Part shown: one piece after another, positions 1 to 64,000 of the stretch | Layout of the letters: each line of letters starts with the position of its first letter | Numbering within the stretch: position 1 is the stretch's first letter | Assembly (NCBI RefSeq): GCF_024112395.2 | Contig: NZ_CP078013.2 | Coordinates: forward strand, 2,356,001-2,420,000 | Origin: Pseudomonas pergaminensis | Lineage (GTDB): Bacteria > Pseudomonadota > Gammaproteobacteria > Pseudomonadales > Pseudomonadaceae | Length of the DNA: 64,000 bases | Direction of reading: 5' to 3' | Made by a program: the position numbers and the translations under genes | The notes under the pieces: model-generated | Told to the model about the DNA's origin: nothing | Databases searched by the model: none | Seen by the model: only the letters and a program-made list of their open reading frames with translations

Positions 1-650
1 TGGCGGGCTTGGCCGCCAGTGTCGTCGGCACCGCCGGCAATGTGGTAGGTAAAGGTCTGTCGGCTGCCGGCAGCGGCATTGCTGCGGTAGCACCGGGCAT
101 TGGCGACAGCGTCAAGCAGCAGTTGAACGAGCAGGGCATCCAATTGGACTGGAACAGCCTGCAAGGCGAGTTGGACACCTTGCTCAAGCAAAGTGGCAAG
201 CCTGAACTGGACCCGGCCAACGTTGAACAGAAAACCGACCAGGCCGCCGCCGATGGCAAGCAGTCGGCGACCGCCGCAGCCAGCAACCCTGCCCAGGCTG
301 GCGATGCGTTGAAGCAATGGTTCGAACGCGTCAAGGCTTCCGGTGAGCCCGCGCTGAATGCAGCGGACAAAGACGCATTGGTCAATATCGTTGCGGCCCG
401 CACCGGCAAGAGCAAGGAAGAAGCGACCCAGATCGTCGACAACTACGCCCAGGCCTATCAGCAGGCCATGCAAAAAGTTGACGAACTGAAGCAACAGGCC
501 GAGCAGAAAGCCCGTAAAGCCGGCGAAGTCGCGGCCAAACAGCTCTCCCGTGCGGCCTGGAGCACCTTGGCCATGCTGTTGTTGGGCGCGGCCTTGAGCT
601 TCCTGGTGGGGCGCATGGCCCTGACCACGCGCCGAGTGCCGTTGGCTTAA
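1..650 (+). CDS. Partial membrane protein with Ala-rich coiled-coil body
   Basis: The reading frame is open to the left edge, so the true start lies outside the window. The visible 216 residues begin with a small-residue hydrophobic stretch (AASVVGTAGNVVGKG), continue as a Gln/Ala/Lys-rich hydrophilic part predicted to be helical (coiled-coil-like near residues 130-185), and end with one clear transmembrane helix (STLAMLLLGAALSFLVG) and a short basic tail. This suggests a tail-anchored envelope protein. I do not recognise the family and assign no function. Confidence 0.7.
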   Translation, partial: AGLAASVVGTAGNVVGKGLSAAGSGIAAVAPGIGDSVKQQLNEQGIQLDWNSLQGELDTLLKQSGKPELDPANVEQKTDQAAADGKQSATAAASNPAQAGDALKQWFERVKASGEPALNAADKDALVNIVAARTGKSKEEATQIVDNYAQAYQQAMQKVDELKQQAEQKARKAGEVAAKQLSRAAWSTLAMLLLGAALSFLVGRMALTTRRVPLA

Positions 651-749
651 CAATGCGTGCAGCAGGGACGCTGCTTTTCACTGGCAGCTAACATGCGAGT
701 GTCAGCATTCCAATACCCACCGGCAATGCCTGGCGATGCGTGATCGTGA

Positions 750-818
750 TTTTGATCTAGCTTTTGATCTAGCTTTTGATCTAGCTTTTGATCTGGCTTT
801 TGATCTGGCTTTTGATCT
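750..818. repeat. 12-bp tandem repeat (about 5.75 copies)
   Basis: The unit TTTTGATCTAGC (or TTTTGATCTGGC) repeats head to tail without gaps. On the other strand it reads GATCAAAAGCYA, the same tail found at the end of the related element near 18.6 kb. It therefore forms the variable tandem tail of the long repeat element that follows. Confidence 0.9.
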
Positions 819-1083
819 TAGGCGCCCCGTCAAACACGCTGGCCGGAATTCGACAGGGATTTGGGGGGTAAACCGGCAGGGATGCCGGTTTAGCCGCCCC
901 GCGCCATGGATGGCGCGTGGCGGCGGCCCCCAAATCCCTGTCGGATTACGGGCACACCGAGCCTAGGCGAGGTGCCGAGTGTTGGGGCAAGAGCCCTTTG
1001 CTTACTTTGGGGCTTTTCCAAAGTGAGCCGCCGTAAGGGCGGAACCCATAGCAGCCGTTACCCAAATAACGGATATGTACCCG
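819..1083 (-). repeat. Long intergenic repeat element, copy 1 (inverted)
   Basis: Read on the minus strand, this stretch matches the elements at 24046-24360 and 18405-18612. Shared blocks include the GCTGCTATGGGTTCCGCC-type start, CACTTTGGAAAAGCCCCAAAGTAAG, and a CCTCGCCTAGGCTC block. It carries a large hairpin with 17-bp perfect arms (851-867 and 927-943) around a second palindrome, GCGCCATGGATGGCGC. Short open frames across it look like repeat translation and are not called as genes. Confidence 0.75.
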
Positions 1084-1104
1084 GTCAGATCCAACATCCA
1101 GGTC

Positions 1105-1388
1105 GGCTGCCAGGCCGCCTTCGCAGGCAAGCCAGCTCCCACATTTGGATCGCGGGGCAACAGTTGGAGAGTGGTGGCTGCCAGGCCGCTTTCGCAGGCA
1201 AGCCAGCTCCCACATTTGGATCGCGGGGCGACAGTTGGAGAGTGGTGGCTGCCAGGCCGCCTTCGCAGGCAAGCCAGCTCCCACATTTGGATCGCGGGGC
1301 GACAGTTGGAGAGTGGTGGCTGCCAGGCCGCTTTCGCAGGCAAGCCAGCTCCCACATTTGGATCGCGGGGCAACAGTTGGAGAGTGGT
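1105..1388. repeat. REP array: four tandem 71-bp units
   Basis: Four nearly identical 71-bp units start at 1105, 1176, 1247 and 1318. Each holds a REP-like sequence (CGCAGGCAAGCCAGCTCCCA) and a spacer (GATCGCGGGGCAACAGTTGG). A diverged partial unit follows at about 1390-1430, up to the stop of the adaptor gene. Unit length and the palindromic core fit a REP cluster and not a CRISPR array. Confidence 0.9.
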
Positions 1389-1423
1389 CGGCTGTCAGGC
1401 CGTCATTTCCAGCAAGCCGGCTC

Positions 1424-2671
1424 CTACAAGGGATTTGTCTTCACGAAACCCGGTTTAAGGCCGAACACTTCCACGCCTTGGGCCGTCGCTTGCCCCGTGG
1501 TCACCTTCACCCGCTCCACCGGCTTATCCATCGCCTCGCGGTATTCGACCGTCTTATCCGCCCGAATCGCCTGGCTCGGAATCACAATCGCCTGCGCATT
1601 GTTGTACGTCACAATGGTCAACCGCGCGCTCATCCCCAGCCGCACCCGCTGCAACTGCTGCGGCGTGAGCCTGGGGATCGACAAGGTCACTGGAAACTGC
1701 GCGCTGCCCTGGCTGTCATTGGCAATCGCCAAGCCACTCACCACGCTCACCGAACCGGTCAGCCGCTCGCCATCAAAACCATCCCCCAGCACTTCCACGG
1801 CCTGGCCCTGGTGCAGCTGGTTAATATCCAACTCCGACACCTTGGCGACGATTTTCAGCCGTTCGATATTAGCCAGGCCGAACAGTACCTGACCCTGGCT
1901 GACCTTGCTGCCAGCCTGCACCGGGGCATTGTTGTTGCCGCCGCCCTGGGGTGACGTATTACCGGGCGGCGGCACCACGATCCCGGAGAATGGCGCTTTC
2001 ACTTCCTGGCCTTCGAGCAACCTGTGCAGGGCTTCGTATTTCACCGTGGCGTTGGTCAACTCCATATCGGCGATCTGGCGGTATTCGCCCTTGCCCTGGT
2101 CGATGGCCTGCTGCAGTTCGCTGCGGGCGGAGGCAAGGTCGAGCTGTTGCTGCTGGGTCTGTTGCTTGAGGTCGTCCAGTTCATTGCGCGGGATGATGCC
2201 GCGCTTGAACAGGTTTTCGCTTTCGGTGAGTTTGCGCTGGGTGTTGCCAGCGGTCATTTCAGCCGTGCGCAGGCTGCGGCGGGCGCGGCTGACAGCGGGG
2301 CTGCTGTCCCAGTCCTGCATCTCTTGCACGGTGCGCCGGGCCTTGAGCTGGGTGGAGAGGGCGTCGCGCAGTTGCACCTCCAGGGTCGCCGGGTCCATGC
2401 GCAACAGCACCTGGCCGGCTTCGACGCGCTGGCCTTGCTCCACCAGGTTGGCTTGCACATTGCCGTCGAAGGGGGCAGTGAGGGTGATGGTGGTGTCGGG
2501 CTCGATCTTGCCCACTAGGCCGATCTGGTGCACCAGCGCGTCGGGCTTGACGGCCAGCCACTGATCGGTGGCGCTGGCCGGGTCTGAAGCCGGGCTGCGC
2601 AGGGCCAGGCCTGCACCGCCCAGTAGCACGATCAACACAGCACCCAGCAGGCGTTTCTGATTAGTAGTCAT
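1424..2671 (-). CDS. Periplasmic adaptor (MacA/HlyD-like) of a tripartite exporter
   Basis: A 415-residue membrane-fusion protein. A single N-terminal membrane anchor (LLGAVLIVLLGGAGLAL, residues 8-24) precedes a biotinyl-lipoyl half-motif (APFDGNVQANLVEQGQRVEAG), a long alpha-helical hairpin (about residues 100-210), and a second lipoyl half (VKAPFSGIVVPP). Beta-barrel and membrane-proximal domains follow. It links the inner-membrane ABC permease to the outer-membrane factor. It is last in a four-gene operon (ATPase, permease, outer-membrane factor, adaptor) and overlaps the preceding gene by 11 bp. The substrate cannot be read from sequence; MacAB-like pumps export peptides, siderophores or macrolides. 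Confidence 0.9.
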   Translation of the reverse strand: MTTNQKRLLGAVLIVLLGGAGLALRSPASDPASATDQWLAVKPDALVHQIGLVGKIEPDTTITLTAPFDGNVQANLVEQGQRVEAGQVLLRMDPATLEVQLRDALSTQLKARRTVQEMQDWDSSPAVSRARRSLRTAEMTAGNTQRKLTESENLFKRGIIPRNELDDLKQQTQQQQLDLASARSELQQAIDQGKGEYRQIADMELTNATVKYEALHRLLEGQEVKAPFSGIVVPPPGNTSPQGGGNNNAPVQAGSKVSQGQVLFGLANIERLKIVAKVSELDINQLHQGQAVEVLGDGFDGERLTGSVSVVSGLAIANDSQGSAQFPVTLSIPRLTPQQLQRVRLGMSARLTIVTYNNAQAIVIPSQAIRADKTVEYREAMDKPVERVKVTTGQATAQGVEVFGLKPGFVKTNPL

Positions 2672-4139
2672 TGAGGGCGATTTCCCAACTTTCCAGCGTC
2701 ATGCCCAGGGTCAAGTCGAGCTGGGTCTGGGCGTTCAAATAAGCAATCAGCGCATTGAGCTGCGCGTTTTCGGCGTTGCGCAGGTCGGTCTCGTAGCTCA
2801 GCACCTGGAAGTTGGTGGAGCGCCCGGCACTGAGTTTTTCCCGCTCGATCTCGATCTTGCGCCGCGACAATTCAACCGCGCGCTGGGAGATTTCATATTG
2901 GCGCCAGCGGGTGCCGAGGTCGCGCACCACGTCGTTGACGCTGCGTTCCAGTTCCTGGCGCGCGTCGGTGATGCGGATCTCCTGGTCCTCCACATTCACC
3001 CGCGCGCGCACTTCGGCCTGGCGCGTGCTGATATCGCCGATGGGAATTTGCACCTGCACCCCAGCGTAGCTGTCCCAGGTGCGATTGTTGGAGCGGCCGG
3101 CATCGTTGTCGTAGGCGTCACGTATCTGGTTGGCGCCGGCCACCAGGTCCACCTGCCAGCGGCCGGAGTCCTTGGCGATCACCAGGTTAAGGTCAGCCTG
3201 CTGGCTGCCGAGCAAGGCGGCGAGATACTCCGGTTGCTGGGTCTGCGCGAGGTTGAAGGCCTGGCGCTTGTCGATCTGCATGGGCCTGGCCTCCAGGGCT
3301 TCGGTGGCGCGGATCGGCGTGGACAGGTCCAGGGCCAGCAGGCGCAGCAGGGCCAGGCGGCTGGTGTCCAGTTGGTTCTGCGCTTCTTCGACACCCAGTT
3401 GCTGGGTGGCGATATCGGCTTCGGTCTGGACGATTTCGAATTCGGCCATGCGCCCGGCACTGATCAGCGCCTTGTTCACTTCCAACAAGGTGCCGGAACG
3501 CTTGAGGGCATCCTGCACGATGCTCAGTTGCTCCTGGGCGCGCAGCAGTTCGCGGTAGGTGGCGATGATCTGGCTGATGGTCTGTGCCACGGTGGCCTTG
3601 AGGTTCAGGCGGTTGGCCTGCTCCGACAGCCGCGACAGGCGCAGCGGCGCGGTGGTGGCATCCCAGCCGGCACCGCGCAGCAGCGGTTGGATGATAGCCA
3701 GGTCCAGGCCGTCGCTGCGGTAGCGGCCGGCGCGGTCGGCGGTGTTCAGTTGCTGGGTCCAGGCCATGCTCAGGCGCGTGCCGTACTCGCCAAGCAGGCT
3801 GGTGGCCGGCGCCACGTTGGCATTGCGCGCGTTGTCGGCGGAGCCACGGGTGCTGCGGTAGTAACTGTTGAGGGTGAGCTTGGGGTTGAACACATCTTCG
3901 GCCACGCGCAGGTCGAATTTCTGCGCCACCCGTTGCAGGTACGCGCTGCGGATCGCCGGGTTGTTGCGCAGGCCCAGGTACACCGCATCGCCGAGCGTCA
4001 GGGTGGTGACCTGGGCATTCAGCGAGACACTGCGGTCGTAGCCGCTGCGCGTGGTGCTCGGCGCCGACGGTTTGATCACCACGTCGGCGGCCATGCCCGG
4101 TAGGCTGACCAGCACAAGCCACAGCAGCCACCTACTCAT
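2661..4139 (-). CDS. TolC-family outer-membrane factor
   Basis: 492 residues from the ATG at 4139, chosen because it gives a proper signal peptide (MSRWLLWLVLVSLPGMAA) and overlaps the permease stop by 8 bp. The body is helical with two TolC repeats: LTLGDAVYLGLRNNPAIRSAYLQ opens the first, and a Gln/Ala-rich coiled coil ends with FQVLSYETDLRNAENAQLNALIAYLNAQTQL-type residues typical of outer-membrane factors. It should form the outer-membrane and periplasmic channel for the adaptor and ABC genes of the same operon. A longer frame upstream overlaps the permease and reads as an Arg/Cys-rich shadow. Confidence 0.88.
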   Translation of the reverse strand: MSRWLLWLVLVSLPGMAADVVIKPSAPSTTRSGYDRSVSLNAQVTTLTLGDAVYLGLRNNPAIRSAYLQRVAQKFDLRVAEDVFNPKLTLNSYYRSTRGSADNARNANVAPATSLLGEYGTRLSMAWTQQLNTADRAGRYRSDGLDLAIIQPLLRGAGWDATTAPLRLSRLSEQANRLNLKATVAQTISQIIATYRELLRAQEQLSIVQDALKRSGTLLEVNKALISAGRMAEFEIVQTEADIATQQLGVEEAQNQLDTSRLALLRLLALDLSTPIRATEALEARPMQIDKRQAFNLAQTQQPEYLAALLGSQQADLNLVIAKDSGRWQVDLVAGANQIRDAYDNDAGRSNNRTWDSYAGVQVQIPIGDISTRQAEVRARVNVEDQEIRITDARQELERSVNDVVRDLGTRWRQYEISQRAVELSRRKIEIEREKLSAGRSTNFQVLSYETDLRNAENAQLNALIAYLNAQTQLDLTLGMTLESWEIALNDY

Positions 4140-5349
4140 CGCGCAGGGCCTCCACCGGCTGCAGCCGTGAGGCCGAGACCGCCGGGTAGATGCCGAAGAA
4201 CAGCCCGACCAGCAACGTACTGCCCACCCCCAGCGGCAAGGCGGCGACGGCCAGGGCAAACTCCCAGCCCGACAGCCAGGCATACAGCCAGGCGGCGGTC
4301 ATGCCCAGGACCGCGCCGCACAGTGCGCCAACGGCGGTGAGGGTCACGGCTTCGAGCAGGAACAGGTTGCGGATATCCCGCTGGCGCGCGCCCAGTGCCA
4401 TGCGGATACCGATCTCGCGACGCCGCTCCGACACGTTCATCAGCATCACGTTCATCACCCCCACGCCGCCACCCACCAGGGAGATCGCGCCGAGGGCCAG
4501 CAGCAGATAGGCGAAGGTGCGACTTTGCCGGGTCATGCCGTCGATCATTTGCTGGGGCACCTGGATGTCCGCATCGTGTTCGGGAAGCTGAGGACTCAAG
4601 GCGGCGGCTGCGTCCTTGGCAATTCGTTCCATGTCCTGGCCGGGTGTGGCGCGGATGATCACGTTGCCGATTTGCGGCGTGGCATAGATACGGCGCATGC
4701 CTTCGGCGGGGATGAACAGCGACTCGTTGGCCTGCACCGGCATCAGCATCGCTCGGGGCTGGTTGCGTAGGATGCCGACGATCAGGAACAGGTAGTCGTT
4801 GATGCGCACGCGGTCGCCCAGTTGCAGCGGGTCGCCTGGCGCTCCCAAGGCCTGGGCCAACTGATCGCCGATCACGCCGTAGGTTTCGTTGGCATCGAAG
4901 CTCGATAGGAAACGCCCCTTGTGCACCGCCAGGCGCATGGCGTCCTTGATGTCTGGCGTGCTGCCGACAAAGTTGGCGTTGACGGTCCGGCCATGAAACA
5001 CGATAGGCCCGCTGAATAACGTGAGGGCGCCGATATGGGCAATGCCCGGCACGGTCTGGCGTACCGCGTCCAGATCGAGGCGAGCGGGCATCGGGGCACT
5101 GCTGCCGCCTTTGGGCGGGAACTGGGCGATCAGGGTGTCGGTGCCCATGTCCTTGAAGATCATCGCGGCATCCACCGCCGCGTTGTGGCCGATATTGATC
5201 AGCGCCACCACCGACGAACTGCCGATCACGATCCCCAGCAATGCCAGGATCGAGCGCTTGCCCAGGGTGCGCAGGCTGATGAACGCTTCATGCAGCAGTT
5301 GGCTGAGGCTCTGTTCGACCCGCAGGCGGTTGTTTACCTGCTGGGTCAT
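4132..5349 (-). CDS. MacB-like ABC permease (separate from its ATPase)
   Basis: 405 residues from the ATG at 5349, which overlaps the ATPase stop as ATGA. Architecture is that of the MacB/FtsX permease: one N-terminal helix (RSILALLGIVIGSSSVVALI, about residues 32-51), a large periplasmic domain (about 60-270), then three C-terminal helices including GAISLVGGGVGVMNVMLM, with the conserved RRREIGIRMALGA segment before helix three. In classical MacB the ATPase is fused; here it is encoded separately at 5346-6053. It acts as a mechanotransducing permease with the adaptor and outer-membrane factor downstream. Confidence 0.9.
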   Translation of the reverse strand: MTQQVNNRLRVEQSLSQLLHEAFISLRTLGKRSILALLGIVIGSSSVVALINIGHNAAVDAAMIFKDMGTDTLIAQFPPKGGSSAPMPARLDLDAVRQTVPGIAHIGALTLFSGPIVFHGRTVNANFVGSTPDIKDAMRLAVHKGRFLSSFDANETYGVIGDQLAQALGAPGDPLQLGDRVRINDYLFLIVGILRNQPRAMLMPVQANESLFIPAEGMRRIYATPQIGNVIIRATPGQDMERIAKDAAAALSPQLPEHDADIQVPQQMIDGMTRQSRTFAYLLLALGAISLVGGGVGVMNVMLMNVSERRREIGIRMALGARQRDIRNLFLLEAVTLTAVGALCGAVLGMTAAWLYAWLSGWEFALAVAALPLGVGSTLLVGLFFGIYPAVSASRLQPVEALRDE

Positions 5350-6053
5350 AGGCAACCGGCCTCTTGCACCACACCGTTGCGCACCAGGATCTTGCGTTCC
5401 AGGCGCTCGGCAATGTGCGGGTCGTGGGTGACGATGATCAGCGTGACCTGTTGCTCGCGGTTCAGCCCCAGCAACAGGTCCATGATCTCCTGGGCCGTGG
5501 TGCTGTCGAGGTTGCCGGTGGGCTCATCCGCCAGGATCACCGAGGGCTTGCCCACCAATGCCCGCGCGATGGCCACGCGTTGGCGTTGGCCACCAGAGAG
5601 ATCGGCGGGGCGATGGTGGGCGCGGTCGGCCAGGCCGACTTGCTCAAGCATGCGCAAGGCTTGTTCCACGGATTCATGCCGCGATACGCCGCGATAGCTC
5701 AAGGGCAGGGCGACGTTATCCAAGGCGCTGAGGCGTGGCAGCAGGTTGAAACTCTGGAACACGAAGCCGATTTGCTGGTTGCGGATCGCCGCCAGTTGGT
5801 CGGGCGTGGCATTGAAAATATCGTGGCCGGCAAAGTGGTACTGGCCGCAGTTGGGCAGGTCGAGCAGGCCAAGGATATTGAGCAGGGTACTTTTGCCGGA
5901 CCCGGACGCGCCGAGGATGCCGCAGCTGTCGCCGCTGGCGATGGACAGGCAGACATCATTAAGAATGGACAGGTGTTGCCCGGCCAGCTGATAGCTTTTG
6001 CCGATGCCTTGCAGTGAAATCAAGCCTGGGTGCGCGGGGGTATCTGTCATCAT
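5346..6053 (-). CDS. ABC transporter ATPase (LolD/MacB-like)
   Basis: 235 residues. It has Walker A GASGSGKST, a Q-loop (FVFQSFNLLPRLS), the signature LSGGQRQR, Walker B VILADEPTGNLD and the switch histidine IIVTHD, so it should be catalytically competent. This is the first gene of the exporter operon. The start ATG at 6053 (a second ATG follows at 6050) sits after a 356-bp divergent intergenic region shared with a TetR regulator, which probably controls the operon. Confidence 0.93.
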   Translation of the reverse strand: MMTDTPAHPGLISLQGIGKSYQLAGQHLSILNDVCLSIASGDSCGILGASGSGKSTLLNILGLLDLPNCGQYHFAGHDIFNATPDQLAAIRNQQIGFVFQSFNLLPRLSALDNVALPLSYRGVSRHESVEQALRMLEQVGLADRAHHRPADLSGGQRQRVAIARALVGKPSVILADEPTGNLDSTTAQEIMDLLLGLNREQQVTLIIVTHDPHIAERLERKILVRNGVVQEAGCL

Positions 6054-6160
6054 GACTACGCCTTCAGTCTCGACGGTGCCGTGCTGCCCCGGAAAAGCCT
6101 TTTTACAATTTCGGGAGCCACCTGGTAAGCGTCACGGACTGGTTTTATTTCTTGTTTTTA

Positions 6161-6171
6161 AAATATTGTTT
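6161..6171 (+). promoter_or_regulatory. Candidate TetR operator, exporter side
   Basis: AAATATTGTTT occurs here. Its exact reverse complement AAACAATATTT occurs at 6383-6393, just before the TetR start. The flanks are AT-rich. A pair of identical motifs in one divergent region suggests binding sites for the TetR protein encoded at 6410. Confidence 0.45.
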
Positions 6172-6382
6172 GAATACTAACCGTGTTCCAGCGCCTTCGC
6201 CAGCCATGGATATAGAGCGGTTTCATCCTTTGAAACGATTTCTTCAACGCGCCAGCAGGCCACTCACAAACCTTTCGACTAGCCTCAGCGCGCCCGGCTG
6301 CAAAGGCTTTCGATCATATGGCGGTGTGTCACTACTTGCTTTCGGACGAAGGCCCCGGTATAAAAAATCAAATTATTTTTTA

Positions 6383-6393
6383 AAACAATATTT
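6383..6393 (-). promoter_or_regulatory. Candidate TetR operator, autoregulatory side
   Basis: AAACAATATTT lies 17 bp upstream of the TetR start codon and is the exact reverse complement of 6161-6171. Its position over the likely promoter or leader fits autorepression. Confidence 0.45.
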
Positions 6394-6409
6394 CCCACGT
6401 GGAACTTCT

Positions 6410-7165
6410 ATGGTCGCGAAGAAAGTCAGCGCTCCAAACATTACCAAGACTCGACTGCTGGATGCGACAGAGGCTCTCTTCATAAAGTACGGATACGACG
6501 CGGTTTTGTTGCGGCAGATTACCGAGCGTGCCCAGGTCAACCTGGCGGCGGTGAACTACCACTTCGGGGACAAGGATTCCCTGATGCAAACCCTGCTCAA
6601 GCAGCGCCTGGAGCCGCTCAACGAGCAGCGCCTGGAACTGTTGGCCCGCTGCGAGGCCGAGTCCGATGGCCCGTTGGACTGCGACACCTTGCTTGGCGTG
6701 CTGTTCGCCCCGGCCATGGGCCTGGAGCGCAGCGACCCGGCCAGCGCCAGTGGGGAAGGGCGCTCGTTCATCCGTTTCCTGGGGCGGGTGTACAGCGACA
6801 CCTCGCCGTTTATCCAGGAATACCTCAAGGTGCATTACCAGCCGGTGTTCCAGCGCTTCTTCGAAGCCTTCGCCCTGGCCCTGCCGGACCTGCCGCGCAA
6901 TGAACTGGGGGTGCGCCTGCAATTTGCCCTCAAGGCGATTTCCGGGGTGATGGCCGGCACTGAACTGCGCCTGCTGATGAACTCCATGAGCCTGGGCCGC
7001 CCGGCCACGGATGCGGAGGTGATGGCCAAGTTGATCACTCTGGTGTCGGCGGCGATTCGCGTGCCGCAGCAAAGCCCGGAAGCCGAAAACGCGCTGGCGA
7101 GGGTGCTGGATACCCAGCGCGCCATTCGCGAGCAGGCGGCTCCTGCCAGCAAAGCCGCACGCTGA
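6410..7165 (+). CDS. TetR-family transcriptional regulator
   Basis: 251 residues from the ATG at 6410 (the longer frame upstream runs through the promoter). The N-terminal helix-turn-helix is typical: TKTRLLDATEALFIKYGYDA followed by QVNLAAVNYHFGDKDSLMQ. The NLAAVNYHFG recognition helix and long C-terminal ligand domain resemble the PsrA-like subgroup, whose ligands are often fatty-acid derived. That ligand link is family knowledge and is not visible in the sequence. Placed divergently from the exporter operon, it is the likely repressor. Confidence 0.92.
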   Translation: MVAKKVSAPNITKTRLLDATEALFIKYGYDAVLLRQITERAQVNLAAVNYHFGDKDSLMQTLLKQRLEPLNEQRLELLARCEAESDGPLDCDTLLGVLFAPAMGLERSDPASASGEGRSFIRFLGRVYSDTSPFIQEYLKVHYQPVFQRFFEAFALALPDLPRNELGVRLQFALKAISGVMAGTELRLLMNSMSLGRPATDAEVMAKLITLVSAAIRVPQQSPEAENALARVLDTQRAIREQAAPASKAAR

Positions 7166-7170
7166 TACCT

Positions 7171-7196
7171 GTAGGCGCCGGCTTGCCGACGCCTAC
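7171..7196. repeat. Single REP hairpin
   Basis: GTAGGCG and CGCCTAC arms surround a CCGGCTTGCCGA core. It lies 5 bp downstream of the TetR gene, where it may also help end transcription. Confidence 0.6.
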
Positions 7197-7230
7197 AGCG
7201 ACGGTGGGAGTGGCTGAGCGAAAATCAGGC

Positions 7231-7259
7231 AAAAAAAAGCCCGCTGGGGCGGCGGGCTT
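7231..7259 (-). terminator. Rho-independent terminator for the FUSC gene
   Basis: Read on the minus strand, the stem AAGCCCGC/GCGGGCTT with a 7-nt loop is followed by eight T residues. It lies about 125 bp past the stop of the FUSC-family gene. Confidence 0.85.
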
Positions 7260-7384
7260 GATGTGCAACATTTGTAACGGATGAGGCTTCACCCTACGTC
7301 TCGGGATGTGAATAAAACGTGAAAAATATGTAAGGGAAAGTGTGAAAGTATTTTTCTTGGTAAAAACCCCAACGGCCCACCTTT

Positions 7385-8452
7385 CTAGATCTTCCAATGC
7401 CCGGCGCTTTTCGCCAGGCGCTGGCGCATCGCATCCACGTTTGCTGCCAGTTGCACCGTCAACAACCGGTATCCGTCCAGCGCGCTGTACACCGGCGCAT
7501 CCAGCGTAGGTTCGGTGCCGTTGATGTGACTGGGCCGCTCCAACCGCTCCGTCACACCCGACTTCAACGCCCGTGCCATTCCCACCAGTTGCACGCGAAT
7601 CTGCCGATGCTCGGCCCTCAACATCACTTGCATTCGCGCCATCGCCTGCTCATCCCGTGGATCGGGGCGGGTATTGCCAAGAATCTCCAGGGTGCTGATA
7701 CACATGCGCAGGTGGCGCTGGATCGCGTCCAGCTCCGTCATCGAAATGCGAACTTCCTTGGACACCGACGGCATCAATGAGCGCAGTTGCAACATCGCCG
7801 CATTCAAGCGGTTGAGCAGTTTCAGGTGTTCGTCATCGGTGACCGACTGGCCATTGATGATCCGGCTGTAGATCGCCGCGCAGTCGCGCAAAGCGCTGGC
7901 CAGGTTGTAGCGCCACGAGTACACCGCATACAGCGGCAGGGCGAAGGAGAAGGCCAAGGCCAGGACGATGCCGATCAGGATGTCGACGGTGCGCCACAGG
8001 CCGTCCGAGATCGGGTTGTCGCCGTGCCCGGCAACGATAAACACCGTGATCGCTGACAGCAGCGCGATGTAGCCGCCTTTGCCGATGGCGTGGTAGGAAA
8101 AGAACCCGCACACCGCCGACATCAACAGGTAGGTCAGGAACGGCTGGCCGAAGTAAGCCTGTTGCACCACCAGCAGCAAACCGACGCTGGCGCCGATCAA
8201 GGTACCGTAGGCGCGCTCCACGGCTTTCTTGCCGATATTGCCGTGGTGCTGCAACCCGCCTATCACGATCAACATGGTCACCGACGCCCACTCACCGTGG
8301 GGCAGGTTGATGCCGGTGGTCAGCAGGATCGTCGCCAGCAAACCGATGGACACGCGCACGGCGTGAATCAACTTGGCATGGCGATAGCGGCGGTAGGGGT
8401 CGAGCAAGGGGCGTAGCAGGCGCCGGGCAAACAGAGGTAGGTGCAGATTCAT
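7385..8452 (-). CDS. FUSC-family inner-membrane protein (YccS/aromatic-acid-exporter-like)
   Basis: 355 residues from the ATG at 8452, preferred over an upstream frame that runs into a REPIN. About six hydrophobic helices fill residues 30-190 (for example VSIGLLATILLTTGINL and IDILIGIVLALAFSFALPLY-type segments), followed by a long cytoplasmic helical domain. ERAYGTLIGASVGLLLV matches the conserved GT-G segment of FUSC proteins (AaeB, YccS). The family exports aromatic acids or is of unknown role; the substrate here is unknown. Confidence 0.82.
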   Translation of the reverse strand: MNLHLPLFARRLLRPLLDPYRRYRHAKLIHAVRVSIGLLATILLTTGINLPHGEWASVTMLIVIGGLQHHGNIGKKAVERAYGTLIGASVGLLLVVQQAYFGQPFLTYLLMSAVCGFFSYHAIGKGGYIALLSAITVFIVAGHGDNPISDGLWRTVDILIGIVLALAFSFALPLYAVYSWRYNLASALRDCAAIYSRIINGQSVTDDEHLKLLNRLNAAMLQLRSLMPSVSKEVRISMTELDAIQRHLRMCISTLEILGNTRPDPRDEQAMARMQVMLRAEHRQIRVQLVGMARALKSGVTERLERPSHINGTEPTLDAPVYSALDGYRLLTVQLAANVDAMRQRLAKSAGHWKI

Positions 8453-8496
8453 CGGTATTAAAGTGGCCTCGATTGTATGAATGTGCGCGATCAAAT

Positions 8497-8583
8497 GTGG
8501 GAGCGGGCTCGCTCGCGAATACGGTGGGTCAGCCAATACATCCGCTGCTGGTACACCGCATTCGCGAGCAAGCCCGCTCCCAC
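8497..8583. repeat. REPIN (inverted REP pair)
   Basis: Two inverted REP sequences, GTGGGAGCGGGCTCGCTCGC (from 8497) and its near-perfect complement ending at 8583, surround a roughly 40-bp spacer. The pair lies between the 3' end of the aldehyde dehydrogenase gene and the 5' end of the FUSC gene. Confidence 0.9.
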
Positions 8584-8602
8584 AATGTGTTTGGCGCCGT
8601 TC

Positions 8603-10219
8603 TTAGAAAATGTAGTCGGTGGTCAGGAAGCTCGAGTCACGGTTGCGCAGGATGTCGCTGACCAGCGCCTTGTTGCTTTCCTGGAACTTGGTCGCCACCA
8701 GCGTGCGGATCGAGAACACGCGCAACGCGTCATGTACCGACAGCGTGCCCTCGGCCGAGTTCTTGCGCCCGTTGAACGGAAAGGTGTCCGGGCCGCGCTG
8801 GCACTGGGCATTGATGTTGATACGCCCGACCTGGTTGGCGAAGGCGTCCACCAGGCGCCCGACTTCCACGGCGTTGGTGCCGAAGAGGCTCAGTTGCTGG
8901 CCAAAATCCGAGTCCAGCACGTACTCGATGACCGTCTCCAGGTCACGGTAAGGCACGATTGGCACCACCGGGCCGAATTGTTCCTCGTGGTACACGCGCA
9001 TTTGCGGGTTCACCGGGTACAGCACCGCCGGGTAGAAGAACGACCCGCGGCTTTCACCACCGTGCTCATTCACCACCTTGGCACCGTGTTGCGCGGCATC
9101 GGCAACCAGGCTGTTGAGGTAATCGACCTTGCCCACTTCAGGCAATGGCGTCAGCGCCACACCGTCTTCCCACGGCATGCCGGGTTTGAGCGTGGCCACC
9201 TTCTTATTGAATTTGTCGATAAAGCTGTCGACGACGTCTTCATGCACGAACAGGATTTTCAACGCGGTGCAACGCTGGCCGTTGAACGACAGGGCGCCGG
9301 TGACTGCTTCACTGACCGCATTGTCGAGGTCCACCTCCGGCAGCACGATGCCGGGGTTTTTCGCATCCAGGCCCAGCGCCGCACGTAGGCGGTGTGGTTT
9401 CGGGTGCAGCTTTTTCAAATCGCTGGCGGCCTTGTTGGTGCCGATAAACGCAAAGATATCGATCTTGCCGCTGGCCATCAGCGCGCTGACGGTTTCGCGG
9501 CCGCTGCCGTAGATCACGTTGATCACCCCGGCCGGAAAGCTGTCGCGGAAGGCTTCCAGCAACGGGCGGATCAGCAGCACGCCGAGCTTGGCCGGCTTGA
9601 ACACCACGGTGTTGCCCATGATCAGCGCCGGGATCAGCGTGGTGAAGGTTTCGTTCAGCGGGTAGTTGTAGGGGCCCATGCACAATGCCACGCCCAGCGG
9701 TACGCGGCGGATCTGGCCGAGGGTGTCCTGCTCCAGCTCGAAGCGGCTGGAGCGGCGGTCCAGCTCTTTGAGGGCATTGATGGTGTCGGTGATGTAGTCG
9801 CAGGTGCGGTCGAACTCTTTCTGCGAATCCTTGAGGTTCTTGCCGATCTCCCACATCAGCAACTTGACCACCGCATCGCGTTGCTCACGCATGCGCCGCA
9901 GGAACGCTTCGACATGTTGGATGCGATCGGCCACGCGCAGGGTTGGCCATTCACCCTGGCCACGGTCATAGGCGCGCACGGCGGCGTCGAGGGCGGTAAG
10001 AGCGGTGTCGGCATCCAGCAGCGGTGTGCTGCCGATGTGCACGCGCTCGTCGCCCAGTTGCACCGGGCTTTGCACTTTGGCCAAAGGGCCATTCCATACC
10101 CGCAACTGGCCGTCGACCAGGTAATCACGCTGTTCAATGGGCGTGCCGAGCTGGAATTGTTCGGGAATCGCTGCGGCGGAGGCGGGAAACAGCTGGGCGA
10201 GCAGGTTGCTGGTGGTCAT
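8603..10219 (-). CDS. Aldehyde dehydrogenase, NADP-dependent GapN-like
   Basis: 538 residues from the ATG at 10219. It has the aldehyde dehydrogenase fold: the cofactor segment MGPYNYPLNETFTTLIPAL, the FKPAK lysine, the FIGTNKAASDL turn and the nucleophile SFNGQRCTALK. Length and the NYPLNET and NINAQCQRGPD segments fit the non-phosphorylating glyceraldehyde-3-phosphate dehydrogenase group (ALDH11), which would oxidise glyceraldehyde 3-phosphate directly to 3-phosphoglycerate with NADPH formation. The usual ELGGKNP box reads ALGLDAKNP, so the family's general-base Glu is not at its expected place. It appears to be a single-gene unit. Confidence 0.85.
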   Translation of the reverse strand: MTTSNLLAQLFPASAAAIPEQFQLGTPIEQRDYLVDGQLRVWNGPLAKVQSPVQLGDERVHIGSTPLLDADTALTALDAAVRAYDRGQGEWPTLRVADRIQHVEAFLRRMREQRDAVVKLLMWEIGKNLKDSQKEFDRTCDYITDTINALKELDRRSSRFELEQDTLGQIRRVPLGVALCMGPYNYPLNETFTTLIPALIMGNTVVFKPAKLGVLLIRPLLEAFRDSFPAGVINVIYGSGRETVSALMASGKIDIFAFIGTNKAASDLKKLHPKPHRLRAALGLDAKNPGIVLPEVDLDNAVSEAVTGALSFNGQRCTALKILFVHEDVVDSFIDKFNKKVATLKPGMPWEDGVALTPLPEVGKVDYLNSLVADAAQHGAKVVNEHGGESRGSFFYPAVLYPVNPQMRVYHEEQFGPVVPIVPYRDLETVIEYVLDSDFGQQLSLFGTNAVEVGRLVDAFANQVGRININAQCQRGPDTFPFNGRKNSAEGTLSVHDALRVFSIRTLVATKFQESNKALVSDILRNRDSSFLTTDYIF

Positions 10220-10357
10220 GTCGCTACCCCTGGAATAGTTGCAAAACATGACTAGAGAGTCACCCAACAACAGGCTCTATGGCAAGGCTTGCGCGCTTTC
10301 TTGTTCGCTACGCTGCGCCTGAAGGTTAAACTGCGCGGCTTTCTTGAAGGAGTTCAC

Positions 10358-11227
10358 ATGAGTCACTACCAGCCGGGCATTCTTGCCGCACCGGTGCCGT
10401 TGCAGGCACGCCATCTGTTTTTTGCCGTGGAGGCCCTGGCAGCCGTGCCCGCCGCGCTGGATGCGCTGGTGCCGTTGGCCGATTCGGCGGCAGTGGTCGG
10501 TTTTGGCGAGCCGCTGGTCAGCGCACTGGGCGCCCGCATTGATGGCCTGCGCACATTCCCCACGGTCTGCGGGCCGGGCGCGCATAACCCATCGACCCAG
10601 CAGGCCTTGTGGGTGTGGCTGCATGGCGAGGATCGCGGTGAATTGCTGTTGCGCAGCCGCGCCGTGGAAAAGGCCCTGGCCCCGGGCTTTCGCCTGGTGC
10701 AATCGACCGAAGGCTTTCGCTACAAGACCGGTTTTGACTTGACCGATTACGAAGACGGCACCGAAAACCCCCACGACGACGCCGCGGTTGAAGCCGCGTT
10801 GACCGACAGCGGCGCCAGCTTTGCCGCGATCCAGCAGTGGCAGCACGACCTGGATGGGTTTGCGGCGTTGCCTGCGCAAGAGCGCGATCACATTATTGGC
10901 CGCCGGCATGGTGATAATGAAGAGTTGGAGGACGCTCCCGAGTCGGCTCACACCAAGCGCACCGCGCAGGAGAGTTTCACGCCCGAAGCCTTCGTGGTCC
11001 GTCGCTCGATGCCGTGGGCCGAGAACGGCCAGGCCGGGTTGATGTTTCTTGCGTTCGGGCATTCGTTCGATGCGTTTGAAGCCCAGTTGCGGCGGATGAG
11101 TGGGTTGGAGGATGGGATTGTCGATGGGTTGTATCGCGTGAGTACGCCGTTGACGGGGGGGTATTACTGGTGTCCGCCGATCAAGGATGGGCATTTGGAT
11201 CTGAGCGCGGTTTTTGCCTCGGTGTAA
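10358..11227 (+). CDS. Dyp-type haem peroxidase
   Basis: 289 residues from the ATG at 10358, preceded by GAAGGAG. The signature GXXDG-type motif reads DYEDGTENP. The candidate proximal haem histidine is in SAHTKRT and the distal arginine in FVVRRSMPW, all expected for dye-decolourising peroxidases. No signal peptide is present, so it is probably cytoplasmic. The family oxidises dyes and aromatic compounds with peroxide; the physiological substrate is unknown. It ends 31 bp before a REP hairpin that may terminate transcription. Confidence 0.92.
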   Translation: MSHYQPGILAAPVPLQARHLFFAVEALAAVPAALDALVPLADSAAVVGFGEPLVSALGARIDGLRTFPTVCGPGAHNPSTQQALWVWLHGEDRGELLLRSRAVEKALAPGFRLVQSTEGFRYKTGFDLTDYEDGTENPHDDAAVEAALTDSGASFAAIQQWQHDLDGFAALPAQERDHIIGRRHGDNEELEDAPESAHTKRTAQESFTPEAFVVRRSMPWAENGQAGLMFLAFGHSFDAFEAQLRRMSGLEDGIVDGLYRVSTPLTGGYYWCPPIKDGHLDLSAVFASV

Positions 11228-11258
11228 GTCCAAACTTTCGCCGCGCTGTCAATTCAAA

Positions 11259-11291
11259 CTGTAGGAGCCGGCTTGCCAGCGGCTCCTACAG
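11259..11291. repeat. REP hairpin after the peroxidase gene
   Basis: CTGTAGGAGCCG and CGGCTCCTACAG form perfect 12-bp arms around a short GCTTGCCAG loop. Confidence 0.8.
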
Positions 11292-11310
11292 GCGGTGGTG
11301 TAGTGGTGGG

Positions 11311-11388
11311 CTAGATCACGCCGCAGGTTACGCGCTCGCCGCCACCGCCCATCGACAGGGTTTGAGATCGGGGCCGAAGATCAGGCCA
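11311..11388 (-). pseudogene. 3' remnant of a Cu/Zn superoxide dismutase gene
   Basis: Immediately after the stop of the winged-helix gene and in the same frame, the minus strand encodes LSMGGGGERVTCGVI before a TAG. This closely resembles the conserved C-terminus of periplasmic Cu/Zn superoxide dismutase (GGGGxRxACGVI). Only about 16-25 residues remain and no start or metal-binding histidines are present, so it is a relic. Confidence 0.5.
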
Positions 11389-11859
11389 TCATCTGTTCTC
11401 TATACCCATCTGTGCAAACAGCGGCACCCTCCCGGCGCCGCGGCAATGGCGGCAGGCATACACGCCCAACACCACCGGTTCTTTCACCAGCGCCTTTGGC
11501 GTGCGTTCGAACCAGGTCGGCGCGACAAAGCGATAACCCAACCCCGGCGCCGTGGCGATATAGAACGACTCATCGTCGCCCAGGGTGCGGCGCAGTGTTT
11601 TTATCTGCGTGCGCAGGTTGCATTCCTCCACCACCAACTTAGGCCAGGCGATGTCGAGCAGTTCGGTTTTCTGCAGCAGTTCGCCGGGCCGTGAGGCGAG
11701 GGCGATCAGCAGGGTCAGGGCGCGGTTGCCCAGGTTCACCGGCTGACCATGCTTGAGCAGTTGATGGCGCTTGGGCAGCAGTCGATAAGGGCCGAAGTGA
11801 ATCTCTGTGCAACCGTCGTCTTCGAGGAGAGTTCTGGATGAATAATTCATGTCGGTCAT
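11389..11859 (-). CDS. Winged-helix (OmpR/CadC-type) DNA-binding regulator, short
   Basis: 156 residues from the ATG at 11859. Residues about 15-110 form a trans_reg_C winged helix: FGPYRLLPKRHQLLKHGQPV, then ALTLLIALASRPGELLQKTEL, VVEECNLRTQIKTLRRTLGD and PGLGYRFVAP. There is no receiver or membrane segment, only about 40 further residues (ending FAQMGIENR). It resembles the DNA-binding domain of the 938-residue regulator at 30011-32827. It is divergent from the type III secretion cluster and is a candidate regulator. The short tail runs in frame into a superoxide dismutase relic, so it may be a truncated longer regulator. Confidence 0.8.
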   Translation of the reverse strand: MTDMNYSSRTLLEDDGCTEIHFGPYRLLPKRHQLLKHGQPVNLGNRALTLLIALASRPGELLQKTELLDIAWPKLVVEECNLRTQIKTLRRTLGDDESFYIATAPGLGYRFVAPTWFERTPKALVKEPVVLGVYACRHCRGAGRVPLFAQMGIENR

Positions 11860-11915
11860 AGATCACCTGGAAGTTTTTTCAGAGTAAGCCCGCCTGCACA
11901 CGAGTCCTTTGGTTA

Positions 11916-11933
11916 TTAGTGCAGTTGCACTAA
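11916..11933. promoter_or_regulatory. Palindrome upstream of the winged-helix gene
   Basis: TTAGTGCA-GT-TGCACTAA has perfect 8-bp arms and lies 57 bp upstream of the regulator start. This is a plausible operator for autoregulation. Confidence 0.45.
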
Positions 11934-12455
11934 CAGGCGCGGGGGAAAGTTATTCGCCAAGCAAGTAGGCTGCTTGGGACGAGTTATCAAACGTGATGAT
12001 TAAGTCGCTTCTGTTACAAATCGAAATATCTATAAAGTTTGGCAAAAGGCTATTAGCGAAAAATGTGAAGTCGTCGCGAAAATAAACGCCACGCCTTGCT
12101 TTGCCGGTCGTATTTATTACCTCTTGTTGTTCACTTCTGTTCGGGTGAGGGCGTGTAAGTGCCCGTAAACAGCGGCCTGTAGCGTGTTTTTATTTTTTAA
12201 TGAAAGTTCCATGCCTCGCCGGCGATGAGTTTTTCTCAACGCCAGGTTGAGCCAAACCTTTCACAGCGCCTGCGTGAGACGTTTCACAAGCTTTCACAGC
12301 GAAGGCGTTTTGATCGTGAGTAGTATGGATCCCATGCAAACCAACGGCGGTTCGAAGGCTCACTGTCTGACGTTTTGGGCATTCACCGGTTTGCATACTT
12401 TCAGCGTGCTGTTGCGCAACTGAAATAACTTCCCTATCGATGCAAGGAGATGAAC
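11934..12455. other. AT-richer leader region of the type III secretion cluster
   Basis: No gene is seen. The segment is visibly AT-richer than its surroundings. No HrpL-type box (GGAACC-N16-CCACNNA) was found on the plus strand. Three TTTCACA motifs are described separately, and a ribosome binding site AAGGAG ends the region. Confidence 0.55.
12258..12301 (+). promoter_or_regulatory. Three TTTCACA direct repeats upstream of the secretion operon
   Basis: TTTCACA occurs at 12259, 12282 and 12292. The first and third are part of an identical CTTTCACAGCG spaced 33 bp apart, about three helical turns. Same-face spacing about 155-200 bp upstream of the first gene suggests activator sites. Confidence 0.4.
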
Positions 12456-12617
12456 ATGGCTGATGTCCCACCAGTAAAAGCAGGCGGCGCCGACGACGCT
12501 ATCGCGAAGATGGAAGCGACCTTCAACATGGCTATCGAGAAGTCGGCCAAGATCACCGAAATCAGCACCGCGAAAAAAGCGGAGCTCGACGCCACCAAAC
12601 AGCGTCCGCAGAACTGA
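12456..12617 (+). CDS. Small protein leading the type III secretion operon
   Basis: 53 residues (MADVPPVKAGGADDAIAKME... ending KQRPQN), preceded by AAGGAG at 12444-12449. It is hydrophilic and predicted helical with no cysteines and no signal peptide, as is common for secreted needle, filament or chaperone-type small subunits. It lies 103 bp upstream of SctD. I do not recognise the family; position and size make it a candidate secreted or structural subunit. Confidence 0.65.
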   Translation: MADVPPVKAGGADDAIAKMEATFNMAIEKSAKITEISTAKKAELDATKQRPQN

Positions 12618-12720
12618 TTCGCCAAACGGGCGGCGCCGGCGCTGCCCGTTTACCTCCCAAGTCCCGTTTTTATCCTGATTCTTGACCCCGTTGCACAGGC
12701 TCAAGGGGGCAAACCCGACT

Positions 12721-13605
12721 ATGACAGCCCTGATTTCCCTGGGTCCGGTCGCCGCTACTGGCGCACCGACCCTGACGGTGACCGGCGGTTTGCATCAGGG
12801 CAGTTCCCTGGTGCTCGACCAGCCTGTCTACACCATCGGCGCCGACCTGGCGGCTGATTTGGTGCTCAGCGATCCCGGCATTGCCGGCCTGCATTTGCGC
12901 CTGCGTTTTGAGGGCGGCCAGGTGGCCGTTGAAGCGTTGGGCGGCGACGTACTGATCGCCGGCAATGTGCGAATCCCCCACGGCAGCGGCCATCGCGCGC
13001 GGTTGCCACTGCAGCTGCGTATCGGCACGGCGGGTGTGAGCCTGGCCTTGCCTGGCGGTGCTGAAAAACCGTCGGACGCGCCACGCAAATTGACCCCCTG
13101 GGTTGTCGCGTTCGTCCTGCTGTTTATCTGTGCCGGTGCGCTGGCAGTGCGTAGCGAAGCGCCCCTGCTGCCCGCAACCGCCGCCGCCGAGGTTGCGCCA
13201 GTGAAAAAAGCCTCCCGCGAGCAAGCCAAGGCCTGGTTGGAACAGCAACTGCAAGCCGCCCACCTGGACACCGTGAAGGTCAGCAACAGCAACGGCCAGC
13301 TCAGCGCCACCGGCACCTTCGAACAGTCGCAAAAACCGCAGTGGTTGGCCTTGCAGCAAGCCTTCGACCAGCGTTACGGCCAGCAGATCGTGCTCAACCC
13401 GCGCGTCGCCGTGCGCGCCGATGCAGCCGCCCCGCGGGTGCGCTTCCAAGCCGTATGGTTCGGCCCCCACCCCTACGTGATCAACGACAGCGGCAAGCGC
13501 CTGTACCCCGGCGCGGCGCTGGCAGACAACTGGGTGCTGGAGCGCATCGAAAACAACCAAGTCATCCTCGCCCGTGGCGCGGAGCGCTTCACCTTCACCC
13601 TATGA
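12721..13605 (+). CDS. sctD: Type III secretion inner-membrane ring protein SctD
   Basis: 294 residues from the ATG at 12721. The N-terminal domain (residues 15-120) is FHA-like (GSSLVLDQPVYTIGADLAADLVLSDPGIAGLHLRL). A single helix follows (LTPWVVAFVLLFICAGALAV, about 123-142), then a periplasmic domain starting KKASREQAKAWLEQQLQAA that resembles a ring-building BON repeat. SctD is usually 370-430 residues with several periplasmic repeats, so this one is short. It forms the outer of the two inner-membrane rings and contacts the secretin. Its stop overlaps the next gene. Confidence 0.85.
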   Translation: MTALISLGPVAATGAPTLTVTGGLHQGSSLVLDQPVYTIGADLAADLVLSDPGIAGLHLRLRFEGGQVAVEALGGDVLIAGNVRIPHGSGHRARLPLQLRIGTAGVSLALPGGAEKPSDAPRKLTPWVVAFVLLFICAGALAVRSEAPLLPATAAAEVAPVKKASREQAKAWLEQQLQAAHLDTVKVSNSNGQLSATGTFEQSQKPQWLALQQAFDQRYGQQIVLNPRVAVRADAAAPRVRFQAVWFGPHPYVINDSGKRLYPGAALADNWVLERIENNQVILARGAERFTFTL

Positions 13606-13970
13606 GCTCACGCATGAAAGTCGAACCCCGCCCGCTCATCCCCAGTGACGTACGCAGCGCGCCAGTCGAAGCCGTGCGCCCGGTCAACTCGCGTCAGGCC
13701 ACCGCGTTCGAAGCGGTGCTCAAGACCCGCAAGACCCAAACCCGCCGCTCCCTGCGCAGCGATCTGGAAGCACTCACCAGCGCCGCCGGCGTCGACTCGC
13801 TGCTGTTCGGCAGTGCCCGTTCCCTGGAACTGCTGGAGCACGTGATGGAACACATCCTGCCAAGCCTGGACGTCGAGCCCCACATCAAGGCGCTGGCCGT
13901 CGAACTGATCAGCGAAGAAATCGAGATGCGCCGCACCCTCGCACAGCAACGCTCGGAGGTACACGCCTGA
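13602..13970 (+). CDS. Type III secretion protein, SctX (YscX)-like
   Basis: 122 residues, starting 4 bp before the SctD stop. It is hydrophilic and helical with the C-terminal segment LLEHVMEHILPSLDVEPHIKALAVELISEEIEMRR. The following TPR gene and SctV reproduce the Yersinia yscX-yscY-yscV order, and the length equals that of YscX. In Ysc systems X and Y bind each other and SctV to start early export. The assignment rests on order, size and general character, not on a motif. Confidence 0.5.
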   Translation: MSSRMKVEPRPLIPSDVRSAPVEAVRPVNSRQATAFEAVLKTRKTQTRRSLRSDLEALTSAAGVDSLLFGSARSLELLEHVMEHILPSLDVEPHIKALAVELISEEIEMRRTLAQQRSEVHA

Positions 13971-14305
13971 TGGCCCGCGATAACGACGACGCCGTGCAAC
14001 TGCTCAAGGGCATTGGCGAACTGTACCGGCGCAACGGCCAGTCCCAGCGCGCCCTGGTGATGTTGCTGATCGCCGTCAACGTCGCGCCTAACGACGGCGT
14101 GCTGCTGCGCTCGCTGGTGCTGGCCTTCACCGACAGCGGCGACCCGGTCCGCGCCCTTGGCGCCCTGGACCGCTTGGTGGCGCTCGAAGGCGAGTCCGCC
14201 AGCCTGATGCTGCTACGCGCCCGTGCCCTGTGGTACGGCGAACGCAAGGACGAAGCACGCCAATGCTTCAAGCGCTACCTGGCCGCACGCAGGGCCGGCG
14301 CATGA
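13970..14305 (+). CDS. TPR chaperone-like protein, SctY (YscY)-like
   Basis: 111 residues; the start overlaps the preceding stop by one base and the end overlaps SctV by 4 bp. It consists of about three TPR-type helical hairpins (GIGELYRRNGQSQRALVMLLIAVNVAPND, then ALGALDRLVALEG and ARALWYGERKDEARQCFKRYL). The small all-TPR fold, its place before SctV and after an X-like gene fit the YscY chaperone family. A generic secretion chaperone is the alternative. Confidence 0.6.
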   Translation: MARDNDDAVQLLKGIGELYRRNGQSQRALVMLLIAVNVAPNDGVLLRSLVLAFTDSGDPVRALGALDRLVALEGESASLMLLRARALWYGERKDEARQCFKRYLAARRAGA

Positions 14306-16437
14306 GTGCACTCAACCGCCTGAACAACCTGGCGCGCCTGGCTGCACAGCGCACTGACGTGATCATCGTCGCCTTTATGCTGATGGCGATTGTGATGATG
14401 ATCATCCCACTGCCTACCTATCTGGTGGATGCGCTGATCGGCCTCAACATTGCCCTGAGCATCCTGATCCTGATCGTCGCGTTCTACATCGGCCATTCCG
14501 TGGAGTTTTCCGCGTTGCCGCCGCTGATCCTGCTCAGCACGCTGTTTCGTCTGTCCCTGTCGATCACCACCACGCGCTTGATCCTGCTGCATGGCGACGC
14601 CGGCCATATCGTCAAGGCCTTCGGCGACTTCGTGATCGCCGGCCAAGTGGTGGTGGGCATGGTGGTGTTCCTGATCATCACCGTGGCGCAGTTCGTGGTC
14701 ATCACCAAGGGCGCCGAGCGTGTGGCGGAAGTGGCCGCGCGCTTCACCCTGGACGCAATGCCCGGCAAGCAGATGAGCATCGACAACGACCTGCGCAACG
14801 GCGATATCGACCAGCCCGAAGCACGCCGCCGCCGCTCGCGCCTGGAGCGTGAAAGCCAGATGTTCGGCGCGATGGACGGCGCCATGAAGTTTGTCAAAGG
14901 CGACGCCATCGCCGGTTTGGTGATCCTTGCCGTCAACCTGCTCGGCGGCATGCTGATCGGCATGATCGAGCGCGACATGCCATTCGGCGTGGCGGTGCAC
15001 ACCTACTCGTTGCTGACCGTGGGTGACGGCCTGATCGCCCAGATTCCGGCGCTGCTGATTTCCGTGGCGGCGGGCACCGTGGTCACCCGCGTCAACAGCG
15101 ACGGCGAAGCCGGCGACCTGGGCAGCGAAATCATCAAGCAACTGGGCGCCAGCTACCGCGCGCTGGGCTTGACCGCGTTGATCATGATTGGCGTGAGCCT
15201 GTTGCCAGGTTTCCCGACTTGGGTGTTCCTCGGCTTGTCCCTGGTGTTTGGCGGCGCGGCATTCATGATGTATCGCCGGCATAACCGTGGGACTGATGAA
15301 GGTGAGGTGCTGGTCGAGGCACCGGAGCCAGCGGTCGAGGTGCACGCCGAGCTGGACGACAACCTGCCGCCTGATACCCGCGTAGTGCTGACCCTCGGCA
15401 GCGGCGTGTCCCAGAGCGCGCCGCGCCAGTTGCTGCGCCAGCGCGTCGAAGCGTTGTGCCACGACCTGCGCACCGACCTCGGCGTGGACATGCCGGTGCC
15501 GGGCATCTACATGGAAGCCAAGGCCAGCCCAGGCAGTTTTCGCGTGTCCCTGGAAGGCGTGCCGGTGAGCGAAGGCGAATTGCCGATCAACTGCCTGCTG
15601 TTGCAGGACGACCCCGTGCACGTGCAATTGCTCGACATCACCACGGTACAGGCCGATTCACCGCTCAATGGCCGCAGCGCCCACTGGATCGAGCGTCAGC
15701 ATGAAGACACGTTGCGCAACGCCGGCATCGGTTTCCTGCTGCCCGACGAAGTCCTGCGCGGTGTGTTGGAACGCAGCCTGCGCCGCTACGCCGCCGACTT
15801 CCTCGGCATCCAGGAAACCCGCCTGTTACTGGAGCGCACCGAGGCCACGTACAGCGAACTGGTCAAGGAAGCCCTGCGCCTGGTGCCGCTGCAGCGGGTG
15901 GCTGAAACCCTGCGCTTGCTGGTCAGCGAAGGGGTGTCGATCCGCAACCAGCGCGCCTTGCTCGAAGCCATGGTGGAGTGGGGCGCCCGCGAAACCGACG
16001 CCGGGCGCCTGGCCGAACACTTGCGCGCGGCGTTGGCGCGGCAGATCAGCCATCAGTACGCCGACCGCAATCGGGTGATCGGCGCGCTGGTGCTGGCGCC
16101 AGGCCTGGAAGACCAGTTGCGCGGTTCCCTGCGTCGTCAGGAACCGCAGCGCGACCTGATCCCCGAAGAAGTCAGCCGCGCCTTGCTCGCGCAGTTGCGC
16201 CAGGCCTGCGAAAACACCCGCGAGGTCAACAGCGCGGTGTTGCTGGTGCACCCGGAACTGCGCCGCAGCCTGCGTCGCCTGGTCTTGCGCGGTGAGTTGG
16301 AGCTGGCGGTGCTGTCGTTCCGCGAGCTGGCCACTGAGTACAACCTGCAAGCGCTGGTGACCATCAGCCTCACCGAGATTTCCAACCGCCGCGCGCCTGC
16401 CGCGGCTTCCGTCACTGCCCTGGCGTCTGCCTCATGA
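14302..16437 (+). CDS. sctV: Type III secretion export gate protein SctV
   Basis: 711 residues from the ATG at 14302. Eight hydrophobic helices lie in residues 20-330. The FHIPEP-family cytoplasmic loop is well conserved (RLERESQMFGAMDGAMKFVKGD, residues 180-201), as is PLPTYLVDALIGLNIALSILIL near the start. Residues 350-711 form the cytoplasmic domain that builds the nonameric ring binding chaperone-substrate complexes. Length matches HrcV/RhcV/YscV. It is translationally coupled on both sides (ATGA overlaps). Confidence 0.97.
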   Translation: MSALNRLNNLARLAAQRTDVIIVAFMLMAIVMMIIPLPTYLVDALIGLNIALSILILIVAFYIGHSVEFSALPPLILLSTLFRLSLSITTTRLILLHGDAGHIVKAFGDFVIAGQVVVGMVVFLIITVAQFVVITKGAERVAEVAARFTLDAMPGKQMSIDNDLRNGDIDQPEARRRRSRLERESQMFGAMDGAMKFVKGDAIAGLVILAVNLLGGMLIGMIERDMPFGVAVHTYSLLTVGDGLIAQIPALLISVAAGTVVTRVNSDGEAGDLGSEIIKQLGASYRALGLTALIMIGVSLLPGFPTWVFLGLSLVFGGAAFMMYRRHNRGTDEGEVLVEAPEPAVEVHAELDDNLPPDTRVVLTLGSGVSQSAPRQLLRQRVEALCHDLRTDLGVDMPVPGIYMEAKASPGSFRVSLEGVPVSEGELPINCLLLQDDPVHVQLLDITTVQADSPLNGRSAHWIERQHEDTLRNAGIGFLLPDEVLRGVLERSLRRYAADFLGIQETRLLLERTEATYSELVKEALRLVPLQRVAETLRLLVSEGVSIRNQRALLEAMVEWGARETDAGRLAEHLRAALARQISHQYADRNRVIGALVLAPGLEDQLRGSLRRQEPQRDLIPEEVSRALLAQLRQACENTREVNSAVLLVHPELRRSLRRLVLRGELELAVLSFRELATEYNLQALVTISLTEISNRRAPAAASVTALASAS

Positions 16438-17714
16438 TGCGTTTTTGCGTGCTGTTGCTGAGTGTTGTTGCGTGTGTGAGCCAGGCTCAGGAAATCGCTG
16501 CCGGCGCCGGTGGCTCGATCGCCCTGTCCTCAGGGGAGGGGCGCATTCTGCACTTTGTCGCGCCCGTGGATTCGGTGCTGGTGGCCGAACCGAATGTGGC
16601 CGACCTGCAAGTGGTGTCACCCGGCACGATCTATATCTTCGGCAAGGCACCGGGCAATACCAGCCTGATCGCCCTCGGCAGCGACGGCAAGCAACTGGCG
16701 AGCCTGACCCTGGCCGTCAGCAGTGGCAGCCAGGCGGTGACCACCCCCATGCAGGCCTTGCACCCCGGCAGTGGCGCGCAGGTCAGCGGCGCCGGCAACC
16801 GCTTGATCGCCAAGGGCACGCTGGGTTCGGTGGCGGAAGCGACGGACCTTAACGCGTTGCTCAACCCACAGGGCCAAGGCTTCCAGAGCGCGATCAACAC
16901 CGCCGAGTACGCGGGGGCTGCCCAGGTAAACCTGCGGGTGCGGTTTGCCGAAGTGTCCCGCTCGGAGTTGCTGCACTACGGCGTGAACTGGAACGCGATG
17001 TTCAATAACGGCACCTTCTCGTTCGGCCTGATCACCGGTGGCCCATTGGCAGCGGCGTCGGCGGGGGGCTTGGCGGCGGCGGGCGCCGGCTCGGGCAATG
17101 TGAACATCGACGGCATGCTCGACGCCTTGCAGGCCAACGGCGTGCTGCAGATTCTCGCCGAGCCGAATATCACCGCCATGACCGGCCAGACCGCCAGCTT
17201 CCTCGCGGGTGGCGAAGTGGCGATCCCGGTGCCGGTCAACCGTGACCTGGTGGGCATCGAATACAAGTCGTTCGGTGTGTCGCTGCTGTTCAATCCGACC
17301 CTGCTGCCCAACGGCCGCATCGCCCTGCAAGTACGCCCGGAAGTCAGCAGTGTGGTCAGCGGCGGCACCGTGGATTTCGGCAACTTCCACGTGCCGTCCT
17401 TCAGCGTGCGCCGCGCCGACACGCGGGTGGAAGTCGGCAGTGGGCAGACCTTCGCCATCGCCGGCCTGTTCCAGCGCGAAAGCAGCCAGGACATCGAGAA
17501 ACTGCCGCTGCTGGGGGACCTGCCGATCCTCGGCAACCTGTTCCGCTCCAAGCGCTTCCAGCGCAATGAAACCGAGTTGGTGATCCTTATCACGCCCTAT
17601 CTGGTTGAGCCGGTGCGCGGTCGCACCCTCGCCACGCCCCTGGACGCACAACCGGCTACCGCAGCGGCCACCGGACCGCGCAGCGGCGGGGCGTTCGGTT
17701 TCTACATGAATTGA
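16434..17714 (+). CDS. sctC2: Secretin C-terminal half (SctC2/RhcC2-like, CpaC-like)
   Basis: 426 residues with a signal peptide (MMRFCVLLLSVVACVSQAQ). Residues about 20-95 form a pilus-type N-domain (GEGRILHFVAPVDSVLVAEPNVADLQVVSPGTIYIFGKAPGNTSL-type, as in Tad CpaC and RhcC2), then the secretin core at about 150-395 including VPVNRDLVGIEYKSFGVSLL and RRADTRVEVGSGQTFAIAGL. It forms the outer-membrane pore. The canonical N0/N1 ring domains of SctC are not here but in the separate gene at 19432-19998, as in rhizobial systems. Confidence 0.9.
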   Translation: MMRFCVLLLSVVACVSQAQEIAAGAGGSIALSSGEGRILHFVAPVDSVLVAEPNVADLQVVSPGTIYIFGKAPGNTSLIALGSDGKQLASLTLAVSSGSQAVTTPMQALHPGSGAQVSGAGNRLIAKGTLGSVAEATDLNALLNPQGQGFQSAINTAEYAGAAQVNLRVRFAEVSRSELLHYGVNWNAMFNNGTFSFGLITGGPLAAASAGGLAAAGAGSGNVNIDGMLDALQANGVLQILAEPNITAMTGQTASFLAGGEVAIPVPVNRDLVGIEYKSFGVSLLFNPTLLPNGRIALQVRPEVSSVVSGGTVDFGNFHVPSFSVRRADTRVEVGSGQTFAIAGLFQRESSQDIEKLPLLGDLPILGNLFRSKRFQRNETELVILITPYLVEPVRGRTLATPLDAQPATAAATGPRSGGAFGFYMN

Positions 17715-17728
17715 TCAGGGGGCCTGCC

Positions 17729-18109
17729 ATGACTGCTTTGCGAGTGTTGATGCTGTTGCCCCTGGCACTGATGGGTTGCCAGACCCATTTGGCGCCGACT
17801 TATTACTCGTCCGAATACCGCGCGGATGGCCTGCCGACCCAGTGTCAGCAACCGCCGGCCACCGACACCATCGGCCTGGGCGAAGACTTCAAGCCGACCC
17901 TGGCGTTGGGCTGCGCGAATAACTTGAACCTGATGCAGATGGTCGAGCGCAAGCAGGACCTGACCCAAGGCCGCCCGACCGGCCCGGCCATGGCCGCCCC
18001 CGTAGGCCGCGCCGCCCAGGTCTACATCGAAGGCTTCGACCGCGAACAGCTACAGCGCCGCAAAGACCAACAAGAAGCCAAGGCTGGCGCAGCGGGGGGC
18101 CAACAATGA
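17729..18109 (+). CDS. CpaD-like lipoprotein beside the secretin
   Basis: 126 residues from the ATG at 17729. The lipoprotein signal is MTALRVLMLLPLALMGC. The central segment TLALGCANNLNLMQMVERKQDL resembles the conserved GCA..NL..MV..P.DL core of Tad-pilus CpaD lipoproteins, which work beside the CpaC secretin. It is directly downstream of a CpaC-like secretin, so a pilotin or secretin-stabilising role is likely. A divergent charged C-terminus (QLQRRKDQQEAK) follows. Confidence 0.6.
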   Translation: MTALRVLMLLPLALMGCQTHLAPTYYSSEYRADGLPTQCQQPPATDTIGLGEDFKPTLALGCANNLNLMQMVERKQDLTQGRPTGPAMAAPVGRAAQVYIEGFDREQLQRRKDQQEAKAGAAGGQQ

Positions 18110-18137
18110 CCGCTTGTACGCTGATCCCATGCAGGAA

Positions 18138-18369
18138 CTGGCTTGCCAGCGATAGCGGCCTCCCAGCCAACCCCAATCTACCTGACACCCCACATACCAA
18201 CTGTGGGAGCTGGCTTGCCAGCGATAGCGGCCTCCCGGCCAACCCAAACCTACCTGACACCCCACATCCCAACTGTGGGAGCTGGCTTGCCTGCGATGAC
18301 GGCCTCCCAGCCAACCCAAATCTACCTGACACCCCACATCCCAACTGTGGGAGCGGGCTTGCTCGCGAA
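18138..18369. repeat. REP array with 72-bp period
   Basis: CTGGCTTGCC-type REP cores start at 18138, 18210, 18282 and 18354 (the last as GGGCTTGCTCG). Each is followed by CCAACCC and CTACCTGACACCCCACAT spacers. The array lies between the CpaD-like gene and the inverted TPR gene. Confidence 0.9.
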
Positions 18370-18404
18370 AGCTTTGTGTCTGGCGCTAGAGATTTTGGGC
18401 TGGA

Positions 18405-18612
18405 GTACGTATCCATTGCTGCGGTAACGGCCGCTTATGGTTCCGCTCTTACAGTGGGTCACTTTTGGAAGGACCGGAAGCCGGCCCAGCCAAAAGTAAC
18501 CAAAAGGTCCTCGTCCCACCACTCTGCACCTCGCCTAGGCTCGGCATGCCCTCACTTCGGCCAGCGTGGTTTTATGGAGCGCTTGAAATCAAAAGCAGAT
18601 CAAAAGCAGTCT
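18405..18612 (+). repeat. Long intergenic repeat element, copy 2 (short form)
   Basis: It begins GTACGTATCCATTGCTGCGG, shares the CACTTTTGGAAGGACC and CCACCACTCTGCACCTCGCC blocks with the copy at 24046, lacks the big central hairpin, and ends in a short ATCAAAAGCAG tandem tail. A directly repeated GGACCGGAAGCCGGCC hairpin replaces part of the middle. Confidence 0.75.
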
Positions 18613-18621
18613 TGTGTTGTG

Positions 18622-19386
18622 TCAGTTGGGGGCTACCAACCCCAGCTCTTTTGCTTGCGCCACCGGGTCGCTGATGGCTTTGATGCGTTTCGCTTCCGCC
18701 ACCAACCGCTCACGCTCGGCAGCCGGAATGTCATCCAGCGGCAGTGTGGCAACCCGCTGCTCATGACCGGCCAGCACCATCACCAACAGCACATTGCGTT
18801 GATGCCGAGGCAAGGCGCGGGGCGATTGGGTGACCGAGGCGATGGTGTCCAACGCCTGTTGCGACTGCCCACCCAGCGCGTACGCCAGGGCCAGGTTGCA
18901 ACGGTTGTCGAGGTCGTCGGGCTTGAGGCTCAGGCTCTTGGCGAACGCGCTTTGCGCTGCACCGGCCTGGCCATTGAGGATCTGCGCGACACCCAGGCGG
19001 GTGTAGGCAACCGGCAAGTGGCTGATCTCGGCGGCCTGGCCCAGGGCGGTGACCGCACGCTGAGTCTTGCCCAACTGCAATTGCGCGGTACCCAGGCCGA
19101 GCAGGGCGTCGGCATTGCGCGCGTCGAAACCCAGGGCCTGCTGGTAGGCACGCTCGGCGCCCGCCGCGTCCTTGGCGTCGAGCCTGGCCTGGCCGAGCTT
19201 GAGCCACAGCTCGATACCGGCGCCAGGTTGCTGCGCCGCACGCTCGTACAGCGCCGCCGCACTGGCATAGTCGCCGCGTTTGCTCAGGTCATCGGCCAGT
19301 TGCAAGGACTTGTCGGAATCGGTCGCGGGCTTGCTGGAGCAGGCGGCCAGCAACAGGGTACTGGCGAGCAGGAAATTCTTGGGCAT
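18622..19386 (-). CDS. TPR lipoprotein (TadD-like) inserted between the secretin halves
   Basis: 254 residues from the ATG at 19386. The lipoprotein signal is MPKNFLLASTLLLAACSS. About five TPR hairpins follow (DYASAAALYERAAQQPG, AGAERAYQQALGFDARNADALLGLG, QRAVTALGQAAEIS, and so on). It is transcribed against the rest of the cluster and starts only about 45 bp from the N-terminal secretin half. Length, lipobox and repeats resemble TadD of Tad pili, which supports secretin assembly. As recalled, rhizobial and P. syringae T3SS-2 clusters also carry a TPR gene near their split secretin. Confidence 0.75.
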   Translation of the reverse strand: MPKNFLLASTLLLAACSSKPATDSDKSLQLADDLSKRGDYASAAALYERAAQQPGAGIELWLKLGQARLDAKDAAGAERAYQQALGFDARNADALLGLGTAQLQLGKTQRAVTALGQAAEISHLPVAYTRLGVAQILNGQAGAAQSAFAKSLSLKPDDLDNRCNLALAYALGGQSQQALDTIASVTQSPRALPRHQRNVLLVMVLAGHEQRVATLPLDDIPAAERERLVAEAKRIKAISDPVAQAKELGLVAPN

Positions 19387-19431
19387 CGTCACAACTCGTC
19401 TGGCGAAGGCGGACGCCATGTAAGCATATTT

Positions 19432-19998
19432 TTGCTGGCTGTCCTATGCCTGTTCAGCAGCAGTTTGGCCCGCGCCGCCGAAGAGCCCGCGTGGTTCTCC
19501 CAGCCGTACGCCTACGTGCTGGTCGACCAGGATGTACGCAGCGCCCTGGAAGAATTCGGCCACAACCTCGAGGTGCCGCTGGTGCTCTCCGACAAGGTCC
19601 GCGGCAAGGCCCGCAGCACCCTTCGCGCGGCCACCGCCGGGGAGTTCCTGCAGGCCCTGTGCAGCACCAACGGCCTCACCTGGTACTTCGACGGCAACCT
19701 GCTGTACCTCAACGCCAGCGATGAAATCAGCACCAAGCTGTTCAAGGCCAGCGCCCTGGACCTGGACCAGTTGCAGGCCTACCTCAACACCCTCGATGTG
19801 TTCGGCCAGCAGCTGTCCATGCGCAACGGCCCCGAGGGCGACGAAGTGTTCGTGTCCGGACCACCGCCGTACCTGGCGCTGGTGCAACAGCATGTCGACC
19901 ACCTGCACCCCAAGGCCGTGGCCACCCCGGTGGCGCGCGAGCGGGGCGTGCGGGTGTTCCGTGGCGCCCAAGTCAGTACCGAAACCCCAACCCAGTAA
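19432..19998 (+). CDS. sctC1: Secretin N-terminal half (SctC1/NolW-like)
   Basis: About 188 residues. The body holds the N0-N1 domains of type III secretins: VDQDVRSALEEFGHNLEVPLVLS, GLTWYFDGNLLYLNAS and GDEVFVSGPPPYLALVQQHVDHL. No pore domain follows; that part is the gene at 16434-17714. The start is uncertain. No in-frame ATG or GTG exists between the last upstream region and the signal-like LLAVLCLFSSSLARAAEE, so TTG at 19432 is the best guess. An out-of-frame ATG at 19418, directly followed by TAA, sits behind a good ribosome binding site (AAGGCGGA). A 5' lesion is possible. Confidence 0.75.
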   Translation: MLAVLCLFSSSLARAAEEPAWFSQPYAYVLVDQDVRSALEEFGHNLEVPLVLSDKVRGKARSTLRAATAGEFLQALCSTNGLTWYFDGNLLYLNASDEISTKLFKASALDLDQLQAYLNTLDVFGQQLSMRNGPEGDEVFVSGPPPYLALVQQHVDHLHPKAVATPVARERGVRVFRGAQVSTETPTQ

Positions 19999-20010
19999 AG
20001 GAGCAGCACC

Positions 20011-20244
20011 ATGTCCGTAACGGCCGTAGACAGCAATCTCGCCCCTGGTGGCGCCAGCCCTGAAGCCAAGTTCAATGCTGCGGTGGATAACGCCAAGGCC
20101 GCCGACAAACCTGCCGAGCCGACCGACGCCGAGCTCACCGATTCGTTCATCACCCAGGCGGTCACCTACGGCGGCCAGTTCATCATCATGCCCAAGATGC
20201 AGGAACTGCTGAACGACGCCATGTCCGATGACGACGAAGAATAG
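20011..20244 (+). CDS. Small acidic protein, needle/pilin-position gene
   Basis: 77 residues, starting after AAAGGAG. An Ala/Pro/Glu-rich N-terminal half is followed by a hydrophobic amphipathic segment (DSFITQAVTYGGQFIIMPKMQELL) and an acidic tail DDDEE. No signal peptide or cysteine is present. It lies between the secretin N-half and SctI, the position of the extracellular subunit (for example hrpA) in some clusters. It does not show the usual SctF WQ/P motif, so needle, secreted accessory protein or chaperone all remain possible. Confidence 0.7.
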   Translation: MSVTAVDSNLAPGGASPEAKFNAAVDNAKAADKPAEPTDAELTDSFITQAVTYGGQFIIMPKMQELLNDAMSDDDEE

Positions 20245-20253
20245 GAAGCCCCT

Positions 20254-20688
20254 ATGACTATCAGTCTCGCCGCCGGCGCTTCGGCGTTGCCGCCGTCTGC
20301 CGGCGCGGGGCCCGCTGGGGCCTCGCAGAACCTGTTCGAGCACATGGCCAACACCGCCAAGGGCATGCCCGAAGGCGCCAGCCCGCACCAGATCGGCTCG
20401 GGCCTGATGGAGCGGATGAACAGTTTCATCGATCGCACACGGGCTTTTTCCGAGCGTGCCGACCTGCTCACCAATAACCCGTCGGCACCGCCGCCAGCCC
20501 AGGCAGAGATCCGCACAGCCAGTGCCTCGCCATCGGCAGAGCCGGGGAAAAAAGTCGGCGAGCAACAGGTCGACCAGATCGTCCACTCCCTGGGCAAGAT
20601 GTTCGACTACTCCATCGAAACCCAGATGGTGGTGCGCGGCGCGACGCAGATTTCCGGGTCCGCCAACACCTTGCTCAAGGGTCAATAA
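20254..20688 (+). CDS. sctI: Type III secretion inner-rod protein SctI (NolB/HrpB-like)
   Basis: 144 residues, preceded by AGGAAG. The C-terminal end EQQVDQIVHSLGKMFDYSIETQM followed by VRGATQISGSANTLLKGQ is the conserved SctI finish (TLLKGQ), which forms the inner rod linking needle and export gate. The N-terminal half is Ala/Pro/Gly-rich and poorly conserved, as usual. It is placed directly before SctJ, as nolB is in rhizobia. Confidence 0.85.
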   Translation: MTISLAAGASALPPSAGAGPAGASQNLFEHMANTAKGMPEGASPHQIGSGLMERMNSFIDRTRAFSERADLLTNNPSAPPPAQAEIRTASASPSAEPGKKVGEQQVDQIVHSLGKMFDYSIETQMVVRGATQISGSANTLLKGQ

Positions 20689-20692
20689 CCGT

Positions 20693-21475
20693 ATGCCAAG
20701 CCCAAACCGCGCCCTGCGCCTGTTGCTGATCGGCCTGCTCGCCAGCCTGCTGCAAGCGTGCAACACCGACCTCTACACCAACCTCAGCGAGCGTGACGCC
20801 AACGCGATGGTCGCGGTGCTGCTGCGCGGTGGCATCCCGGCGGAACGCAAGGCCCAGGACAATGGCCAGCTCAAGGTGGTGGTCGACGAATCGCGCTTTG
20901 CCGAAGCCATGACCCTGCTTGATAACGCCGGCCTGCCGCAGCAGAGTTTTTCTAACATGGGCGAGGTGTTCAAGGGCAATGGCCTGGTGTCGTCCCCCGT
21001 GCAGGAGCGGGCGCAGATGATCTATGCGTTGAGCGAAGAACTGTCCCACTCGGTGTCGCAGATCGACGGCATCGTTGCCGCCCGTGTGCACGTGGTGCTG
21101 CCGGACAACGACTTGCTCAGGCGCGTGATCTCGCCGTCGTCGGCCTCGGTGCTGGTGCGTTACGACCCGGGCACCGACATCAACACGCTGATCCCACAGA
21201 TCAAGACCCTGGTGGCCAACGGCATCTCCGGGCTCAGCTACGACGGTGTCTCGGTGACCGCGATCAAGGCCGCTGTCGCCATCAGCCAAAACCCGGCGCA
21301 ACCACGGCTGGCGCGCTTCCTGGGCCTGTGGCTGCTGGAAGATAACCTGCCACAGGCACGCTTGATGTTCGGTGCGCTGCTCCTGATCGCACTCGGTGCG
21401 CTGGGCGTGCTGGCCCGCCAGCAATGGGTGCGCCGCCAGTCCCAGGCGCTGTATGTGCTCAAGGAGGGTGAATGA
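20693..21475 (+). CDS. sctJ: Type III secretion inner-ring lipoprotein SctJ
   Basis: 260 residues from the ATG at 20693. The signal peptide has a lipobox (LLASLLQAC). The conserved start TDLYTNLSERDANAMVAVLLRGGIPAERK and the segment VQERAQMIYALSEELSHSVSQIDGIVAARVHVVLPDND are diagnostic of SctJ/FliF. One C-terminal helix (ARLMFGALLLIALGALGVLARQQWV) anchors it. It builds the 24-mer inner ring with SctD. The stop overlaps the next start. Confidence 0.96.
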   Translation: MPSPNRALRLLLIGLLASLLQACNTDLYTNLSERDANAMVAVLLRGGIPAERKAQDNGQLKVVVDESRFAEAMTLLDNAGLPQQSFSNMGEVFKGNGLVSSPVQERAQMIYALSEELSHSVSQIDGIVAARVHVVLPDNDLLRRVISPSSASVLVRYDPGTDINTLIPQIKTLVANGISGLSYDGVSVTAIKAAVAISQNPAQPRLARFLGLWLLEDNLPQARLMFGALLLIALGALGVLARQQWVRRQSQALYVLKEGE

Positions 21476-22086
21476 GTTTGTTCGAGCGTTGGCAGGGGCT
21501 GGTGGCCGAGCCCTTGCAGTTCGTGCGTGGGGCCAGCCTGGGCGGGTGTTTTGCCGATGAGTTGCCGGAAGCGGTGCTGCAGGCGATGCAGGGCCAGCCG
21601 CGCTTTCGCCAGCGACTGGAACAGCTGCTGGTCAGCCATTACCAATTGGCGCCCATGGATCAATTGATCCCACCTGTGGCGGCGGACTTGCCGGTGTTGC
21701 TGCTGTCGCCGGCGCAGTTCGCCCGCTTGCCGAGGCAGTGCGGGGCGATCTGGCATGCCTCGACCCTGAGCCGGGAGATCCGTCGCGAGGTGGTCAATGA
21801 GCTGCGCGAAGGCCTCGGCGCCGAAGTCTTCGTGGCCGCCCTGGCCTTGCGCCAACTGGGCGGCGCGGCGGATCTGCTGCGTGATCCCGCTGAATTGGTC
21901 GAGGCCATTGACCGCGACGGCCAGGGCTGTGTCGCCGCGTGGTTGCACGCCCAACATGCCGACTGGCAGGGCTGGTTGCGTTTGCGGTTTGCCTTTCCCC
22001 AGGGTGACGGCGCCAGGGTGCCCCGCGACCTGGAGATCGTCCAGGCCGCTGCCGCGTGCCTGCTGGCCGAGGAGATTACGCCATGA
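21472..22086 (+). CDS. sctK: Type III secretion sorting-platform protein SctK (NolU/HrpD-like)
   Basis: 204 residues. It is a soluble Leu/Ala/Gln-rich protein without clear motifs. Its place between SctJ and SctL with four-base overlaps, its length, and features such as an early FERWQGLVAEPLQFV and a late WLRLRFAFPQGD fit SctK, the cytoplasmic adaptor between the SctD ring and the SctQ pods. Confidence 0.75.
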   Translation: MSLFERWQGLVAEPLQFVRGASLGGCFADELPEAVLQAMQGQPRFRQRLEQLLVSHYQLAPMDQLIPPVAADLPVLLLSPAQFARLPRQCGAIWHASTLSREIRREVVNELREGLGAEVFVAALALRQLGGAADLLRDPAELVEAIDRDGQGCVAAWLHAQHADWQGWLRLRFAFPQGDGARVPRDLEIVQAAAACLLAEEITP

Positions 22087-22667
22087 GTGAATTGCCGAGT
22101 CGTCCCACCGCCCGCATCCTGCGTGCCGAAGAGGCCGCGTTGTGGAGCGACGGTTTTGCCTTCCTGCAAGCGGCCAAGGCACAGGCCGAACAGATCAAGA
22201 CCGACAGCGAGCAATGGCTGAGCAGCGCCCGCGCCGAGGGCTTTGAAAGTGCTCGGCAGGAAGGCGCCGAACAGGTGGCGCAGTTGCTGCTGCAGACCCA
22301 GTCCCAGGTGCAGCACTACTTGAGCAGCCTGGAAGGGTCCCTGGCCGACCTGGCCCTGGGCATCGTGCGCGAAGTGCTGGGCGAACTGGATAACGCCGAT
22401 CGCGTGGTGCGCAGTACCCGCCAGGCCTTGAGTGCGTTTCGCCAGGACCAGGCCCTGACCCTGTGGGTGCCGCCGGCGGAAGTCGATGCATTGCGCCAGC
22501 GCCTTACGCTGGAAGGGCTGGCGATTGCGGTGGACGCCGATGAACAGTTGCACGCCGGCCAAGCACGCCTGAACAGCCCGGCCGGTTCCGTGGAGTTGGG
22601 CCTTGAAGCCCAATTGCACAACCTGCGTCGCAGCTTGTTGCCTTTCGCCGAAGAGGGCGTGGCATGA
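22083..22667 (+). CDS. sctL: Type III secretion stator protein SctL (NolV/HrpE-like)
   Basis: 194 residues from the ATG at 22083 (ATGA overlap with SctK). It begins with ILRAEEAALWSDGFAFLQAAKAQAEQIK, the typical SctL/FliH start, then a helical Ala/Gln-rich stalk and a globular C-terminal domain (RQALSAFRQDQALTLWVPP and later). It binds and restrains the ATPase SctN and connects it to SctQ. A longer upstream frame overlaps SctK and is not used. Confidence 0.88.
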   Translation: MSELPSRPTARILRAEEAALWSDGFAFLQAAKAQAEQIKTDSEQWLSSARAEGFESARQEGAEQVAQLLLQTQSQVQHYLSSLEGSLADLALGIVREVLGELDNADRVVRSTRQALSAFRQDQALTLWVPPAEVDALRQRLTLEGLAIAVDADEQLHAGQARLNSPAGSVELGLEAQLHNLRRSLLPFAEEGVA

Positions 22668-23986
22668 ACCTTGAGCAGTTGCTGCCTCGACTCAGCGCAC
22701 GCCTGGCCCAGGCGCGTCTGCGGCCCATGCACGGCACGGTGCTGAGCATTCGTGGTGTGCTGCTGCGGGCCAGTGTGGCGGGCGCGAGCATTGGCGAATT
22801 GTGCCAACTGCGCGAACCCGGCAGCGCACGCAGCCTGAGTGCCGAGGTGATAGGTTTTGATGGTGACGAGGCGATCCTGTCGCCCATTGGCTCCATGGAG
22901 GGGCTGTCCACGCGCACCCAGATCACCGCCACTGGCGAGACCCTGGGCGTGGCGGTCGGTGATGCGCAGTTGGGGCGGGTGATCAGCCCCATGGGAGATT
23001 TCCTCGATGGCGACGGCCTTCCACCGACCGTGGCCTTGCAGCATTACCCGCTGCATGCCGAACCGCCGGCACCGTTTTCCCGGCAACTGATCGTGCGCTC
23101 GATGGCCCTGGGCATTCGCTCCATCGATGGCTTGTTGACCTTGGCCCAGGGCCAGCGCATGGGGATTTTTGGTGAGCCCGGCGTGGGCAAGTCGTCGTTG
23201 TTGGCCAGCATCATTCGCAACAGCGAAGCGGATGTGATCGTGATCGGGCTGATTGGCGAGCGGGGCAGGGAGGTGCGCGAGCTGCTCGATGTGCAACTGG
23301 ATACCCAGGCCCGTGCGCGCACGGTGGCGGTGGTCGCGACGTCGGATCGTCCGGCGGCCGAGCGGGTACGTGCGGCGTTTGTCGCTACCACTCTGGCTGA
23401 ATACCACCGTGACCAGGGTCGTACTGTGTTGCTGTTGATGGACAGCCTGACTCGCTTTGCCCGTGCGCAGCGTGAGATCGGCCTGGCTGTGGGTGAGCCG
23501 CCGACTCGGCGGGGTTATCCGCCGTCGTTTTTCTCGGCTTTGCCGCGTCTGCTGGAGCGTGCGGGGCCGGGGCCGACCGGGAGTATTACCGCGTTGTACA
23601 CGGTGCTCACCGAGGGCGATGCGGCCAGTGATCCGGTGGCGGAGGAGGCTCGTTCGATTCTTGATGGGCATATCGCGTTGAGTGCCGAGCTGGCTCAGCG
23701 TAATTACTTTCCGGCGGTGGATGTGTTGCGCAGTCGTAGCCGGTTGATGGAGCAGGTGGCGGGTGAGGAGCATAAGCGTTTGGCCATGCGGATTCGTGAG
23801 TTGATGGCGCGGTATGGCGAGATCGAGATGCTGATTCGGGTGGGCGAATACTCCGCTGGCAGCGACCCGCTGGCGGACGAAGCGATCAACCGTCACGCGG
23901 CCATCGAAGCCTTCTTGCGTCAGAACGCTGATGAACCGAGCAGCCTTGAACAGACGTTGGTACGCATGCGGCAGGTACTGGCATGA
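22664..23986 (+). CDS. sctN: Type III secretion ATPase SctN
   Basis: 440 residues. F1-type ATPase core: Walker A GIFGEPGVGKSSLLAS, the VIGLIGERGREVREL segment, Walker B TVLLLMDSLTRFARAQREIGLA, and GSITALYTVLTEGDAASDPVAEEARSILDGHIALS. Length fits HrcN/RhcN. It unfolds and detaches substrates from chaperones at the export gate. It overlaps SctL by 4 bp. Downstream, the operon is interrupted by a 444-bp repeat region before SctO. Confidence 0.97.
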   Translation: MNLEQLLPRLSARLAQARLRPMHGTVLSIRGVLLRASVAGASIGELCQLREPGSARSLSAEVIGFDGDEAILSPIGSMEGLSTRTQITATGETLGVAVGDAQLGRVISPMGDFLDGDGLPPTVALQHYPLHAEPPAPFSRQLIVRSMALGIRSIDGLLTLAQGQRMGIFGEPGVGKSSLLASIIRNSEADVIVIGLIGERGREVRELLDVQLDTQARARTVAVVATSDRPAAERVRAAFVATTLAEYHRDQGRTVLLLMDSLTRFARAQREIGLAVGEPPTRRGYPPSFFSALPRLLERAGPGPTGSITALYTVLTEGDAASDPVAEEARSILDGHIALSAELAQRNYFPAVDVLRSRSRLMEQVAGEEHKRLAMRIRELMARYGEIEMLIRVGEYSAGSDPLADEAINRHAAIEAFLRQNADEPSSLEQTLVRMRQVLA

Positions 23987-24009
23987 AGCTGGATGCATTC
24001 GCCGGTAGT

Positions 24010-24039
24010 TGTAGGAGCTGGCTTGCCGGAGATGGCGGT
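24010..24039. repeat. REP sequence between SctN and SctO
   Basis: GTAGGAGCTGGCTTGCCGGA followed by GATGGCGGTC is a single REP unit, placed 24 bp after the SctN stop. Confidence 0.75.
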
Positions 24040-24045
24040 CTGTGG

Positions 24046-24360
24046 GTGTACATATCCATTGCTGCGGTAACGGCGACTTATGGTTCCGCTCTTACAGCGG
24101 GTCACTTTTGGAAGGACCCAAAAGTAACCAAAAGGTCCTCGCCCCACCACTCGGTGCCTCGCTTAGGCTCGGCATGCCCTCACTCCGGCTTGAATCCGTG
24201 GGCCGCCGCCACGCGCCATCCATGGCGCGGGGCGGCTAACCCGGCGTCCTGCCGGGTTACCCACGGATTCAAGCCTGCGTTCGGCCAGCGTGGTTTTACG
24301 GGGCGCCTCAGATCAACAGCAAGATCAAAGGCAAGAGCAAGATCAAGAGCGGCTCGCTTC
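24046..24360 (+). repeat. Long intergenic repeat element, copy 3 (full form)
   Basis: The fullest copy begins GTACATATCCATTGCTGCGG, carries the TCACTTTTGGAAGGACCCAA block, and has a hairpin with 15-bp perfect arms (24188-24202 and 24260-24274) around the GCGCCATCCATGGCGC palindrome. It ends with an AGATCAA-rich tail. It separates SctN from SctO inside the secretion operon. Confidence 0.8.
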
Positions 24361-24430
24361 GCATCGTGGGTACGTGTAGGAGCTTCATGGGTTACTTGAT
24401 GTGGTTTGGCATGAAAATGGAGACAACCGA

Positions 24431-24877
24431 ATGAAAACCGAACAACTGCGCACCCTGCAATCCTTGCGGGTCTTGCGTGAGCAAAGGGCCGCGAGCCAAC
24501 TGGCTGCGCAGCAGCAGCGCTGTGAGCAGACGCACGGTGTGTTGACCGACGCCAAGGAGCAGTTGCGTTTGCACCGGGAAGCCATTGCCGAGGAGGCGCG
24601 CCAGGTGTATGCGTCGCTCACCGAGGGGTTGTCGGTGGCGAGTTGGCAGGCTGCTCAGGACCGTTTGCGCGGTTTGTCGGATGACCAGCAGCAATTGGAA
24701 AACGATGTGACCCATGTGTCCATTACCCTGGAAAGCCAGGAGCGTGAGCGTGACTTGTTCCGTCAGGAACGCTTGAGCCGCCAGCGTCAGTCGGATGCCT
24801 GGCAAAGCCTGCTGGAAGGCCGTGAGAGCGATGAGCGTCGGGTGGATGAGTTGCGTGATGAAGGCACCGGCACATGA
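24431..24877 (+). CDS. sctO: Type III secretion ATPase stalk SctO (Y4yJ/HrpO-like)
   Basis: 148 residues from the ATG at 24431. It is almost entirely coiled coil, rich in Arg, Gln and Glu (LRTLQSLRVLREQRAASQLAAQQQRCEQTHGVL and later ESQERERDLFRQERLSRQRQ). This FliJ-like two-helix hairpin sits in the ATPase ring and couples it to SctV. The order N-O-Q fits the rhizobial arrangement. A four-base overlap joins it to SctQ. Confidence 0.85.
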   Translation: MKTEQLRTLQSLRVLREQRAASQLAAQQQRCEQTHGVLTDAKEQLRLHREAIAEEARQVYASLTEGLSVASWQAAQDRLRGLSDDQQQLENDVTHVSITLESQERERDLFRQERLSRQRQSDAWQSLLEGRESDERRVDELRDEGTGT

Positions 24878-25875
24878 TCACAGCCCTTGCCGACCCGCTG
24901 TCGCCGTGGTTGACCCACTACGACCCGGCGTTGCTGGCCCTGCATAACCAGGTGCATCGCCGCCGTCGTCCCTGGCAGGGCCGTTGTGCCGGGCAGGACT
25001 TGCGTGTGTCCTGGGCCGCCGAGCCCCAGGTGCTTGTGGCACCGCATGAGGTGTTGCTGGCGCTCGGTCGCGCTCCGGCGCGGCTGCGTTTGCCCGCCGC
25101 TGCGCTGGAGCAATTGTTGCTACCGCTGGCGTTGCCGTTCGATGTGAAGCAACTGCCGGCGTTGCCGCGTTCGTTGTTGCTGGAGTTGGCGGTGCTCGAC
25201 CTGATCGAGGCCTTGGAACCGTTGCTCGGCCATCCGGTGCAGTTGCTCGACGCCGCTGACGGCCAGGCGGTGTTTGCCATGCAAGTCGCGCTGGAGCTGA
25301 GCTTCGGCAGCCAGCCGGCGGTGAGCGTCCAACTGGACCTGAGCGAAGGCGCCGCCGTGCTGGTGGCGCAGTTGCTGGCGCAATACGCACCGATCGCGCC
25401 CGACCCGTTGCCGGCCCTGCGCCAGACCCTGGCGGTGGTGGCGGGGCGGCAATGGTTGAACCTCGGCGAGCTGCGCAGCCTGCGCCCCGGCGATGTGCTG
25501 ATGCTGGAGCAAGGCCCCGGCCTGCTACTGGACCTCGACGGCCGCTTGCAGGCCCGCTGCCAATACCAGGGTGAAGTCCTGCGCCTGCAGGAAGCCTTGA
25601 AAGCCCCCTTTCTGGAACCGGAGAACACCATGACCGATGTTGATGCCGCCACGGCGCTGGATGACTTGCCGTTGAAACTGGTGTGCCAGGTGGGCAGCCT
25701 GGAACTGACCCTGGCGCAGTTGCGTGAACTGGGCGCGGGCAGCCTGTTGCAGCTCAACACGCCGGGCGTGGACAGCGTCGATCTGATGGTCAACGGCCGC
25801 CGCGTCGGCCAGGGCCAACTGGTGAAAATCGGTGACGGCTTGGGCGTGCGCCTGCTGAGTTTCGCCACCCCATGA
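24874..25875 (+). CDS. sctQ: Type III secretion C-ring/pod protein SctQ
   Basis: 333 residues. The N-terminal region is divergent, and the C-terminal surface-presentation (SPOA) domain is clear (LPLKLVCQVGSLELTLAQLRELGAGSLLQLNTPGVDSVDLMVNGRRVGQGQLVKIGDGLGVRLLSF, about residues 262-331). It forms the sorting-platform pods. An in-frame ATG at 25630 (residue 253), preceded by CCGGAGAACACC, could start a short SctQ-C product of 81 residues, as known for several SctQ genes. No separate SctP gene precedes it. Confidence 0.9.
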   Translation: MITALADPLSPWLTHYDPALLALHNQVHRRRRPWQGRCAGQDLRVSWAAEPQVLVAPHEVLLALGRAPARLRLPAAALEQLLLPLALPFDVKQLPALPRSLLLELAVLDLIEALEPLLGHPVQLLDAADGQAVFAMQVALELSFGSQPAVSVQLDLSEGAAVLVAQLLAQYAPIAPDPLPALRQTLAVVAGRQWLNLGELRSLRPGDVLMLEQGPGLLLDLDGRLQARCQYQGEVLRLQEALKAPFLEPENTMTDVDAATALDDLPLKLVCQVGSLELTLAQLRELGAGSLLQLNTPGVDSVDLMVNGRRVGQGQLVKIGDGLGVRLLSFATP

Positions 25876-26525
25876 CCGGTTATCAGCCGAACCTGATCGA
25901 GATCATCCTGGTCGTTGCGACGATCGGGTTGATCCCGTTGGCGGTGGTGACGCTCACCGGGTTCATGAAGATCTCGGTGGTGCTGTTCCTGATCCGCAAC
26001 GCCCTCGGCGTGCAACAGACCCCGCCGAACCTGGTGCTGTACGGCATTGCGCTGATCCTCTCGGTGTACGTGACCACGCCGTTGATTGGCGACATGTACC
26101 GGCAGGTGGAGGGCCGCGACCTCAACATCGAGCATGTGGAGCAACTCAAGGACCTGGGGGACGCCCTGCGCCCGCCGTTGCAGGCGCATTTGGCGCGGTT
26201 CGCCAATGAGTCCGAGCGTGGTTTTTTCGTGCAGGCCACCGAGACCATCTGGTCGCCGCAAGCGCGGGCCGACCTGCGTGACGATGACCTGGTGGTGCTG
26301 ATTCCGGCGTTTGTCAGCTCGGAGCTGACCCGTGCGTTCGAGATCGGCTTTTTGCTCTATATCCCGTTCCTGGTGGTGGACCTGCTGGTGTCCAACGTGC
26401 TGATGGCGATGGGCATGTCGATGGTCTCGCCGAACCTGATCTCCATTCCGCTGAAGATCTTTTTATTCGTGTCCCTGAGCGGCTGGTCGCGCCTGATGCA
26501 CGGTTTGATTCTGAGTTACGGCTGA
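25872..26525 (+). CDS. sctR: Type III secretion export gate protein SctR
   Basis: 217 residues. Typical FliP/SctR segments are GLIPLAVVTLTGFMKISVVLFLIRNALGVQQTPPNLVLYGIALIL and FVSSELTRAFEIGFLLYIPFLVVDLLVSNVLMAMGMSM. Four hydrophobic helices are seen. It forms the core of the R5T1S4 export gate. It overlaps SctQ as ATGA. Confidence 0.97.
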   Translation: MTGYQPNLIEIILVVATIGLIPLAVVTLTGFMKISVVLFLIRNALGVQQTPPNLVLYGIALILSVYVTTPLIGDMYRQVEGRDLNIEHVEQLKDLGDALRPPLQAHLARFANESERGFFVQATETIWSPQARADLRDDDLVVLIPAFVSSELTRAFEIGFLLYIPFLVVDLLVSNVLMAMGMSMVSPNLISIPLKIFLFVSLSGWSRLMHGLILSYG

Positions 26526-26535
26526 GGCACGACCC

Positions 26536-26805
26536 ATGGGCCAGGACGTATTCCTGTCATTGATGAAACAGGCACTGATGACCGTGCTGATGCTCTCCGC
26601 GCCGGCGTTGGGGGTGGCGATTATCGTGGGCTTGAGCGTGGGCTTGTTCCAGGCGCTGACGCAGATCCAGGACCAGACCCTGCCCCAGGTGGTGAAGCTG
26701 GTGGCGGTGCTGCTGACCATCGTCTTCCTGGGCCCGGTACTCGCCGGGCAAGTGGCGGAGCTGGGCGGCCAGGTGCTGGACAATTTTCCGATGTGGACGC
26801 GCTGA
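26536..26805 (+). CDS. sctS: Type III secretion export gate protein SctS
   Basis: 89 residues with two hydrophobic helices (LMTVLMLSAPALGVAIIVGLSVGLFQALTQIQDQ and VVKLVAVLLTIVFLGPVLAGQV). The QALTQIQDQTLPQVVK loop is the family signature. It starts 10 bp after SctR and ends 6 bp before SctT. Confidence 0.96.
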   Translation: MGQDVFLSLMKQALMTVLMLSAPALGVAIIVGLSVGLFQALTQIQDQTLPQVVKLVAVLLTIVFLGPVLAGQVAELGGQVLDNFPMWTR

Positions 26806-26811
26806 CCGCCC

Positions 26812-27624
26812 ATGGATGCCAGCCTGACCGCGCAGTTCCTGGAAGTCGCCTACCCGGTGATCAGCGCCGCCTCGCTCGCTGCCTGCCGTGCCATGGGCGT
26901 GGTGGTGATCACCCCGGCGTTCAACCGCTTGGGCCTCACCGGGATGATCCGCGGCTGCGTGGCGGTGGCGATTTCCATCCCGATGTTCTTCCCGGTGTTC
27001 GAAGCGCTGACGTCAATGCCGGAGCACGGCAGCGTGTTTATCGCCGGGTTGCTGATCAAGGAATTCCTGATCGGCATTCTTATCGGCCTGCTGTTTGGCA
27101 TTCCGTTCTGGGCGGCCGAGGTGGCGGGGGAGTTGATCGACCTGCAACGCGGCTCGACCATGGCGCAACTGGTGGACCCGTTGTCGTCCGGGGAATCGAG
27201 CGTGATGGCGACGCTGCTCACGGTGATGCTGATCACGCTGTTCTTCATGTCCGGCGGGTTCATCCTGATGGTCGACGGTTATTACCACAGCTACCAGCTC
27301 TGGCCGGTCACCTCGTTTACGCCGGTCTTCGCCAGCTCGGCGTTGCTGGCGGTGTTGTCGATCCTCGACCAGATCATGCGTGTTGGCGTGCTGATGGTCT
27401 CGCCGTTGCTGATTGCGCTGCTGGTTACCGACCTGATGCTCGCCTACCTGTCGCGCATGGCGCCGAACCTGCACATCTTCGACCTGTCGCTGCCGGTGAA
27501 GAACCTGTTTTTCACGATCCTGATGGTGATCTACATCGGCTTCCTGATCCCGATGATGCTCGACCAACTGGCGGAGTTTCGCGGCACCGTCGAACTGCTC
27601 AAGGCCCTGGCCGGCATGGAGTAG
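26812..27624 (+). CDS. sctT: Type III secretion export gate protein SctT
   Basis: 270 residues with about six to seven hydrophobic helices. It shows family features such as FLIGILIGLLFGIPFWAAEVAGELIDLQRGSTMAQL and the central FFMSGGFILMVDGYYHSYQLWPV. It closes the export gate with SctR and SctS. Spacing to SctU is 3 bp. Confidence 0.96.
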   Translation: MDASLTAQFLEVAYPVISAASLAACRAMGVVVITPAFNRLGLTGMIRGCVAVAISIPMFFPVFEALTSMPEHGSVFIAGLLIKEFLIGILIGLLFGIPFWAAEVAGELIDLQRGSTMAQLVDPLSSGESSVMATLLTVMLITLFFMSGGFILMVDGYYHSYQLWPVTSFTPVFASSALLAVLSILDQIMRVGVLMVSPLLIALLVTDLMLAYLSRMAPNLHIFDLSLPVKNLFFTILMVIYIGFLIPMMLDQLAEFRGTVELLKALAGME

Positions 27625-27627
27625 CCC

Positions 27628-28674
27628 ATGGCCGATACCAGTGAAGAGAAATCCCAGCCGGCGACGGACAAGAAGCTCCAGGACGCGCGCAAGAAAGGCC
27701 AGGTCGCCAAGAGCCAGGACCTGGTGTCGGGCATGGTTATCCTGTTCTGCACCCTGTGCATCTCGATCCTCGCGCCGCGCGCCAAGGCCCAGGTCACCGC
27801 ACTGATCGACCTGACCGCGCGGATCTACATCGAACCGTTCGCCACCGTTTGGCCCCGGGTGCTCGACCACGCCGAGCAACTGGTGATCGGCATCACCCTG
27901 CCGGTGATGGCGGTGACCACCGGCGTGGTGATCCTGACCAATATCATCACCATGCGCGGCTTTGTGTTCTCGGTGGACCCGATCAAACCTGAGTTCAAGC
28001 GCATCAACCCGGCAGAGGGCCTGAAGAAGATCTTTGCCCTGCGCAACCTGGTGGAGTTCATCAAGGGCCTGATCAAGGTGCATGTGTTGGCGATTGCGTT
28101 CTACGTGGTCGGCAAGCACGCGTTGCAGGCGCTGATGGAATCGTCGCGCTGTGGGGCGGAGTGCATGGAGTCGACGTTTTTCCTGGTGCTCAAGCCGCTG
28201 GTGTTCACCGTGCTCTGCGCCTTCATTGTGGTGGGCGCGGTGGACGTGATGATGCAGCGCTGGCTGTTCGGCCGCGACATGAAGATGACCCGCAGCGAAA
28301 CCAAGCGCGAACGCAAGGACATCGACGGCGACCCGCTGATCAAGAGCGAACGCCGGCGCCAGCGCAATGAAATGCAGGCGCTGGCCACCAAGCTGGGTCT
28401 GAACCGCGCCTCGATGATGATCGGCACCACCGACGGCTGGGTGATTGGCGTGCGTTACGTGCGCGGGGAAACCCCGGTGCCGGTGATCGTGTGCCGGGCA
28501 TCGCCGGAGGAGGCGTTGTTGATGTTGCAGGAGGCGTACGACCTGGGCATTCCCCACGCGCCGGACAAGGCCCTGGCTGCTGACATTGCGCGCAAGACCG
28601 TGCCCGGCGACCCGGTGCCGGATGCCTCATTCCAGGCCGTGGCGGACTGGCTGGTGGCGGCCCGCCTTATCTGA
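27628..28674 (+). CDS. sctU: Type III secretion switch protein SctU, NPTH motif absent
   Basis: 348 residues. The N-terminal half is canonical (KKLQDARKKGQVAKSQDL, four hydrophobic helices, FSVDPIKPEFKRINPAEGLKKIFALRNLVEFIKGLIK, RDMKMTRSETKRERKDIDGDPLIKSERR). The cytoplasmic half should contain NPTH, where the protein cleaves itself to switch substrate classes. Here the aligned position reads IGTTDGWVIGVRY (TTDG at residues 267-270, bases 28426-28437). Neither the cleavage Asn nor the Pro is present. The frame is intact, so this is a real substitution and not a frameshift. It is the last gene of the secretion operon. Confidence 0.95.
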   Translation: MADTSEEKSQPATDKKLQDARKKGQVAKSQDLVSGMVILFCTLCISILAPRAKAQVTALIDLTARIYIEPFATVWPRVLDHAEQLVIGITLPVMAVTTGVVILTNIITMRGFVFSVDPIKPEFKRINPAEGLKKIFALRNLVEFIKGLIKVHVLAIAFYVVGKHALQALMESSRCGAECMESTFFLVLKPLVFTVLCAFIVVGAVDVMMQRWLFGRDMKMTRSETKRERKDIDGDPLIKSERRRQRNEMQALATKLGLNRASMMIGTTDGWVIGVRYVRGETPVPVIVCRASPEEALLMLQEAYDLGIPHAPDKALAADIARKTVPGDPVPDASFQAVADWLVAARLI

Positions 28675-28705
28675 GGCAAGGGTGTTGTCATAGCCATCAA
28701 GCAGG

Positions 28706-29128
28706 CTAAACGCGCATCGCGCCAGACGTCGGGACCGCGGTGAGAGCAAGTAAGGCAGGCGCAACCGGGTTTGCTGCGCCTATGACAGCTGACGCCTTTT
28801 GGGGGTGTTCATCGACTGACGGCAGAGGTAAATCGACAGGTGTTGCCTCTTTTACGGCAGGTTTTTCCAGGGGGCGCAGATGTTCGGGCACATCGTTTTG
28901 CAAGGCTTTCCAGGACGGCTCAAGGGATGTCGCCGGGTTTTTGATGGGCGCGGGGTCTGTTTGCCCATCGGATGTGGGCGTAGCCGCCTTGTCGCCAGCG
29001 ATGGCCTCAATCGCTTTACTTGTGCCGTAGGCGGCGCCGGCAGTTGCCACACCGGTGACGGCACCGACAGCGACTGCTTTGGCAGCACCCACCAAGGCGG
29101 GGATGATTGCAGCAAGAAATGGAAACAT
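28706..29128 (-). CDS. Unknown protein with glycine/alanine-zipper N-terminus beside SctU
   Basis: 140 residues from the ATG at 29128 (after AGGACCC). The N-terminal 40 residues are hydrophobic and small-residue rich (MFPFLAAIIPALVGAAKAVA, then VGAVTGVATAGAAYGTSKAI) with GxxxA-type spacing, followed by a Pro/Thr/Asp-rich soluble part and another small-residue segment near the end (ANPVAPALLALTAVP). It is convergent with SctU. It could be a membrane-active secreted protein of the system or an unrelated envelope protein. I do not recognise the family. Confidence 0.6.
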   Translation of the reverse strand: MFPFLAAIIPALVGAAKAVAVGAVTGVATAGAAYGTSKAIEAIAGDKAATPTSDGQTDPAPIKNPATSLEPSWKALQNDVPEHLRPLEKPAVKEATPVDLPLPSVDEHPQKASAVIGAANPVAPALLALTAVPTSGAMRV

Positions 29129-29263
29129 AAGCAGGGTCCTTCTGTGATCGGATGGGAGTCGATCATGAGTGTCCAGAGCTCCTTCCTCAGTTCCATTTCC
29201 CACGGCTGGGCTCAATCAGCTCCTACGTGATGGTATTCACCGCCATAGCCATCGACAACGGAT

Positions 29264-29722
29264 TTGCGCCTAGCCCCTCAATCCCACCGCCTGCGCCACG
29301 GACGATATTCGGAGCACGGGCGCAGTTACCTCATCACCATCGTCGTTCACAACCGCCAACGTCTATTCACTGACGTGTTCCTGGGGCGCTTGCTGGTTGC
29401 CGAATTGCGGCACGCCCATGAATTGGGCCTGATCGACTCCGTGGCCTGGGTGATCATGCCTGACCATATCCACTGGCTATTCGAACTGAAGCAAAAGACC
29501 TTGGCCGATGTAATGCGGCGTATCAAGTCACGTAGCACGCTGACCATCAACCGTCGTCGTCAAAGCAAAGAACGTGTCTGGCAGCCCGGTTATCACGATA
29601 GGGCGGTGCGCGTGGAGGACGATGTTCGGAAAATGGCCAGGTACATCATCGCCAATCCATTGCGAGCCGGGTTGGTTGAGCGGGTAGGAGATTATTCGCT
29701 GTGGGATACGGTTTGGCTTTGA
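29264..29722 (+). CDS. RAYT (REP-associated tyrosine transposase)
   Basis: 152 residues; the start is uncertain (TTG at 29264, as no ATG lies near). Key parts: an RLRHGRYSEHGRSYLITIVV start, the metal-binding HUH motif in IMPDHIHWLFEL, and the tyrosine region NPLRAGLVERVGDYSLWDTVW. Y1-type RAYTs are single-copy relatives of IS200/IS605 transposases that act on REP sequences. A large REPIN lies 59 bp downstream, matching the family's usual context. Confidence 0.88.
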   Translation: MRLAPQSHRLRHGRYSEHGRSYLITIVVHNRQRLFTDVFLGRLLVAELRHAHELGLIDSVAWVIMPDHIHWLFELKQKTLADVMRRIKSRSTLTINRRRQSKERVWQPGYHDRAVRVEDDVRKMARYIIANPLRAGLVERVGDYSLWDTVWL

Positions 29723-29781
29723 TTGAATTCAAATTGTGGCTTGTAATTGTGGTGAGCGGCCGGTGGCTTTGGCTTGTAATT

Positions 29782-29913
29782 GTGGTGAGCGGGCTTGCCC
29801 CGCGCTGGGCTGCGAAGCGGCCCTAAAACAGCCAATCGGGTTCTGGCTGAAAGAACGCGGTGCCTGTGTTGGGGCCGCTTCGCAGCCCAGCGCGGGGCAA
29901 GCCCGCTCACCAC
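29782..29913. repeat. REPIN with 42-bp perfect arms next to the RAYT gene
   Basis: The arms 29782-29823 and 29872-29913 are exact reverse complements, starting GTGGTGAGCGGGCTTGCCCC, around a 48-nt loop. A partial copy of the arm's start (AATTGTGGTGAGCGG) lies just upstream, near 29745. Confidence 0.95.
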
Positions 29914-29981
29914 AGCAAGCCCGCTTACCACAGCAAGCTTGCCCACCACAGCAAGCCCCTTCGCCACAGCGAGCCCGCTCA
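29910..29981. repeat. Four 18-bp tandem repeats
   Basis: Units of CCACAGCAAGCCCGCTTA and close variants start at 29910, 29928, 29946 and 29964. They look like an amplified end of the neighbouring REP sequence. The stretch ends about 10 bp before the 3' end of the large regulator gene. Confidence 0.85.
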
Positions 29982-30010
29982 CCACAGCCAGGCATTCCCA
30001 ATGGACGTCC

Positions 30011-32827
30011 CTACCGGTGCTGGAAGCGGGGCAGGGAGGCGATGCGCAGTTTGGGTTCCTGGAGGCGGGCCAGGTCGGTTGCGATCTGGGCCCGCCAGAA
30101 GTGCGCGCCCGACAATTGCGCGTCAACCCACGCTTGGCGCAGCAGTACTTTGGCCTTGTCCACCGAGCCGTAGTGAGCCTGGCGCAGGGTCAGTTGCGCC
30201 TTGATTCGCAGCATCTGTGGCGCGAACCAGCGTTCATGGCGGCCGAGGGCCAGTTGCAGGGTGTCTTCCAGCACTTCCAGGGCGAGTTTCTCCAGGCCCA
30301 GGCGCGCCAGGCCGAGGGCGTATTCGCAGCGCAGCAGGCTGTAGAGCTGGCTGTCGCCCTGGCCTTGCAGGTGATGCAGCGCTTCGCCCAGTTGCGGCAC
30401 GCCGGCTTCCGGCGAACCCTCGCGGATCAGCAGGATGCTCTCGAAACACAGGCGAAATTGCCGCCAGATATGCAGGTCCTGGCCGGTGGTGCTGTCTTGC
30501 AACAGGCCCAGGTAGTAGCGCGCTTTCGGCAGGTTGGACGCCAGCAGCGCCAACGGGATTGCGCCCAGGCACAGGGTGTACCAGAGGGTCGCGGGGTGAT
30601 CGAGGGAGATGGCTTCATCCACGCAGCTGCCGATCAGGCGCAGCGCCGGGTCGACATCCCCTTCGAGCAACTGCACCTTGGCCTTGAGGCAGCGGGCGGC
30701 AATGCGTTGGTCGAAGTGCACATCGATGATGTGCGAGCGCGGCGCCGACGGTGAGCCGAGCGCTTCGTCGATATTCAACCGTGCGCCCAGCAGGTCGCCC
30801 ATGTGGAACAGCGCCACGGCGCGCATGCGCTTGCCGAGCAGTTGGTGGCTGCCGCTGCTGTTCAGGGCGATGTAGCGCTCGGCCAACTCCAGGGCTTCGG
30901 TGTATTGGTTGCAGCCACAGCGGTCGGTCCACAGGCCCCAGAGTGCGCGCAATTTGTGGTCCGCATCGCCCAGGTCGCGGGCGTCTTCACACACCTGGCG
31001 CCAGGCTTCGCGCATTGCTGTGCCGGTGCCGTAGGTGAGCATCAAGACACTGGCCAGCGCGGTCTGCAGCAACATGCGTTGGCGCAAGGGCAGCGGGATA
31101 AGGGCACCACTGGCCAGGCCCTTGTCGACCCAGGTACGGCACTCGCTGACCAGCGACAACCGCAGCCACAACGGCACGCCGCCCAAGGTCAGGTCGATGC
31201 CCAGGGAGAGGTCGCCGGTGGCCGAATAAGCCCAGTCGAGCGCGGCACGAATGGTGTTGATCTCCGGCCCGTAGAGCGCCAGCCACGTGGCCGGGGACAA
31301 TCCGTCCAGGGTCTTCCCGGCTTCTTGCAAAACCCCCAGCGCATAGCGTGCGTGACGTTGGCAGGTGGCGGTGGTTTCACCCTGTTCGTTGAGTTTTTCC
31401 AGGGCGTAGGCGCGGGTGGTTTCCAGCAGGCGATAGCGCTTGGGCACGCAGGCTTCGCTGGCGATCAGCAGCGACTTGTCCATCAGGCTTTCGAGCAGGG
31501 GCAGGGCGTTGCGCGGGTCGAGGCGGCTGCTGGCGGTCATCGCCTTGACCGCGTCCAGGGTGAAAGAACCGGTGAACACCGCCAGTTGGCGCAGCAGCGT
31601 CTGCTCGTCGCCACTGAGCATGGCGTAGGTCCAATCCAGGGTCGCGCTGAGGGAGCGATGGCGGGCGAGGGCGGTGCGCCGGCCGGTCATCTGCAGGCGG
31701 AAGCTGCCGTCGAGCAGGCCCACCAGGTCCTGGATACCAAAGGTGCGCACCCGTGCGGCGGCGATCTCGATGGCCAGCGCGTTGCTGTCGAGTTTGCGGC
31801 AAATTGCGCTGACGGCTGCAACGTCTTCATCGTTGAACACAAAGCCGGGGTCGAGGGCGCGTACGCGTTCCACAAACAGGCGCACGCCGGACCAGGCCAG
31901 GGCTTGGCTGGCGCTGAGGTGGGCGTGCGCGTCGGGGACCTCCAGCGGCGCCAGGTCGTGCACCCGTTCGCCCTCGGCGCGCAGCGGCTCGCGGCTGGTG
32001 GTCAGCACACAGCAGTGGGGCGCGCTGCGCAGCAGGGTTTCCACGGCGGTGGCGGTGGCGGGCAGTACGTGCTCGCAGTTGTCCAGCACCAGCAGCACGC
32101 GGCGGTTGGCCAGGTTGGCGGCCACGCAGTGCAGTGGGTCTGCGCTGACAGTCTGGATGCCCAGGGCGCTGGCGAGCATGCCGGCTACCCATTGCCCACT
32201 GGTGGCCGGGGCGAGGTCGACAAAACAACTGCCCAGGTTGAGTTCAGCGGCCAGGCGTTGTGCCACGGCCAGGGCCACGGTGGTCTTGCCGATCCCACCG
32301 GGGCCGGTGAGGGTCACGAAGCGCTGGCTCATGACCTGGTCGGCCAGGCTGGCGGTCAACGCGTCACGGCCGATCACCTCCACCGTGGGCGCCGCCAGGC
32401 AGGGCTCATCAGCCCGCACGGACGGCACCGGCAACTGCTCTTCACCCGCCGCCTGCACCGTGACCGGTGCGACAAAACGATAGCCGCGGCCCGGCACGGT
32501 GACGATATAGCTGAAGTTGCCATCGTCGCCCAAGGCACGGCGCAGCGCGACGATCTGCGCGCGCAGGTTGCATTCCTCCACCACCACCTTGGGCCAGGCG
32601 AAGGAGATCAGTTCGGACTTTTCCAGCAGTTCGCCGGCACGGGTCACCAGGGCAATCAACAGGTAGAGCGCGCGGCTGCCCAGGGTCACTGGCTCGCCAT
32701 TGCGCAGCAACACATGCTGCCTGGCCAGTAATAGAAAGGGACCAAAGCCAATGGTGCTGTCGGGGGTGGCCGGCGCGGGGTGGTCTGCATCCATGAAGGA
32801 CACTGCGTGGTGCTTGCTCGAGCTCAT
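30011..32827 (-). CDS. Large winged-helix regulator with NB-ARC-type ATPase and TPR-like repeats
   Basis: 938 residues from the ATG at 32827, behind AAAGGAT. Residues about 25-120: OmpR/CadC-type winged helix (IGFGPFLLLARQHVLLRNGE ... ECNLRAQIVALRRALGDDG ... PGRGYRFVAP). Residues about 150-400: P-loop ATPase with Walker A TGPGGIGKTTVAL and Walker B RVLLVLDNCEHVL. The C-terminal half is helical and repeat-like. This is the architecture of SARP/LuxR-like STAND regulators. The DNA-binding domain resembles that of the short regulator at 11389-11859 on the other side of the secretion cluster. The target is unknown. Confidence 0.88.
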   Translation of the reverse strand: MSSSKHHAVSFMDADHPAPATPDSTIGFGPFLLLARQHVLLRNGEPVTLGSRALYLLIALVTRAGELLEKSELISFAWPKVVVEECNLRAQIVALRRALGDDGNFSYIVTVPGRGYRFVAPVTVQAAGEEQLPVPSVRADEPCLAAPTVEVIGRDALTASLADQVMSQRFVTLTGPGGIGKTTVALAVAQRLAAELNLGSCFVDLAPATSGQWVAGMLASALGIQTVSADPLHCVAANLANRRVLLVLDNCEHVLPATATAVETLLRSAPHCCVLTTSREPLRAEGERVHDLAPLEVPDAHAHLSASQALAWSGVRLFVERVRALDPGFVFNDEDVAAVSAICRKLDSNALAIEIAAARVRTFGIQDLVGLLDGSFRLQMTGRRTALARHRSLSATLDWTYAMLSGDEQTLLRQLAVFTGSFTLDAVKAMTASSRLDPRNALPLLESLMDKSLLIASEACVPKRYRLLETTRAYALEKLNEQGETTATCQRHARYALGVLQEAGKTLDGLSPATWLALYGPEINTIRAALDWAYSATGDLSLGIDLTLGGVPLWLRLSLVSECRTWVDKGLASGALIPLPLRQRMLLQTALASVLMLTYGTGTAMREAWRQVCEDARDLGDADHKLRALWGLWTDRCGCNQYTEALELAERYIALNSSGSHQLLGKRMRAVALFHMGDLLGARLNIDEALGSPSAPRSHIIDVHFDQRIAARCLKAKVQLLEGDVDPALRLIGSCVDEAISLDHPATLWYTLCLGAIPLALLASNLPKARYYLGLLQDSTTGQDLHIWRQFRLCFESILLIREGSPEAGVPQLGEALHHLQGQGDSQLYSLLRCEYALGLARLGLEKLALEVLEDTLQLALGRHERWFAPQMLRIKAQLTLRQAHYGSVDKAKVLLRQAWVDAQLSGAHFWRAQIATDLARLQEPKLRIASLPRFQHR

Positions 32828-32992
32828 CAAATCATCCTTTTTATAGTCGGGCTTGTTATTGGCGATCAGGCCATTCGCCCTTTTTGGGGTACAGATGTGC
32901 AGCAGCAGTTTTGGAAAGTTGATGTCGATCAAAAGGTCGGAAGGTCGCCCTCCTTTGGGGCGTTGTCGTTTTTATGGGTGGGTCGCGCAGCA

Positions 32993-33028
32993 TGTTTCAG
33001 AGGATGAGACTGTCTCAGGGCTGAAACA
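32993..33028. promoter_or_regulatory. Nested palindrome upstream of the large regulator
   Basis: Outer arms TGTTTCAG (32993-33000) and CTGAAACA (33021-33028) enclose an inner palindrome TGAGAC-T-GTCTCA (33005-33017). The region is about 165 bp upstream of the regulator start and could be a dimer or tetramer binding site. Confidence 0.45.
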
Positions 33029-33231
33029 TTTTATTACTAGAAATAGGGATAAAGCAGAATGTATGCCAGTTGGCATGTAACAAACATGACAACAACCGCA
33101 TGAAATTTATGGTGATTTTTGCGGTCGTCGGCGACACGCAATGGCCTTCGTTCGGAAAGGCGAATATTTCTAATTGTGTCGTTCGGGATGCCGAATAAAG
33201 CGCCAGGGTTTTGGCACTGTTTTATTGACTG

Positions 33232-33309
33232 TGTATCGAACTGTATCCCCGCACCCTCCTGATACACCGGCATGACGTTCTATCGCGTTCGCGACACAGA
33301 GCGGATACA
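33232..33309. promoter_or_regulatory. Four TGTATC/GATACA half-sites before the bufferin operon
   Basis: TGTATC occurs at 33232 and 33242 (10 bp apart), and its complement GATACA at 33261 and 33304. The cluster ends about 94 bp before the first bufferin gene and may bind a regulator or include a promoter element. Confidence 0.4.
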
Positions 33310-33402
33310 CGCCTGGCTTTAACTCTGTCCACCAGCTGGCGCAGGCGGTCACCGACCCCAAGGCGCCCTGGCCACACTCAGTCAAGCCAGGAGACTCACC
33401 CC

Positions 33403-33675
33403 ATGAAGCGTCCTTACGCAGCCCTCGCGGCAACCCTCGCCCTGTCTATCAGCGCCTTTGCGGCCGTGGCCCACGCCGATGAGCCCAAGCCCCAGGAAAA
33501 ATGCTTCGGCGTGTCCCTCGCCGGTGCCAACGATTGCGCCGCGGGCAAAGGCACTTCGTGCGCCGGCACCGCCACCACCGACTACCAGGGCAATGCCTGG
33601 GTGTTGGTGGACAAAGGCACCTGCACCCAAATCAAGACGCCCAAAGGCTTTGGCAGCCTGACGGAGCAGCCATGA
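33403..33675 (+). CDS. bufA1: Bufferin-type metallophore precursor (BufA1-like, DUF2282)
   Basis: 90 residues, with AGGAGAC upstream. A Sec signal (residues 1-26, ending AVAHA) precedes a mature peptide with four cysteines in the motifs [24 protein letters not shown] and [15 protein letters not shown]. This matches bufferins: periplasmic copper-binding RiPPs whose cysteines are modified by the MNIO enzyme BufB with BufC, here encoded at 35235-36805. Export after modification would buffer copper in the periplasm. The function is from family knowledge; the motifs and operon are visible. Confidence 0.9.
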
Positions 33676-34100
33676 GCCGAGCGGCCCCGGCGCTGATCCA
33701 GCGCCTGCTCCCCGAAGCCCTGCTGTTGCTGGTGGCCCGGGTGGCGGTCGCGGCGGTGTTCTTTCTGTCGGGGCGCACCAAGGTCACCGGGTTGCTTGAA
33801 CTCAAGCCGTCGACCTACACGCTGTTCCGTTCGGAGTACGCCTTGCCGCTGATCCCGCCGGACTGGGCGGCACACCTGGCGACCTACGCCGAGCACCTGT
33901 TCCCGCTGTTGCTGGTGCTGGGCCTGCTGACCCGTCCGGCGGCCGCTGCGCTGCTGGGCATGACCCTGGTGATCGAGGTGTTTGTGTACCCCGATGCCTG
34001 GCCGGTGCACCTGACCTGGGCGGGCCTGTTGTTGCCGCTGCTGGCGTATGGCGGTGGGGCCTGGTCGCTGGACCGCCTGATCTCAGGCAAACGTTCATAA
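33672..34100 (+). CDS. DoxX-family membrane protein of the bufferin operon
   Basis: 142 residues from the ATG at 33672, overlapping the bufferin stop as ATGA. Four hydrophobic helices are seen. The conserved DoxX start [21 protein letters not shown] and the segment [36 protein letters not shown] are typical. DoxX proteins often accompany bufferin and MNIO operons, possibly as a redox or transport partner, but their exact role is open. Confidence 0.85.
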
Positions 34101-34118
34101 CTTTGATGGAGATTTCCA

Positions 34119-34880
34119 ATGCGTATGCTTTCTTCCCTGGCCATTGCCATGACCCTGGCGGTTCCGATGCTGGCCCAGGCGGCGGATGCCCCGCAGCCCG
34201 GCACCGGTAAAAGCGTGGTGATCGTGCCCGGTTCGTTTGTCGACGGTTCCGGCTGGCGCGTGGTGCACGACATCCTGATTCACAAGGGCTACAAGGTCAC
34301 GGTGGTGCACCAGGGCCACGAGAGCCTGGCCGCCGATGTGGCCGAGGCGCGCGAAGTGCTGGAGCAGCAAGTCGGCCCAGTGGTGCTGGTGGGCCACAGT
34401 TCCGGTGGCGGGGTGATCTCGATTGCCGGCGACCGCGACAAGGTCAAGTCGCTGGTCTACGTCTCGGCGCTGCAGCCGGAAGTGGGCGAGAACATGGCCC
34501 AGTTGATCGGCTCGATGCCGGCGCCCAGCGATGACATCAAGGCCAGCCGCGACGGTCATCTGTTCTTCGACCGCACTAAATTCAACGCCGACTTTGCCGC
34601 CGACCTGACCACCAACCGCACCGACTTCATGGCCGCCTCCCAAGTGCCCGCGACTACCGCTTTGTTCGGCGGCACCGTGTGGGCCGCGGCCTGGCACAAA
34701 AAACCGACCTACGCGGTGGTCTCCACCGAAGACCGCGCCCTGAGCCCGGACCTGCAGCGCTGGATGTACAAGCGCGCCGGTTCCAAGGTCACCGAAATCA
34801 AGGCCAGCCACTCGGTGTACATCTCCCAGCCTGAGGCTGTGGCGAAGGTCATCGAAGACGCTGCTTCCGTTATCAAGTAA
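34119..34880 (+). CDS. Periplasmic alpha/beta hydrolase in the bufferin operon
   Basis: 253 residues. A Sec signal (MRMLSSLAIAMTLAVPMLAQA) is followed by an alpha/beta hydrolase fold: oxyanion segment VVIVPGSFVDGSGW, nucleophile elbow VGHSSGGG, late Asp (about residue 210, STEDRALSPD) and the candidate catalytic His in ASHSVYISQP. It lies between the two bufferin precursors, so it is probably co-expressed and acts in the same compartment. The substrate is unknown. Confidence 0.85.
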   Translation: MRMLSSLAIAMTLAVPMLAQAADAPQPGTGKSVVIVPGSFVDGSGWRVVHDILIHKGYKVTVVHQGHESLAADVAEAREVLEQQVGPVVLVGHSSGGGVISIAGDRDKVKSLVYVSALQPEVGENMAQLIGSMPAPSDDIKASRDGHLFFDRTKFNADFAADLTTNRTDFMAASQVPATTALFGGTVWAAAWHKKPTYAVVSTEDRALSPDLQRWMYKRAGSKVTEIKASHSVYISQPEAVAKVIEDAASVIK

Positions 34881-34906
34881 TTCACCCCAACCCCGGAGAA
34901 ACACCC

Positions 34907-35179
34907 ATGAACACTGCACTCAAATCCCGCTTGAGCCTCGCTGCCGCTGCTGCCCTGATCGCCATGGCATCCGCCTCGTTTGCCACCGCTGCCAGCGCCG
35001 CCGACCAGCAGGAAAAACCCGGCCGCTGCTACGGCGTCAACACCTGCAAAGGCACCAGCCTGTGCGCCACCGCCAAGAACGACTGCAAGGGCCTCAACAG
35101 CTGCAAGGGCGAAGGCGTGATCGTCAAGACCCCGTCCGAGTGCCTGAAGGCCGGTGGCACCCTGACTGAACCGAAGTAA
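34907..35179 (+). CDS. bufA2: Second bufferin-type metallophore precursor (BufA2-like)
   Basis: 90 residues, after CGGAGAAA. The signal peptide ends near ATAASAADQQ. The mature part has six cysteines in a repeated C-K-G pattern: GRCYGVNTCKGTSLCATAKNDCKGLNSCKGEG, then SECLKAGGTL. This is the Cys-rich CKG subtype of bufferin, clearly different from the first precursor. One BufB/BufC pair downstream probably modifies both. Spacing to bufB is 55 bp. Confidence 0.9.
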   Translation: MNTALKSRLSLAAAAALIAMASASFATAASAADQQEKPGRCYGVNTCKGTSLCATAKNDCKGLNSCKGEGVIVKTPSECLKAGGTLTEPK

Positions 35180-35234
35180 TCCACCCGGCGAGCCCCCATG
35201 CGGGCTCGCCACTTATTCTTAGCGGAGATCCGCC

Positions 35235-36059
35235 ATGTCGACATCCAACCCACACTTCTCAGGCTACGGCCTGGGGCTGCGCAAGGAGCACTACTGCGAC
35301 TTCCTGGAGACCTCGGTGCCCGTGGATTTTGTCGAAGTGATCTCCGAAAACTTTATGGTCGCGGGCGGCCAGCCCCGGCATATCCTGCGCCAGGTGCGCG
35401 AGCGCTACACGGTGGCGCTGCATGGGGTGTCCCTGTCCATCGGCACGGCCGAGGGGTTGGACACCGACTATCTGCAGCGCCTCAAGTCGCTGGTGGACGA
35501 GGTCCAGCCGCTGTTTGTCTCCGACCACCTGAGCTGGTCGCGCAGTGGTGGCTTCAATGCCCATGATTTGTTGCCCGTGCCCTACACCGACGAAGCATTG
35601 GACCGAGTCTGCGCCAATATCCATCAGGCCCAGGAGGTGCTCGGCCGCACGATGCTGTTTGAAAACCCCTCCAGCTACCTGGCGTTTGAAGGCGCTTCCA
35701 TGACCGAGTGGGAATTTATCGCGGCCATGGCCCAGCGCACCGGCTGCGAATTGCTGCTGGACGTCAACAACGTGTTCGTCAGCGCCAGCAACCACGGCTT
35801 CGACGCCCTGGCGTTTCTCAAGGGTATTCCCGCCGAACGTGTGCGCCAGGTGCACCTGGCCGGTCACAGCCAGGGCCGCGACATCTTGATCGACAGCCAT
35901 GACAGCCCGGTGTGCACCGGCGTCTGGGAACTGTATGCCCAGGCCATGACCCGGCTGGGCCCGGTGGCGACCATGATCGAGCGCGACGATGAAATCCCGC
36001 CGCTCGCCGAGTTGCTCCAGGAGTTGGCCATGGCCCGCACGTTGGGGGCGCAGCGATGA
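35235..36059 (+). CDS. bufB: Bufferin-modifying MNIO enzyme BufB (DUF692)
   Basis: 274 residues, after AGCGGAGA. It is a multinuclear non-haem iron oxidase with a TIM-barrel fold. Family motifs: GYGLGLRKEHYCDFL, EVISENFM, HGVSLSIG, SDHLSWSR, FENPSSYLAF, LLLDVNNVFVSASNHG and VHLAGHS, containing the His/Asp/Glu/Asn metal ligands. Known members convert cysteines of the precursor to thiooxazole or related groups. The gene overlaps bufC as ATGA, as expected for partners. Confidence 0.93.
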   Translation: MSTSNPHFSGYGLGLRKEHYCDFLETSVPVDFVEVISENFMVAGGQPRHILRQVRERYTVALHGVSLSIGTAEGLDTDYLQRLKSLVDEVQPLFVSDHLSWSRSGGFNAHDLLPVPYTDEALDRVCANIHQAQEVLGRTMLFENPSSYLAFEGASMTEWEFIAAMAQRTGCELLLDVNNVFVSASNHGFDALAFLKGIPAERVRQVHLAGHSQGRDILIDSHDSPVCTGVWELYAQAMTRLGPVATMIERDDEIPPLAELLQELAMARTLGAQR

Positions 36060-36805
36060 ACCTGGCGCAACTGCAGCAGACCTTTCGCGACTGGTTGGTG
36101 AGCGCGTCGGATGAATCCGCGCAGTCGCTGGGCAATCATCACGCCGGCCTGGCGGTGTACCAGAACAACTACCGCGCGCAGTTGGTGGGTTGCCTGGAAC
36201 AAGCGTTTCCCAATCTGCGCCGCTGGCTGGGCGAGGACGCCTTCCTGGCCGCGAGCATCACCCATATCGACAACCATCCACCCCATGCCTGGACCCTGGA
36301 CGCGTACCCCGAGGGGTTCTACGCCACCCTGAAAGCCGTGTTCCCGCGCAATCCGGATGTGCATGAGCTGGCCTGGATCGAGGCCGCCCTCAACGACGCC
36401 TTTGTGGCCGCCGATGCGCAGCCTCTGGCGCTGGAGACGTTGGCCGAGCTGGACTGGGACACGGCGGTGCTGCACCTGACACCGTCGCTGCGCTGCCATG
36501 GCCTGAGCACCAATGCCGAAGCCATCTGGTCGGCATTGTGGCAGGACGCGCCCGCGCCCGAGGCGGTAATGCTGGAGCAGGCGGGCGGCTTGCTGGTATG
36601 GCGGCGTCAATTCACCTCGCGACTGCGCCAGGTGGATGTGCAAGAACTTCAAGCGTTGCAGCACGTGCAGGCCGACGGCCGTTTCGCCGGGCTGTGCGAG
36701 TGGTTGGTGCAACGTCTTGGCGAAGAGGCCGGCGTGATGCAGGCCGGTGAATACCTGGCCGGTTGGCTGGGCAGTGAATTGATTGTGGGGGTGAGTCATG
36801 TTTGA
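36056..36805 (+). CDS. bufC: Bufferin partner protein BufC (DUF2063)
   Basis: 249 residues. The DUF2063 N-terminus is clear: LAQLQQTFRDWLVSASDE followed by AGLAVYQNNYRAQLVGCLEQAFPNLRRWLGEDAF, then WTLDAYPEGFYATLK. It binds the precursor leader or core and presents it to BufB. It overlaps bufB by 4 bp and the next gene by 8 bp. Confidence 0.92.
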   Translation: MNLAQLQQTFRDWLVSASDESAQSLGNHHAGLAVYQNNYRAQLVGCLEQAFPNLRRWLGEDAFLAASITHIDNHPPHAWTLDAYPEGFYATLKAVFPRNPDVHELAWIEAALNDAFVAADAQPLALETLAELDWDTAVLHLTPSLRCHGLSTNAEAIWSALWQDAPAPEAVMLEQAGGLLVWRRQFTSRLRQVDVQELQALQHVQADGRFAGLCEWLVQRLGEEAGVMQAGEYLAGWLGSELIVGVSHV

Positions 36806-37247
36806 TCGTCGTGGTTTTTTGCTGCTGGCGGCGGTGGTCATGGCCGCCCCGGTGTTGGCGGTGCAACAGGTGAGCACCGATGACCAGGAGATCCGTTATG
36901 AACAGTTTGGGCCAGAGGAGGGCCGGGCGATCATGTTGCTGGGGGCGGATGTCAGTGCGTTCTCCGAGGTGACGGCGCCGCTGGCGGCCCAGGGGTTTCG
37001 GGTGATCGTCCCGTACCTGCGCACGGCAGACGACGCTGTACTTGGCCAGGATGTGCTCGACCTGATGAATGCGCTGCACATCCCCGAAGCGGTATTCGCC
37101 GGCGCGGAGCAGGGCGCACGGATCGCTGCGCGGGCCGCGACGTTGAAGCCGAGCCGCTGTGTCGGACTGGTCACGCTGAACATCGCACCCCAGGCGGGTT
37201 TTGCGCAAGCCGTGGGGTTAATGGCCAGCACCGGGCACTGGCGTTGA
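36798..37247 (+). CDS. Short exported alpha/beta-hydrolase-like protein
   Basis: 149 residues, starting 8 bp inside bufC. A hydrophobic N-terminus (RRGFLLLAAVVMAAPVLAVQQ; RRGFLLLAA could be a weak Tat or Sec signal) precedes the first half of an alpha/beta hydrolase fold (EIRYEQFGPEEGRAIMLLG, then AVFAGAEQGARIAARAATLKP). The nucleophile elbow reads GAEQGA, so the serine is replaced by Glu, and the part that would carry the catalytic His is missing. It is probably non-enzymatic or a decayed gene kept at the end of the bufferin operon. Confidence 0.65.
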   Translation: MFDRRGFLLLAAVVMAAPVLAVQQVSTDDQEIRYEQFGPEEGRAIMLLGADVSAFSEVTAPLAAQGFRVIVPYLRTADDAVLGQDVLDLMNALHIPEAVFAGAEQGARIAARAATLKPSRCVGLVTLNIAPQAGFAQAVGLMASTGHWR

Positions 37248-37250
37248 GGG

Positions 37251-37976
37251 TCAGCCGATCAACTCGACCCGGCCACTGTGCAACCTGTAGATACCGCCGA
37301 CAATGTGCAGTTTGCCAGCGGCCAGGGCGTCCGCCAGCAGCGTCGACTCGGCCTTGAGCCGCGCTACCGTGTCGCTGACATTTTGCGCAATGGCGTTCGC
37401 AAGCAGATCGCCAGGCGCTTTCAAGACCTTGCGCACCGACGGCTTGAACGCGTCGGCCAGGCCCTGGATCTTGCCGGGGAACGTGGCGTTGTCCGTGGTG
37501 GCTTTCACCCCGGCGGCAAGGGCGCCGCAGCTGTCGTGCCCGAGCACCATGATCAACGGCGTGCCGAGCACCGCCACCGCATATTCGAGGCTGGCGAGCC
37601 CGTCGTCGGTCACGAAGTTACCCGCCACCCGTACGGCAAACAGGTCGCCGAGGCCGGTATCGAACGCGTATTCCGGCGTAATGCGTGAGTCAGCGCAGCT
37701 CAGGACCGCCACGAACGGATTCTGCCCGCCCTCCAACGCCTCGCGCTCGCTCATGAATTCATGGCGCTTGGTGACGCCTTCGGCATAGCGACCGTTGCCT
37801 TCCATCAACCTGGCCAGGGCTTGTTGTGGGTTGAGGTTATTGGCCGCTTTCGGTGTCGGCGAGGCGTGTGCGAGCGCTGCGGGTAACGCGCTCGTGAGCA
37901 TCAGGGCGCCAGCGCCGACCGTAGCCAGGCGTAGGAATTGTCGACGGTCGTGGGTCAGGGGTGGCTGCTTGTGCAT
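37251..37976 (-). CDS. Tat-exported beta-carbonic anhydrase
   Basis: 241 residues from the ATG at 37976. A twin-arginine signal (DRRQFLRLATVGAGALMLTS) ends near ALAHA. Zinc-site motifs are present: SCADSRITPE (Cys and Asp) and GHDSCGALAAG (His and Cys). The family hydrates carbon dioxide; this one should act in the periplasm. It is convergent with the bufferin operon (3 bp between stops). A longer frame upstream would bury the Tat signal. Confidence 0.92.
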   Translation of the reverse strand: MHKQPPLTHDRRQFLRLATVGAGALMLTSALPAALAHASPTPKAANNLNPQQALARLMEGNGRYAEGVTKRHEFMSEREALEGGQNPFVAVLSCADSRITPEYAFDTGLGDLFAVRVAGNFVTDDGLASLEYAVAVLGTPLIMVLGHDSCGALAAGVKATTDNATFPGKIQGLADAFKPSVRKVLKAPGDLLANAIAQNVSDTVARLKAESTLLADALAAGKLHIVGGIYRLHSGRVELIG

Positions 37977-38178
37977 GGGCGGCGTTCTCCGGTTCGTTAA
38001 GAGAAGAAACGCCAAGGGTGCAAAGAATGGTCGGGGGGGAAATGTAGGCACTGTCCGTTTTTTTGGCGGGAATCGCGTGGCCATCAACATGAAAATTCTG
38101 ACAGCCAGGCCATCGGTCACTGAAAAAAAAACGGTCTGCCCGTAATCTAGGGGCCTTTGTCACCTGCGCGGATTGTTC

Positions 38179-39543
38179 ATGTCTTCTGTTGCCGATGGGT
38201 TGCCCCTCAATAAACGCCTGCCGGCCGTGCTCGCGATCTCCCTGGGGATTGGCATGGCGACCCTGGACACGGCCATCGTCAACACGGCCTTGCCGACCCT
38301 GGCGGAGGGGATTGGCACCGATTCCGCCTCGGTGATCTGGGTGGTCAATGCCTACCAGTTGGCGATTATCGCCACGGTGCTGCCGTTTGCGTCGCTCAGT
38401 GATGTGCTGGGGCATCGACGGGTGTATCTCGGCGGGTTGCTGCTGTTTATTGTGTCGTCACTGTTTTGCGGGCTGGCGGGTTCGCTGGTCACCCTGACGG
38501 CCGCGCGCGTGGCGCAGGGGCTCGGGGCGGCGGCGATCATGAGCGTGAACACGGCGTTGTTGCGGCATATCTACCCGTCGAAAATGCTCGGGCGGGGCCT
38601 GGGCTACAACTCACTGGTGGTGGGGCTGGCGTTTACCTTGGGGCCCACGGCGGCCTCGGCGATTCTGTCGGTGGCGACCTGGCATTGGCTGTACCTGATC
38701 AACGTGCCGCTGGGCTTGCTGGCCTTGGTGCTGGGCCTGCGTTCATTGCCAACGTTGCCCATGACCGGGCATGCCTTTGACCGATTCGCAGCGTTGTTGT
38801 GTGCCGGGTTGTTTGCCTTGTTGGTGCTGGGCCTGGGCACGGCGGTGCATGGTGCCCAAGGTGCGCTGACGTTGGGCCTGATCGCCGTGGCGCTGGTGTG
38901 CGGCGCCTTGCTGTTGCGGCGCCAGGCCGGGCACCCGGCGCCGATGCTGGCGCTGGACCTGTTCAAGCGCCCGGTATTTGCCTTGTCGTCCTTGACCGCT
39001 ATTTGTGCGTTCAGCGCCCAGGGCCTGGCCTTTGTGTCGCTGCCGTTTTTACTGCAGGCGGTGCTGGGGCATAGCCAGGTGGAAACCGGTTTCCTGATGA
39101 CGCCGTGGCCGGCCGTGGTGGCGGTGATGGCATTGGTGGCCGGGCGCTTGGCCGACCGGGTGTCGCTGGGGCTGCTGTGTGGCATCGGCTTGTTAATGCT
39201 CAGCGTGGGCATGGCCGCGTTAGCCACCCTGGGCAACGGCGCCTCGGCGTTTGATATCGGCTGGCGCATGGCGCTGTGTGGTGCCGGTTTCGGGTTCTTC
39301 CAGTCGCCCAACCTCAAGGCTTTGATGACCAGCGCGCCGTTGGCCCGCAGTGGCGGGGCGAGTGGCATCGTGGCGATTTCGCGGTTGCTGGGGCAAACAC
39401 TGGGGGCGTCGCTGGTGGCCTTGTGTTTCCACCTGTCCTTGGGCAATGGGCCGCACTATGCGCTGTGGCTGGGCTGCGGCTTTGCTCTGGTTGGCGCAGT
39501 GGCCAGTGGCTTGCGTTTGTTGCCCTACGGTAAAAAGCCGTGA
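38179..39543 (+). CDS. MFS drug-exporter-like transporter (DHA2-type)
   Basis: 454 residues from the ATG at 38179, with about 12-14 hydrophobic helices. Helix 1 motif ATLDTAIVNTALPTLAEGIG with VIWVVNAYQLAIIATVLPFASLSDVLGHRRVYLGG is typical of the EmrB/QacA group. The substrate is unknown. It is a monocistronic gene upstream of another MFS gene, 70 bp away. Confidence 0.88.
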   Translation: MSSVADGLPLNKRLPAVLAISLGIGMATLDTAIVNTALPTLAEGIGTDSASVIWVVNAYQLAIIATVLPFASLSDVLGHRRVYLGGLLLFIVSSLFCGLAGSLVTLTAARVAQGLGAAAIMSVNTALLRHIYPSKMLGRGLGYNSLVVGLAFTLGPTAASAILSVATWHWLYLINVPLGLLALVLGLRSLPTLPMTGHAFDRFAALLCAGLFALLVLGLGTAVHGAQGALTLGLIAVALVCGALLLRRQAGHPAPMLALDLFKRPVFALSSLTAICAFSAQGLAFVSLPFLLQAVLGHSQVETGFLMTPWPAVVAVMALVAGRLADRVSLGLLCGIGLLMLSVGMAALATLGNGASAFDIGWRMALCGAGFGFFQSPNLKALMTSAPLARSGGASGIVAISRLLGQTLGASLVALCFHLSLGNGPHYALWLGCGFALVGAVASGLRLLPYGKKP

Positions 39544-39613
39544 TTGGGCGTTGTAAAACATCGGTGTGGAAGGCTACCGTGGCGACCTGAGTATTTCGGG
39601 ATGTTTCAGATTT

Positions 39614-40744
39614 ATGTCCAGCCTGGCCCTCCGCACCGCTGATACACACTCCCGCCGCGCCGCGCTGACCCTGGCTTTATGCTTGCCCAGTGACGTGTTG
39701 CTCTACCTGCTGCTACCAATGGAATCCCAAGCCTTCGGCATCACCCTGGCCCAGGCCGGTGTGTTACTGGCGGCCAACCGCCTGGTGCGGATTTTCGGCT
39801 ACCGGCATGTCCTCAATTTCTACTCACGCAACGGCGACCGCCTGACCTGCATGATCGCCGCTGGCGCCGCGACCCTGTGCGCCTTGGGCAATTCGGTGTT
39901 GTCCGGCTTCGCCGCCTTGCTCTGCCTGCGCCTGGTGTGGGGCCTGTGCTTTGCCGCGTTGAACCTGTCCACCCAAGTGCTGGCCACTTCGGAGCCGGCC
40001 GGTGCCGCACGCCGGGCCGGGCGTTCCCGCGCGCTGATCGCCCTCGGGCCGATGCTGGCGCTGCCGCTGGGCGGCTGGTTGACCCTGTGGGCCGGGCCGC
40101 GTCCGATCTTTCTGATTCTGGCCGGGTGCTGCCTGGTGGGCTTGTGGATGGCGCGCGGCTTGCCTACGGTGGGGCATGACTTGCACACCACGCCGGGGCG
40201 GCGCTTCAAGTGGCCGGACAGCGTTGCGGTGTGGTCGTTTATCGAGGGGGTGGCGCTGGATGGGCTGTTTATCTTCGGCCTGTCGATCCAAGCGCAAAAG
40301 CTGCTGGGCGGCGATGCAGTACTGATCGCCGGAGGCCTGATGGCGCTGCGTTACGCCTCGGAAATGCTCCTGAGCCCCTTGGGCGGGCGCGCGGCCCAGC
40401 GCTTTGGCGCCACGTCGATGCTGCTGCTGTTTTCGTTCCTGAGTGCCCTGGCCCTGACCGCGTTTGGCAGTTACTGGGTGATCGTCGGCGCGGCGGCGGT
40501 GCTGGTGCTGCGCGCGCTGCAACTGCCGCTGGTGACCACCCTGGTGGCCGAGCGCAATCCCGGCTCGATGCGCGTCTCGGCCCTGGCTTCGAATGCCGTC
40601 TGGCGGGATATCGGCGCCGGCCTCGGGCCATTGCTGGCCGGCCTGCTGCTGCCGATTGCCTCGGCCCCCTGGGTGTTTGGCCTGGCGGGCGCGGCGATCG
40701 CGGTAAGCGCGGTGTTCTGCTGGCGGGCAAAAACTTCCAACTGA
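39614..40744 (+). CDS. MFS transporter, unknown substrate
   Basis: 376 residues from the ATG at 39614. About ten to twelve hydrophobic helices are present. Features include GITLAQAGVLLAANRLVRIFGYRHVLNF and GARRAGRSRALIALGPMLALPLGGWLTLWAGPR-type loops. It is smaller and less conserved than the preceding transporter. The next gene follows closely (stop 40744, next start about 40761), so the two are probably co-transcribed. Confidence 0.8.
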   Translation: MSSLALRTADTHSRRAALTLALCLPSDVLLYLLLPMESQAFGITLAQAGVLLAANRLVRIFGYRHVLNFYSRNGDRLTCMIAAGAATLCALGNSVLSGFAALLCLRLVWGLCFAALNLSTQVLATSEPAGAARRAGRSRALIALGPMLALPLGGWLTLWAGPRPIFLILAGCCLVGLWMARGLPTVGHDLHTTPGRRFKWPDSVAVWSFIEGVALDGLFIFGLSIQAQKLLGGDAVLIAGGLMALRYASEMLLSPLGGRAAQRFGATSMLLLFSFLSALALTAFGSYWVIVGAAAVLVLRALQLPLVTTLVAERNPGSMRVSALASNAVWRDIGAGLGPLLAGLLLPIASAPWVFGLAGAAIAVSAVFCWRAKTSN

Positions 40745-40760
40745 CACGGTGAGGTTGTGT

Positions 40761-41228
40761 GTGTCCCTTCAAGAAAACTTCGTAAGCCTGCTGGATGCGG
40801 CGTATCGACACTGGACCGGCCAGGGACTGCCGGCCCCCGAGCATCTGGACCCGCAACAGCGCCTGGCCTGGCTGCACAGCGACGCGCCCTACAGCCTGCT
40901 GGCCCATGACGGCGGCGCCGACCCGCGCTTTACCTACGTGAATGACTGCGCCCTGCAGTGCATCAAATACCCGCGCGACACCTTCATCGGCATGCCCTCA
41001 CGCTACAGCGCTTCGGCACTCGACCGCGCCGCGCGTCAGGTGCTGCTGGAGCAAGTCACCGCCAATGGCATCGCCCAAGGCTACAGCGGCTGGCGCGTGG
41101 ATGCGCACGACCAGCCGTTCATGATCCACGCCGGCGTGGTGTGGACCCTGCTCGATGACGCCGGCCAAGCGTGCGGCCAGGCGGCCTTGTTCTGGCCCGA
41201 CGCACAGCGCATCGGCGTGTTGGCTTAA
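40761..41228 (+). CDS. MEKHLA-domain protein
   Basis: 155 residues from the GTG at 40761, chosen because GAGG lies 7 bp upstream. The MEKHLA fold is PAS-like: LLAHDGGADPRFTYVNDCALQCIKYPRDTFIGMPSRYSA is the diagnostic part. The domain occurs alone in bacteria and on plant HD-ZIP proteins, with a proposed ligand or redox sensing role. It overlaps the 3' end of the convergent DUF3087 gene by 4 bp. Confidence 0.85.
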   Translation: MSLQENFVSLLDAAYRHWTGQGLPAPEHLDPQQRLAWLHSDAPYSLLAHDGGADPRFTYVNDCALQCIKYPRDTFIGMPSRYSASALDRAARQVLLEQVTANGIAQGYSGWRVDAHDQPFMIHAGVVWTLLDDAGQACGQAALFWPDAQRIGVLA

Positions 41229-41755
41229 GCGGTCTTAAAGGCATCCAGCCAGGCGGGGTCGAACCGGGTTTGCTCGGTATCGATCCCCAGCGCCTGCATC
41301 TTGGCCTTGTGCGCCTCGACCTCTGCAACCAACTGCACCTGGGCGCTGGAATTGGCATCCAACTCATGCATCTGCGTCAGGCCCAAGTGATAGAAGCGCA
41401 GCACCTTGATTGCCGTCGGGTCATTGGCCTGGACCCGCTCGGTGACCTTGTGCATCACGTTGGTCACGCTCATCAGGCAGCGCTTGAGTTGCCAGCCATA
41501 CACCGCCGGCGCCAGCCACGGCTGGGTCCAGAACGGGCCACGCACCAGGGCCAGCGTGATCAGCACCCCGGCGAACACGCCACCGACATTGAAGCGGAAA
41601 TTGTCACCGCCAGGCTCGCCGAACAGCATCACCGCCAGGGTCGACAGCAACATGGCCAGGGCCAGGAACAGCACCGCGACCATCAGCGTGCTGCGCCGGG
41701 TCTGTTGGCGGAAGGTCACAGGGTCGCAGGGTTTGAGCTCGAACATCCGGTTCAT
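41225..41755 (-). CDS. DUF3087-family membrane protein
   Basis: 176 residues from the ATG at 41755 (GGAG upstream). Two helices near the N-terminus (STLMVAVLFLALAMLLSTLAVMLFG and FNVGGVFAGVLITLALV) are followed by a helical soluble region with RVQANDPTAIKVLRFYHLGLTQMHELD. This matches a conserved pseudomonad family of unknown function. Confidence 0.8.
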   Translation of the reverse strand: MNRMFELKPCDPVTFRQQTRRSTLMVAVLFLALAMLLSTLAVMLFGEPGGDNFRFNVGGVFAGVLITLALVRGPFWTQPWLAPAVYGWQLKRCLMSVTNVMHKVTERVQANDPTAIKVLRFYHLGLTQMHELDANSSAQVQLVAEVEAHKAKMQALGIDTEQTRFDPAWLDAFKTA

Positions 41756-41859
41756 GTCTCCAGAAGGGGCCCGCATCATCTCACGCCTGGGCAAACAAGT
41801 TGAACGATGGCGCAGGGCGGTTTCTCTAAACCTGTGTAGACCCTATGAGGTGAACCATC

Positions 41860-42039
41860 ATGTCTGACTACAACCAACCACCCCCCGGCACCCCGAACCC
41901 TGACCGCACACCCGGCGAAGAGGAGCGCGACAACGATGCGTTGCGTCCCAACGACCCGAAAGAGCGCGACGACAATGAGGATGTAGAGCGCGTCGAGGAA
42001 GACCTGGAAAACCTGCACGACAAAGCCCGCCCACTTTGA
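41860..42039 (+). CDS. Small hydrophilic acidic protein
   Basis: 59 residues beginning MSDYNQPPPGTPNPDRTPGE, rich in Asp, Glu, Pro and Arg and probably disordered. It has no signal, cysteine or hydrophobic segment. AGGTGAA precedes the start. Such proteins in pseudomonads resemble stress-related disordered proteins, but this one is not recognised. It is probably co-transcribed with the next small gene, whose start is 15 bp downstream. Confidence 0.65.
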   Translation: MSDYNQPPPGTPNPDRTPGEEERDNDALRPNDPKERDDNEDVERVEEDLENLHDKARPL

Positions 42040-42053
42040 AAAAGGAGAACGCC

Positions 42054-42254
42054 GTGAGTAATACGCCGAAAGGCCCGTCTTCAGGCGAGCATGCAAGTGG
42101 CAAGGACGAATTGGGTTTCGACCCGGATTCGCCCGACGTGGCGGACCCGCAAGTCGATCCCATCGGCCCGGCGATTGCGCCGCTGGATAAGGAAAAGAAA
42201 GACAAGGATGAAAAGAAGCCGGCCTATGATCCGTTGGGTGATTTGAAGCCGTAG
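42054..42254 (+). CDS. Small hydrophilic acidic/basic protein
   Basis: 66 residues from the GTG at 42054, preceded by AAAAAGGAG. It is low-complexity with Asp/Pro runs and a Lys-rich patch (PLDKEKKDKDEKKPAYDPLG). No function is recognised. Paired with the preceding gene. Confidence 0.65.
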   Translation: MSNTPKGPSSGEHASGKDELGFDPDSPDVADPQVDPIGPAIAPLDKEKKDKDEKKPAYDPLGDLKP

Positions 42255-42604
42255 GCGGGGTAGGGGACGCGTTAAGCGTTTCGGTTCTGCGAGCGTGAGC
42301 GCTCGACTTGAGCATGTGTTATTAAACGCTGACATCGGTTGGCGTTTTTTTTTGCGTGGTCAAAAAGCTTGGTTTCAAGTGCGTGTGGTAGCTGTGCGCT
42401 CAGGCCCGCGCAGTCAACCTTGAGCCCCGAAGCATCAAGCGCGTAGAGTGCGTGCCCGAGGGTGCGATGGACGATGTACTGGACCGCATTCAAATACTAA
42501 CTGAATACTGAAAGTGGCAACGCACAACCACTTCATGATTGGGCCTGTGGCAGTACTAAGGTGCTTTTTTCGCAACCGCGAAATTCAAGACGGAACCCGC
42601 AAGA
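42255..42604. other. Intergenic region without a convincing gene
   Basis: It holds a probable terminator (42324-42353). A weak minus-strand frame (42272-42493, TTG start) has no ribosome binding site and no recognisable domain, so it is not called. Confidence 0.5.
42324..42353 (+). terminator. Probable terminator after the small protein pair
   Basis: Stem AAACGC/GCGTTT (42324-42329 with 42342-42347, extended by AC/GT pairs) runs into a nine-T tract. Confidence 0.55.
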
Positions 42605-42994
42605 GTGATACGAAATACTGTGATTGGGCTTGTCCTGGCAGGTCTGACAGGTTGTGCTGCACAGGACCCGGCCCTAGTCGGTAGATGGCAAGGTGAGCGC
42701 AATCCCACTGCCGAATGCCCGTACCTTGCCTGGACGTCATTGATGACAGCCGACGGACGTTTTGGAACGTTGTTTTTTAGGGATCCGGCCAGGACGCTCA
42801 AGATACACAAGCGCGGAGGATATTGGATCACTCGGAAAAATCATGTGCTGTTCGATGCCGTAGGTGCCAAGAAATACAATGTCTACTCCTACAAGGTTAT
42901 TGATGTGGATACTGTTCAGTACACGACAATGACGCCCAATGAGGTTCCAGGCTGTAGGCTTCAGGTTTATACGGAGCATCGGGTTCGTGATTAG
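42605..42994 (+). CDS. Small predicted lipoprotein
   Basis: 129 residues from the GTG at 42605. The lipoprotein signal MIRNTVIGLVLAGLTGC is clear, followed by a beta-rich part (GRWQGERNPTAECPYLAWTSLMTADGRFGTLFFRD ... YWITRKNHVLFDA). The latter resembles small single-domain lipocalin or META-like folds but is not firmly assignable. It has four cysteines including the lipid one. It marks the start of the lower-GC accessory region. Confidence 0.75.
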   Translation: MIRNTVIGLVLAGLTGCAAQDPALVGRWQGERNPTAECPYLAWTSLMTADGRFGTLFFRDPARTLKIHKRGGYWITRKNHVLFDAVGAKKYNVYSYKVIDVDTVQYTTMTPNEVPGCRLQVYTEHRVRD

Positions 42995-43120
42995 GTAATT
43001 GCTGATCATCGGGGGGACGGGCTTGTTGCCTGATGACAAGGCGATGTTTTGGATGCGGTCATTGGTGATGAGCTGTTCTGGGTCGGGAGCGGAATTAGGC
43101 GAATGGTTGCAATCGGCCGA

Positions 43121-43291
43121 TCGTGTTGAAAAAGTCGGTGTTCCCAAAATACTCGAATATTGATGGATGAACACACCTCTGTTGCCCGCTGCTACGTGAA
43201 ATCCGAGTACTGAAACTTCTGCAAAAAATTCAGATTTCAATCTCAGGCGCGTACTTTTCTGGCGTGGAATTCGAAGCTGACTTTTTCAACA
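43121..43291. mobile_element. MITE-like insertion with 13-bp terminal inverted repeats
   Basis: TGTTGAAAAAGTC (43124-43136) and GACTTTTTCAACA (43279-43291) are perfect inverted repeats. They enclose about 140 bp without a gene. An 11-bp direct copy CAATCGGCCGA flanks the element (43110-43120 and 43292-43302). Small size, terminal repeats and flanking duplication fit a non-autonomous element derived from an insertion sequence. Confidence 0.65.
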
Positions 43292-43435
43292 CAATCGGCC
43301 GACTGCTGCCGGCCATGATCGAAAAAAATCAGCCTTTTCGGTGATGGATTGGAATTACTAATCCTGTAGGCCACGTATTCCTTACTCTACAGAGCCAGCC
43401 TGAAAGCTGCGTACCATTTTCGTACCAACACTACT
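43292..43435 (+). repeat. Composite dispersed repeat, copy A
   Basis: It begins with a CGGCCGACTGCTGCCGGCCATGA half-palindrome, then ATCAGCCTTTTCGGTGATGG, CTAATCCTGTAGGCCACGTA, CTACAGAGCC, and ends with direct repeats GTACCATTTTCGTACCAAC. The same order occurs inverted at 51352-51500 and partly at 48590-48705. Confidence 0.75.
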
Positions 43436-43640
43436 TCCAAGCAGTGACGCCATGCTCCTCACGACAGGCGTCAATCGGCCAGAAGCCGCCGGTCGGGTCA
43501 GGTGGCTTCAAACCCGCTTCCGTCCTTCAGAACTGGCTAATTGGCAAAAGTCAGACAATTGAACGCGCCTATGAAATCAGGGGCGATTCAATCAGTTGGG
43601 TAATGGCCGTAACGTTAGGCCTCATAGTGGTGAGGCATTT

Positions 43641-44405
43641 TCAGACGATATAGCCACTTATGCCATCCCACAGAAGTTTCACCGCGGTGACTACGAGCAG
43701 GCAGTAGCAGGCAAGGTACATCTGGCGTTGATCCAGCTTGGTGTGCAATCGCCAGCCCAGCCAGACACCACTTGGAACTGCTAACAGGCAGATGACCATC
43801 AGGCTTAGCACGTTACCGGTGGGCCTGGCTAACAGCAGCCAAGGCACGGCCTTGAGCAGATTGCCTACGGTAAAGAACATGCTGGTGGTGCCGGCATAGG
43901 TTTTCTTGCTTAGACCGAGTGGCAACAGGTACATCGCTAATGGTGGCCCACCAGAATGTGCGACCATAGTCGTGATCCCAGAGGTGACGCCTGCGGACAC
44001 CGCCTTGAGCGATGAGCGCTGGCTGACCCTGATTTCCCCGCCGGTCTTGAACCAGAGGCCGACAAAAATTAGGGTAATCGCTGCCATCACTAAGGCGACT
44101 GCGCGGTGATCCATGACGCGAAAGAGTAGATAGCCGACACCGATGCCGACAATCAGACCTGGTAACAACAGCATCAAGTCGGGTTTGGACCAAGTGGATG
44201 GCTTCCAGTAACGCAGGCCGAACAGGTCCATCGCGATAAACAACGGCGCTAGCAGACCGCCGGCTGTGAGCGGATCCATCACCAGCGACAGCAGCGGAAT
44301 GCCGACAATGGAGAAGCCTCCACCGAAGGCACCTTTCATAAAGCAGATCAAAAAAACTCCGGCGAAGGTCACCAGAATCGTGGTGGTGGTCAACTCAAGG
44401 TCCAC
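43641..44405 (-). CDS. TauE/SafE-family anion exporter
   Basis: 254 residues from the GTG at 44405 (AGGGGG upstream). Eight or so hydrophobic helices are present. The family motif GAFGGGFSIVGIPLLSL near the N-terminus and SGITTMVAHSGGPPLAMYLLP in the middle are diagnostic. The family exports sulfite, sulfoacetate or related anions. It overlaps the PaiB-like gene by 16 bp and is probably co-transcribed with it. Confidence 0.88.
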   Translation of the reverse strand: MDLELTTTTILVTFAGVFLICFMKGAFGGGFSIVGIPLLSLVMDPLTAGGLLAPLFIAMDLFGLRYWKPSTWSKPDLMLLLPGLIVGIGVGYLLFRVMDHRAVALVMAAITLIFVGLWFKTGGEIRVSQRSSLKAVSAGVTSGITTMVAHSGGPPLAMYLLPLGLSKKTYAGTTSMFFTVGNLLKAVPWLLLARPTGNVLSLMVICLLAVPSGVWLGWRLHTKLDQRQMYLACYCLLVVTAVKLLWDGISGYIV

Positions 44406-45052
44406 GGTGCTACCCCCTGATCCGGCTGCTCAAGGTTGGCCAGCATTATCGAAGAAAGCTCAACGTGCCCGCGCTCGCGCAAGTGCGCGATCACAGACAA
44501 GCGATCGGCGTGCGACTTGTTTTGATTGAGCTTGCGCTTGCATTCAACGCACTGCATTTCGATCTCGATACCGACGACTCTCGACACCATCTCGTCCAGG
44601 TATTCACGCGGCGCATCGCCCATCTTCCAGGGCTTGATCTCTTTGGACTCCTGGTGGCGAGTCAGCAGGGCCAGGGTGCGACGCAGGAGCTTTTCTTCCG
44701 ACATCACGCGCATGACGCCATGCACATGCACCACCTCATAGTTCCATGTGGGAACCTGGCGATGCGTCTCGTGCTTGGACGCATACCAGTTGGGCGAAAT
44801 GTAGCCTTCTGCCCCCCTGAAGATCACCATGACAGGCGTTCCGCCGGCGCAACGTTGCCACACAGGATTGGCGCGGGCCACATGAGCGGTCAGCAGCCCG
44901 TATGTTCCGTGGCCGGTATCGAGTTCGAAGGGAATGTGGTCCGCATCCATGCCGGATTCACCCTCAGTCACGAGGATGCCCAGCGGATTGTCGCGGATAA
45001 TTCGGTGCAACTGTTCCGGGCGGTGCTCTGCGAAGTGTTCGGGAATGTACAT
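44390..45052 (-). CDS. PaiB-family FMN-binding negative transcriptional regulator
   Basis: 220 residues from the ATG at 45052. PaiB motifs: MYIPEHFAEHRPEQLHRIIRDNPLGILVT, DADHIPFELD, GLLTAHVARANPVWQR, VIFRGAEGYISPNWYASK and VPTWNYEVVHVHG. The fold is a split-barrel flavin reductase. It is divergent from a MocR regulator (84 bp between starts) and upstream of TauE, a common trio. Confidence 0.92.
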   Translation of the reverse strand: MYIPEHFAEHRPEQLHRIIRDNPLGILVTEGESGMDADHIPFELDTGHGTYGLLTAHVARANPVWQRCAGGTPVMVIFRGAEGYISPNWYASKHETHRQVPTWNYEVVHVHGVMRVMSEEKLLRRTLALLTRHQESKEIKPWKMGDAPREYLDEMVSRVVGIEIEMQCVECKRKLNQNKSHADRLSVIAHLRERGHVELSSIMLANLEQPDQGVAPWTLS

Positions 45053-45135
45053 GGGGATTTCACTACGGATTGTTGGGAGTCCATAATGTCGACCACGACC
45101 TGCATCATCGAAAGTGCCAGTTTCGAGGTTTTTCC

Positions 45136-46653
45136 ATGGGCCAGTTTTCAGCCAATCCGGGTGCATCTTCCCGCGGCGCGCAACGTCGGATCTATGCCAG
45201 GCTGCGCGCGCAGATAGAAGACGGCACGCTTGCCGCCGGCACGAGGCTCATGTCGACGCGGGCAGTCGCGGCCGAACTCGGCGTGTCGCGAACCACGGTA
45301 ACGGCGGCTTACGAGCAACTGGCGGCCGAAGGCTTTGTACTGACATCAGTGGGCAAAGCCGCCACGGTGGCGAGCATAATCAGCACCCAATCCGGTTATG
45401 CCCAAGGGGACTCGGCGCAGCAAAAGGAACTGCCGCCAGTGCTTTCCCTTTACGGGCAACGAGTGGCCATCATGACGCCGTACAACATGGCGTCACCACA
45501 AGCCCGCATCGATTTCAGGTACGGCTCGGTCGCTTCCAGGGATTTTCCGGCGCTGGGTTGGCAGCGCGCCTACCGTTCCGAACTAGTCAAGCGTCAACCG
45601 AGCCTCGCTTACGGCCACCCCGAAGGGGAAGAGCGCTTGCGCAATGCGCTGCAAGGTTATCTGCGACGCGCACGCGGTCTGGCGTGTGATGCGGATCAAA
45701 TACTCGTAGTGCATGGCTCGCAGCAAGGACTTGACCTGTGCGCCCGGCTTTTGCTGAACCCGCAAGATGCATTTGTCTTCGAAGAGCCTGGCTACCGAAT
45801 GGCCAGATATTGCTTTGAGGCCACGGGCGCGACGGCGTTGCCCATCCCCGTCGATGCCTCTGGACTGGATACAAATGCTCTGCCGGAAGGTGATCGCGTG
45901 CGTCTGGCCTTTGTCACTCCGTCGCACCAGTTTCCCATGGGGGCGGTGCTTCCTGTCGCACGTCGCCTCGAACTGCTGAGTTGGGCGAGGCGACATCGCG
46001 CGTGGATCATTGAGGACGATTACGGCGGCGAGTTTCGCTATGGCCAGCGGCCTATCGACGCACTGCAATCCATGGACGCAGATGCTCGCGTCATTTATGT
46101 CGGAACGTTCTCCAAGGCACTCTCACCGCAACTCAGGTTGGGTTATCTGGTTCTTCCACGCGAGTTGGTTCACGTTTTCCGTGAAGCAAAACGGCTGACC
46201 GATCGACACTCACCGCGCTGGGAGCAAAACGTGCTCGCCTCATTGATCGAAAGTGGAACCTATGAGCGTCACGTTCGCCGCCTGCGGCGGGAGAATGAAC
46301 TGCGGCGAAGGGCATTACTGGAGGCTTTTGAACAACATCTGGCGGAATATGGGCAACTGACCGGCATGGCGGCGGGCTTGCACGGCGTATTAACGCTACC
46401 CGCGCTTCGCGCTCAGGATGAGCCGACGTTGCAGGCGATAGCGCTCGAACGCGGGGTTGGCGTATATCCGCTTTCGCCGCTGTTTGCCGAACCCGCGTCG
46501 GTAGAATACGAGCGATCGGCAGGGCTCATTTTGGGCTATGCCGGCCTGACAACGCAGCAGATTCATGAAGGGATCGGCATTCTTGGTACGGTGGTTCGGG
46601 AGGTTAAAGAGCTTGGAACTCGGTCCGAATCAGTAGATGACCATGTCATCTAA
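45136..46653 (+). CDS. MocR/PdxR-type GntR regulator with aminotransferase-like domain
   Basis: 505 residues from the ATG at 45136 (GAGG 8 bp upstream). Residues about 15-80 form a GntR winged helix (QRRIYARLRAQIEDGTLAAGTRLMSTRAVAAELGVSRTTVTAAYEQLAAEGF). Residues about 110-490 form a fold-type I aminotransferase-like domain with YGHPEGEERLRNALQGYLRRARG, HGSQQGLDLCARLL, IEDDYGGEFRY and the PLP lysine segment YVGTFSKALSPQLRLGYLV. It probably controls the divergent PaiB-TauE pair in response to a PLP-bound amine. Confidence 0.93.
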   Translation: MGQFSANPGASSRGAQRRIYARLRAQIEDGTLAAGTRLMSTRAVAAELGVSRTTVTAAYEQLAAEGFVLTSVGKAATVASIISTQSGYAQGDSAQQKELPPVLSLYGQRVAIMTPYNMASPQARIDFRYGSVASRDFPALGWQRAYRSELVKRQPSLAYGHPEGEERLRNALQGYLRRARGLACDADQILVVHGSQQGLDLCARLLLNPQDAFVFEEPGYRMARYCFEATGATALPIPVDASGLDTNALPEGDRVRLAFVTPSHQFPMGAVLPVARRLELLSWARRHRAWIIEDDYGGEFRYGQRPIDALQSMDADARVIYVGTFSKALSPQLRLGYLVLPRELVHVFREAKRLTDRHSPRWEQNVLASLIESGTYERHVRRLRRENELRRRALLEAFEQHLAEYGQLTGMAAGLHGVLTLPALRAQDEPTLQAIALERGVGVYPLSPLFAEPASVEYERSAGLILGYAGLTTQQIHEGIGILGTVVREVKELGTRSESVDDHVI

Positions 46654-46760
46654 GGTGCGGCTCGAACAGGAGCTAATTTAATAGGTAGAGATAAGGCGAA
46701 TTAGAAAAAGTGGTCGGCTTGAGTGGCTGCTAAGAGTGAAACTGGTTCTGGGCGGAAGGG

Positions 46761-46814
46761 CCGCTATTGGCCGATTGCTGCCCGTCACCATCGGTAGAAA
46801 TCGGCCAAAAGCGG
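46761..46814 (+). repeat. Dispersed palindromic repeat, copy B
   Basis: TTGGCCGATTGCTGCCCGTC ... ATCGGTAGAAATCGGCCAAAAGCGG. Its inverse lies at 47301-47354, so the two copies bracket the small gene at 46993. Confidence 0.8.
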
Positions 46815-46992
46815 ACGCTTATCGGCGCATGATCGAACTAAGTGCCTCCGGCGCAATAAAATTAATGTCTGACCAGTATTTTGCGCACCTAGAAGAAGCA
46901 CGCGGAAGGGGTTCAACCTGAGGCAGGCTTTTAGTGATGTTTTTAATACTCGGCCAATTTGAATCCCAAAACAATTAACCGCAGGAAAGAGT

Positions 46993-47244
46993 ATGTCCGA
47001 CATACCCATGATTAAATCGACGGAAGTGTTCTCTCGCCTTAGTGCATTTCATCCCAGTATCGAAGTTTGGCCAGATAGCGAGTTTTCGAATGATGGTTAT
47101 GCTTACTACTGGTTGGTGGCGCACAGCGATGGCGCGACCCGTATGCTTTCCTATGTCCGCTGCAAAGACGGTGGCTGCGAGCAGCGCACCTATGATGTTG
47201 AGGGCGATGATCTTTGGATCCCAGCTGGAACGGCCGTGGCCTGA
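46993..47244 (+). CDS. Small unknown protein (immunity-like)
   Basis: 83 residues, with AGGAAAGAG ending 2 bp before the ATG. The composition is compact, acidic and aromatic-rich (WPDSEFSNDGYAYYWLVAHSDGATRMLSYVRCKDGGCEQR). It has no signal. The gene lies between inverted copies of the palindromic repeat. Size, acidity and isolation resemble orphan immunity proteins of polymorphic toxins, but no family is recognised. Confidence 0.65.
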   Translation: MSDIPMIKSTEVFSRLSAFHPSIEVWPDSEFSNDGYAYYWLVAHSDGATRMLSYVRCKDGGCEQRTYDVEGDDLWIPAGTAVA

Positions 47245-47300
47245 CAATTCATTCAAGCCGACACCGCTTCGCGGCTTGGCTTAATTCTCAGGTGTTAGGG

Positions 47301-47354
47301 ACTGCTTTTGGCCGATTTCTGCCGATGGTGACGGGCAGCAGTCGGCCAAAGGCG
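47301..47354 (-). repeat. Dispersed palindromic repeat, copy C (inverted)
   Basis: CTTTTGGCCGATTTCTGCCG ... GGGCAGCAGTCGGCCAAA is the inverse of copy B with few changes. Confidence 0.8.
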
Positions 47355-47409
47355 GCGTTCGATCCACTACCTTCCGGCCGAAAAGCGGAAACGTCTCTAT
47401 CTGTGAAAG

Positions 47410-47796
47410 CTAGTCTCTCAGGGTACGCATTATTTCCCCGACCACATACTTCGTGTATTTCTCACTGGGGTCAGTTTCCGGTGGGTCGTTACTGCGGAAC
47501 CATTCACCTTGATCGAATGCTTGGTAAAGCGAGAAAGCGGGCTGAGGCATATTGTTAGTCATGCCTACTTCAACCACAGCATTTATGATCCCGTTCATAA
47601 CGCCCTCGCAAAAATCATAGGGTAGAGATCCTTGGAGATAGCCTTCCGCAACCGCGACGGACAGTCCGTTCAGAACATCATGCGGTGCAACGCCGAACCT
47701 TTCGCAAATGGGGGCTAGATCACTCAGCGTTAAACCCTCTGCTTCCGCTTTCACGGAAAGTTCCTTGAGTTCGACTTTCGATAACACCATGATCAT
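47410..47796 (-). CDS. Small acidic unknown protein (immunity-like)
   Basis: 128 residues from the ATG at 47796 (GGAAG upstream); ATG at 47790 is an alternative. It is helical and acidic: VELKELSVKAEAEGLTLSDLAPICERFGVAPHDVLNGLSVAV, then FDQGEWFRSNDPPETDPSEKYTKYV. No known motif or signal. The isolated setting matches the neighbouring orphan genes. Confidence 0.7.
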   Translation of the reverse strand: MIMVLSKVELKELSVKAEAEGLTLSDLAPICERFGVAPHDVLNGLSVAVAEGYLQGSLPYDFCEGVMNGIINAVVEVGMTNNMPQPAFSLYQAFDQGEWFRSNDPPETDPSEKYTKYVVGEIMRTLRD

Positions 47797-48073
47797 GAGC
47801 TTCTTCCGGTTAGGTGCGAAGGTCGCGCTTACAGAGTGGCCGATCAGCGGCGCCACACTTCAATTCCATGCTGCAATACGGACTTATGGTCGGTCAACTT
47901 CAGCTACAGGCACTATCCGCTTTGGGTCGAAAGACGTCTTTCGGTAAAGGCATCGTAACGTCGCTACGCCCCGCGCGTACCGGGTGGCAGCGTGAAGGTG
48001 GGAATCGCCTGAGTCGTTGCGCGTTTGATAGGTCATCGTCATTCTGGAAGCGACGATTTTTTAGGAGATTGAA

Positions 48074-48484
48074 GTGGACATTGACCGTCTGTTAAAAAAG
48101 CGGCAACTGAACGTGCAAGAGCAAAATGCTCTTGTGGCCCACCGACTCATGGTAACCGCCAAAGATTGGTTGGCCAGAGGGATTCCCCTAGCCTTAAAAA
48201 ACTATGGCGAGTCGAAAGGCATTAGATGGTCAGAAACCGTAGTACTGGATCTTGAAGTCGACTTTCCCGGTATGCCCAGCCTTTATGGTCTTTTGCTCAC
48301 TCACGCAGAGCGGTTCATAGAGTTTGAAATTGATACCGATGACACTCATAGGTACGTGGAATCGGTGAGTCAATGGGAGGATGTTTCTGCTAATCAGGAC
48401 TACGCGCCCCACAAGCGCGGTACTGGAAAGGGCTTCGCAGCAATTGCTCTTCAGGTGAGGCGCGAACTCCTATGCGGCTTGTAG
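48074..48484 (+). CDS. Small unknown protein (immunity-like)
   Basis: 136 residues from the GTG at 48074, with AGGAG 8 bp upstream. It looks like a small mixed alpha/beta protein: VAHRLMVTAKDWLARGIPLALKNYGESKGIRWSETVVLDLEVDFPGMPSLYGLLLT and ERFIEFEIDTDD. No recognised family. The size and context are like the other orphan genes here. Confidence 0.7.
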   Translation: MDIDRLLKKRQLNVQEQNALVAHRLMVTAKDWLARGIPLALKNYGESKGIRWSETVVLDLEVDFPGMPSLYGLLLTHAERFIEFEIDTDDTHRYVESVSQWEDVSANQDYAPHKRGTGKGFAAIALQVRRELLCGL

Positions 48485-48527
48485 GTGTGAATCACAGAAG
48501 CTGAGATTCCATTGTTGATCGGAAGCC

Positions 48528-48705
48528 GCTTTTCGCCGATTTCTTCCGGAAACTGGTGTCCCCATTGGGTCGACTCGTGCCGGTCACGAGCGAAAAACAT
48601 CAGCCTTTTCGGTGATGGATTGGGCTGACTCCTCCCCTGGCCCAACGTTTACAAGGACTTCATCCTAAGCCAACGATCTTAGTACCAATTTCGTACCAAC
48701 CAATT
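48528..48705 (+). repeat. Composite dispersed repeat, copy D
   Basis: A decayed palindrome start (GCTTTTCGCCGATTTCTTCC) is followed by AAACATCAGCCTTTTCGGTG and, at the end, GTACCAATTTCGTACCAACC direct repeats. The central block differs from the copies at 43.3 and 51.4 kb. Confidence 0.65.
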
Positions 48706-48900
48706 TCCCATTTGGCCTAACTGCCGAGATTCTCAGATGAATTCGCTGGTGCTGCTATCGGCCTGCGCTTTTTGGTAATGCGTCATTGCGTCGGCCGCGA
48801 CGGCACAAATAAGGCGTTTCAGGAGTACAAGCAAAAGCTGAGGATTCTGGATTGAAACGTGCAGTGATAGCATCTGGCTATCTATTTTAGCGCCGGGTGC

Positions 48901-49626
48901 ATGATGCCAAGTGTTTTCGTTATACGGATTCCTGGGTGGAGAACTTTCGTTTTCACTGTTCCAGAACACTGTAATTCTTACCATTTGAACCATTGGTTTC
49001 GCCGAACCATTCGCTCTCGACTTTTTCAAGAGATCGAACTTGGCAATGACCAAGCTGCATTGCAATTGGCGCGGCCGTGGAGGTTGCGTTATCTGCGTGG
49101 CGAATGGGGAGAAACCGCTCTCAGTTGTGCAATTGGCTACAAGCAATCCGCCTTGGCTGTGGAGCTAGTGCGACGTGGCGGTATGTATGCCGAGGATGGC
49201 ACGTTGGCGAAAGCAGCGATGAATGGTGACCTGATGGTGGTCGAAGCACTGTTATCGGCTGGTAAGCATCCGGACGAGCCCATCAAGGACCCGATTTTTC
49301 GTGGACTGACGCCCTTGATGTGGGCGACCAACAGACGTCACCCCGAGATCATGGAGCGCCTGTTGCAGGCGGGAGCCGATATTCATGCTGTCGACTGTCA
49401 AGGGCATTCAGCGGCAAGATATGTGACCGATTTGGGCAGTACTTCTCTGGAAGCACTGAAGGTGTTGCTGCGCCACCAACCCGAAATCCTATGGACCGAG
49501 ATGTGGAGCGGAATCGATGTCCTGAATGCCGTACGACGTTATCGGGACAACCGGGATCCGGATGCTCTGCAGTTCATGACGCGCAAGTTTCCCGAGCTGG
49601 ATATGGATGAGTACTTGAAGAGCTAG
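48901..49626 (+). CDS. Ankyrin-repeat protein
   Basis: 241 residues from the ATG at 48901. At least four ankyrin units: NDQAALQLARPWRLRYLRGEWGETALSCAIGYKQSALAVELVRRGG, DGTLAKAAMNGDLMVVEALLSAGKHPDEP, RGLTPLMWATNRRHPEIMERLLQAGADIHAVDCQGHSAARYV and so on. No signal peptide is seen. Ankyrin proteins can be immunity proteins or effectors. The neighbouring orphan small genes favour an immunity-type role here, as inference only. Confidence 0.8.
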   Translation: MMPSVFVIRIPGWRTFVFTVPEHCNSYHLNHWFRRTIRSRLFQEIELGNDQAALQLARPWRLRYLRGEWGETALSCAIGYKQSALAVELVRRGGMYAEDGTLAKAAMNGDLMVVEALLSAGKHPDEPIKDPIFRGLTPLMWATNRRHPEIMERLLQAGADIHAVDCQGHSAARYVTDLGSTSLEALKVLLRHQPEILWTEMWSGIDVLNAVRRYRDNRDPDALQFMTRKFPELDMDEYLKS

Positions 49627-49846
49627 GGTTCTGGACTTTATTTAGCGGGCTGCCTAACGTCGTATCGCCTAGACGCGATGACTTGATTGTAATGGGTAGG
49701 CTAACCTGGGCGCCTCGCAACTGCCCACGTTAGCGAAATGGTGCGCCTGCGCCGTAGCGCCTACCGTACGCTACCGGCCAATAGCACACACTCAAGTATC
49801 GACTATGCTTGGGGCGATTCAGCCCTATACCTGAAGGACCTAAACA

Positions 49847-50578
49847 ATGGGGTACCTTGTCGTTGCTCATGCGATGAATGTGATGCCGGAGCTAGAACTA
49901 CTTTCTACCTTGCCGATGAGCATTGGGTGGTCATTGCACCAGGATGAAAGCGCCACGTCGTTCTACTTAGACACGTTCAAGGCTGGCGAAGAACGGAAAT
50001 GGCCCTTTACGTCTATGCCCCCGATCAAGGATGTACCGCTTGAGCTCCCTCAAGAATTGGCAGCTCTATCGCGGATATACAAATTGCTTAAGGATGCTCA
50101 GCTAGCAGACTACTTCAAGAGAGCTTTCCTTAATGTGAATTTAGCGCTAAGCAAGAGCCTTCAGTTATACGTTTGCAGCTTTTGCACGGATGACGACGGG
50201 CTGGATTTTGTGTGCGTATCGTCGAATGGTGAACTGCAAAGGCTGCGTTGCGTTTGCGGTGATCTGGATATCACCTATGAGCTTGGGACGGTCATGATCC
50301 AGCCGCTTCTGATAGATGGCGTTGAAGGCACCGACGTGAGTGGTCTGCATGACCCAGAGAGTGGCATTCACGTATTGAGTCGGAATATAGCGCCTTCGTC
50401 GTTACTGCATGCGGTGGCTTCATCAGAAACCACTCGCTTTCTAAAAGCAGAAAGTCCCCCTCTGGGTCTAGGTAGCTTCGATGGTATGGAGGTCGCTCCG
50501 ATAAAGATTGCACGCTCTCAGATCGCCTTGCTAGCGCCTAAGCTGGTTGCTCAGAAGGCGTGGTGGAGGCGGTGGTAG
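49847..50578 (+). CDS. Unknown soluble protein
   Basis: 243 residues from the ATG at 49847, with GAAGGA 13-18 bp upstream. It has a mixed alpha/beta appearance without membrane segments: YKLLKDAQLADYFKRAFLNVNLALSKSLQLYVCSFCTDDDGLDFVCVSS and a C-terminal AWWRRW. Base usage is closer to AT-neutral than the secretion region. No family is recognised. It shares context with the orphan genes around it. Confidence 0.7.
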   Translation: MGYLVVAHAMNVMPELELLSTLPMSIGWSLHQDESATSFYLDTFKAGEERKWPFTSMPPIKDVPLELPQELAALSRIYKLLKDAQLADYFKRAFLNVNLALSKSLQLYVCSFCTDDDGLDFVCVSSNGELQRLRCVCGDLDITYELGTVMIQPLLIDGVEGTDVSGLHDPESGIHVLSRNIAPSSLLHAVASSETTRFLKAESPPLGLGSFDGMEVAPIKIARSQIALLAPKLVAQKAWWRRW

Positions 50579-50689
50579 TCGTATCAACAACTACGACCTA
50601 AACCAGAAGGATTTTTAGGCGAAAATTAGTCAATTATCAACATCGAAAATTGGGTCAGATAATGGGGTGCCAACGATCAAAGACTTGCC

Positions 50690-50745
50690 GGAAGCAGTCT
50701 GTCATGGGCGGCCACTGTCGGCCAACTACTGCCGCCGTCGAGCTG
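50690..50745. repeat. Decayed copy of the palindromic repeat
   Basis: Fragments GGCGGCCACTGTCGGCCAAC and TACTGCCGCCG show the GGCC/CTGCC elements of the dispersed repeat in reduced form. Confidence 0.4.
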
Positions 50746-50767
50746 TTGCTATCGGCTATTCCGATTT

Positions 50768-51199
50768 TTAAATCACGGCCCGCGTTTTTAGGAACGCGAA
50801 ATACTTGGGGTCATCGTTGTCAAAAATCTCATCTCCAGCCGCCATGTATGCTCGCATAAGCTCATCGGCGGCTCGATCAGTTTCCTCTTTCTCGTACAGT
50901 GCTTGGCCCAAACGCAAATGCAAAAATGGATTGCCGACTGCATCGGGACAAGTCATCGCATACTCAAGGGCCTCTTTTGCGGAGGTAAAGAATCCTCCCC
51001 GAAAACAGGCATCGCCGATTGCGGCAAGCACCCATGTCGCCGCTTCCCAGTTATTTTTGGGTTCTGGTATCAACTCCCACGCTAGGCTGTACTCACCGAG
51101 GGCAGCCTTGAAATCACCGCCTTCCAGATGTTCATCACCCAATTGGCAAAACGCCTTGATCTGCTCATGGGTCAAGTCATCCAATTCGAAAGTTTCCAT
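50768..51199 (-). CDS. Small TPR protein (immunity-like)
   Basis: 143 residues from the ATG at 51199 (AGGGAG upstream). Three TPR-type helical pairs: HEQIKAFCQLGDEHLEGGDFKAALGEYSLAWELIPEPK, WVLAAIGDACFRGGFFTSAKEALEYAM and FLHLRLGQALYEKEETDRAADELMRAYM. The acidic single-domain TPR form is common among immunity proteins of contact-dependent toxins. No toxin gene lies nearby. Confidence 0.8.
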   Translation of the reverse strand: METFELDDLTHEQIKAFCQLGDEHLEGGDFKAALGEYSLAWELIPEPKNNWEAATWVLAAIGDACFRGGFFTSAKEALEYAMTCPDAVGNPFLHLRLGQALYEKEETDRAADELMRAYMAAGDEIFDNDDPKYFAFLKTRAVI

Positions 51200-51351
51200 C
51201 TGAACTCCCTGTCTATAAGGCTCAACCGCGTGAGCCGCCGATTTTGCAACCAGGCTGGGCGATAAACAATCGTAAAAATCACGACGATATACAGGCCAGC
51301 TAACGGCCGATGGCCGCCTGTCGTGAGGGGCAGCGCGTCGCTGCATGGACT

Positions 51352-51500
51352 CATGTCGGCACAAAATTGGTACGCAGCTATCGGGTCGGCTCTGTAGGGC
51401 AAGTAGTACATGGCCTACAGGATTAGCAGTCCCAATTCATCACCGAAAAGGCTGATGTTTTTCGTTCATGACCGGCAGCAGTCGGCCAAAAGCATACGAT
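51352..51500 (-). repeat. Composite dispersed repeat, copy E (inverted)
   Basis: Read on the minus strand it repeats copy A: a TTTTGGCCGACTGCTGCCGG half-palindrome, AACATCAGCCTTTTCGGTGA, CTAATCCTGTAGGCCATGTA, CTACAGAGCC and GTACCAATTTTGTGCC. Copies A and E are inverted and bracket 43.3-51.5 kb. Confidence 0.75.
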
Positions 51501-51633
51501 CGCTGGAACGCTACAGACTAGATGCTTTTCCAATCATGCTGAAATGATGAGTATCGTTTGTGCAGGCGGCGCGGTGGTGGCTCGATACGTCTTAGTGTGT
51601 CGCTGTTTTGAGGTCTGAATCCCTCCCGACATT

Positions 51634-53391
51634 TCAATAACACTCGATGCGGTTGCGCCCAGCACGCTTTGCGCGATAGAGCGCCTTATCGCTGCGTGAC
51701 AGGCTGGCCTCAGCGCTGACATCGGTTGAATGGAGGGCGGCGATACCTATGCTGACCGCCAGTGTTAGACATTCGTCTCCGTGGCCTAATGGCGTAATGG
51801 CCAGCTCATCCTGGACTCGTTGGGCGAAGATTTTGGCTTCGTCGACGCAAGCATTGCTCAACACCACTGCGAACTCTTCGCCGCCCATGCGACCGGCGGC
51901 ATCGGTTCTGCGCAGCTGTGTGCAGAGAATGGCCGAGAAGTGCTGAAGCGCGAGATCACCTACCGAATGGCCCCAGCGATCATTAATGGCTTTGAAGTGG
52001 TCAAGGTCGAACATCAGGATTACCGCGGGATAGCTGGCAGAGCGCTGCACCCGCGCCAACTCGCTTTCGAGGTGCTGCATGAAATGACGACGATTGGAGA
52101 GTTGCGTCAAGGAATCCGTGCTGGCGAGCACCTGCAGTTCTGCTTCGATTAGCTTGCGCTCGGTGACATCGGTGATGATGCCGTGCCAGAGCACACTGCC
52201 GTCCGCCAATGCCCTGGGACGCGCAGCACCCTGACGCCAAGCGGCGCCCCCACCGGGCAGCAGTACCCGGTATTCTAGGCTCCAAGGTTTGAGATCCCTC
52301 GCAGACGCCTCCAGGGAGCCGAGGTAAGCAGCCAGATCGTCCGGATGGATGATCATGTGCAGCATGTCGGCATCCTGCATCAGTTGCTCCGGCTTCACTC
52401 CGTAAATGTCGCAGACCCCTATGCTGACAAAGGAAAAGCTATACTGTCCATTCACATGCCGCAGACTCTGGAAAACCATGCCGGGGATTTCGTTGGTCAG
52501 GTCGGTCAGCAGCGCGGCGTTCAGCTGTATCTGTTCCGACAGGGCGTACATGGCAGTGACGTCGGTGGTGGCTCCGACCATGCGCACGGCGTTGCCGGCG
52601 CCGTCATATTCCACCACCTTGCCGCGACTGCAGACCCACTTGTAACTGCCGTCCCGGCAGCGTAGTCGGTGCTCCACTTCGAAAATCTCGGTGCGCCCGT
52701 CGATGGCCTCCTGGTAGACAGCCAGCACGTAGGCGAAGTCGGCGGGATGGATGCGGGTGTATGCCTCCGCGACGTCGTCGCCGATCTCGTTGTTGTTGTA
52801 CCCCAGCAAGGCCTTCCAACTATCGGAATAGTTGACTTTGCCTGTGAGCATGTTTCGGTCCCAGACACCAGTCCCGCTAGTGGCGATGGCCAGCGTCTTA
52901 CGTCGCTCGCTTTCGCTCGGAAGCTCAAACTCTGCTCGATCCGACTCCTTTAGCAGAAGCGCCCCTGCCGCCAATTGAGCGAACTCCTGCAAACCTTTCT
53001 GTTGCTCGGAATCCAGCTCGCGGGGTTGGTCGTGAAGCAGATAGAGCAGGCCGAGCTGCCCTCCATCTGGAGCCTGTAGGGGGCAGACGGCGAGAAAGCG
53101 CAGCGCGGGAAACGTTTTTGTCAGCTGGTGATTGCGCAGATGTTCGTCGCGGCTGATATCGGGCACAAGCAGCAATGTATGGGCATTGGCATTGGAGGGA
53201 AGCGGCATGTGGAGGTCTGGCAGTGTGTCGCGCGCAATTGGGCCGGCGCCAGCGCAAAAACGCTGGAGGTCCTGGGCGCCGGTTGTTAGCAGGACGGCCA
53301 CAACACCGAACTGCCGCCTGACCATATGGAGCAGGCCGTCGAAGCGCTCGTCTCGGGAACCTTCTGACGACTTGGATCTGCTGGACAACAT
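51634..53391 (-). CDS. GAF-PAS-PAS-GGDEF diguanylate cyclase
   Basis: 585 residues. An N-terminal GAF-like region (about 20-150) is followed by two PAS/PAC units (about 165-285 and 295-410; GSYKWVCSRGKVVEYDGAGNAVRMVGATTDVT and GGAAWRQGAARPRALADGSVLWHGIITDVTERK) and a C-terminal GGDEF domain (about 425-585) with active-site GGEEF and an upstream RRTD inhibition site. It is therefore likely to make cyclic-di-GMP with product inhibition. Four sensory layers suggest environmental input. It is not linked to an EAL domain. Confidence 0.92.
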   Translation of the reverse strand: MLSSRSKSSEGSRDERFDGLLHMVRRQFGVVAVLLTTGAQDLQRFCAGAGPIARDTLPDLHMPLPSNANAHTLLLVPDISRDEHLRNHQLTKTFPALRFLAVCPLQAPDGGQLGLLYLLHDQPRELDSEQQKGLQEFAQLAAGALLLKESDRAEFELPSESERRKTLAIATSGTGVWDRNMLTGKVNYSDSWKALLGYNNNEIGDDVAEAYTRIHPADFAYVLAVYQEAIDGRTEIFEVEHRLRCRDGSYKWVCSRGKVVEYDGAGNAVRMVGATTDVTAMYALSEQIQLNAALLTDLTNEIPGMVFQSLRHVNGQYSFSFVSIGVCDIYGVKPEQLMQDADMLHMIIHPDDLAAYLGSLEASARDLKPWSLEYRVLLPGGGAAWRQGAARPRALADGSVLWHGIITDVTERKLIEAELQVLASTDSLTQLSNRRHFMQHLESELARVQRSASYPAVILMFDLDHFKAINDRWGHSVGDLALQHFSAILCTQLRRTDAAGRMGGEEFAVVLSNACVDEAKIFAQRVQDELAITPLGHGDECLTLAVSIGIAALHSTDVSAEASLSRSDKALYRAKRAGRNRIECY

Positions 53392-53865
53392 TCGGATTTC
53401 TCCACTCCGGGGTGCGAGTTGTGCCTCCTGGCGATTATCGGCTTGGGGTTGAAAAACTTAACAATAATAGCTTTCTGCCGTCATCATTTCGTTAAGCCGT
53501 GACGAATTGGCTGGCAGCCACTACCGTTGTCTCAGTGGAATCGAAAGGGGACGGACTCGAGTCACCGGTATTGGCTGGCGATGACCAGCCCCATGTGGTG
53601 AATAAATAGCTCAGGTTCACCTACCCCCGTTAACCCGACTCGTGCCATAACGAGCCAGCTGCTGATTACAGACTTATGTTTACGATTTGGCTGGCTGCTG
53701 CTGGAGGCAAGGGGCCGAGTCGACTACGAGGGGCGTCTATTGGCCGAATTCGGTTTGCCACAAAGGGCAGCAACCGGCCAAAAGCAGACTGTGGACAGGT
53801 AGCCGTTGATGTCTCTACGCTGGACGATCTAGTGGCAGCACAGCTGCAAAAAAGGAGTAGTCACG
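53392..53865. other. Intergenic region with repeat and leader of a small gene
   Basis: 474 bp without a gene. It contains a decayed palindromic repeat copy near 53740-53795 and a good ribosome binding site (AAAAGGAG at 53850-53857) for the next gene. Confidence 0.55.
53739..53795 (+). repeat. Dispersed palindromic repeat, copy F
   Basis: TATTGGCCGAATTCGGTTTG ... GGGCAGCAACCGGCCAAAAGC has the same arms as copies B and C. Confidence 0.65.
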
Positions 53866-54231
53866 TTGGAAGTTGCCATTGATCGAGATAGCGTTCATGC
53901 AGGAGATGATCTGGGAAGCCATGCGACGTCGATCAGACTCGATCCATCAGCAACGCTGCGCTCCTTAATCGAAGTGATACAAGATGCCGGCTACTTACCG
54001 GGTATCTATGGAGGCAAGGCTACTTGGATTATTTGGTCGTCTGACAAACCAATAGGTGTTTTAGCGCAGCAATGGCCAGCACCTAAATTGACCGTGCCGC
54101 CCGACAGCACCGTTGATCAATATTTCGGAAATACCGAACCTCGCCTTCTGTTCAGATATTGGTGTCAGGCAGATCCAGATGAGGTCTTTTCGAATATCAA
54201 GACCGGAAATGAGCCACCCTCACGATTTTAG
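53866..54231 (+). CDS. Small unknown protein (immunity-like)
   Basis: 121 residues from the TTG at 53866, chosen because of the strong AGGAG upstream. It has mixed alpha/beta character: RLDPSATLRSLIEVIQDAGYLPGIYGGKATWIIWSSDKPIGVLAQQWP. LLFRYWCQADPDEVF follows. No known family. It is preceded by a copy of the palindromic repeat, like the other orphan small genes. Confidence 0.65.
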   Translation: MEVAIDRDSVHAGDDLGSHATSIRLDPSATLRSLIEVIQDAGYLPGIYGGKATWIIWSSDKPIGVLAQQWPAPKLTVPPDSTVDQYFGNTEPRLLFRYWCQADPDEVFSNIKTGNEPPSRF

Positions 54232-54480
54232 GATTGGCGGTGGACATTTCTGTCGATCAATGCGGTTCAGATGACTGCTATGGGTCGGCAGCCAAGCTTC
54301 GCGAAATATCCACCGGCCTGCGATCCATACCAGAAGTGCCGCGACTCCAGACCGTAATGAGACCTGCACCATGAGTGACACATCCTCAGCAATTGCCTTC
54401 ATTGCGACCTGTTGCGCTCCCCAGACCAAACACAGCAAAACCATGATTCCTGTGGCCATGCCATCAACTGGCTTTCTCAT
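54220..54480 (-). pseudogene. 5' fragment of a DMT/EamA-family transporter gene
   Basis: From the ATG at 54480, the frame encodes the first two helices of an EamA transporter (MATGIMVLLCLVWGAQQVAMKAI and VSLRSGVAALLVWIAGRWIF) and then diverges to a non-homologous tail ending at 54220. Intact family members have about ten helices and 280-300 residues, so most of the gene is lost. Confidence 0.75.
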
Positions 54481-54499
54481 GTAACAGCCCCGCAAAAAT

Positions 54500-54789
54500 T
54501 TATGCCAAGTTACCTTCGATAATTATCATTTCTCGCTTATAAGCGAGAAACGCAACCGACTTGGCTTTAGCGTAATAAGGGTCAATATTGCAGGCCTTGG
54601 CCTGTTCATAACTCGAGAACTCAACAACCAATACACGTTTGCTGGTCATTGACTCTGGCAGCGCGCCTGGATCCAAAAGCCTGACGCTGGCGCCGTACTT
54701 CTTACAAATCGGCGCCCAAAGCTGGCTTTATTTTTTTATGCATCAGCGTCGATTACATCCGTTCCAAGAATGATCCAAGAGCCTTTCAC
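54500..54789 (-). pseudogene. Decayed DUF1330-family gene
   Basis: The minus strand gives a GTG start at 54789 (VKGSWIILGTDVIDADA, then stop) and, in another frame, the rest of a DUF1330 domain (CKKYGASVRLLDPGALPE ... RVLVVEFSSYEQAKACNIDPYYAKAKS) ending at 54500. The break lies in an A-rich run around 54730-54740 with stops in both frames. The GTG overlaps the stop of the oxidoreductase gene upstream, so the two once formed an operon. Confidence 0.75.
54529..54550. promoter_or_regulatory. Perfect 22-bp palindrome
   Basis: Half-site TTTCTCGCTTA followed by its exact complement. It lies inside the DUF1330 relic and about 50 bp upstream of the DMT fragment. A related imperfect sequence (TCTCTATAAGAGAGA) lies just before the LysR gene near 55720, so it may be a regulator site. 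Confidence 0.5.
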
Positions 54790-55643
54790 TGTGGATTCTC
54801 CAGTGAGGCGTTAATCTGGTTGAAGCGTGCAGTTTGTGAGTTCTTTTCATCTTGAATACGGCGCTGTGCAAAACTGTTTGCCGCCCCCTCGAAGGTCTGT
54901 TTTGCGCGTGGGTTCCACTGAACACCGGATCGAGCGACGACCCCTGGCTTGAGTTGTTGATGCTCGTCGTAATCTCGACGGGGATGAAAGAACAAGGGTT
55001 GGAGTTCGTCCAGATTAGACAGATGCTTAACGTAGTCCTGAAGGTACTGTTCGCGCTGCAACTGACTCACTCGCGCCGGCATCCATGCGGCAAAAGGTGG
55101 CAGTACAGTAAAACCGGTGTAGGCAAGAATCCCGTTATGAATGGGCCACAGAATATGGTGCAGATCCCCATCAACGCCGTTTGGCTCATACAGTGTGCTG
55201 GCCGTACCTGTGGTAAGGCTTAGCATCGCGCGTTTGCCTTTGAGGTGTCCGGTTTCATACTTTCGGCCAGACGAATACGCGAAACCACGGCTGAAGACCC
55301 GATCGACCCATCCTTTGAGTATTGCTGGCATGGAAAACCACCACATGGGGAACTGAAAAATTACCAGGTCTGCCTCGGCAACTTTGGATTGCTCACGCTC
55401 GACCTCGCGGCACACTGTCGCATTGGCCTGCGCATGCTCTTGTTCACTGGACGGATCAAAATAGTTTGCATCAGCACGATCGCCGAACTCGTCCGGGTGA
55501 AGCGTGGCGTTCCAACCCATGGCATACAAGTCGCTGACCTGGACGTTATGCCCCAGCGCTTCAAAAGTGCGCACAGCGGTCTGTGTCATGGCGGCGTTGA
55601 ATGACTTGGGCTCGGGATGTGCGTGGATGATCAGAATGTTCAT
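54786..55643 (-). CDS. NAD(P)H-dependent oxidoreductase (NQO1/MdaB-like flavodoxin fold)
   Basis: 285 residues from the ATG at 55643. The flavodoxin-like start NILIIHAHPEPKSFNAAMTQT and the motifs LVIFQFPMWWFSMPAILKGWVDRVFSRGFAYS are diagnostic. It should reduce quinones or electrophiles with FMN/FAD. The C-terminal 60 residues are longer than in typical members. It is divergent from a LysR regulator (104 bp between starts), the probable controller. Confidence 0.9.
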   Translation of the reverse strand: MNILIIHAHPEPKSFNAAMTQTAVRTFEALGHNVQVSDLYAMGWNATLHPDEFGDRADANYFDPSSEQEHAQANATVCREVEREQSKVAEADLVIFQFPMWWFSMPAILKGWVDRVFSRGFAYSSGRKYETGHLKGKRAMLSLTTGTASTLYEPNGVDGDLHHILWPIHNGILAYTGFTVLPPFAAWMPARVSQLQREQYLQDYVKHLSNLDELQPLFFHPRRDYDEHQQLKPGVVARSGVQWNPRAKQTFEGAANSFAQRRIQDEKNSQTARFNQINASLENPQ

Positions 55644-55747
55644 GTTTGGCACCTGCATGGCTGTACGATTGACGATGTGATTGTCAGGGCGTCGCTTATG
55701 CCGTACAAACCATCTGTTTTATCTCTATAAGAGAGAATTACTAATCT

Positions 55748-56638
55748 ATGCGATCTGACACTCCGCTCAAGGCCATTGCCTGCTTTGACGCTGTTATGCA
55801 AACGGGTAGCGCAGCGCTGGCTGCTCAGCAACTGTTTGTCACACCGGGTGCCGTGAGCCAGCAGATTCGTAAACTTGAGGATTGGCTGGGCGTTCCTTTG
55901 TTCGCACGCATCGTGCGCAAATTGCAACCAACCGAATATGCGACGCTCTATTGGGAACAGATAAAGCCTGCGCTGCAGCAAATTGACCAAGCCAATGCAA
56001 CGCTACAGCGTCGTGTCGAATCGCAGGTGCGTTTGAGCATGCCGCCAGCGTTCGCCAACACTTGGTTCGCAAGACGCATGCCCTTGCTGACGGGTCGATA
56101 TCCTGGCCTGAGCCTTCATCTCAGCGCTTCAGCAGACAACGTGGATTTCAATTCCCACACATACGATCTGGCCGTCCGATACTTCGACGGCCAAGATAGT
56201 AATTTGAATGTTCTGTTGCTGCTGCCTGACGAAGTGAGCGTGTATTGCAGCCCCGCTTATCGGGATTGGCTCCAAGCGGTAAATGTGGAGGATATGACGC
56301 GGGCGACTCTGCTAATAACGACCTCGCACGCAAATTGGTCGCGATGGCTCGCACAGGTGGGCCTTTCCTTCGATGGCATGACAAGCCATCTACGTTTCGA
56401 CCAGTCGGAAACGGCCATTGATGCGGCTAGACGAAGTCAGGGTTTGGTGCTGACCAGTCCATGGCTTGTCGAGGAAGATTTGAATAAAAACAACCTAGTC
56501 CAGCTATTTCCACACAAACTGCATACTGGAAAGGGATATTACCTGGTCACAAGTAAAGATCGGCCTCTCACTGCGGCTGCACGGCAATTCCGGGATTGGT
56601 TGACCGCCGCTGCTCATTGCAGTGGTGACGAAGGGTAA
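55748..56638 (+). CDS. LysR-family regulator (GcvA-like)
   Basis: 296 residues from the ATG at 55748. N-terminal helix-turn-helix: LKAIACFDAVMQTGSAALAAQQLFVTPGAVSQQIRKLEDWLGVPLFAR. The substrate-binding domain follows (VRLSMPPAFANTWFARRMPLLTGRYPGLSLHLSASADNVDFNSHTYDLAVRYFD). The order of features is typical for the GcvA-type subgroup. It is divergent from the oxidoreductase. Confidence 0.93.
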   Translation: MRSDTPLKAIACFDAVMQTGSAALAAQQLFVTPGAVSQQIRKLEDWLGVPLFARIVRKLQPTEYATLYWEQIKPALQQIDQANATLQRRVESQVRLSMPPAFANTWFARRMPLLTGRYPGLSLHLSASADNVDFNSHTYDLAVRYFDGQDSNLNVLLLLPDEVSVYCSPAYRDWLQAVNVEDMTRATLLITTSHANWSRWLAQVGLSFDGMTSHLRFDQSETAIDAARRSQGLVLTSPWLVEEDLNKNNLVQLFPHKLHTGKGYYLVTSKDRPLTAAARQFRDWLTAAAHCSGDEG

Positions 56639-57095
56639 TCGAAGCCCGCTTTCGGCCGAAAAGGTTGCACACGAAAGTCCGCTTCTGGCCGATAGCTGCC
56701 GTCCACAAATGACTGCTTTCGGCCATAGGGAGTATGACGGGACTCCAGTAGAGCGGTCCGTAGGGCGCGGACGAAATCGCTAGGGTGCGGCGTCGTCTTG
56801 GCATCGCCCACGCCGTAGCCACGGGTGAACAATCAGGCTTGAAAATCGCAGCGTTCGATGTGGCCACCTGCGGTGTCGTGAACGTCCGTAAAAGGGCGGA
56901 TTTCCAAAAGTCGAGACAGCGAAGTCAGCCAGACGGCAACAATGTGATCCTGCTTTTTTTGTTAGATCTGAGTCTGTTTTTAACGGGGCGACGCTCTATA
57001 GAGTGTATATCCGACGCACAAGTGGACAGTGATCGGCCCGCTACTGTTTCTGGCTCTCTGAAGACCGGACGAATCGAGAGTCTTCAGGAATCACC
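56639..57095. other. Intergenic region with palindromic repeats
   Basis: No convincing gene; a weak plus-strand frame from 56785 has no domain. Copies of the dispersed repeat occur at 56640-56740. Confidence 0.5.
56640..56740. repeat. Dispersed palindromic repeat, copies G
   Basis: GCCCGCTTTCGGCCGAAAAG, then GTCCGCTTCTGGCCGATAGC TGCCGTC and GACTGCTTTCGGCCATAG are three closely packed units of the same family. Confidence 0.65.
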
Positions 57096-59336
57096 ATGAA
57101 TACTCGTCCAAGCTTTCAGAGCAAGACCTTCCCCCAATCGCAACGTGACATTCTCGGCATGATCGCGACCGATCAGCATCTGGGCGATGTACTCTGCGCC
57201 ATCTGCCAGATGCTCGACACACAGACTCCCGAAACCTACTGCTCTATCCTGCTGGCGGATGCAGAGGGCAAGCACTTACTCAACGGCGCGGCACCAGGTC
57301 TGCCGGCCGAGTACAGCGAGGCGATAGATGGAATGGCTATTGGTCCGCAGGAAGGGACCTGCGGCACAGCAGCGTTCCGGCGCGAGCTTGTAGTCACCGA
57401 AGACATCGCACGGGACCCGAACTGGGAACGTTTCCGCAGCCTGGCGCTGGGGCATGACCTGCGTTCCTGCTGGTCAGTCCCTTTGCTCTCCCATGAAGGA
57501 ACGGTGTTGGGGACATTTGCCCTGTACCAAAAGAGTATCCATGCGCCGGACGAGGTGCAGATTCAACAGCTGGTGTTTGCCGCGCAACTGGCAGTCATTG
57601 CGATCCGTCATGAGCGTGACGGTCGGCGATTGGAGGAGAGCGAACAACGTTTTCGTTCATTGTTCACCTATAACCCCAACCCGGTGTTCGCCCTCGATCT
57701 GGCCGGCAACATCCAGAGCGTCAATCCTGCAGGCCTGAAGCTGAAACCGCACACGGCCGTCAATTTCATTGGTCATCACTTTTCCCATCTGGTTCTCGAT
57801 GAGGATCTGCAACGGGTTAGTCAGCATTTTTGCGCAGCCCGTGCCGGATCGCCTCAGCGCTTCGAGGCACAGCTTCGCGACGAAAGTGAGCAACTGTTGA
57901 CCATGGATATCTCCAACCTGCCCATCATGGTCAACGGAGAGATTGTGGGAGTATTCGGCATTGCCCGGGACATCAGCGCACAGAAAAATTTCGAACGCGA
58001 ATTGAGCTTCAATGCCAGCCATGACCGGCTGACCGGTTTGCTTAACCGTGTTTCGCTTGAAGAGCGACTTGTTCGGGATTGCCACATCAGTCGTCGGCGT
58101 AATCGGCGTCTGGCGGTAATGTGCATTGATCTGGATGGATTCAAATCCATCAACGATTCGATCGGGCATTACTTCGGCGATCAGGTGCTGATCGAAGTGT
58201 CGCAACGCATGACCCAGCAAGTTCGTCCCGGTGACACCATCGTGCGCATGGGCGGTGACGAATTCATTGTGCTGCTGCCGGACCTGCTGCGTGACGAGGA
58301 CGCAGTGCCAGTCGCCGAGCGCTTGATGGCCAGCATTGCCAGACCCTACTGCATCCAGGGCATTGACCTGCATGTGAGTGCAAGTGTCGGCATCACCCTG
58401 AGCGATGGTCACATTGAGCAGCCGATGCAACTGATCCAGCAGGCTGACATGGCCATGTACAAAGCCAAGCAGCAAGGGCGCAACAACTTTCAGTGGTACA
58501 CCAGCGAGCTCAATCAACGTGTTTGCGAGCACGCGAGCCTGCGCAATGACTTGCAAAAGGCTATCGAAACTCAATCCTTCCAGCTGCATTATCAACCGCA
58601 GATAGACGCACGCACGGGGCAGGTGGTCGGGATCGAAGCCTTGCTGCGCTGGGAGCATCCGGAAAAAGGATTTATCTCACCAGCGGTGTTTGTAACAGTG
58701 GCTGAAGACAGTGGTCAGATCATCCCGCTGAGCCTTTGGGTACTCGATACGGCCTGCGCGCAGTTGCGTCAACTGGGCGAGCAGGGCATCACAGGCATCT
58801 CGATGGCCGTGAATATTTCGCCGATGCATTTCCAGCGTGGGCAGTTCGTCGAGTGTATACAGGCAGTGCTGAACAGGTACGAACTTAGCGCCGGGCAGTT
58901 GGAACTGGAGATTACCGAGTCGCTCCTGTTGCATAACGTTGAGCAGGCGATCGACACGTTGCACCAGCTCAAGGCTCTAGGTGTACGCATTGCGCTCGAT
59001 GATTTCGGCACCGGTTATTCCAGCCTCAGCTACCTCAAGCGCTTACCCATCGACAAAATCAAGATTGACCGTTCTTTCATCCGGGATATCGCTACCGACC
59101 ATCACGATGCCGCGATCACCCAAGGCATTATTTCCATGGCCCATCACCTCAGCCTGACGGTGGTCGCCGAAGGTGTGGAAACCAAGTCTCAAGTGGATTT
59201 TCTCAAGGGCGGTCGCTGCGATGTTTTTCAGGGGTATTACTTTGCTAAACCGATGCCCTATGCTGACCTCGAAGCCTTCCTAAGCCTTCGCGCGTCCCGG
59301 TCCCTGACGCCCGATCTTGTCTGTTCCGAAGTTTGA
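57096..59336 (+). CDS. GAF-PAS-GGDEF-EAL cyclic-di-GMP protein
   Basis: 746 residues from the ATG at 57096. GAF domain (about 15-165: DTQTPETYCSILLADAEGKHLLNGAAPGLPAEYSEAI ... GPQEGTCGTAAFRRELVVTEDIARDPNW), PAS (about 185-300), GGDEF (about 305-475, with GGDEF and an RPGD inhibition site), and EAL (about 490-745, with GIEALLRWEHPEKG, LEITESLLL and DDFGTGYSSLSYLKRLPIDKIKIDRSFI). The EAL catalytic residues appear intact, so it may act as a phosphodiesterase, a cyclase, or both. Confidence 0.95.
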   Translation: MNTRPSFQSKTFPQSQRDILGMIATDQHLGDVLCAICQMLDTQTPETYCSILLADAEGKHLLNGAAPGLPAEYSEAIDGMAIGPQEGTCGTAAFRRELVVTEDIARDPNWERFRSLALGHDLRSCWSVPLLSHEGTVLGTFALYQKSIHAPDEVQIQQLVFAAQLAVIAIRHERDGRRLEESEQRFRSLFTYNPNPVFALDLAGNIQSVNPAGLKLKPHTAVNFIGHHFSHLVLDEDLQRVSQHFCAARAGSPQRFEAQLRDESEQLLTMDISNLPIMVNGEIVGVFGIARDISAQKNFERELSFNASHDRLTGLLNRVSLEERLVRDCHISRRRNRRLAVMCIDLDGFKSINDSIGHYFGDQVLIEVSQRMTQQVRPGDTIVRMGGDEFIVLLPDLLRDEDAVPVAERLMASIARPYCIQGIDLHVSASVGITLSDGHIEQPMQLIQQADMAMYKAKQQGRNNFQWYTSELNQRVCEHASLRNDLQKAIETQSFQLHYQPQIDARTGQVVGIEALLRWEHPEKGFISPAVFVTVAEDSGQIIPLSLWVLDTACAQLRQLGEQGITGISMAVNISPMHFQRGQFVECIQAVLNRYELSAGQLELEITESLLLHNVEQAIDTLHQLKALGVRIALDDFGTGYSSLSYLKRLPIDKIKIDRSFIRDIATDHHDAAITQGIISMAHHLSLTVVAEGVETKSQVDFLKGGRCDVFQGYYFAKPMPYADLEAFLSLRASRSLTPDLVCSEV

Positions 59337-59646
59337 AAAGGCGAATCTTCAGATTCGAACGAGTCCGGTTGCCCTGAACCACACTTCAGTTGCCACTTCG
59401 GTCCTGGAGCGTTCCTGTTGAGCGCTTCAGATCTTTTGCCGGGTCCAGAAGCGTTTGGGAAACTGAGCGCTTTAGACCCAAGCTCTGCTCAACACGCCTG
59501 GCCGTGGACGCATTAAGCGCGTGACTGTTGTTGGCACTGGAGGGTACAGAAAATTCGTTCAGTTACTACGGTAAGCGTCATCAACGACTATAGTCATTGG
59601 TGAGCCAGAGCGAATCCGACCATTCCCCTGCCAACCTGGCCTAATC
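59337..59646. other. Intergenic region, nothing recognised
   Basis: 310 bp with no supported gene. Short GAGCGCTT motifs repeat around 59430-59470. No promoter or terminator can be assigned with confidence. Confidence 0.4.
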
Positions 59647-59769
59647 CAATTCCGCGATTACACGGCGGATCTTCTTGTGTTCCTTGATGCGGAACGTAAA
59701 CGTTTCGCTGCCGAAATTACTCAGGCTCAGGCTGAGATCGAGGCAGCGTTGTCTTTTTTTTCCCCTTGA
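59647..59769 (+). pseudogene. 3' remnant, outer-membrane-factor-like
   Basis: About 40 codons before a TGA read QFRDYTADLLVFLDAERKRFAAEITQAQAEIEAALSFFSP. The LDAERxRFAAE..QAQ pattern resembles the last helix of NodT/OprM-type outer-membrane factors. No upstream part or start is visible, so it is a relic at most. Confidence 0.4.
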
Positions 59770-59848
59770 TGGTGGATGGAGTTATCCCGCCGGGCACGTC
59801 GTATCCCACTGAGCACGTCCCAACCACCCATCTATCAAGGTTCAAGCA

Positions 59849-60391
59849 ATGAATACTTCAGAGTTAGATGATGCACAAAAAACCAATGGCGACCTGGTTC
59901 AGGGTCCGCTGCCGGCCGGCACTGTCGCGCCCGACTTCACTCTTCACGCAACCCCTGATCAACAGTTGTCGCTGCGTGAGCTAAAGGGAAATCCCGTGAT
60001 ACTGGCGTTTTATCCCGCTGACTGGACTTCGGTGTGTGGTGACCAACTGACCTTGTACAACCAGTTGTTACCCACCTTCAGAGAATATGGTGCGGTGCTA
60101 TTGGGTATCTCGGTTGACAGCGCCTGGTGTCATCAGGCCTTTGCCAAAGATCGAAATTTCCACTTCTGCCTGCTGGCCGATTTCGAGCCCAAAGGGGCGG
60201 TGGCACGACAGTATGGAGCGTACGAGTCCCAGCTCGGAGTTTGTAAGAGGGCACTGTTCGTGATTGACAAGGAGGGGGTGGTCGCCTGGAGCTACGTCTC
60301 ACCAATGGCAATCAACCCTGGGGCGGACGGCATTCTGGATGCGCTGGATGCTCTGGTGAATTCGCCACAAAGCACGCCAACCAAAAATTAA
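59849..60391 (+). CDS. Peroxiredoxin (AhpC/TSA family)
   Basis: 180 residues from the ATG at 59849. Thioredoxin-fold core: APDFTLHATPDQQLSLRELKGNPVILAFYPADWTSVCGDQL with peroxidatic Cys in the VCGD position, and a later Cys in SQLGVCKRALFVID. It reduces peroxides. The next gene, a DsbA-like thioredoxin, starts 12 bp downstream and is probably its operon partner. Confidence 0.9.
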   Translation: MNTSELDDAQKTNGDLVQGPLPAGTVAPDFTLHATPDQQLSLRELKGNPVILAFYPADWTSVCGDQLTLYNQLLPTFREYGAVLLGISVDSAWCHQAFAKDRNFHFCLLADFEPKGAVARQYGAYESQLGVCKRALFVIDKEGVVAWSYVSPMAINPGADGILDALDALVNSPQSTPTKN

Positions 60392-60402
60392 CAGGTGATT
60401 AC

Positions 60403-60942
60403 ATGGCCACTCTCAAAGTCCCGGTAAGTGCCAACGACCATCGCCAGGGAAGTGCGCATGCCAAGGTCACCTTGGTGGAATTTGGCGACTATGAATGTCC
60501 CTATTGCGGTGAAGCTTATTGGATGGTCAAGAATCTGCAACAGCATTTTCGCGATGACTTGCTGTTTGTGTTCCGTAACTTCCCTCTGACCACCGCTCAC
60601 CCCCATGCATTGGGTGCAGCGGTCACCGCTGAGTATGCCGGGAGTCGAGGATTCTTCTGGGAGGCCCACGACGAATTGTACGAAAATCAGGATCGATTGG
60701 GCCTGCCGCTGTATCGCGCCATCGTTCTCAAACACGGCCTTCCCAAGGAGGAATTCGATCTTGCAATGCAAGAGGATACTTACATTCCCAAAATACAAGC
60801 CGATTTCAATGGCGGTGTACGCAGCGGCGTGAATGGCACCCCAGCGTTTTACATTGACGGGCTTCGCTATGACGGAGTTCCAGAGTTCATCGGGATGAGT
60901 CAGATGATTGAACTTTTGTTAGTGCGTGGACGAAATCGCTAG
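60403..60942 (+). CDS. DsbA-family thioredoxin-like protein (cytoplasmic)
   Basis: 179 residues from the ATG at 60403. Redox motif CPYC in VEFGDYECPYCGEAYWMVKNLQQHF, then an all-helical insert (ENQDRLGLPLYRAIVLKHGLP) and the cis-Pro segment GVNGTPAFYIDG. No signal peptide is present, so it probably acts in the cytoplasm as oxidoreductase with the preceding peroxiredoxin. A partial duplicate of its middle lies at 62700-62777. Confidence 0.9.
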   Translation: MATLKVPVSANDHRQGSAHAKVTLVEFGDYECPYCGEAYWMVKNLQQHFRDDLLFVFRNFPLTTAHPHALGAAVTAEYAGSRGFFWEAHDELYENQDRLGLPLYRAIVLKHGLPKEEFDLAMQEDTYIPKIQADFNGGVRSGVNGTPAFYIDGLRYDGVPEFIGMSQMIELLLVRGRNR

Positions 60943-61040
60943 AGAGCCAAATCGGCTTAACATCACCCACATCGGAGCCGAGGAAAAACCAACGTTAGCT
61001 TCCTTTTACATTAAAGAGGTGGACACGGAGCCGGCAACTA

Positions 61041-62141
61041 ATGAAATCTTTGAAGTATTATGAAGAAAATCGACACGCCACATGGTTGGAGTTGTTTTTT
61101 GACCTGACTTTCGTTGTTACGATAGGCCAGGTTACGCACACTCTCGGACATGTTCATGACGGCCACTTTGAACATAAGCAATTATGGACATTCTTACTGC
61201 TTTTTGTACCGTTGTGGTGGGTCTGGTCCAGTCACACGATTTACTCCAACAGGTTCGATACAGACAGTAATCTTCACCGTTTGGCAACATTATTCATAAT
61301 GCTCCTGCTCATTGTGCTATCGGCACGGATTGGGGAAGACCTGGAAGTTAACTACCCGCTTATTATTGCCTGCTATTTTGGTATACGAGCGATCATCAGT
61401 GTTATGTACATTTCATCCATTAGTAAACTCGATTCTCGCGGCGAACTTTCCTCAAGGCTTGGTTTCGCCCTATTAGTTAGCGCAGTTATTAGTCTTTCAT
61501 CCGTTATTTTTGACCCGCCCTTGCGTTATCTTGTTGCTTATATTGGGATTGTTCTTGATATTCTGTTTCCTGTGTTTTTCTGGACTAAACTAAAGCCGTT
61601 GCCAGCACACACGGAACATTTGGTTGAGCGCATAGGTCTACTCACCCTAATCTTATTGGGGGAGTCAATTATTAGCCTTTCCGGAGGCTTGTCTAACATT
61701 CAATGGGGTTATTATAATGTGATGGCGGCCATCACCGGATTTATCATGATTTGCAGTATCTGGTGGATCTATTTTGATAGTTTTTACTTATTGAACAAAC
61801 ATCAAAGCAGTATGAGTGGGCACGCCTTAATCTACTCGCACCTTTTTCTTTTTATGGGGCTGGCACTTCTGGCGAATTTGATTAGGCATGCGATCCTGAA
61901 CGACATTGCGATACGCGATTTCCAGATTATGTCGATCACCGGCATGGCCTTGTTTTTCCTAGGTAAGCAATATGGCTATTTCATAGCCGTGAGTAGAATA
62001 AGGAAATACATACTACAAAACACGTTGATAGTGTTTTCTTTGGGCGGGTTAGTCGTGTTTTTACCCCGCGTCGAGTACATATTGGTCGGCCTGACAGCAA
62101 CCATGATCTCTTATGTTTTTCTAAATTTCAGATATCGTTGA
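61041..62141 (+). CDS. Low-temperature-requirement A (LtrA) family membrane protein
   Basis: 366 residues from the ATG at 61041. Family start HATWLELFFDLTFVVTIGQVTHTL, then about nine to ten hydrophobic helices, with the conserved HLVERIGLLTLILLGESIISL in the middle. LtrA proteins are of unclear function, first linked to growth at low temperature. Base composition is clearly more AT-rich than the neighbouring genes, a sign of transfer. It lies about 100 bp after the DsbA-like gene. Confidence 0.88.
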   Translation: MKSLKYYEENRHATWLELFFDLTFVVTIGQVTHTLGHVHDGHFEHKQLWTFLLLFVPLWWVWSSHTIYSNRFDTDSNLHRLATLFIMLLLIVLSARIGEDLEVNYPLIIACYFGIRAIISVMYISSISKLDSRGELSSRLGFALLVSAVISLSSVIFDPPLRYLVAYIGIVLDILFPVFFWTKLKPLPAHTEHLVERIGLLTLILLGESIISLSGGLSNIQWGYYNVMAAITGFIMICSIWWIYFDSFYLLNKHQSSMSGHALIYSHLFLFMGLALLANLIRHAILNDIAIRDFQIMSITGMALFFLGKQYGYFIAVSRIRKYILQNTLIVFSLGGLVVFLPRVEYILVGLTATMISYVFLNFRYR

Positions 62142-62369
62142 ATCATTATTATCAGACCAGAGGGTGGGACCAAGTGAGCAAGCGGCTGACTTGCGGTTAT
62201 ATGCTGCCCACTACGTCGTTCTCACTGCCCGTGCGCTACTCGCCGCTACCCTTGGTCTATTTGGGTTTGTAATCCTGGTATCGTCGACCATAGTTAAGAG
62301 TCTCGGATACCCCTCTTAGCTATCGCGATCTGATAGCGCCAGCCGCATCGTAACAACAGGAGCCACATC

Positions 62370-62672
62370 ATGGTCAAAGTAGCGTTGTTCGTTCGCCTGG
62401 AAGCAAAACCCGGGAAAGAAAAGGATGTAGAAAGCTTTCTTTTGGGCGGCCTTCCGTTAGTGGAGGAGGAGCCAGCCACTACAGCCTGGTTTGGAATCCG
62501 CTTGGGGCCGTCCACCTTTGGCATCTTTGACGCATTCCCGGATGATGCGGGCCGGCAGGCTCATCTTTCGGGCAAGGTCGCGGCGGCGCTTATGGCAAAC
62601 GCTGCCGAGCTGTTTGCCGAACCGCCATCAATCGAGAAGGTTGACGTCCTTGCAGCCAAGCTGCCCGGTTAA
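62370..62672 (+). CDS. Antibiotic-biosynthesis-monooxygenase (ABM) domain protein
   Basis: 100 residues from the ATG at 62370, after CAGGAG. A small ferredoxin-like fold: VKVALFVRLEAKPGKEKDVESFLLGGLPLVEEEPATTAWFGIRLGPSTFGIFDAFPDDAGRQAHLSGKVAAALM. Members of this fold are monooxygenases or dimeric stress proteins. The role here is unknown. Confidence 0.88.
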   Translation: MVKVALFVRLEAKPGKEKDVESFLLGGLPLVEEEPATTAWFGIRLGPSTFGIFDAFPDDAGRQAHLSGKVAAALMANAAELFAEPPSIEKVDVLAAKLPG

Positions 62673-62699
62673 GCAAATCCAACAGGAAGTTTCATTCAG

Positions 62700-62777
62700 T
62701 TCGGGGAGGCTCACGATGTCTTGTATGAAAATCAGGATCGCCTGGGCCTGCCGCTGTCCCGGGCGGTGATCAATTAA
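62700..62777 (+). pseudogene. Fragment of a DsbA-like gene
   Basis: The frame reads FGEAHDVLYENQDRLGLPLSRAVIN before a TAA and matches EAHDELYENQDRLGLPLYRAIV of the DsbA-like protein encoded at 60403-60942. Only the helical middle is present, with no CPYC. It is probably the scar of a duplication or of a second, mostly lost copy. Confidence 0.8.
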
Positions 62778-63087
62778 AACACTTGTATTGAAGATAAATG
62801 TCATGGCTAAAGTGCTGTGTCCAGGATTCATGCCATGCTTGCGCGTTCGGTATAAGTGAAAGGATATGCGCGCAAATCGTGTCCATGGACGGCGTGGAAG
62901 CCGCACAGAATCTGCAAGGCAATGTGCTCATCACGTGTTCAGGATGAGTAGGGTAGATTGTTTGCCGGGCACCGGTCGCTCATGGCGCGAAGATCTCCAT
63001 CATTGATATAGAACCGTAGGTCATCCGCGCCGTGACACCTAATGGTTTCGTCAAGTGAGCATTCGTCGGCGTAGCAGTGACCGATGT
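62778..63087. other. Intergenic region, nothing recognised
   Basis: 310 bp with no supported gene or clear repeat. A weak minus-strand frame overlaps the DsbA fragment and has no domain. Confidence 0.4.
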
Positions 63088-64000
63088 TCAATGAGCTGCC
63101 TGACGCGGCTGCACTCCGAACTGCGCAACGATGTGCGTACCCAATTCCTCAATAACTTCCACCGCAGGGCGCTTGCCGTATTTGAGATTGAGAATGACGT
63201 GGTCCACGCCGATTTCCTCAAGCGACTCCAGCAAAAATCGTAGATGGTAACGTCCAAGTCTGAACCCCAAATGGATACGTGTGGGTGGCGTTGACGGATT
63301 CTCATCGAGATCGATGTACAGCGACTGAGTAAAGGGCTTATACACAGAACCACATTGTTTCGTGACCTCCAGTCGCCAATCTTCCACGACCAGCCGCTGC
63401 ATGTTCGGAATGCGTGGATAGTTGATCCATCCGTTGCTCTCACGCGCGATCCAATCCAGTGACTGGCGACTGTTGCCGGTCACGAGCATTGGAATGAATT
63501 GGGTGGTAGGTTTCGGAATCAGGTCTGCGCCTTGCATTTCACCAGTGCTCCAGTGGATGGGCTCAAAACTGGTGCTGTGGGCGCGGCGAATCACTTCGTA
63601 GTGTTCTCGAAAGATCTCTCCACGCCTTTCGGGATCGACGCCAAACGCCGAAAACTCCACTGGCCGATCTCCCGAAGCAACCCCCAGAATCAAGCGACCA
63701 GTGCTCAACTGATCGACGCTGGCTGACGCCTTGGCCGTGTGCAGGGGATGGTGCAGCGGGATGGCGATGGAGGCGGTGCCAAGTGCAATCTCCGAGGTAT
63801 GGGCGGCCATATAACCCAGGTAAACCCAGGGGTCGAAGACTTGGCCGACATCCCCGAAGCCAGGGTCGCGAAGCGGCACGTCGCGAAACCAGAGCGCGCA
63901 GAAGCCCAGCGCCTCGGCTTTTTTAGCCAGTGTGACCTGGTTGAGCATGCTCGGAGTGTCCCCGTCGAACGCCTCCATGGGAAAGAATAATCCAAGGCTC
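63088..64000 (-). CDS. LLM-class flavin-dependent oxidoreductase, 5' end outside the window
   Basis: The frame is open to the right edge (LGLFFPMEAFDGDTPSMLNQ at its visible start), so it begins beyond the window; an internal ATG lies at 63978. It has the bacterial luciferase-like TIM barrel: EALGFCALWFRDVPLRDPGFGD, SEIALGTASIAIPLHHPLHTAKASASVDQLSTGRLILGVASGDR and FIPMLVTGNSRQSLDWIARESNGWINYPR. Such enzymes use reduced FMN or F420; the substrate is not apparent. Confidence 0.9.
   Translation of the reverse strand, partial: SLGLFFPMEAFDGDTPSMLNQVTLAKKAEALGFCALWFRDVPLRDPGFGDVGQVFDPWVYLGYMAAHTSEIALGTASIAIPLHHPLHTAKASASVDQLSTGRLILGVASGDRPVEFSAFGVDPERRGEIFREHYEVIRRAHSTSFEPIHWSTGEMQGADLIPKPTTQFIPMLVTGNSRQSLDWIARESNGWINYPRIPNMQRLVVEDWRLEVTKQCGSVYKPFTQSLYIDLDENPSTPPTRIHLGFRLGRYHLRFLLESLEEIGVDHVILNLKYGKRPAVEVIEELGTHIVAQFGVQPRQAAH

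What the first reader, a model, noticed from the sequence alone, without database searches (positions are those of the whole stretch)
28426..28437. SctU without the NPTH self-cleavage motif in an otherwise intact secretion gene
In FlhB/SctU proteins the cytoplasmic domain cleaves itself between Asn and Pro of NPTH, which switches substrate class. Here the aligned codons give TTDG within IGTTDGWVIGVRY. The rest of SctU is canonical and the frame is open. Either this system does not use autocleavage for switching, or SctU is degenerate. The apparent lack of SctP (the ruler that triggers the switch) in the same cluster is consistent with a switch-less machine.
Basis: partly seen in the sequence, partly recalled or inferred. 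Interest (0 to 1): 0.75.

Follow-up and report, generated by a model that had tools for sequence, protein, structure and literature searches.

The report
Secretion switch lacking its self-cutting motif
A bacterial protein-injection machine in this Pseudomonas carries a switch protein without its usual self-cutting site, and its relatives across rhizobia and pseudomonads share that loss, so the machine probably works without a step thought to be general.

Summary
SctU (27628-28674, +, 348 aa) has TTDG at 28426-28437, at the place of NPTH by sequence and by structural superposition; no NPTH lies elsewhere in it. It is neither an error nor decay. All 26 close orthologues in 298 same-genus genomes (own included) lack NPTH in open frames, and so do the Rhc-I and Rhc-II SctU read, including RhcU of NGR234 pNGR234a, whose system is reported functional, and a Klebsiella-plasmid SctU. 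Four Rhc-III-like records encode a SctU without the C-domain. Outside this clade 69 of 70 loci read have NPxH. On a tree of the membrane part the loss is one change (94/89; 99/94 with Rhc-III). The loop drifts, while the next strand gains near-invariant residues (G-x-R-Y-V-R-G-E-T). The tyrosine whose change to Asp bypasses the SctP-type ruler in HrcU, YscU and FlhB is mostly gone (Tyr/Phe/His 4/58 versus 28/32). SctP's slot is absent, as published; SctW was not found beside these systems. Best reading: the Rhc family lost the cleavage switch once and uses SctU as a one-piece acceptor. That it is not cut, and how export is ordered, is inferred. I found no report of the loss in the open-access library searched.

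The parts
27628..28674 (+). sctU (HrcII-U / RhcU type), 348 aa, the export switch protein without NPTH
   Evidence: PF01312 E 2.5e-74; best NCBIfam FlhB_rel_III 271.6 bits, below its cut-off 358
28426..28437 (+). loop residues 267-270, TTDG in place of NPTH
   Evidence: sequence; alignments; structural alignment
28414..28425 (+). predicted strand 263-266 before the loop
   Evidence: AlphaFold2 model
28441..28482 (+). strand and turn 272-285, VIGVRYVRGETPVP: clade signature, the conserved stretch in place of NPTH
   Evidence: R276 58/58, G274 57/58, V or I at 278 58/58, G280 56/58, E281 56/58 in NPTH-less sequences
28588..28590 (+). codon 321 (Ala), the position of the ruler-bypass tyrosine (YscU Y317, HrcU Y318, FlhB Y323; EscU Y316D is a PDB title)
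   Evidence: alignment columns; mutants from PMC3040844 passages; PDB title
12682..13605 (+). sctD-like (FHA, YscD periplasmic domain, Y4YQ C-terminal domain)
14230..16437 (+). sctV
   Evidence: FHIPEP E 6.7e-206
16434..17714 (+). sctC2, secretin pore half
   Evidence: Secretin E 5.9e-43
19546..19998 (+). sctC1, N-terminal secretin half (tested stretch inside the longer ORF 18106-19998; the exact start was not settled)
   Evidence: TIGR02516 E 9.5e-22
20011..20244 (+). small ORF, 77 aa, needle-subunit candidate (SctF) by size and place only (recalled order)
   Evidence: position; no family match
20254..20688 (+). SctI/NolB-like candidate
   Evidence: weak NolB match E 0.057
20690..21475 (+). 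sctJ
   Evidence: TIGR02544 E 8.7e-65
21472..22086 (+). SctK/NolU candidate by position
   Evidence: no family match
22056..22667 (+). sctL
   Evidence: T3SS_SCTL E 1.2e-15
22664..23986 (+). sctN ATPase
23990..24420 (.). dispersed repeat between sctN and sctO; the 138-aa ORF in it is not taken as SctP
   Evidence: 68 matches, pieces counted, in the own genome; no family match
24428..24877 (+). sctO (FliJ-like)
   Evidence: weak FliJ match E 0.025, position
24874..25875 (+). sctQ; its start overlaps the end of sctO, so there is no SctP slot
   Evidence: TIGR02551 E 2.3e-29
25872..26525 (+). sctR
26536..26805 (+). sctS
26812..27624 (+). sctT

Best explanation
This is the SctU of an Rhc-family (subgroup II) type III secretion system. 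The common ancestor of Rhc I, II and III-like clusters lost the Asn-Pro cleavage site of SctU once. The C-terminal domain still folds as the usual hairpin, but as one chain: T267-G270 is only a turn between two strands. Shown here: the residues are absent in all clade members read; the loop is free to vary; the neighbouring strand has clade-specific near-invariant residues; the tyrosine where mutations bypass the ruler is mostly lost; the SctP slot is absent; SctW was not found beside these systems. Inferred: SctU is not cleaved; its domain sits permanently in a substrate-accepting state, so pilus parts, translocators and effectors are exported without a ruler-triggered irreversible switch, their order set by expression, chaperones and affinity. 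In Rhc-III-like clusters the domain is shed altogether.
Against: No experiment on any Rhc SctU was found. The co-loss of NPTH, SctP slot, SctW and tyrosine is essentially one event on the tree, so the association has n = 1. In canonical systems uncleavable SctU blocks or nearly blocks late export (EscU N262A, PMC3189125 abstract; HrcU N264A, PMC3040844), which predicts a locked-early state unless the domain has changed; HrcU P265G loses HrpB2 binding and export, and 17 of 58 Rhc sequences have Gly at that column. Four of 32 NPxH sequences also lack Tyr, Phe or His at column 321, and 4 of 58 NPTH-less ones keep Tyr or Phe. SctP and SctW evolve fast, so unrecognised analogues may exist.
Confidence: 0.7

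Rival explanations
1. The cluster is decaying and SctU has simply lost an essential motif.
For: The system is patchy (26 of 298 same-genus genomes); a dispersed repeat lies between sctN and sctO and a tandem repeat before sctC1; a Halomonas and a Phyllobacterium orthologue match in two frames. Across distant relatives the loop is less constrained than the gene (mean pN/pS 0.56 against 0.24).
Against: No stop inside any of the 26; dN/dS 0.014 (L005), 0.04 (L009), 0.08 (L013), 0.17 (L017), 0.22 (L021), 0.37 (L025); the motif is absent in the whole clade, including pNGR234a RhcU; near-invariant residues beside the loop.
Confidence: 0.08
2. SctU is still cut, by other chemistry or by a protease, and switches as usual.
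For: The domain keeps its fold, with strands on either side of the loop; some members carry Asn (TANG in L017 and L045) or Asp-Pro (L101) in the loop.
Against: No residue of the loop is conserved across the clade (mean majority share 0.38 versus 0.98 in NPxH); 0 of 58 have Asn at column 267; the loop is one residue shorter in 10 of 58; Rhc-III-like SctU has no domain to cut.
Confidence: 0.12
3. The switch exists but is conformational and uncleaved, triggered by an unrecognised Rhc-specific protein; the loss of NPTH only changed the docking site.
For: The RYVRGET strand is under strong clade-specific constraint, as a binding site would be; PMC3973906 itself leaves rhizobial-specific analogues open.
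Against: No candidate was seen between sctO and sctQ, though the rest of the cluster was not searched for one; Rhc-III-like SctU lacks the whole surface; the bypass tyrosine is mostly lost.
Confidence: 0.3

Closest known systems
P. syringae T3SS-2 / NGR234 pNGR234b T3SS (Rhc subgroup II; Gazi et al. 2012, PMC3574062)
   Same: Split secretin genes, no gene between sctO and sctQ; SctU of a P. syringae strain (L017) is 78% and of pNGR234b 46% identical, both without NPTH
   Different: The paper's main text has no word NPTH; here a dispersed repeat sits between sctN and sctO, where P. syringae pv. phaseolicola 1448a has an IS element
RhcU of NGR234 pNGR234a and other Rhc-I-like systems (Sinorhizobium fredii, Bradyrhizobium, Mesorhizobium)
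   Same: No NPTH, same clade, same GLRYVRG strand, sctO-like gene directly before sctQ
   Different: 37-38% identity; loop one residue shorter
Rhc-III-like SctU (Rhizobium phaseoli, R. leguminosarum, R. rhizoryzae)
   Same: Same clade on the membrane part
   Different: Homology ends at about focal residue 254 and the protein 8-22 residues later; no C-domain
HrcU of Hrp2 systems (Mycetohabitans L102 here; the Xanthomonas protein is the studied one)
   Same: Nearest NPTH-bearing relatives on the tree (midpoint root)
   Different: NPTH present; in Xanthomonas cleaved, and HpaC (SctP) binding depends on it
YscU, EscU, CdsU and FlhB cytoplasmic domains
   Different: NPTH in the natural proteins; 10 of the first 11 Foldseek matches are cleavage-site mutants, as expected for an unbroken chain

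Membership tests
FlhB/SctU family (PF01312) | Whole-length match over the curated cut-off | tested here: met
   251 bits against 24.4, residues 6-342
FlhB/SctU family (PF01312) | Cytoplasmic domain fold of the family | tested here: met
Autocleaving SctU | Asn-Pro at the loop | tested here: not met
   TTDG; 0 of 58 clade members with Asn at column 267
Autocleaving SctU | Two fragments seen on a gel | not testable with these tools
   needs protein work
Rhc family, subgroup II | SctU groups with P. syringae T3SS-2-type and pNGR234b SctU | tested here: met
   trees (L017, L031); L031 branches deeper, and which branch is the subgroup's border was not tested
Rhc family, subgroup II | Split secretin (C1, C2) and SctO present | tested here: met
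   the SctO match is weak (E 0.025)
Rhc family, subgroup II | No hrpP/yscP gene between sctO and sctQ | tested here: met
   ORFs overlap at 24874-24877
Rhc family, subgroup II | HrpK-like gene nearby (some members) | not tested
   -

The most novel reading that the evidence does not exclude
The Rhc family is a type III secretion system without the known checkpoints: in one ancestral line the SctU cleavage switch, its ruler SctP and the gatekeeper SctW were lost, SctU became a permanently accepting one-piece gate whose RYVRGET strand is the new substrate dock, and Rhc-III went on to discard the domain. Natural Rhc systems would then show that cleavage and ruler are not needed for ordered export.
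Probability: 0.4. Interest if true: 0.82.

Novelty: new variant of a known kind. Interest (0 to 1): 0.64.

Why it matters
Why SctU/FlhB cuts itself has been studied mostly with mutants that break or weaken export. A natural family that is reported to assemble pili and secrete effectors but lacks the cut site, the ruler and, in part, the whole domain would separate what cleavage is for from what export needs, and it can be tested in harmless legume symbionts. It also warns against using NPTH or SctP as marks of a working system; NCBI's SctU equivalog model scores this protein under its cut-off.

Tried and rejected
Sequencing error: rejected, ten other loci of named strains have the same TTDG and more distant ones a graded series of other loops. 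NPTH elsewhere in the protein: none. The 138-aa ORF between sctN and sctO as SctP: rejected, it lies in a dispersed repeat, present at the same place in L005 and absent from the fetched L007 and L011; L006 and L012 have extra ORFs there (82 and 194 aa), but their matches to this repeat lie elsewhere in those loci, so their inserts are unexplained. HpaP model (PF09483) in the own genome: no match, but its control rang nowhere, so it says nothing. FliK-type Flg_hook (PF02120): two matches in the own genome, neither in the window. The C-domain of Rhc-III-like SctU in another frame or nearby: no match to it in the 20.7 kb of L097 at E up to 10 that looks real; L108 was read in three frames by eye only. 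PMC1084347 and PMC6069116 were opened at passages and say nothing of NPTH in rhizobial proteins; the latter says in passing that the rhizobium-like T3SS of P. syringae pv. phaseolicola is constitutively expressed. PMC3459982 and PMC7064499 were seen at passages only and add nothing on the point.

Dropped before counts: of 103 loci with a SctU match, three were left out as short (L097, an Rhc-III-like one; L099 Halomonas and L100 Phyllobacterium, matching in two frames; none of the three shows NPTH), and ten exact copies were merged, leaving 90. pNGR234a (L160) was read later and is in no count or tree. In one search three long-branch NPTH rows (L029, L089, L104) were left out and 25 of 58 NPTH-less rows used. 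In one search, of 33 loci, L156 gave no sctN or sctR in 18 kb and L155 has another gene layout; neither is in the counts. The Fisher value (3.7e-9) is no test, since the change is one event on the tree. No AU test was run. One search warns of long branches that meet, among the NPTH rows and L074.

Literature: novelty rests over open-access PMC papers. No paper there holds both RhcU and NPTH; of the two that hold RhcU and autocleavage, one speaks of an effector in its reference list and the other (PMC3585131) was not opened. Searches showed only part of their hits (91: 15 of 917). Subscription papers were not seen.

Full report
What was checked. The ORF 27628-28674 (+) encodes a 348-residue SctU; codons 267-270 at 28426-28437 are TTDG. 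Pfam Bac_export_2 matches residues 6-342 (E 2.5e-74). NCBI's SctU equivalog is the best NCBIfam match but stays under its cut-off (271.6 against 358 bits). The protein has no NPTH, its only N-P lies at residue 127, and the C-domain (216-348) holds just two Asn, 247 and 259.

It is not an error or a local loss. A pattern scan returned 25 genome loci. In 23 (L005-L027: named Pseudomonas strains and one gammaproteobacterium without a genus name) the site lacks NPTH: TTDG in the nearest, and VSGG, VAGG, TANG, IGGH, IGGN, TGDG, DGSG and SEGG further out; the other two, at 29% identity, have NPTH. Of 298 genomes of the genus (drawn from a larger group, own included), 33 have a match at E <= 1e-50: 26 at 54-100% identity, all without NPTH and without internal stops, and 7 at 31-33%, all with NPTH or NPNH. 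The own genome holds two NPTH proteins (FlhB; a SctU at 860.8 kb) and a short FlhB-like C-terminal ORF besides this one.

It is a family trait. RhcU of S. fredii NGR234 pNGR234a, the type case of Rhc-I, reads LVYRGTAVLIGLRYVRGET at the site, no NPTH. So do Rhc-I-like SctU of S. fredii SMH12 (its sctU among nolB, nolT, nolU, nolV, sctN and nopP), Bradyrhizobium sp. CCBAU 53340 and Mesorhizobium amorphae; Rhc-II-like SctU of Rhizobium johnstonii, NGR234 pNGR234b and Phyllobacterium zundukense; and a SctU on Klebsiella pneumoniae plasmid pAP855. The subgroup names of unannotated or unlisted records rest on gene context and tree. SctU of R. etli IE4803 and B. japonicum pN03G, which are of another kind, have NPTH. 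From R. phaseoli, Rhizobium sp. TAL182, R. leguminosarum and R. rhizoryzae come SctU whose homology ends at about residue 254 of the focal protein and whose frame ends 8 (three) or 22 (R. leguminosarum) residues later; in L097 no frame in 20.7 kb encodes the missing domain. I call these Rhc-III-like from gene content (no sctO between sctN and sctQ in L097; pectate lyase gene beside sctU in L097 and L107) and tree position.

Counts. 103 loci gave a SctU/FlhB match; after dropping 3 short ones and 10 exact copies, 90 sequences remain: 58 without and 32 with NPxH. On a tree of focal columns 1-215, which leave the C-domain out, the trait needs one change, support 94/89, one change in 93% of 200 bootstrap trees. 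With three Rhc-III-like rows and 25 + 29 others, columns 1-240, the NPTH-less side has 99/94* and its neighbour under a midpoint root is a group of three SctU with NPTH (L083, L102, L103), 97/91*; L102 lies by an HrpB1-type gene, hence Hrp2-like. Forty further loci were read as a census: 2 belong to the clade and lack the motif; of 38 others 37 have NPxH and one NPTR. So outside the clade 69 of 70 loci have NPxH and all 70 have N-P. The sampling follows similarity to the query and is no random sample of all FlhB.

What replaced it. In the 58, column 267 is T 28, D 6, S 6, V 5, R 5, I 3, A 3, E 2, never N; column 270 is G in 40 and H in one; ten have a loop one residue shorter. Beside the loop the constraint rises: R276 58/58 (13/32 in NPxH), G274 57/58 (6/32), V or I at 278 58/58 (3/32), G280 56/58 (16/32), E281 56/58 (18/32). 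With representatives under 80% identity (26 and 28), mean majority share is 0.38 against 0.98 in the loop, and 0.83 against 0.60 in 271-285. Column 321 is where Y-to-D changes bypass the loss of the ruler: HrcU Y318, YscU Y317, FlhB Y323 (PMC3040844, passages); it is 54 residues past the Asn in each. It is Tyr, Phe or His in 28 of 32 NPxH and in 4 of 58 NPTH-less sequences; 24 of 28 and 2 of 26 among representatives. The focal residue is Ala. The gene is constrained: dN/dS to the focal gene in the six pairs printed is 0.014 (L005), 0.04 (L009), 0.08 (L013), 0.17 (L017), 0.22 (L021) and 0.37 (L025). In the loop dN is 0 against the first three, but over all 23 relatives the mean pN/pS of the loop is 0.56 against 0.24 for the gene: the turn is looser than the rest.

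The partners are missing too. Between sctN and sctR, 25 NPTH-less loci with sctO have no ORF between the sctO- and sctQ-sized ones, and the one Rhc-III-like locus has sctQ only. Three (window, L006, L012) have an extra ORF before sctO; the window's lies in a repeat found at many places in the genome. Five of five comparable NPTH loci have one more tandem ORF of 173-353 aa before sctQ, taken as SctP by position, not tested by family. The absence of hrpP/yscP in all Rhc subgroups is published (PMC3574062, section read), and SctP had not been found in rhizobia (PMC3973906, passages). The gatekeeper family HrpJ/SctW (PF07201) has one gene in this genome, about 8 kb from the other SctU and 1.5 Mb from this cluster. 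It was found in none of 6 Rhc-like plasmid records and in 4 of 4 genomes chosen for an NPTH system; of two further genomes with this SctU, one has a copy far from it and one has none. Table 1 of PMC3574062 shows a dash under SctW and SctP for NGR234 pNGR234a (passage). Pfam may miss diverged SctW, and for the plasmids only the plasmid record was searched.

How it most likely works. In canonical systems NPTH does two things: it is cut, which reorients the PTH loop, and in Xanthomonas HrcU it is needed for binding of HpaC (SctP) and, in part, of HrpB2 (PMC3040844, passages). HrcU N264A keeps HrpB2 export and loses translocon and effector export; the paper's introduction words the need for cleavage more cautiously, and HrcU P265G loses HrpB2 export as well. 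In EPEC, EscU N262A exports effectors at very low level (PMC3189125, abstract). A family that has lost the motif but is reported functional in S. fredii NGR234, USDA257 and HH103, B. japonicum, B. elkanii and M. loti (PMC3973906, passage) must therefore have compensated; of these strains I read the SctU of NGR234 only. The loss of the bypass tyrosine and the RYVRGET strand are the visible candidates: the domain looks like one already past the switch, needing neither cut nor ruler. This is inference. The strongest rival is a conformational switch with an unknown trigger. Rhc-III-like clusters, with no domain at all, would be the extreme case, but I found nothing on whether they secrete.

Verdict. 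The family and its lack of SctP are known; the ancestral loss of the cleavage site, of the tyrosine and of the Rhc-III domain I did not find in print.

Noticed in passing
L097 9989-10786, L107 1489-2286, L108 from about 3001, L109 1522-2340: SctU of Rhc-III-like rhizobial clusters loses homology at about focal residue 254 and ends 8-22 residues later, without a C-domain.
   Followed up: partly
window 23990-24420: A dispersed repeat lies between sctN and sctO; the genome search listed 68 matches, pieces counted. P. syringae pv. phaseolicola 1448a is reported to have an IS element at the same place. L006 and L012 have other, unexplained extra ORFs there.
   Followed up: partly
window 18134-18362: Tandem repeat, 72-bp unit, 3.2 copies, upstream of the sctC1 coding part; it makes the ORF 18106-19998 look longer than the gene.
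   Followed up: no
L094 1-9044 (plasmid pAP855 of Klebsiella pneumoniae): An Rhc-like T3SS cluster with NPTH-less SctU and no SctP slot on a plasmid typed as conjugative.
   Followed up: partly
window 17711-18109; L092 5205-5837: A weakly CpaD-like lipoprotein gene (tad pilus family; below cut-off) sits next to sctC2 here, and an annotated one lies beside sctU in Bradyrhizobium; with the pilus-type N domain of SctC2 this hints at a tad-like origin of the secretin part.
   Followed up: no
own genome G000:C1:1999152-1999678 (L004, L106): A short FlhB C-terminal-like ORF directly beside a FliK-type gene, away from the flagellar-type flhB.
   Followed up: no
L099 2001-3031, L100 2001-3039: SctU of Halomonas sp. 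PA16-9 and Phyllobacterium sp. A18/5-2 match in two frames, so they look frameshifted in the records.
   Followed up: no
   Followed up: no
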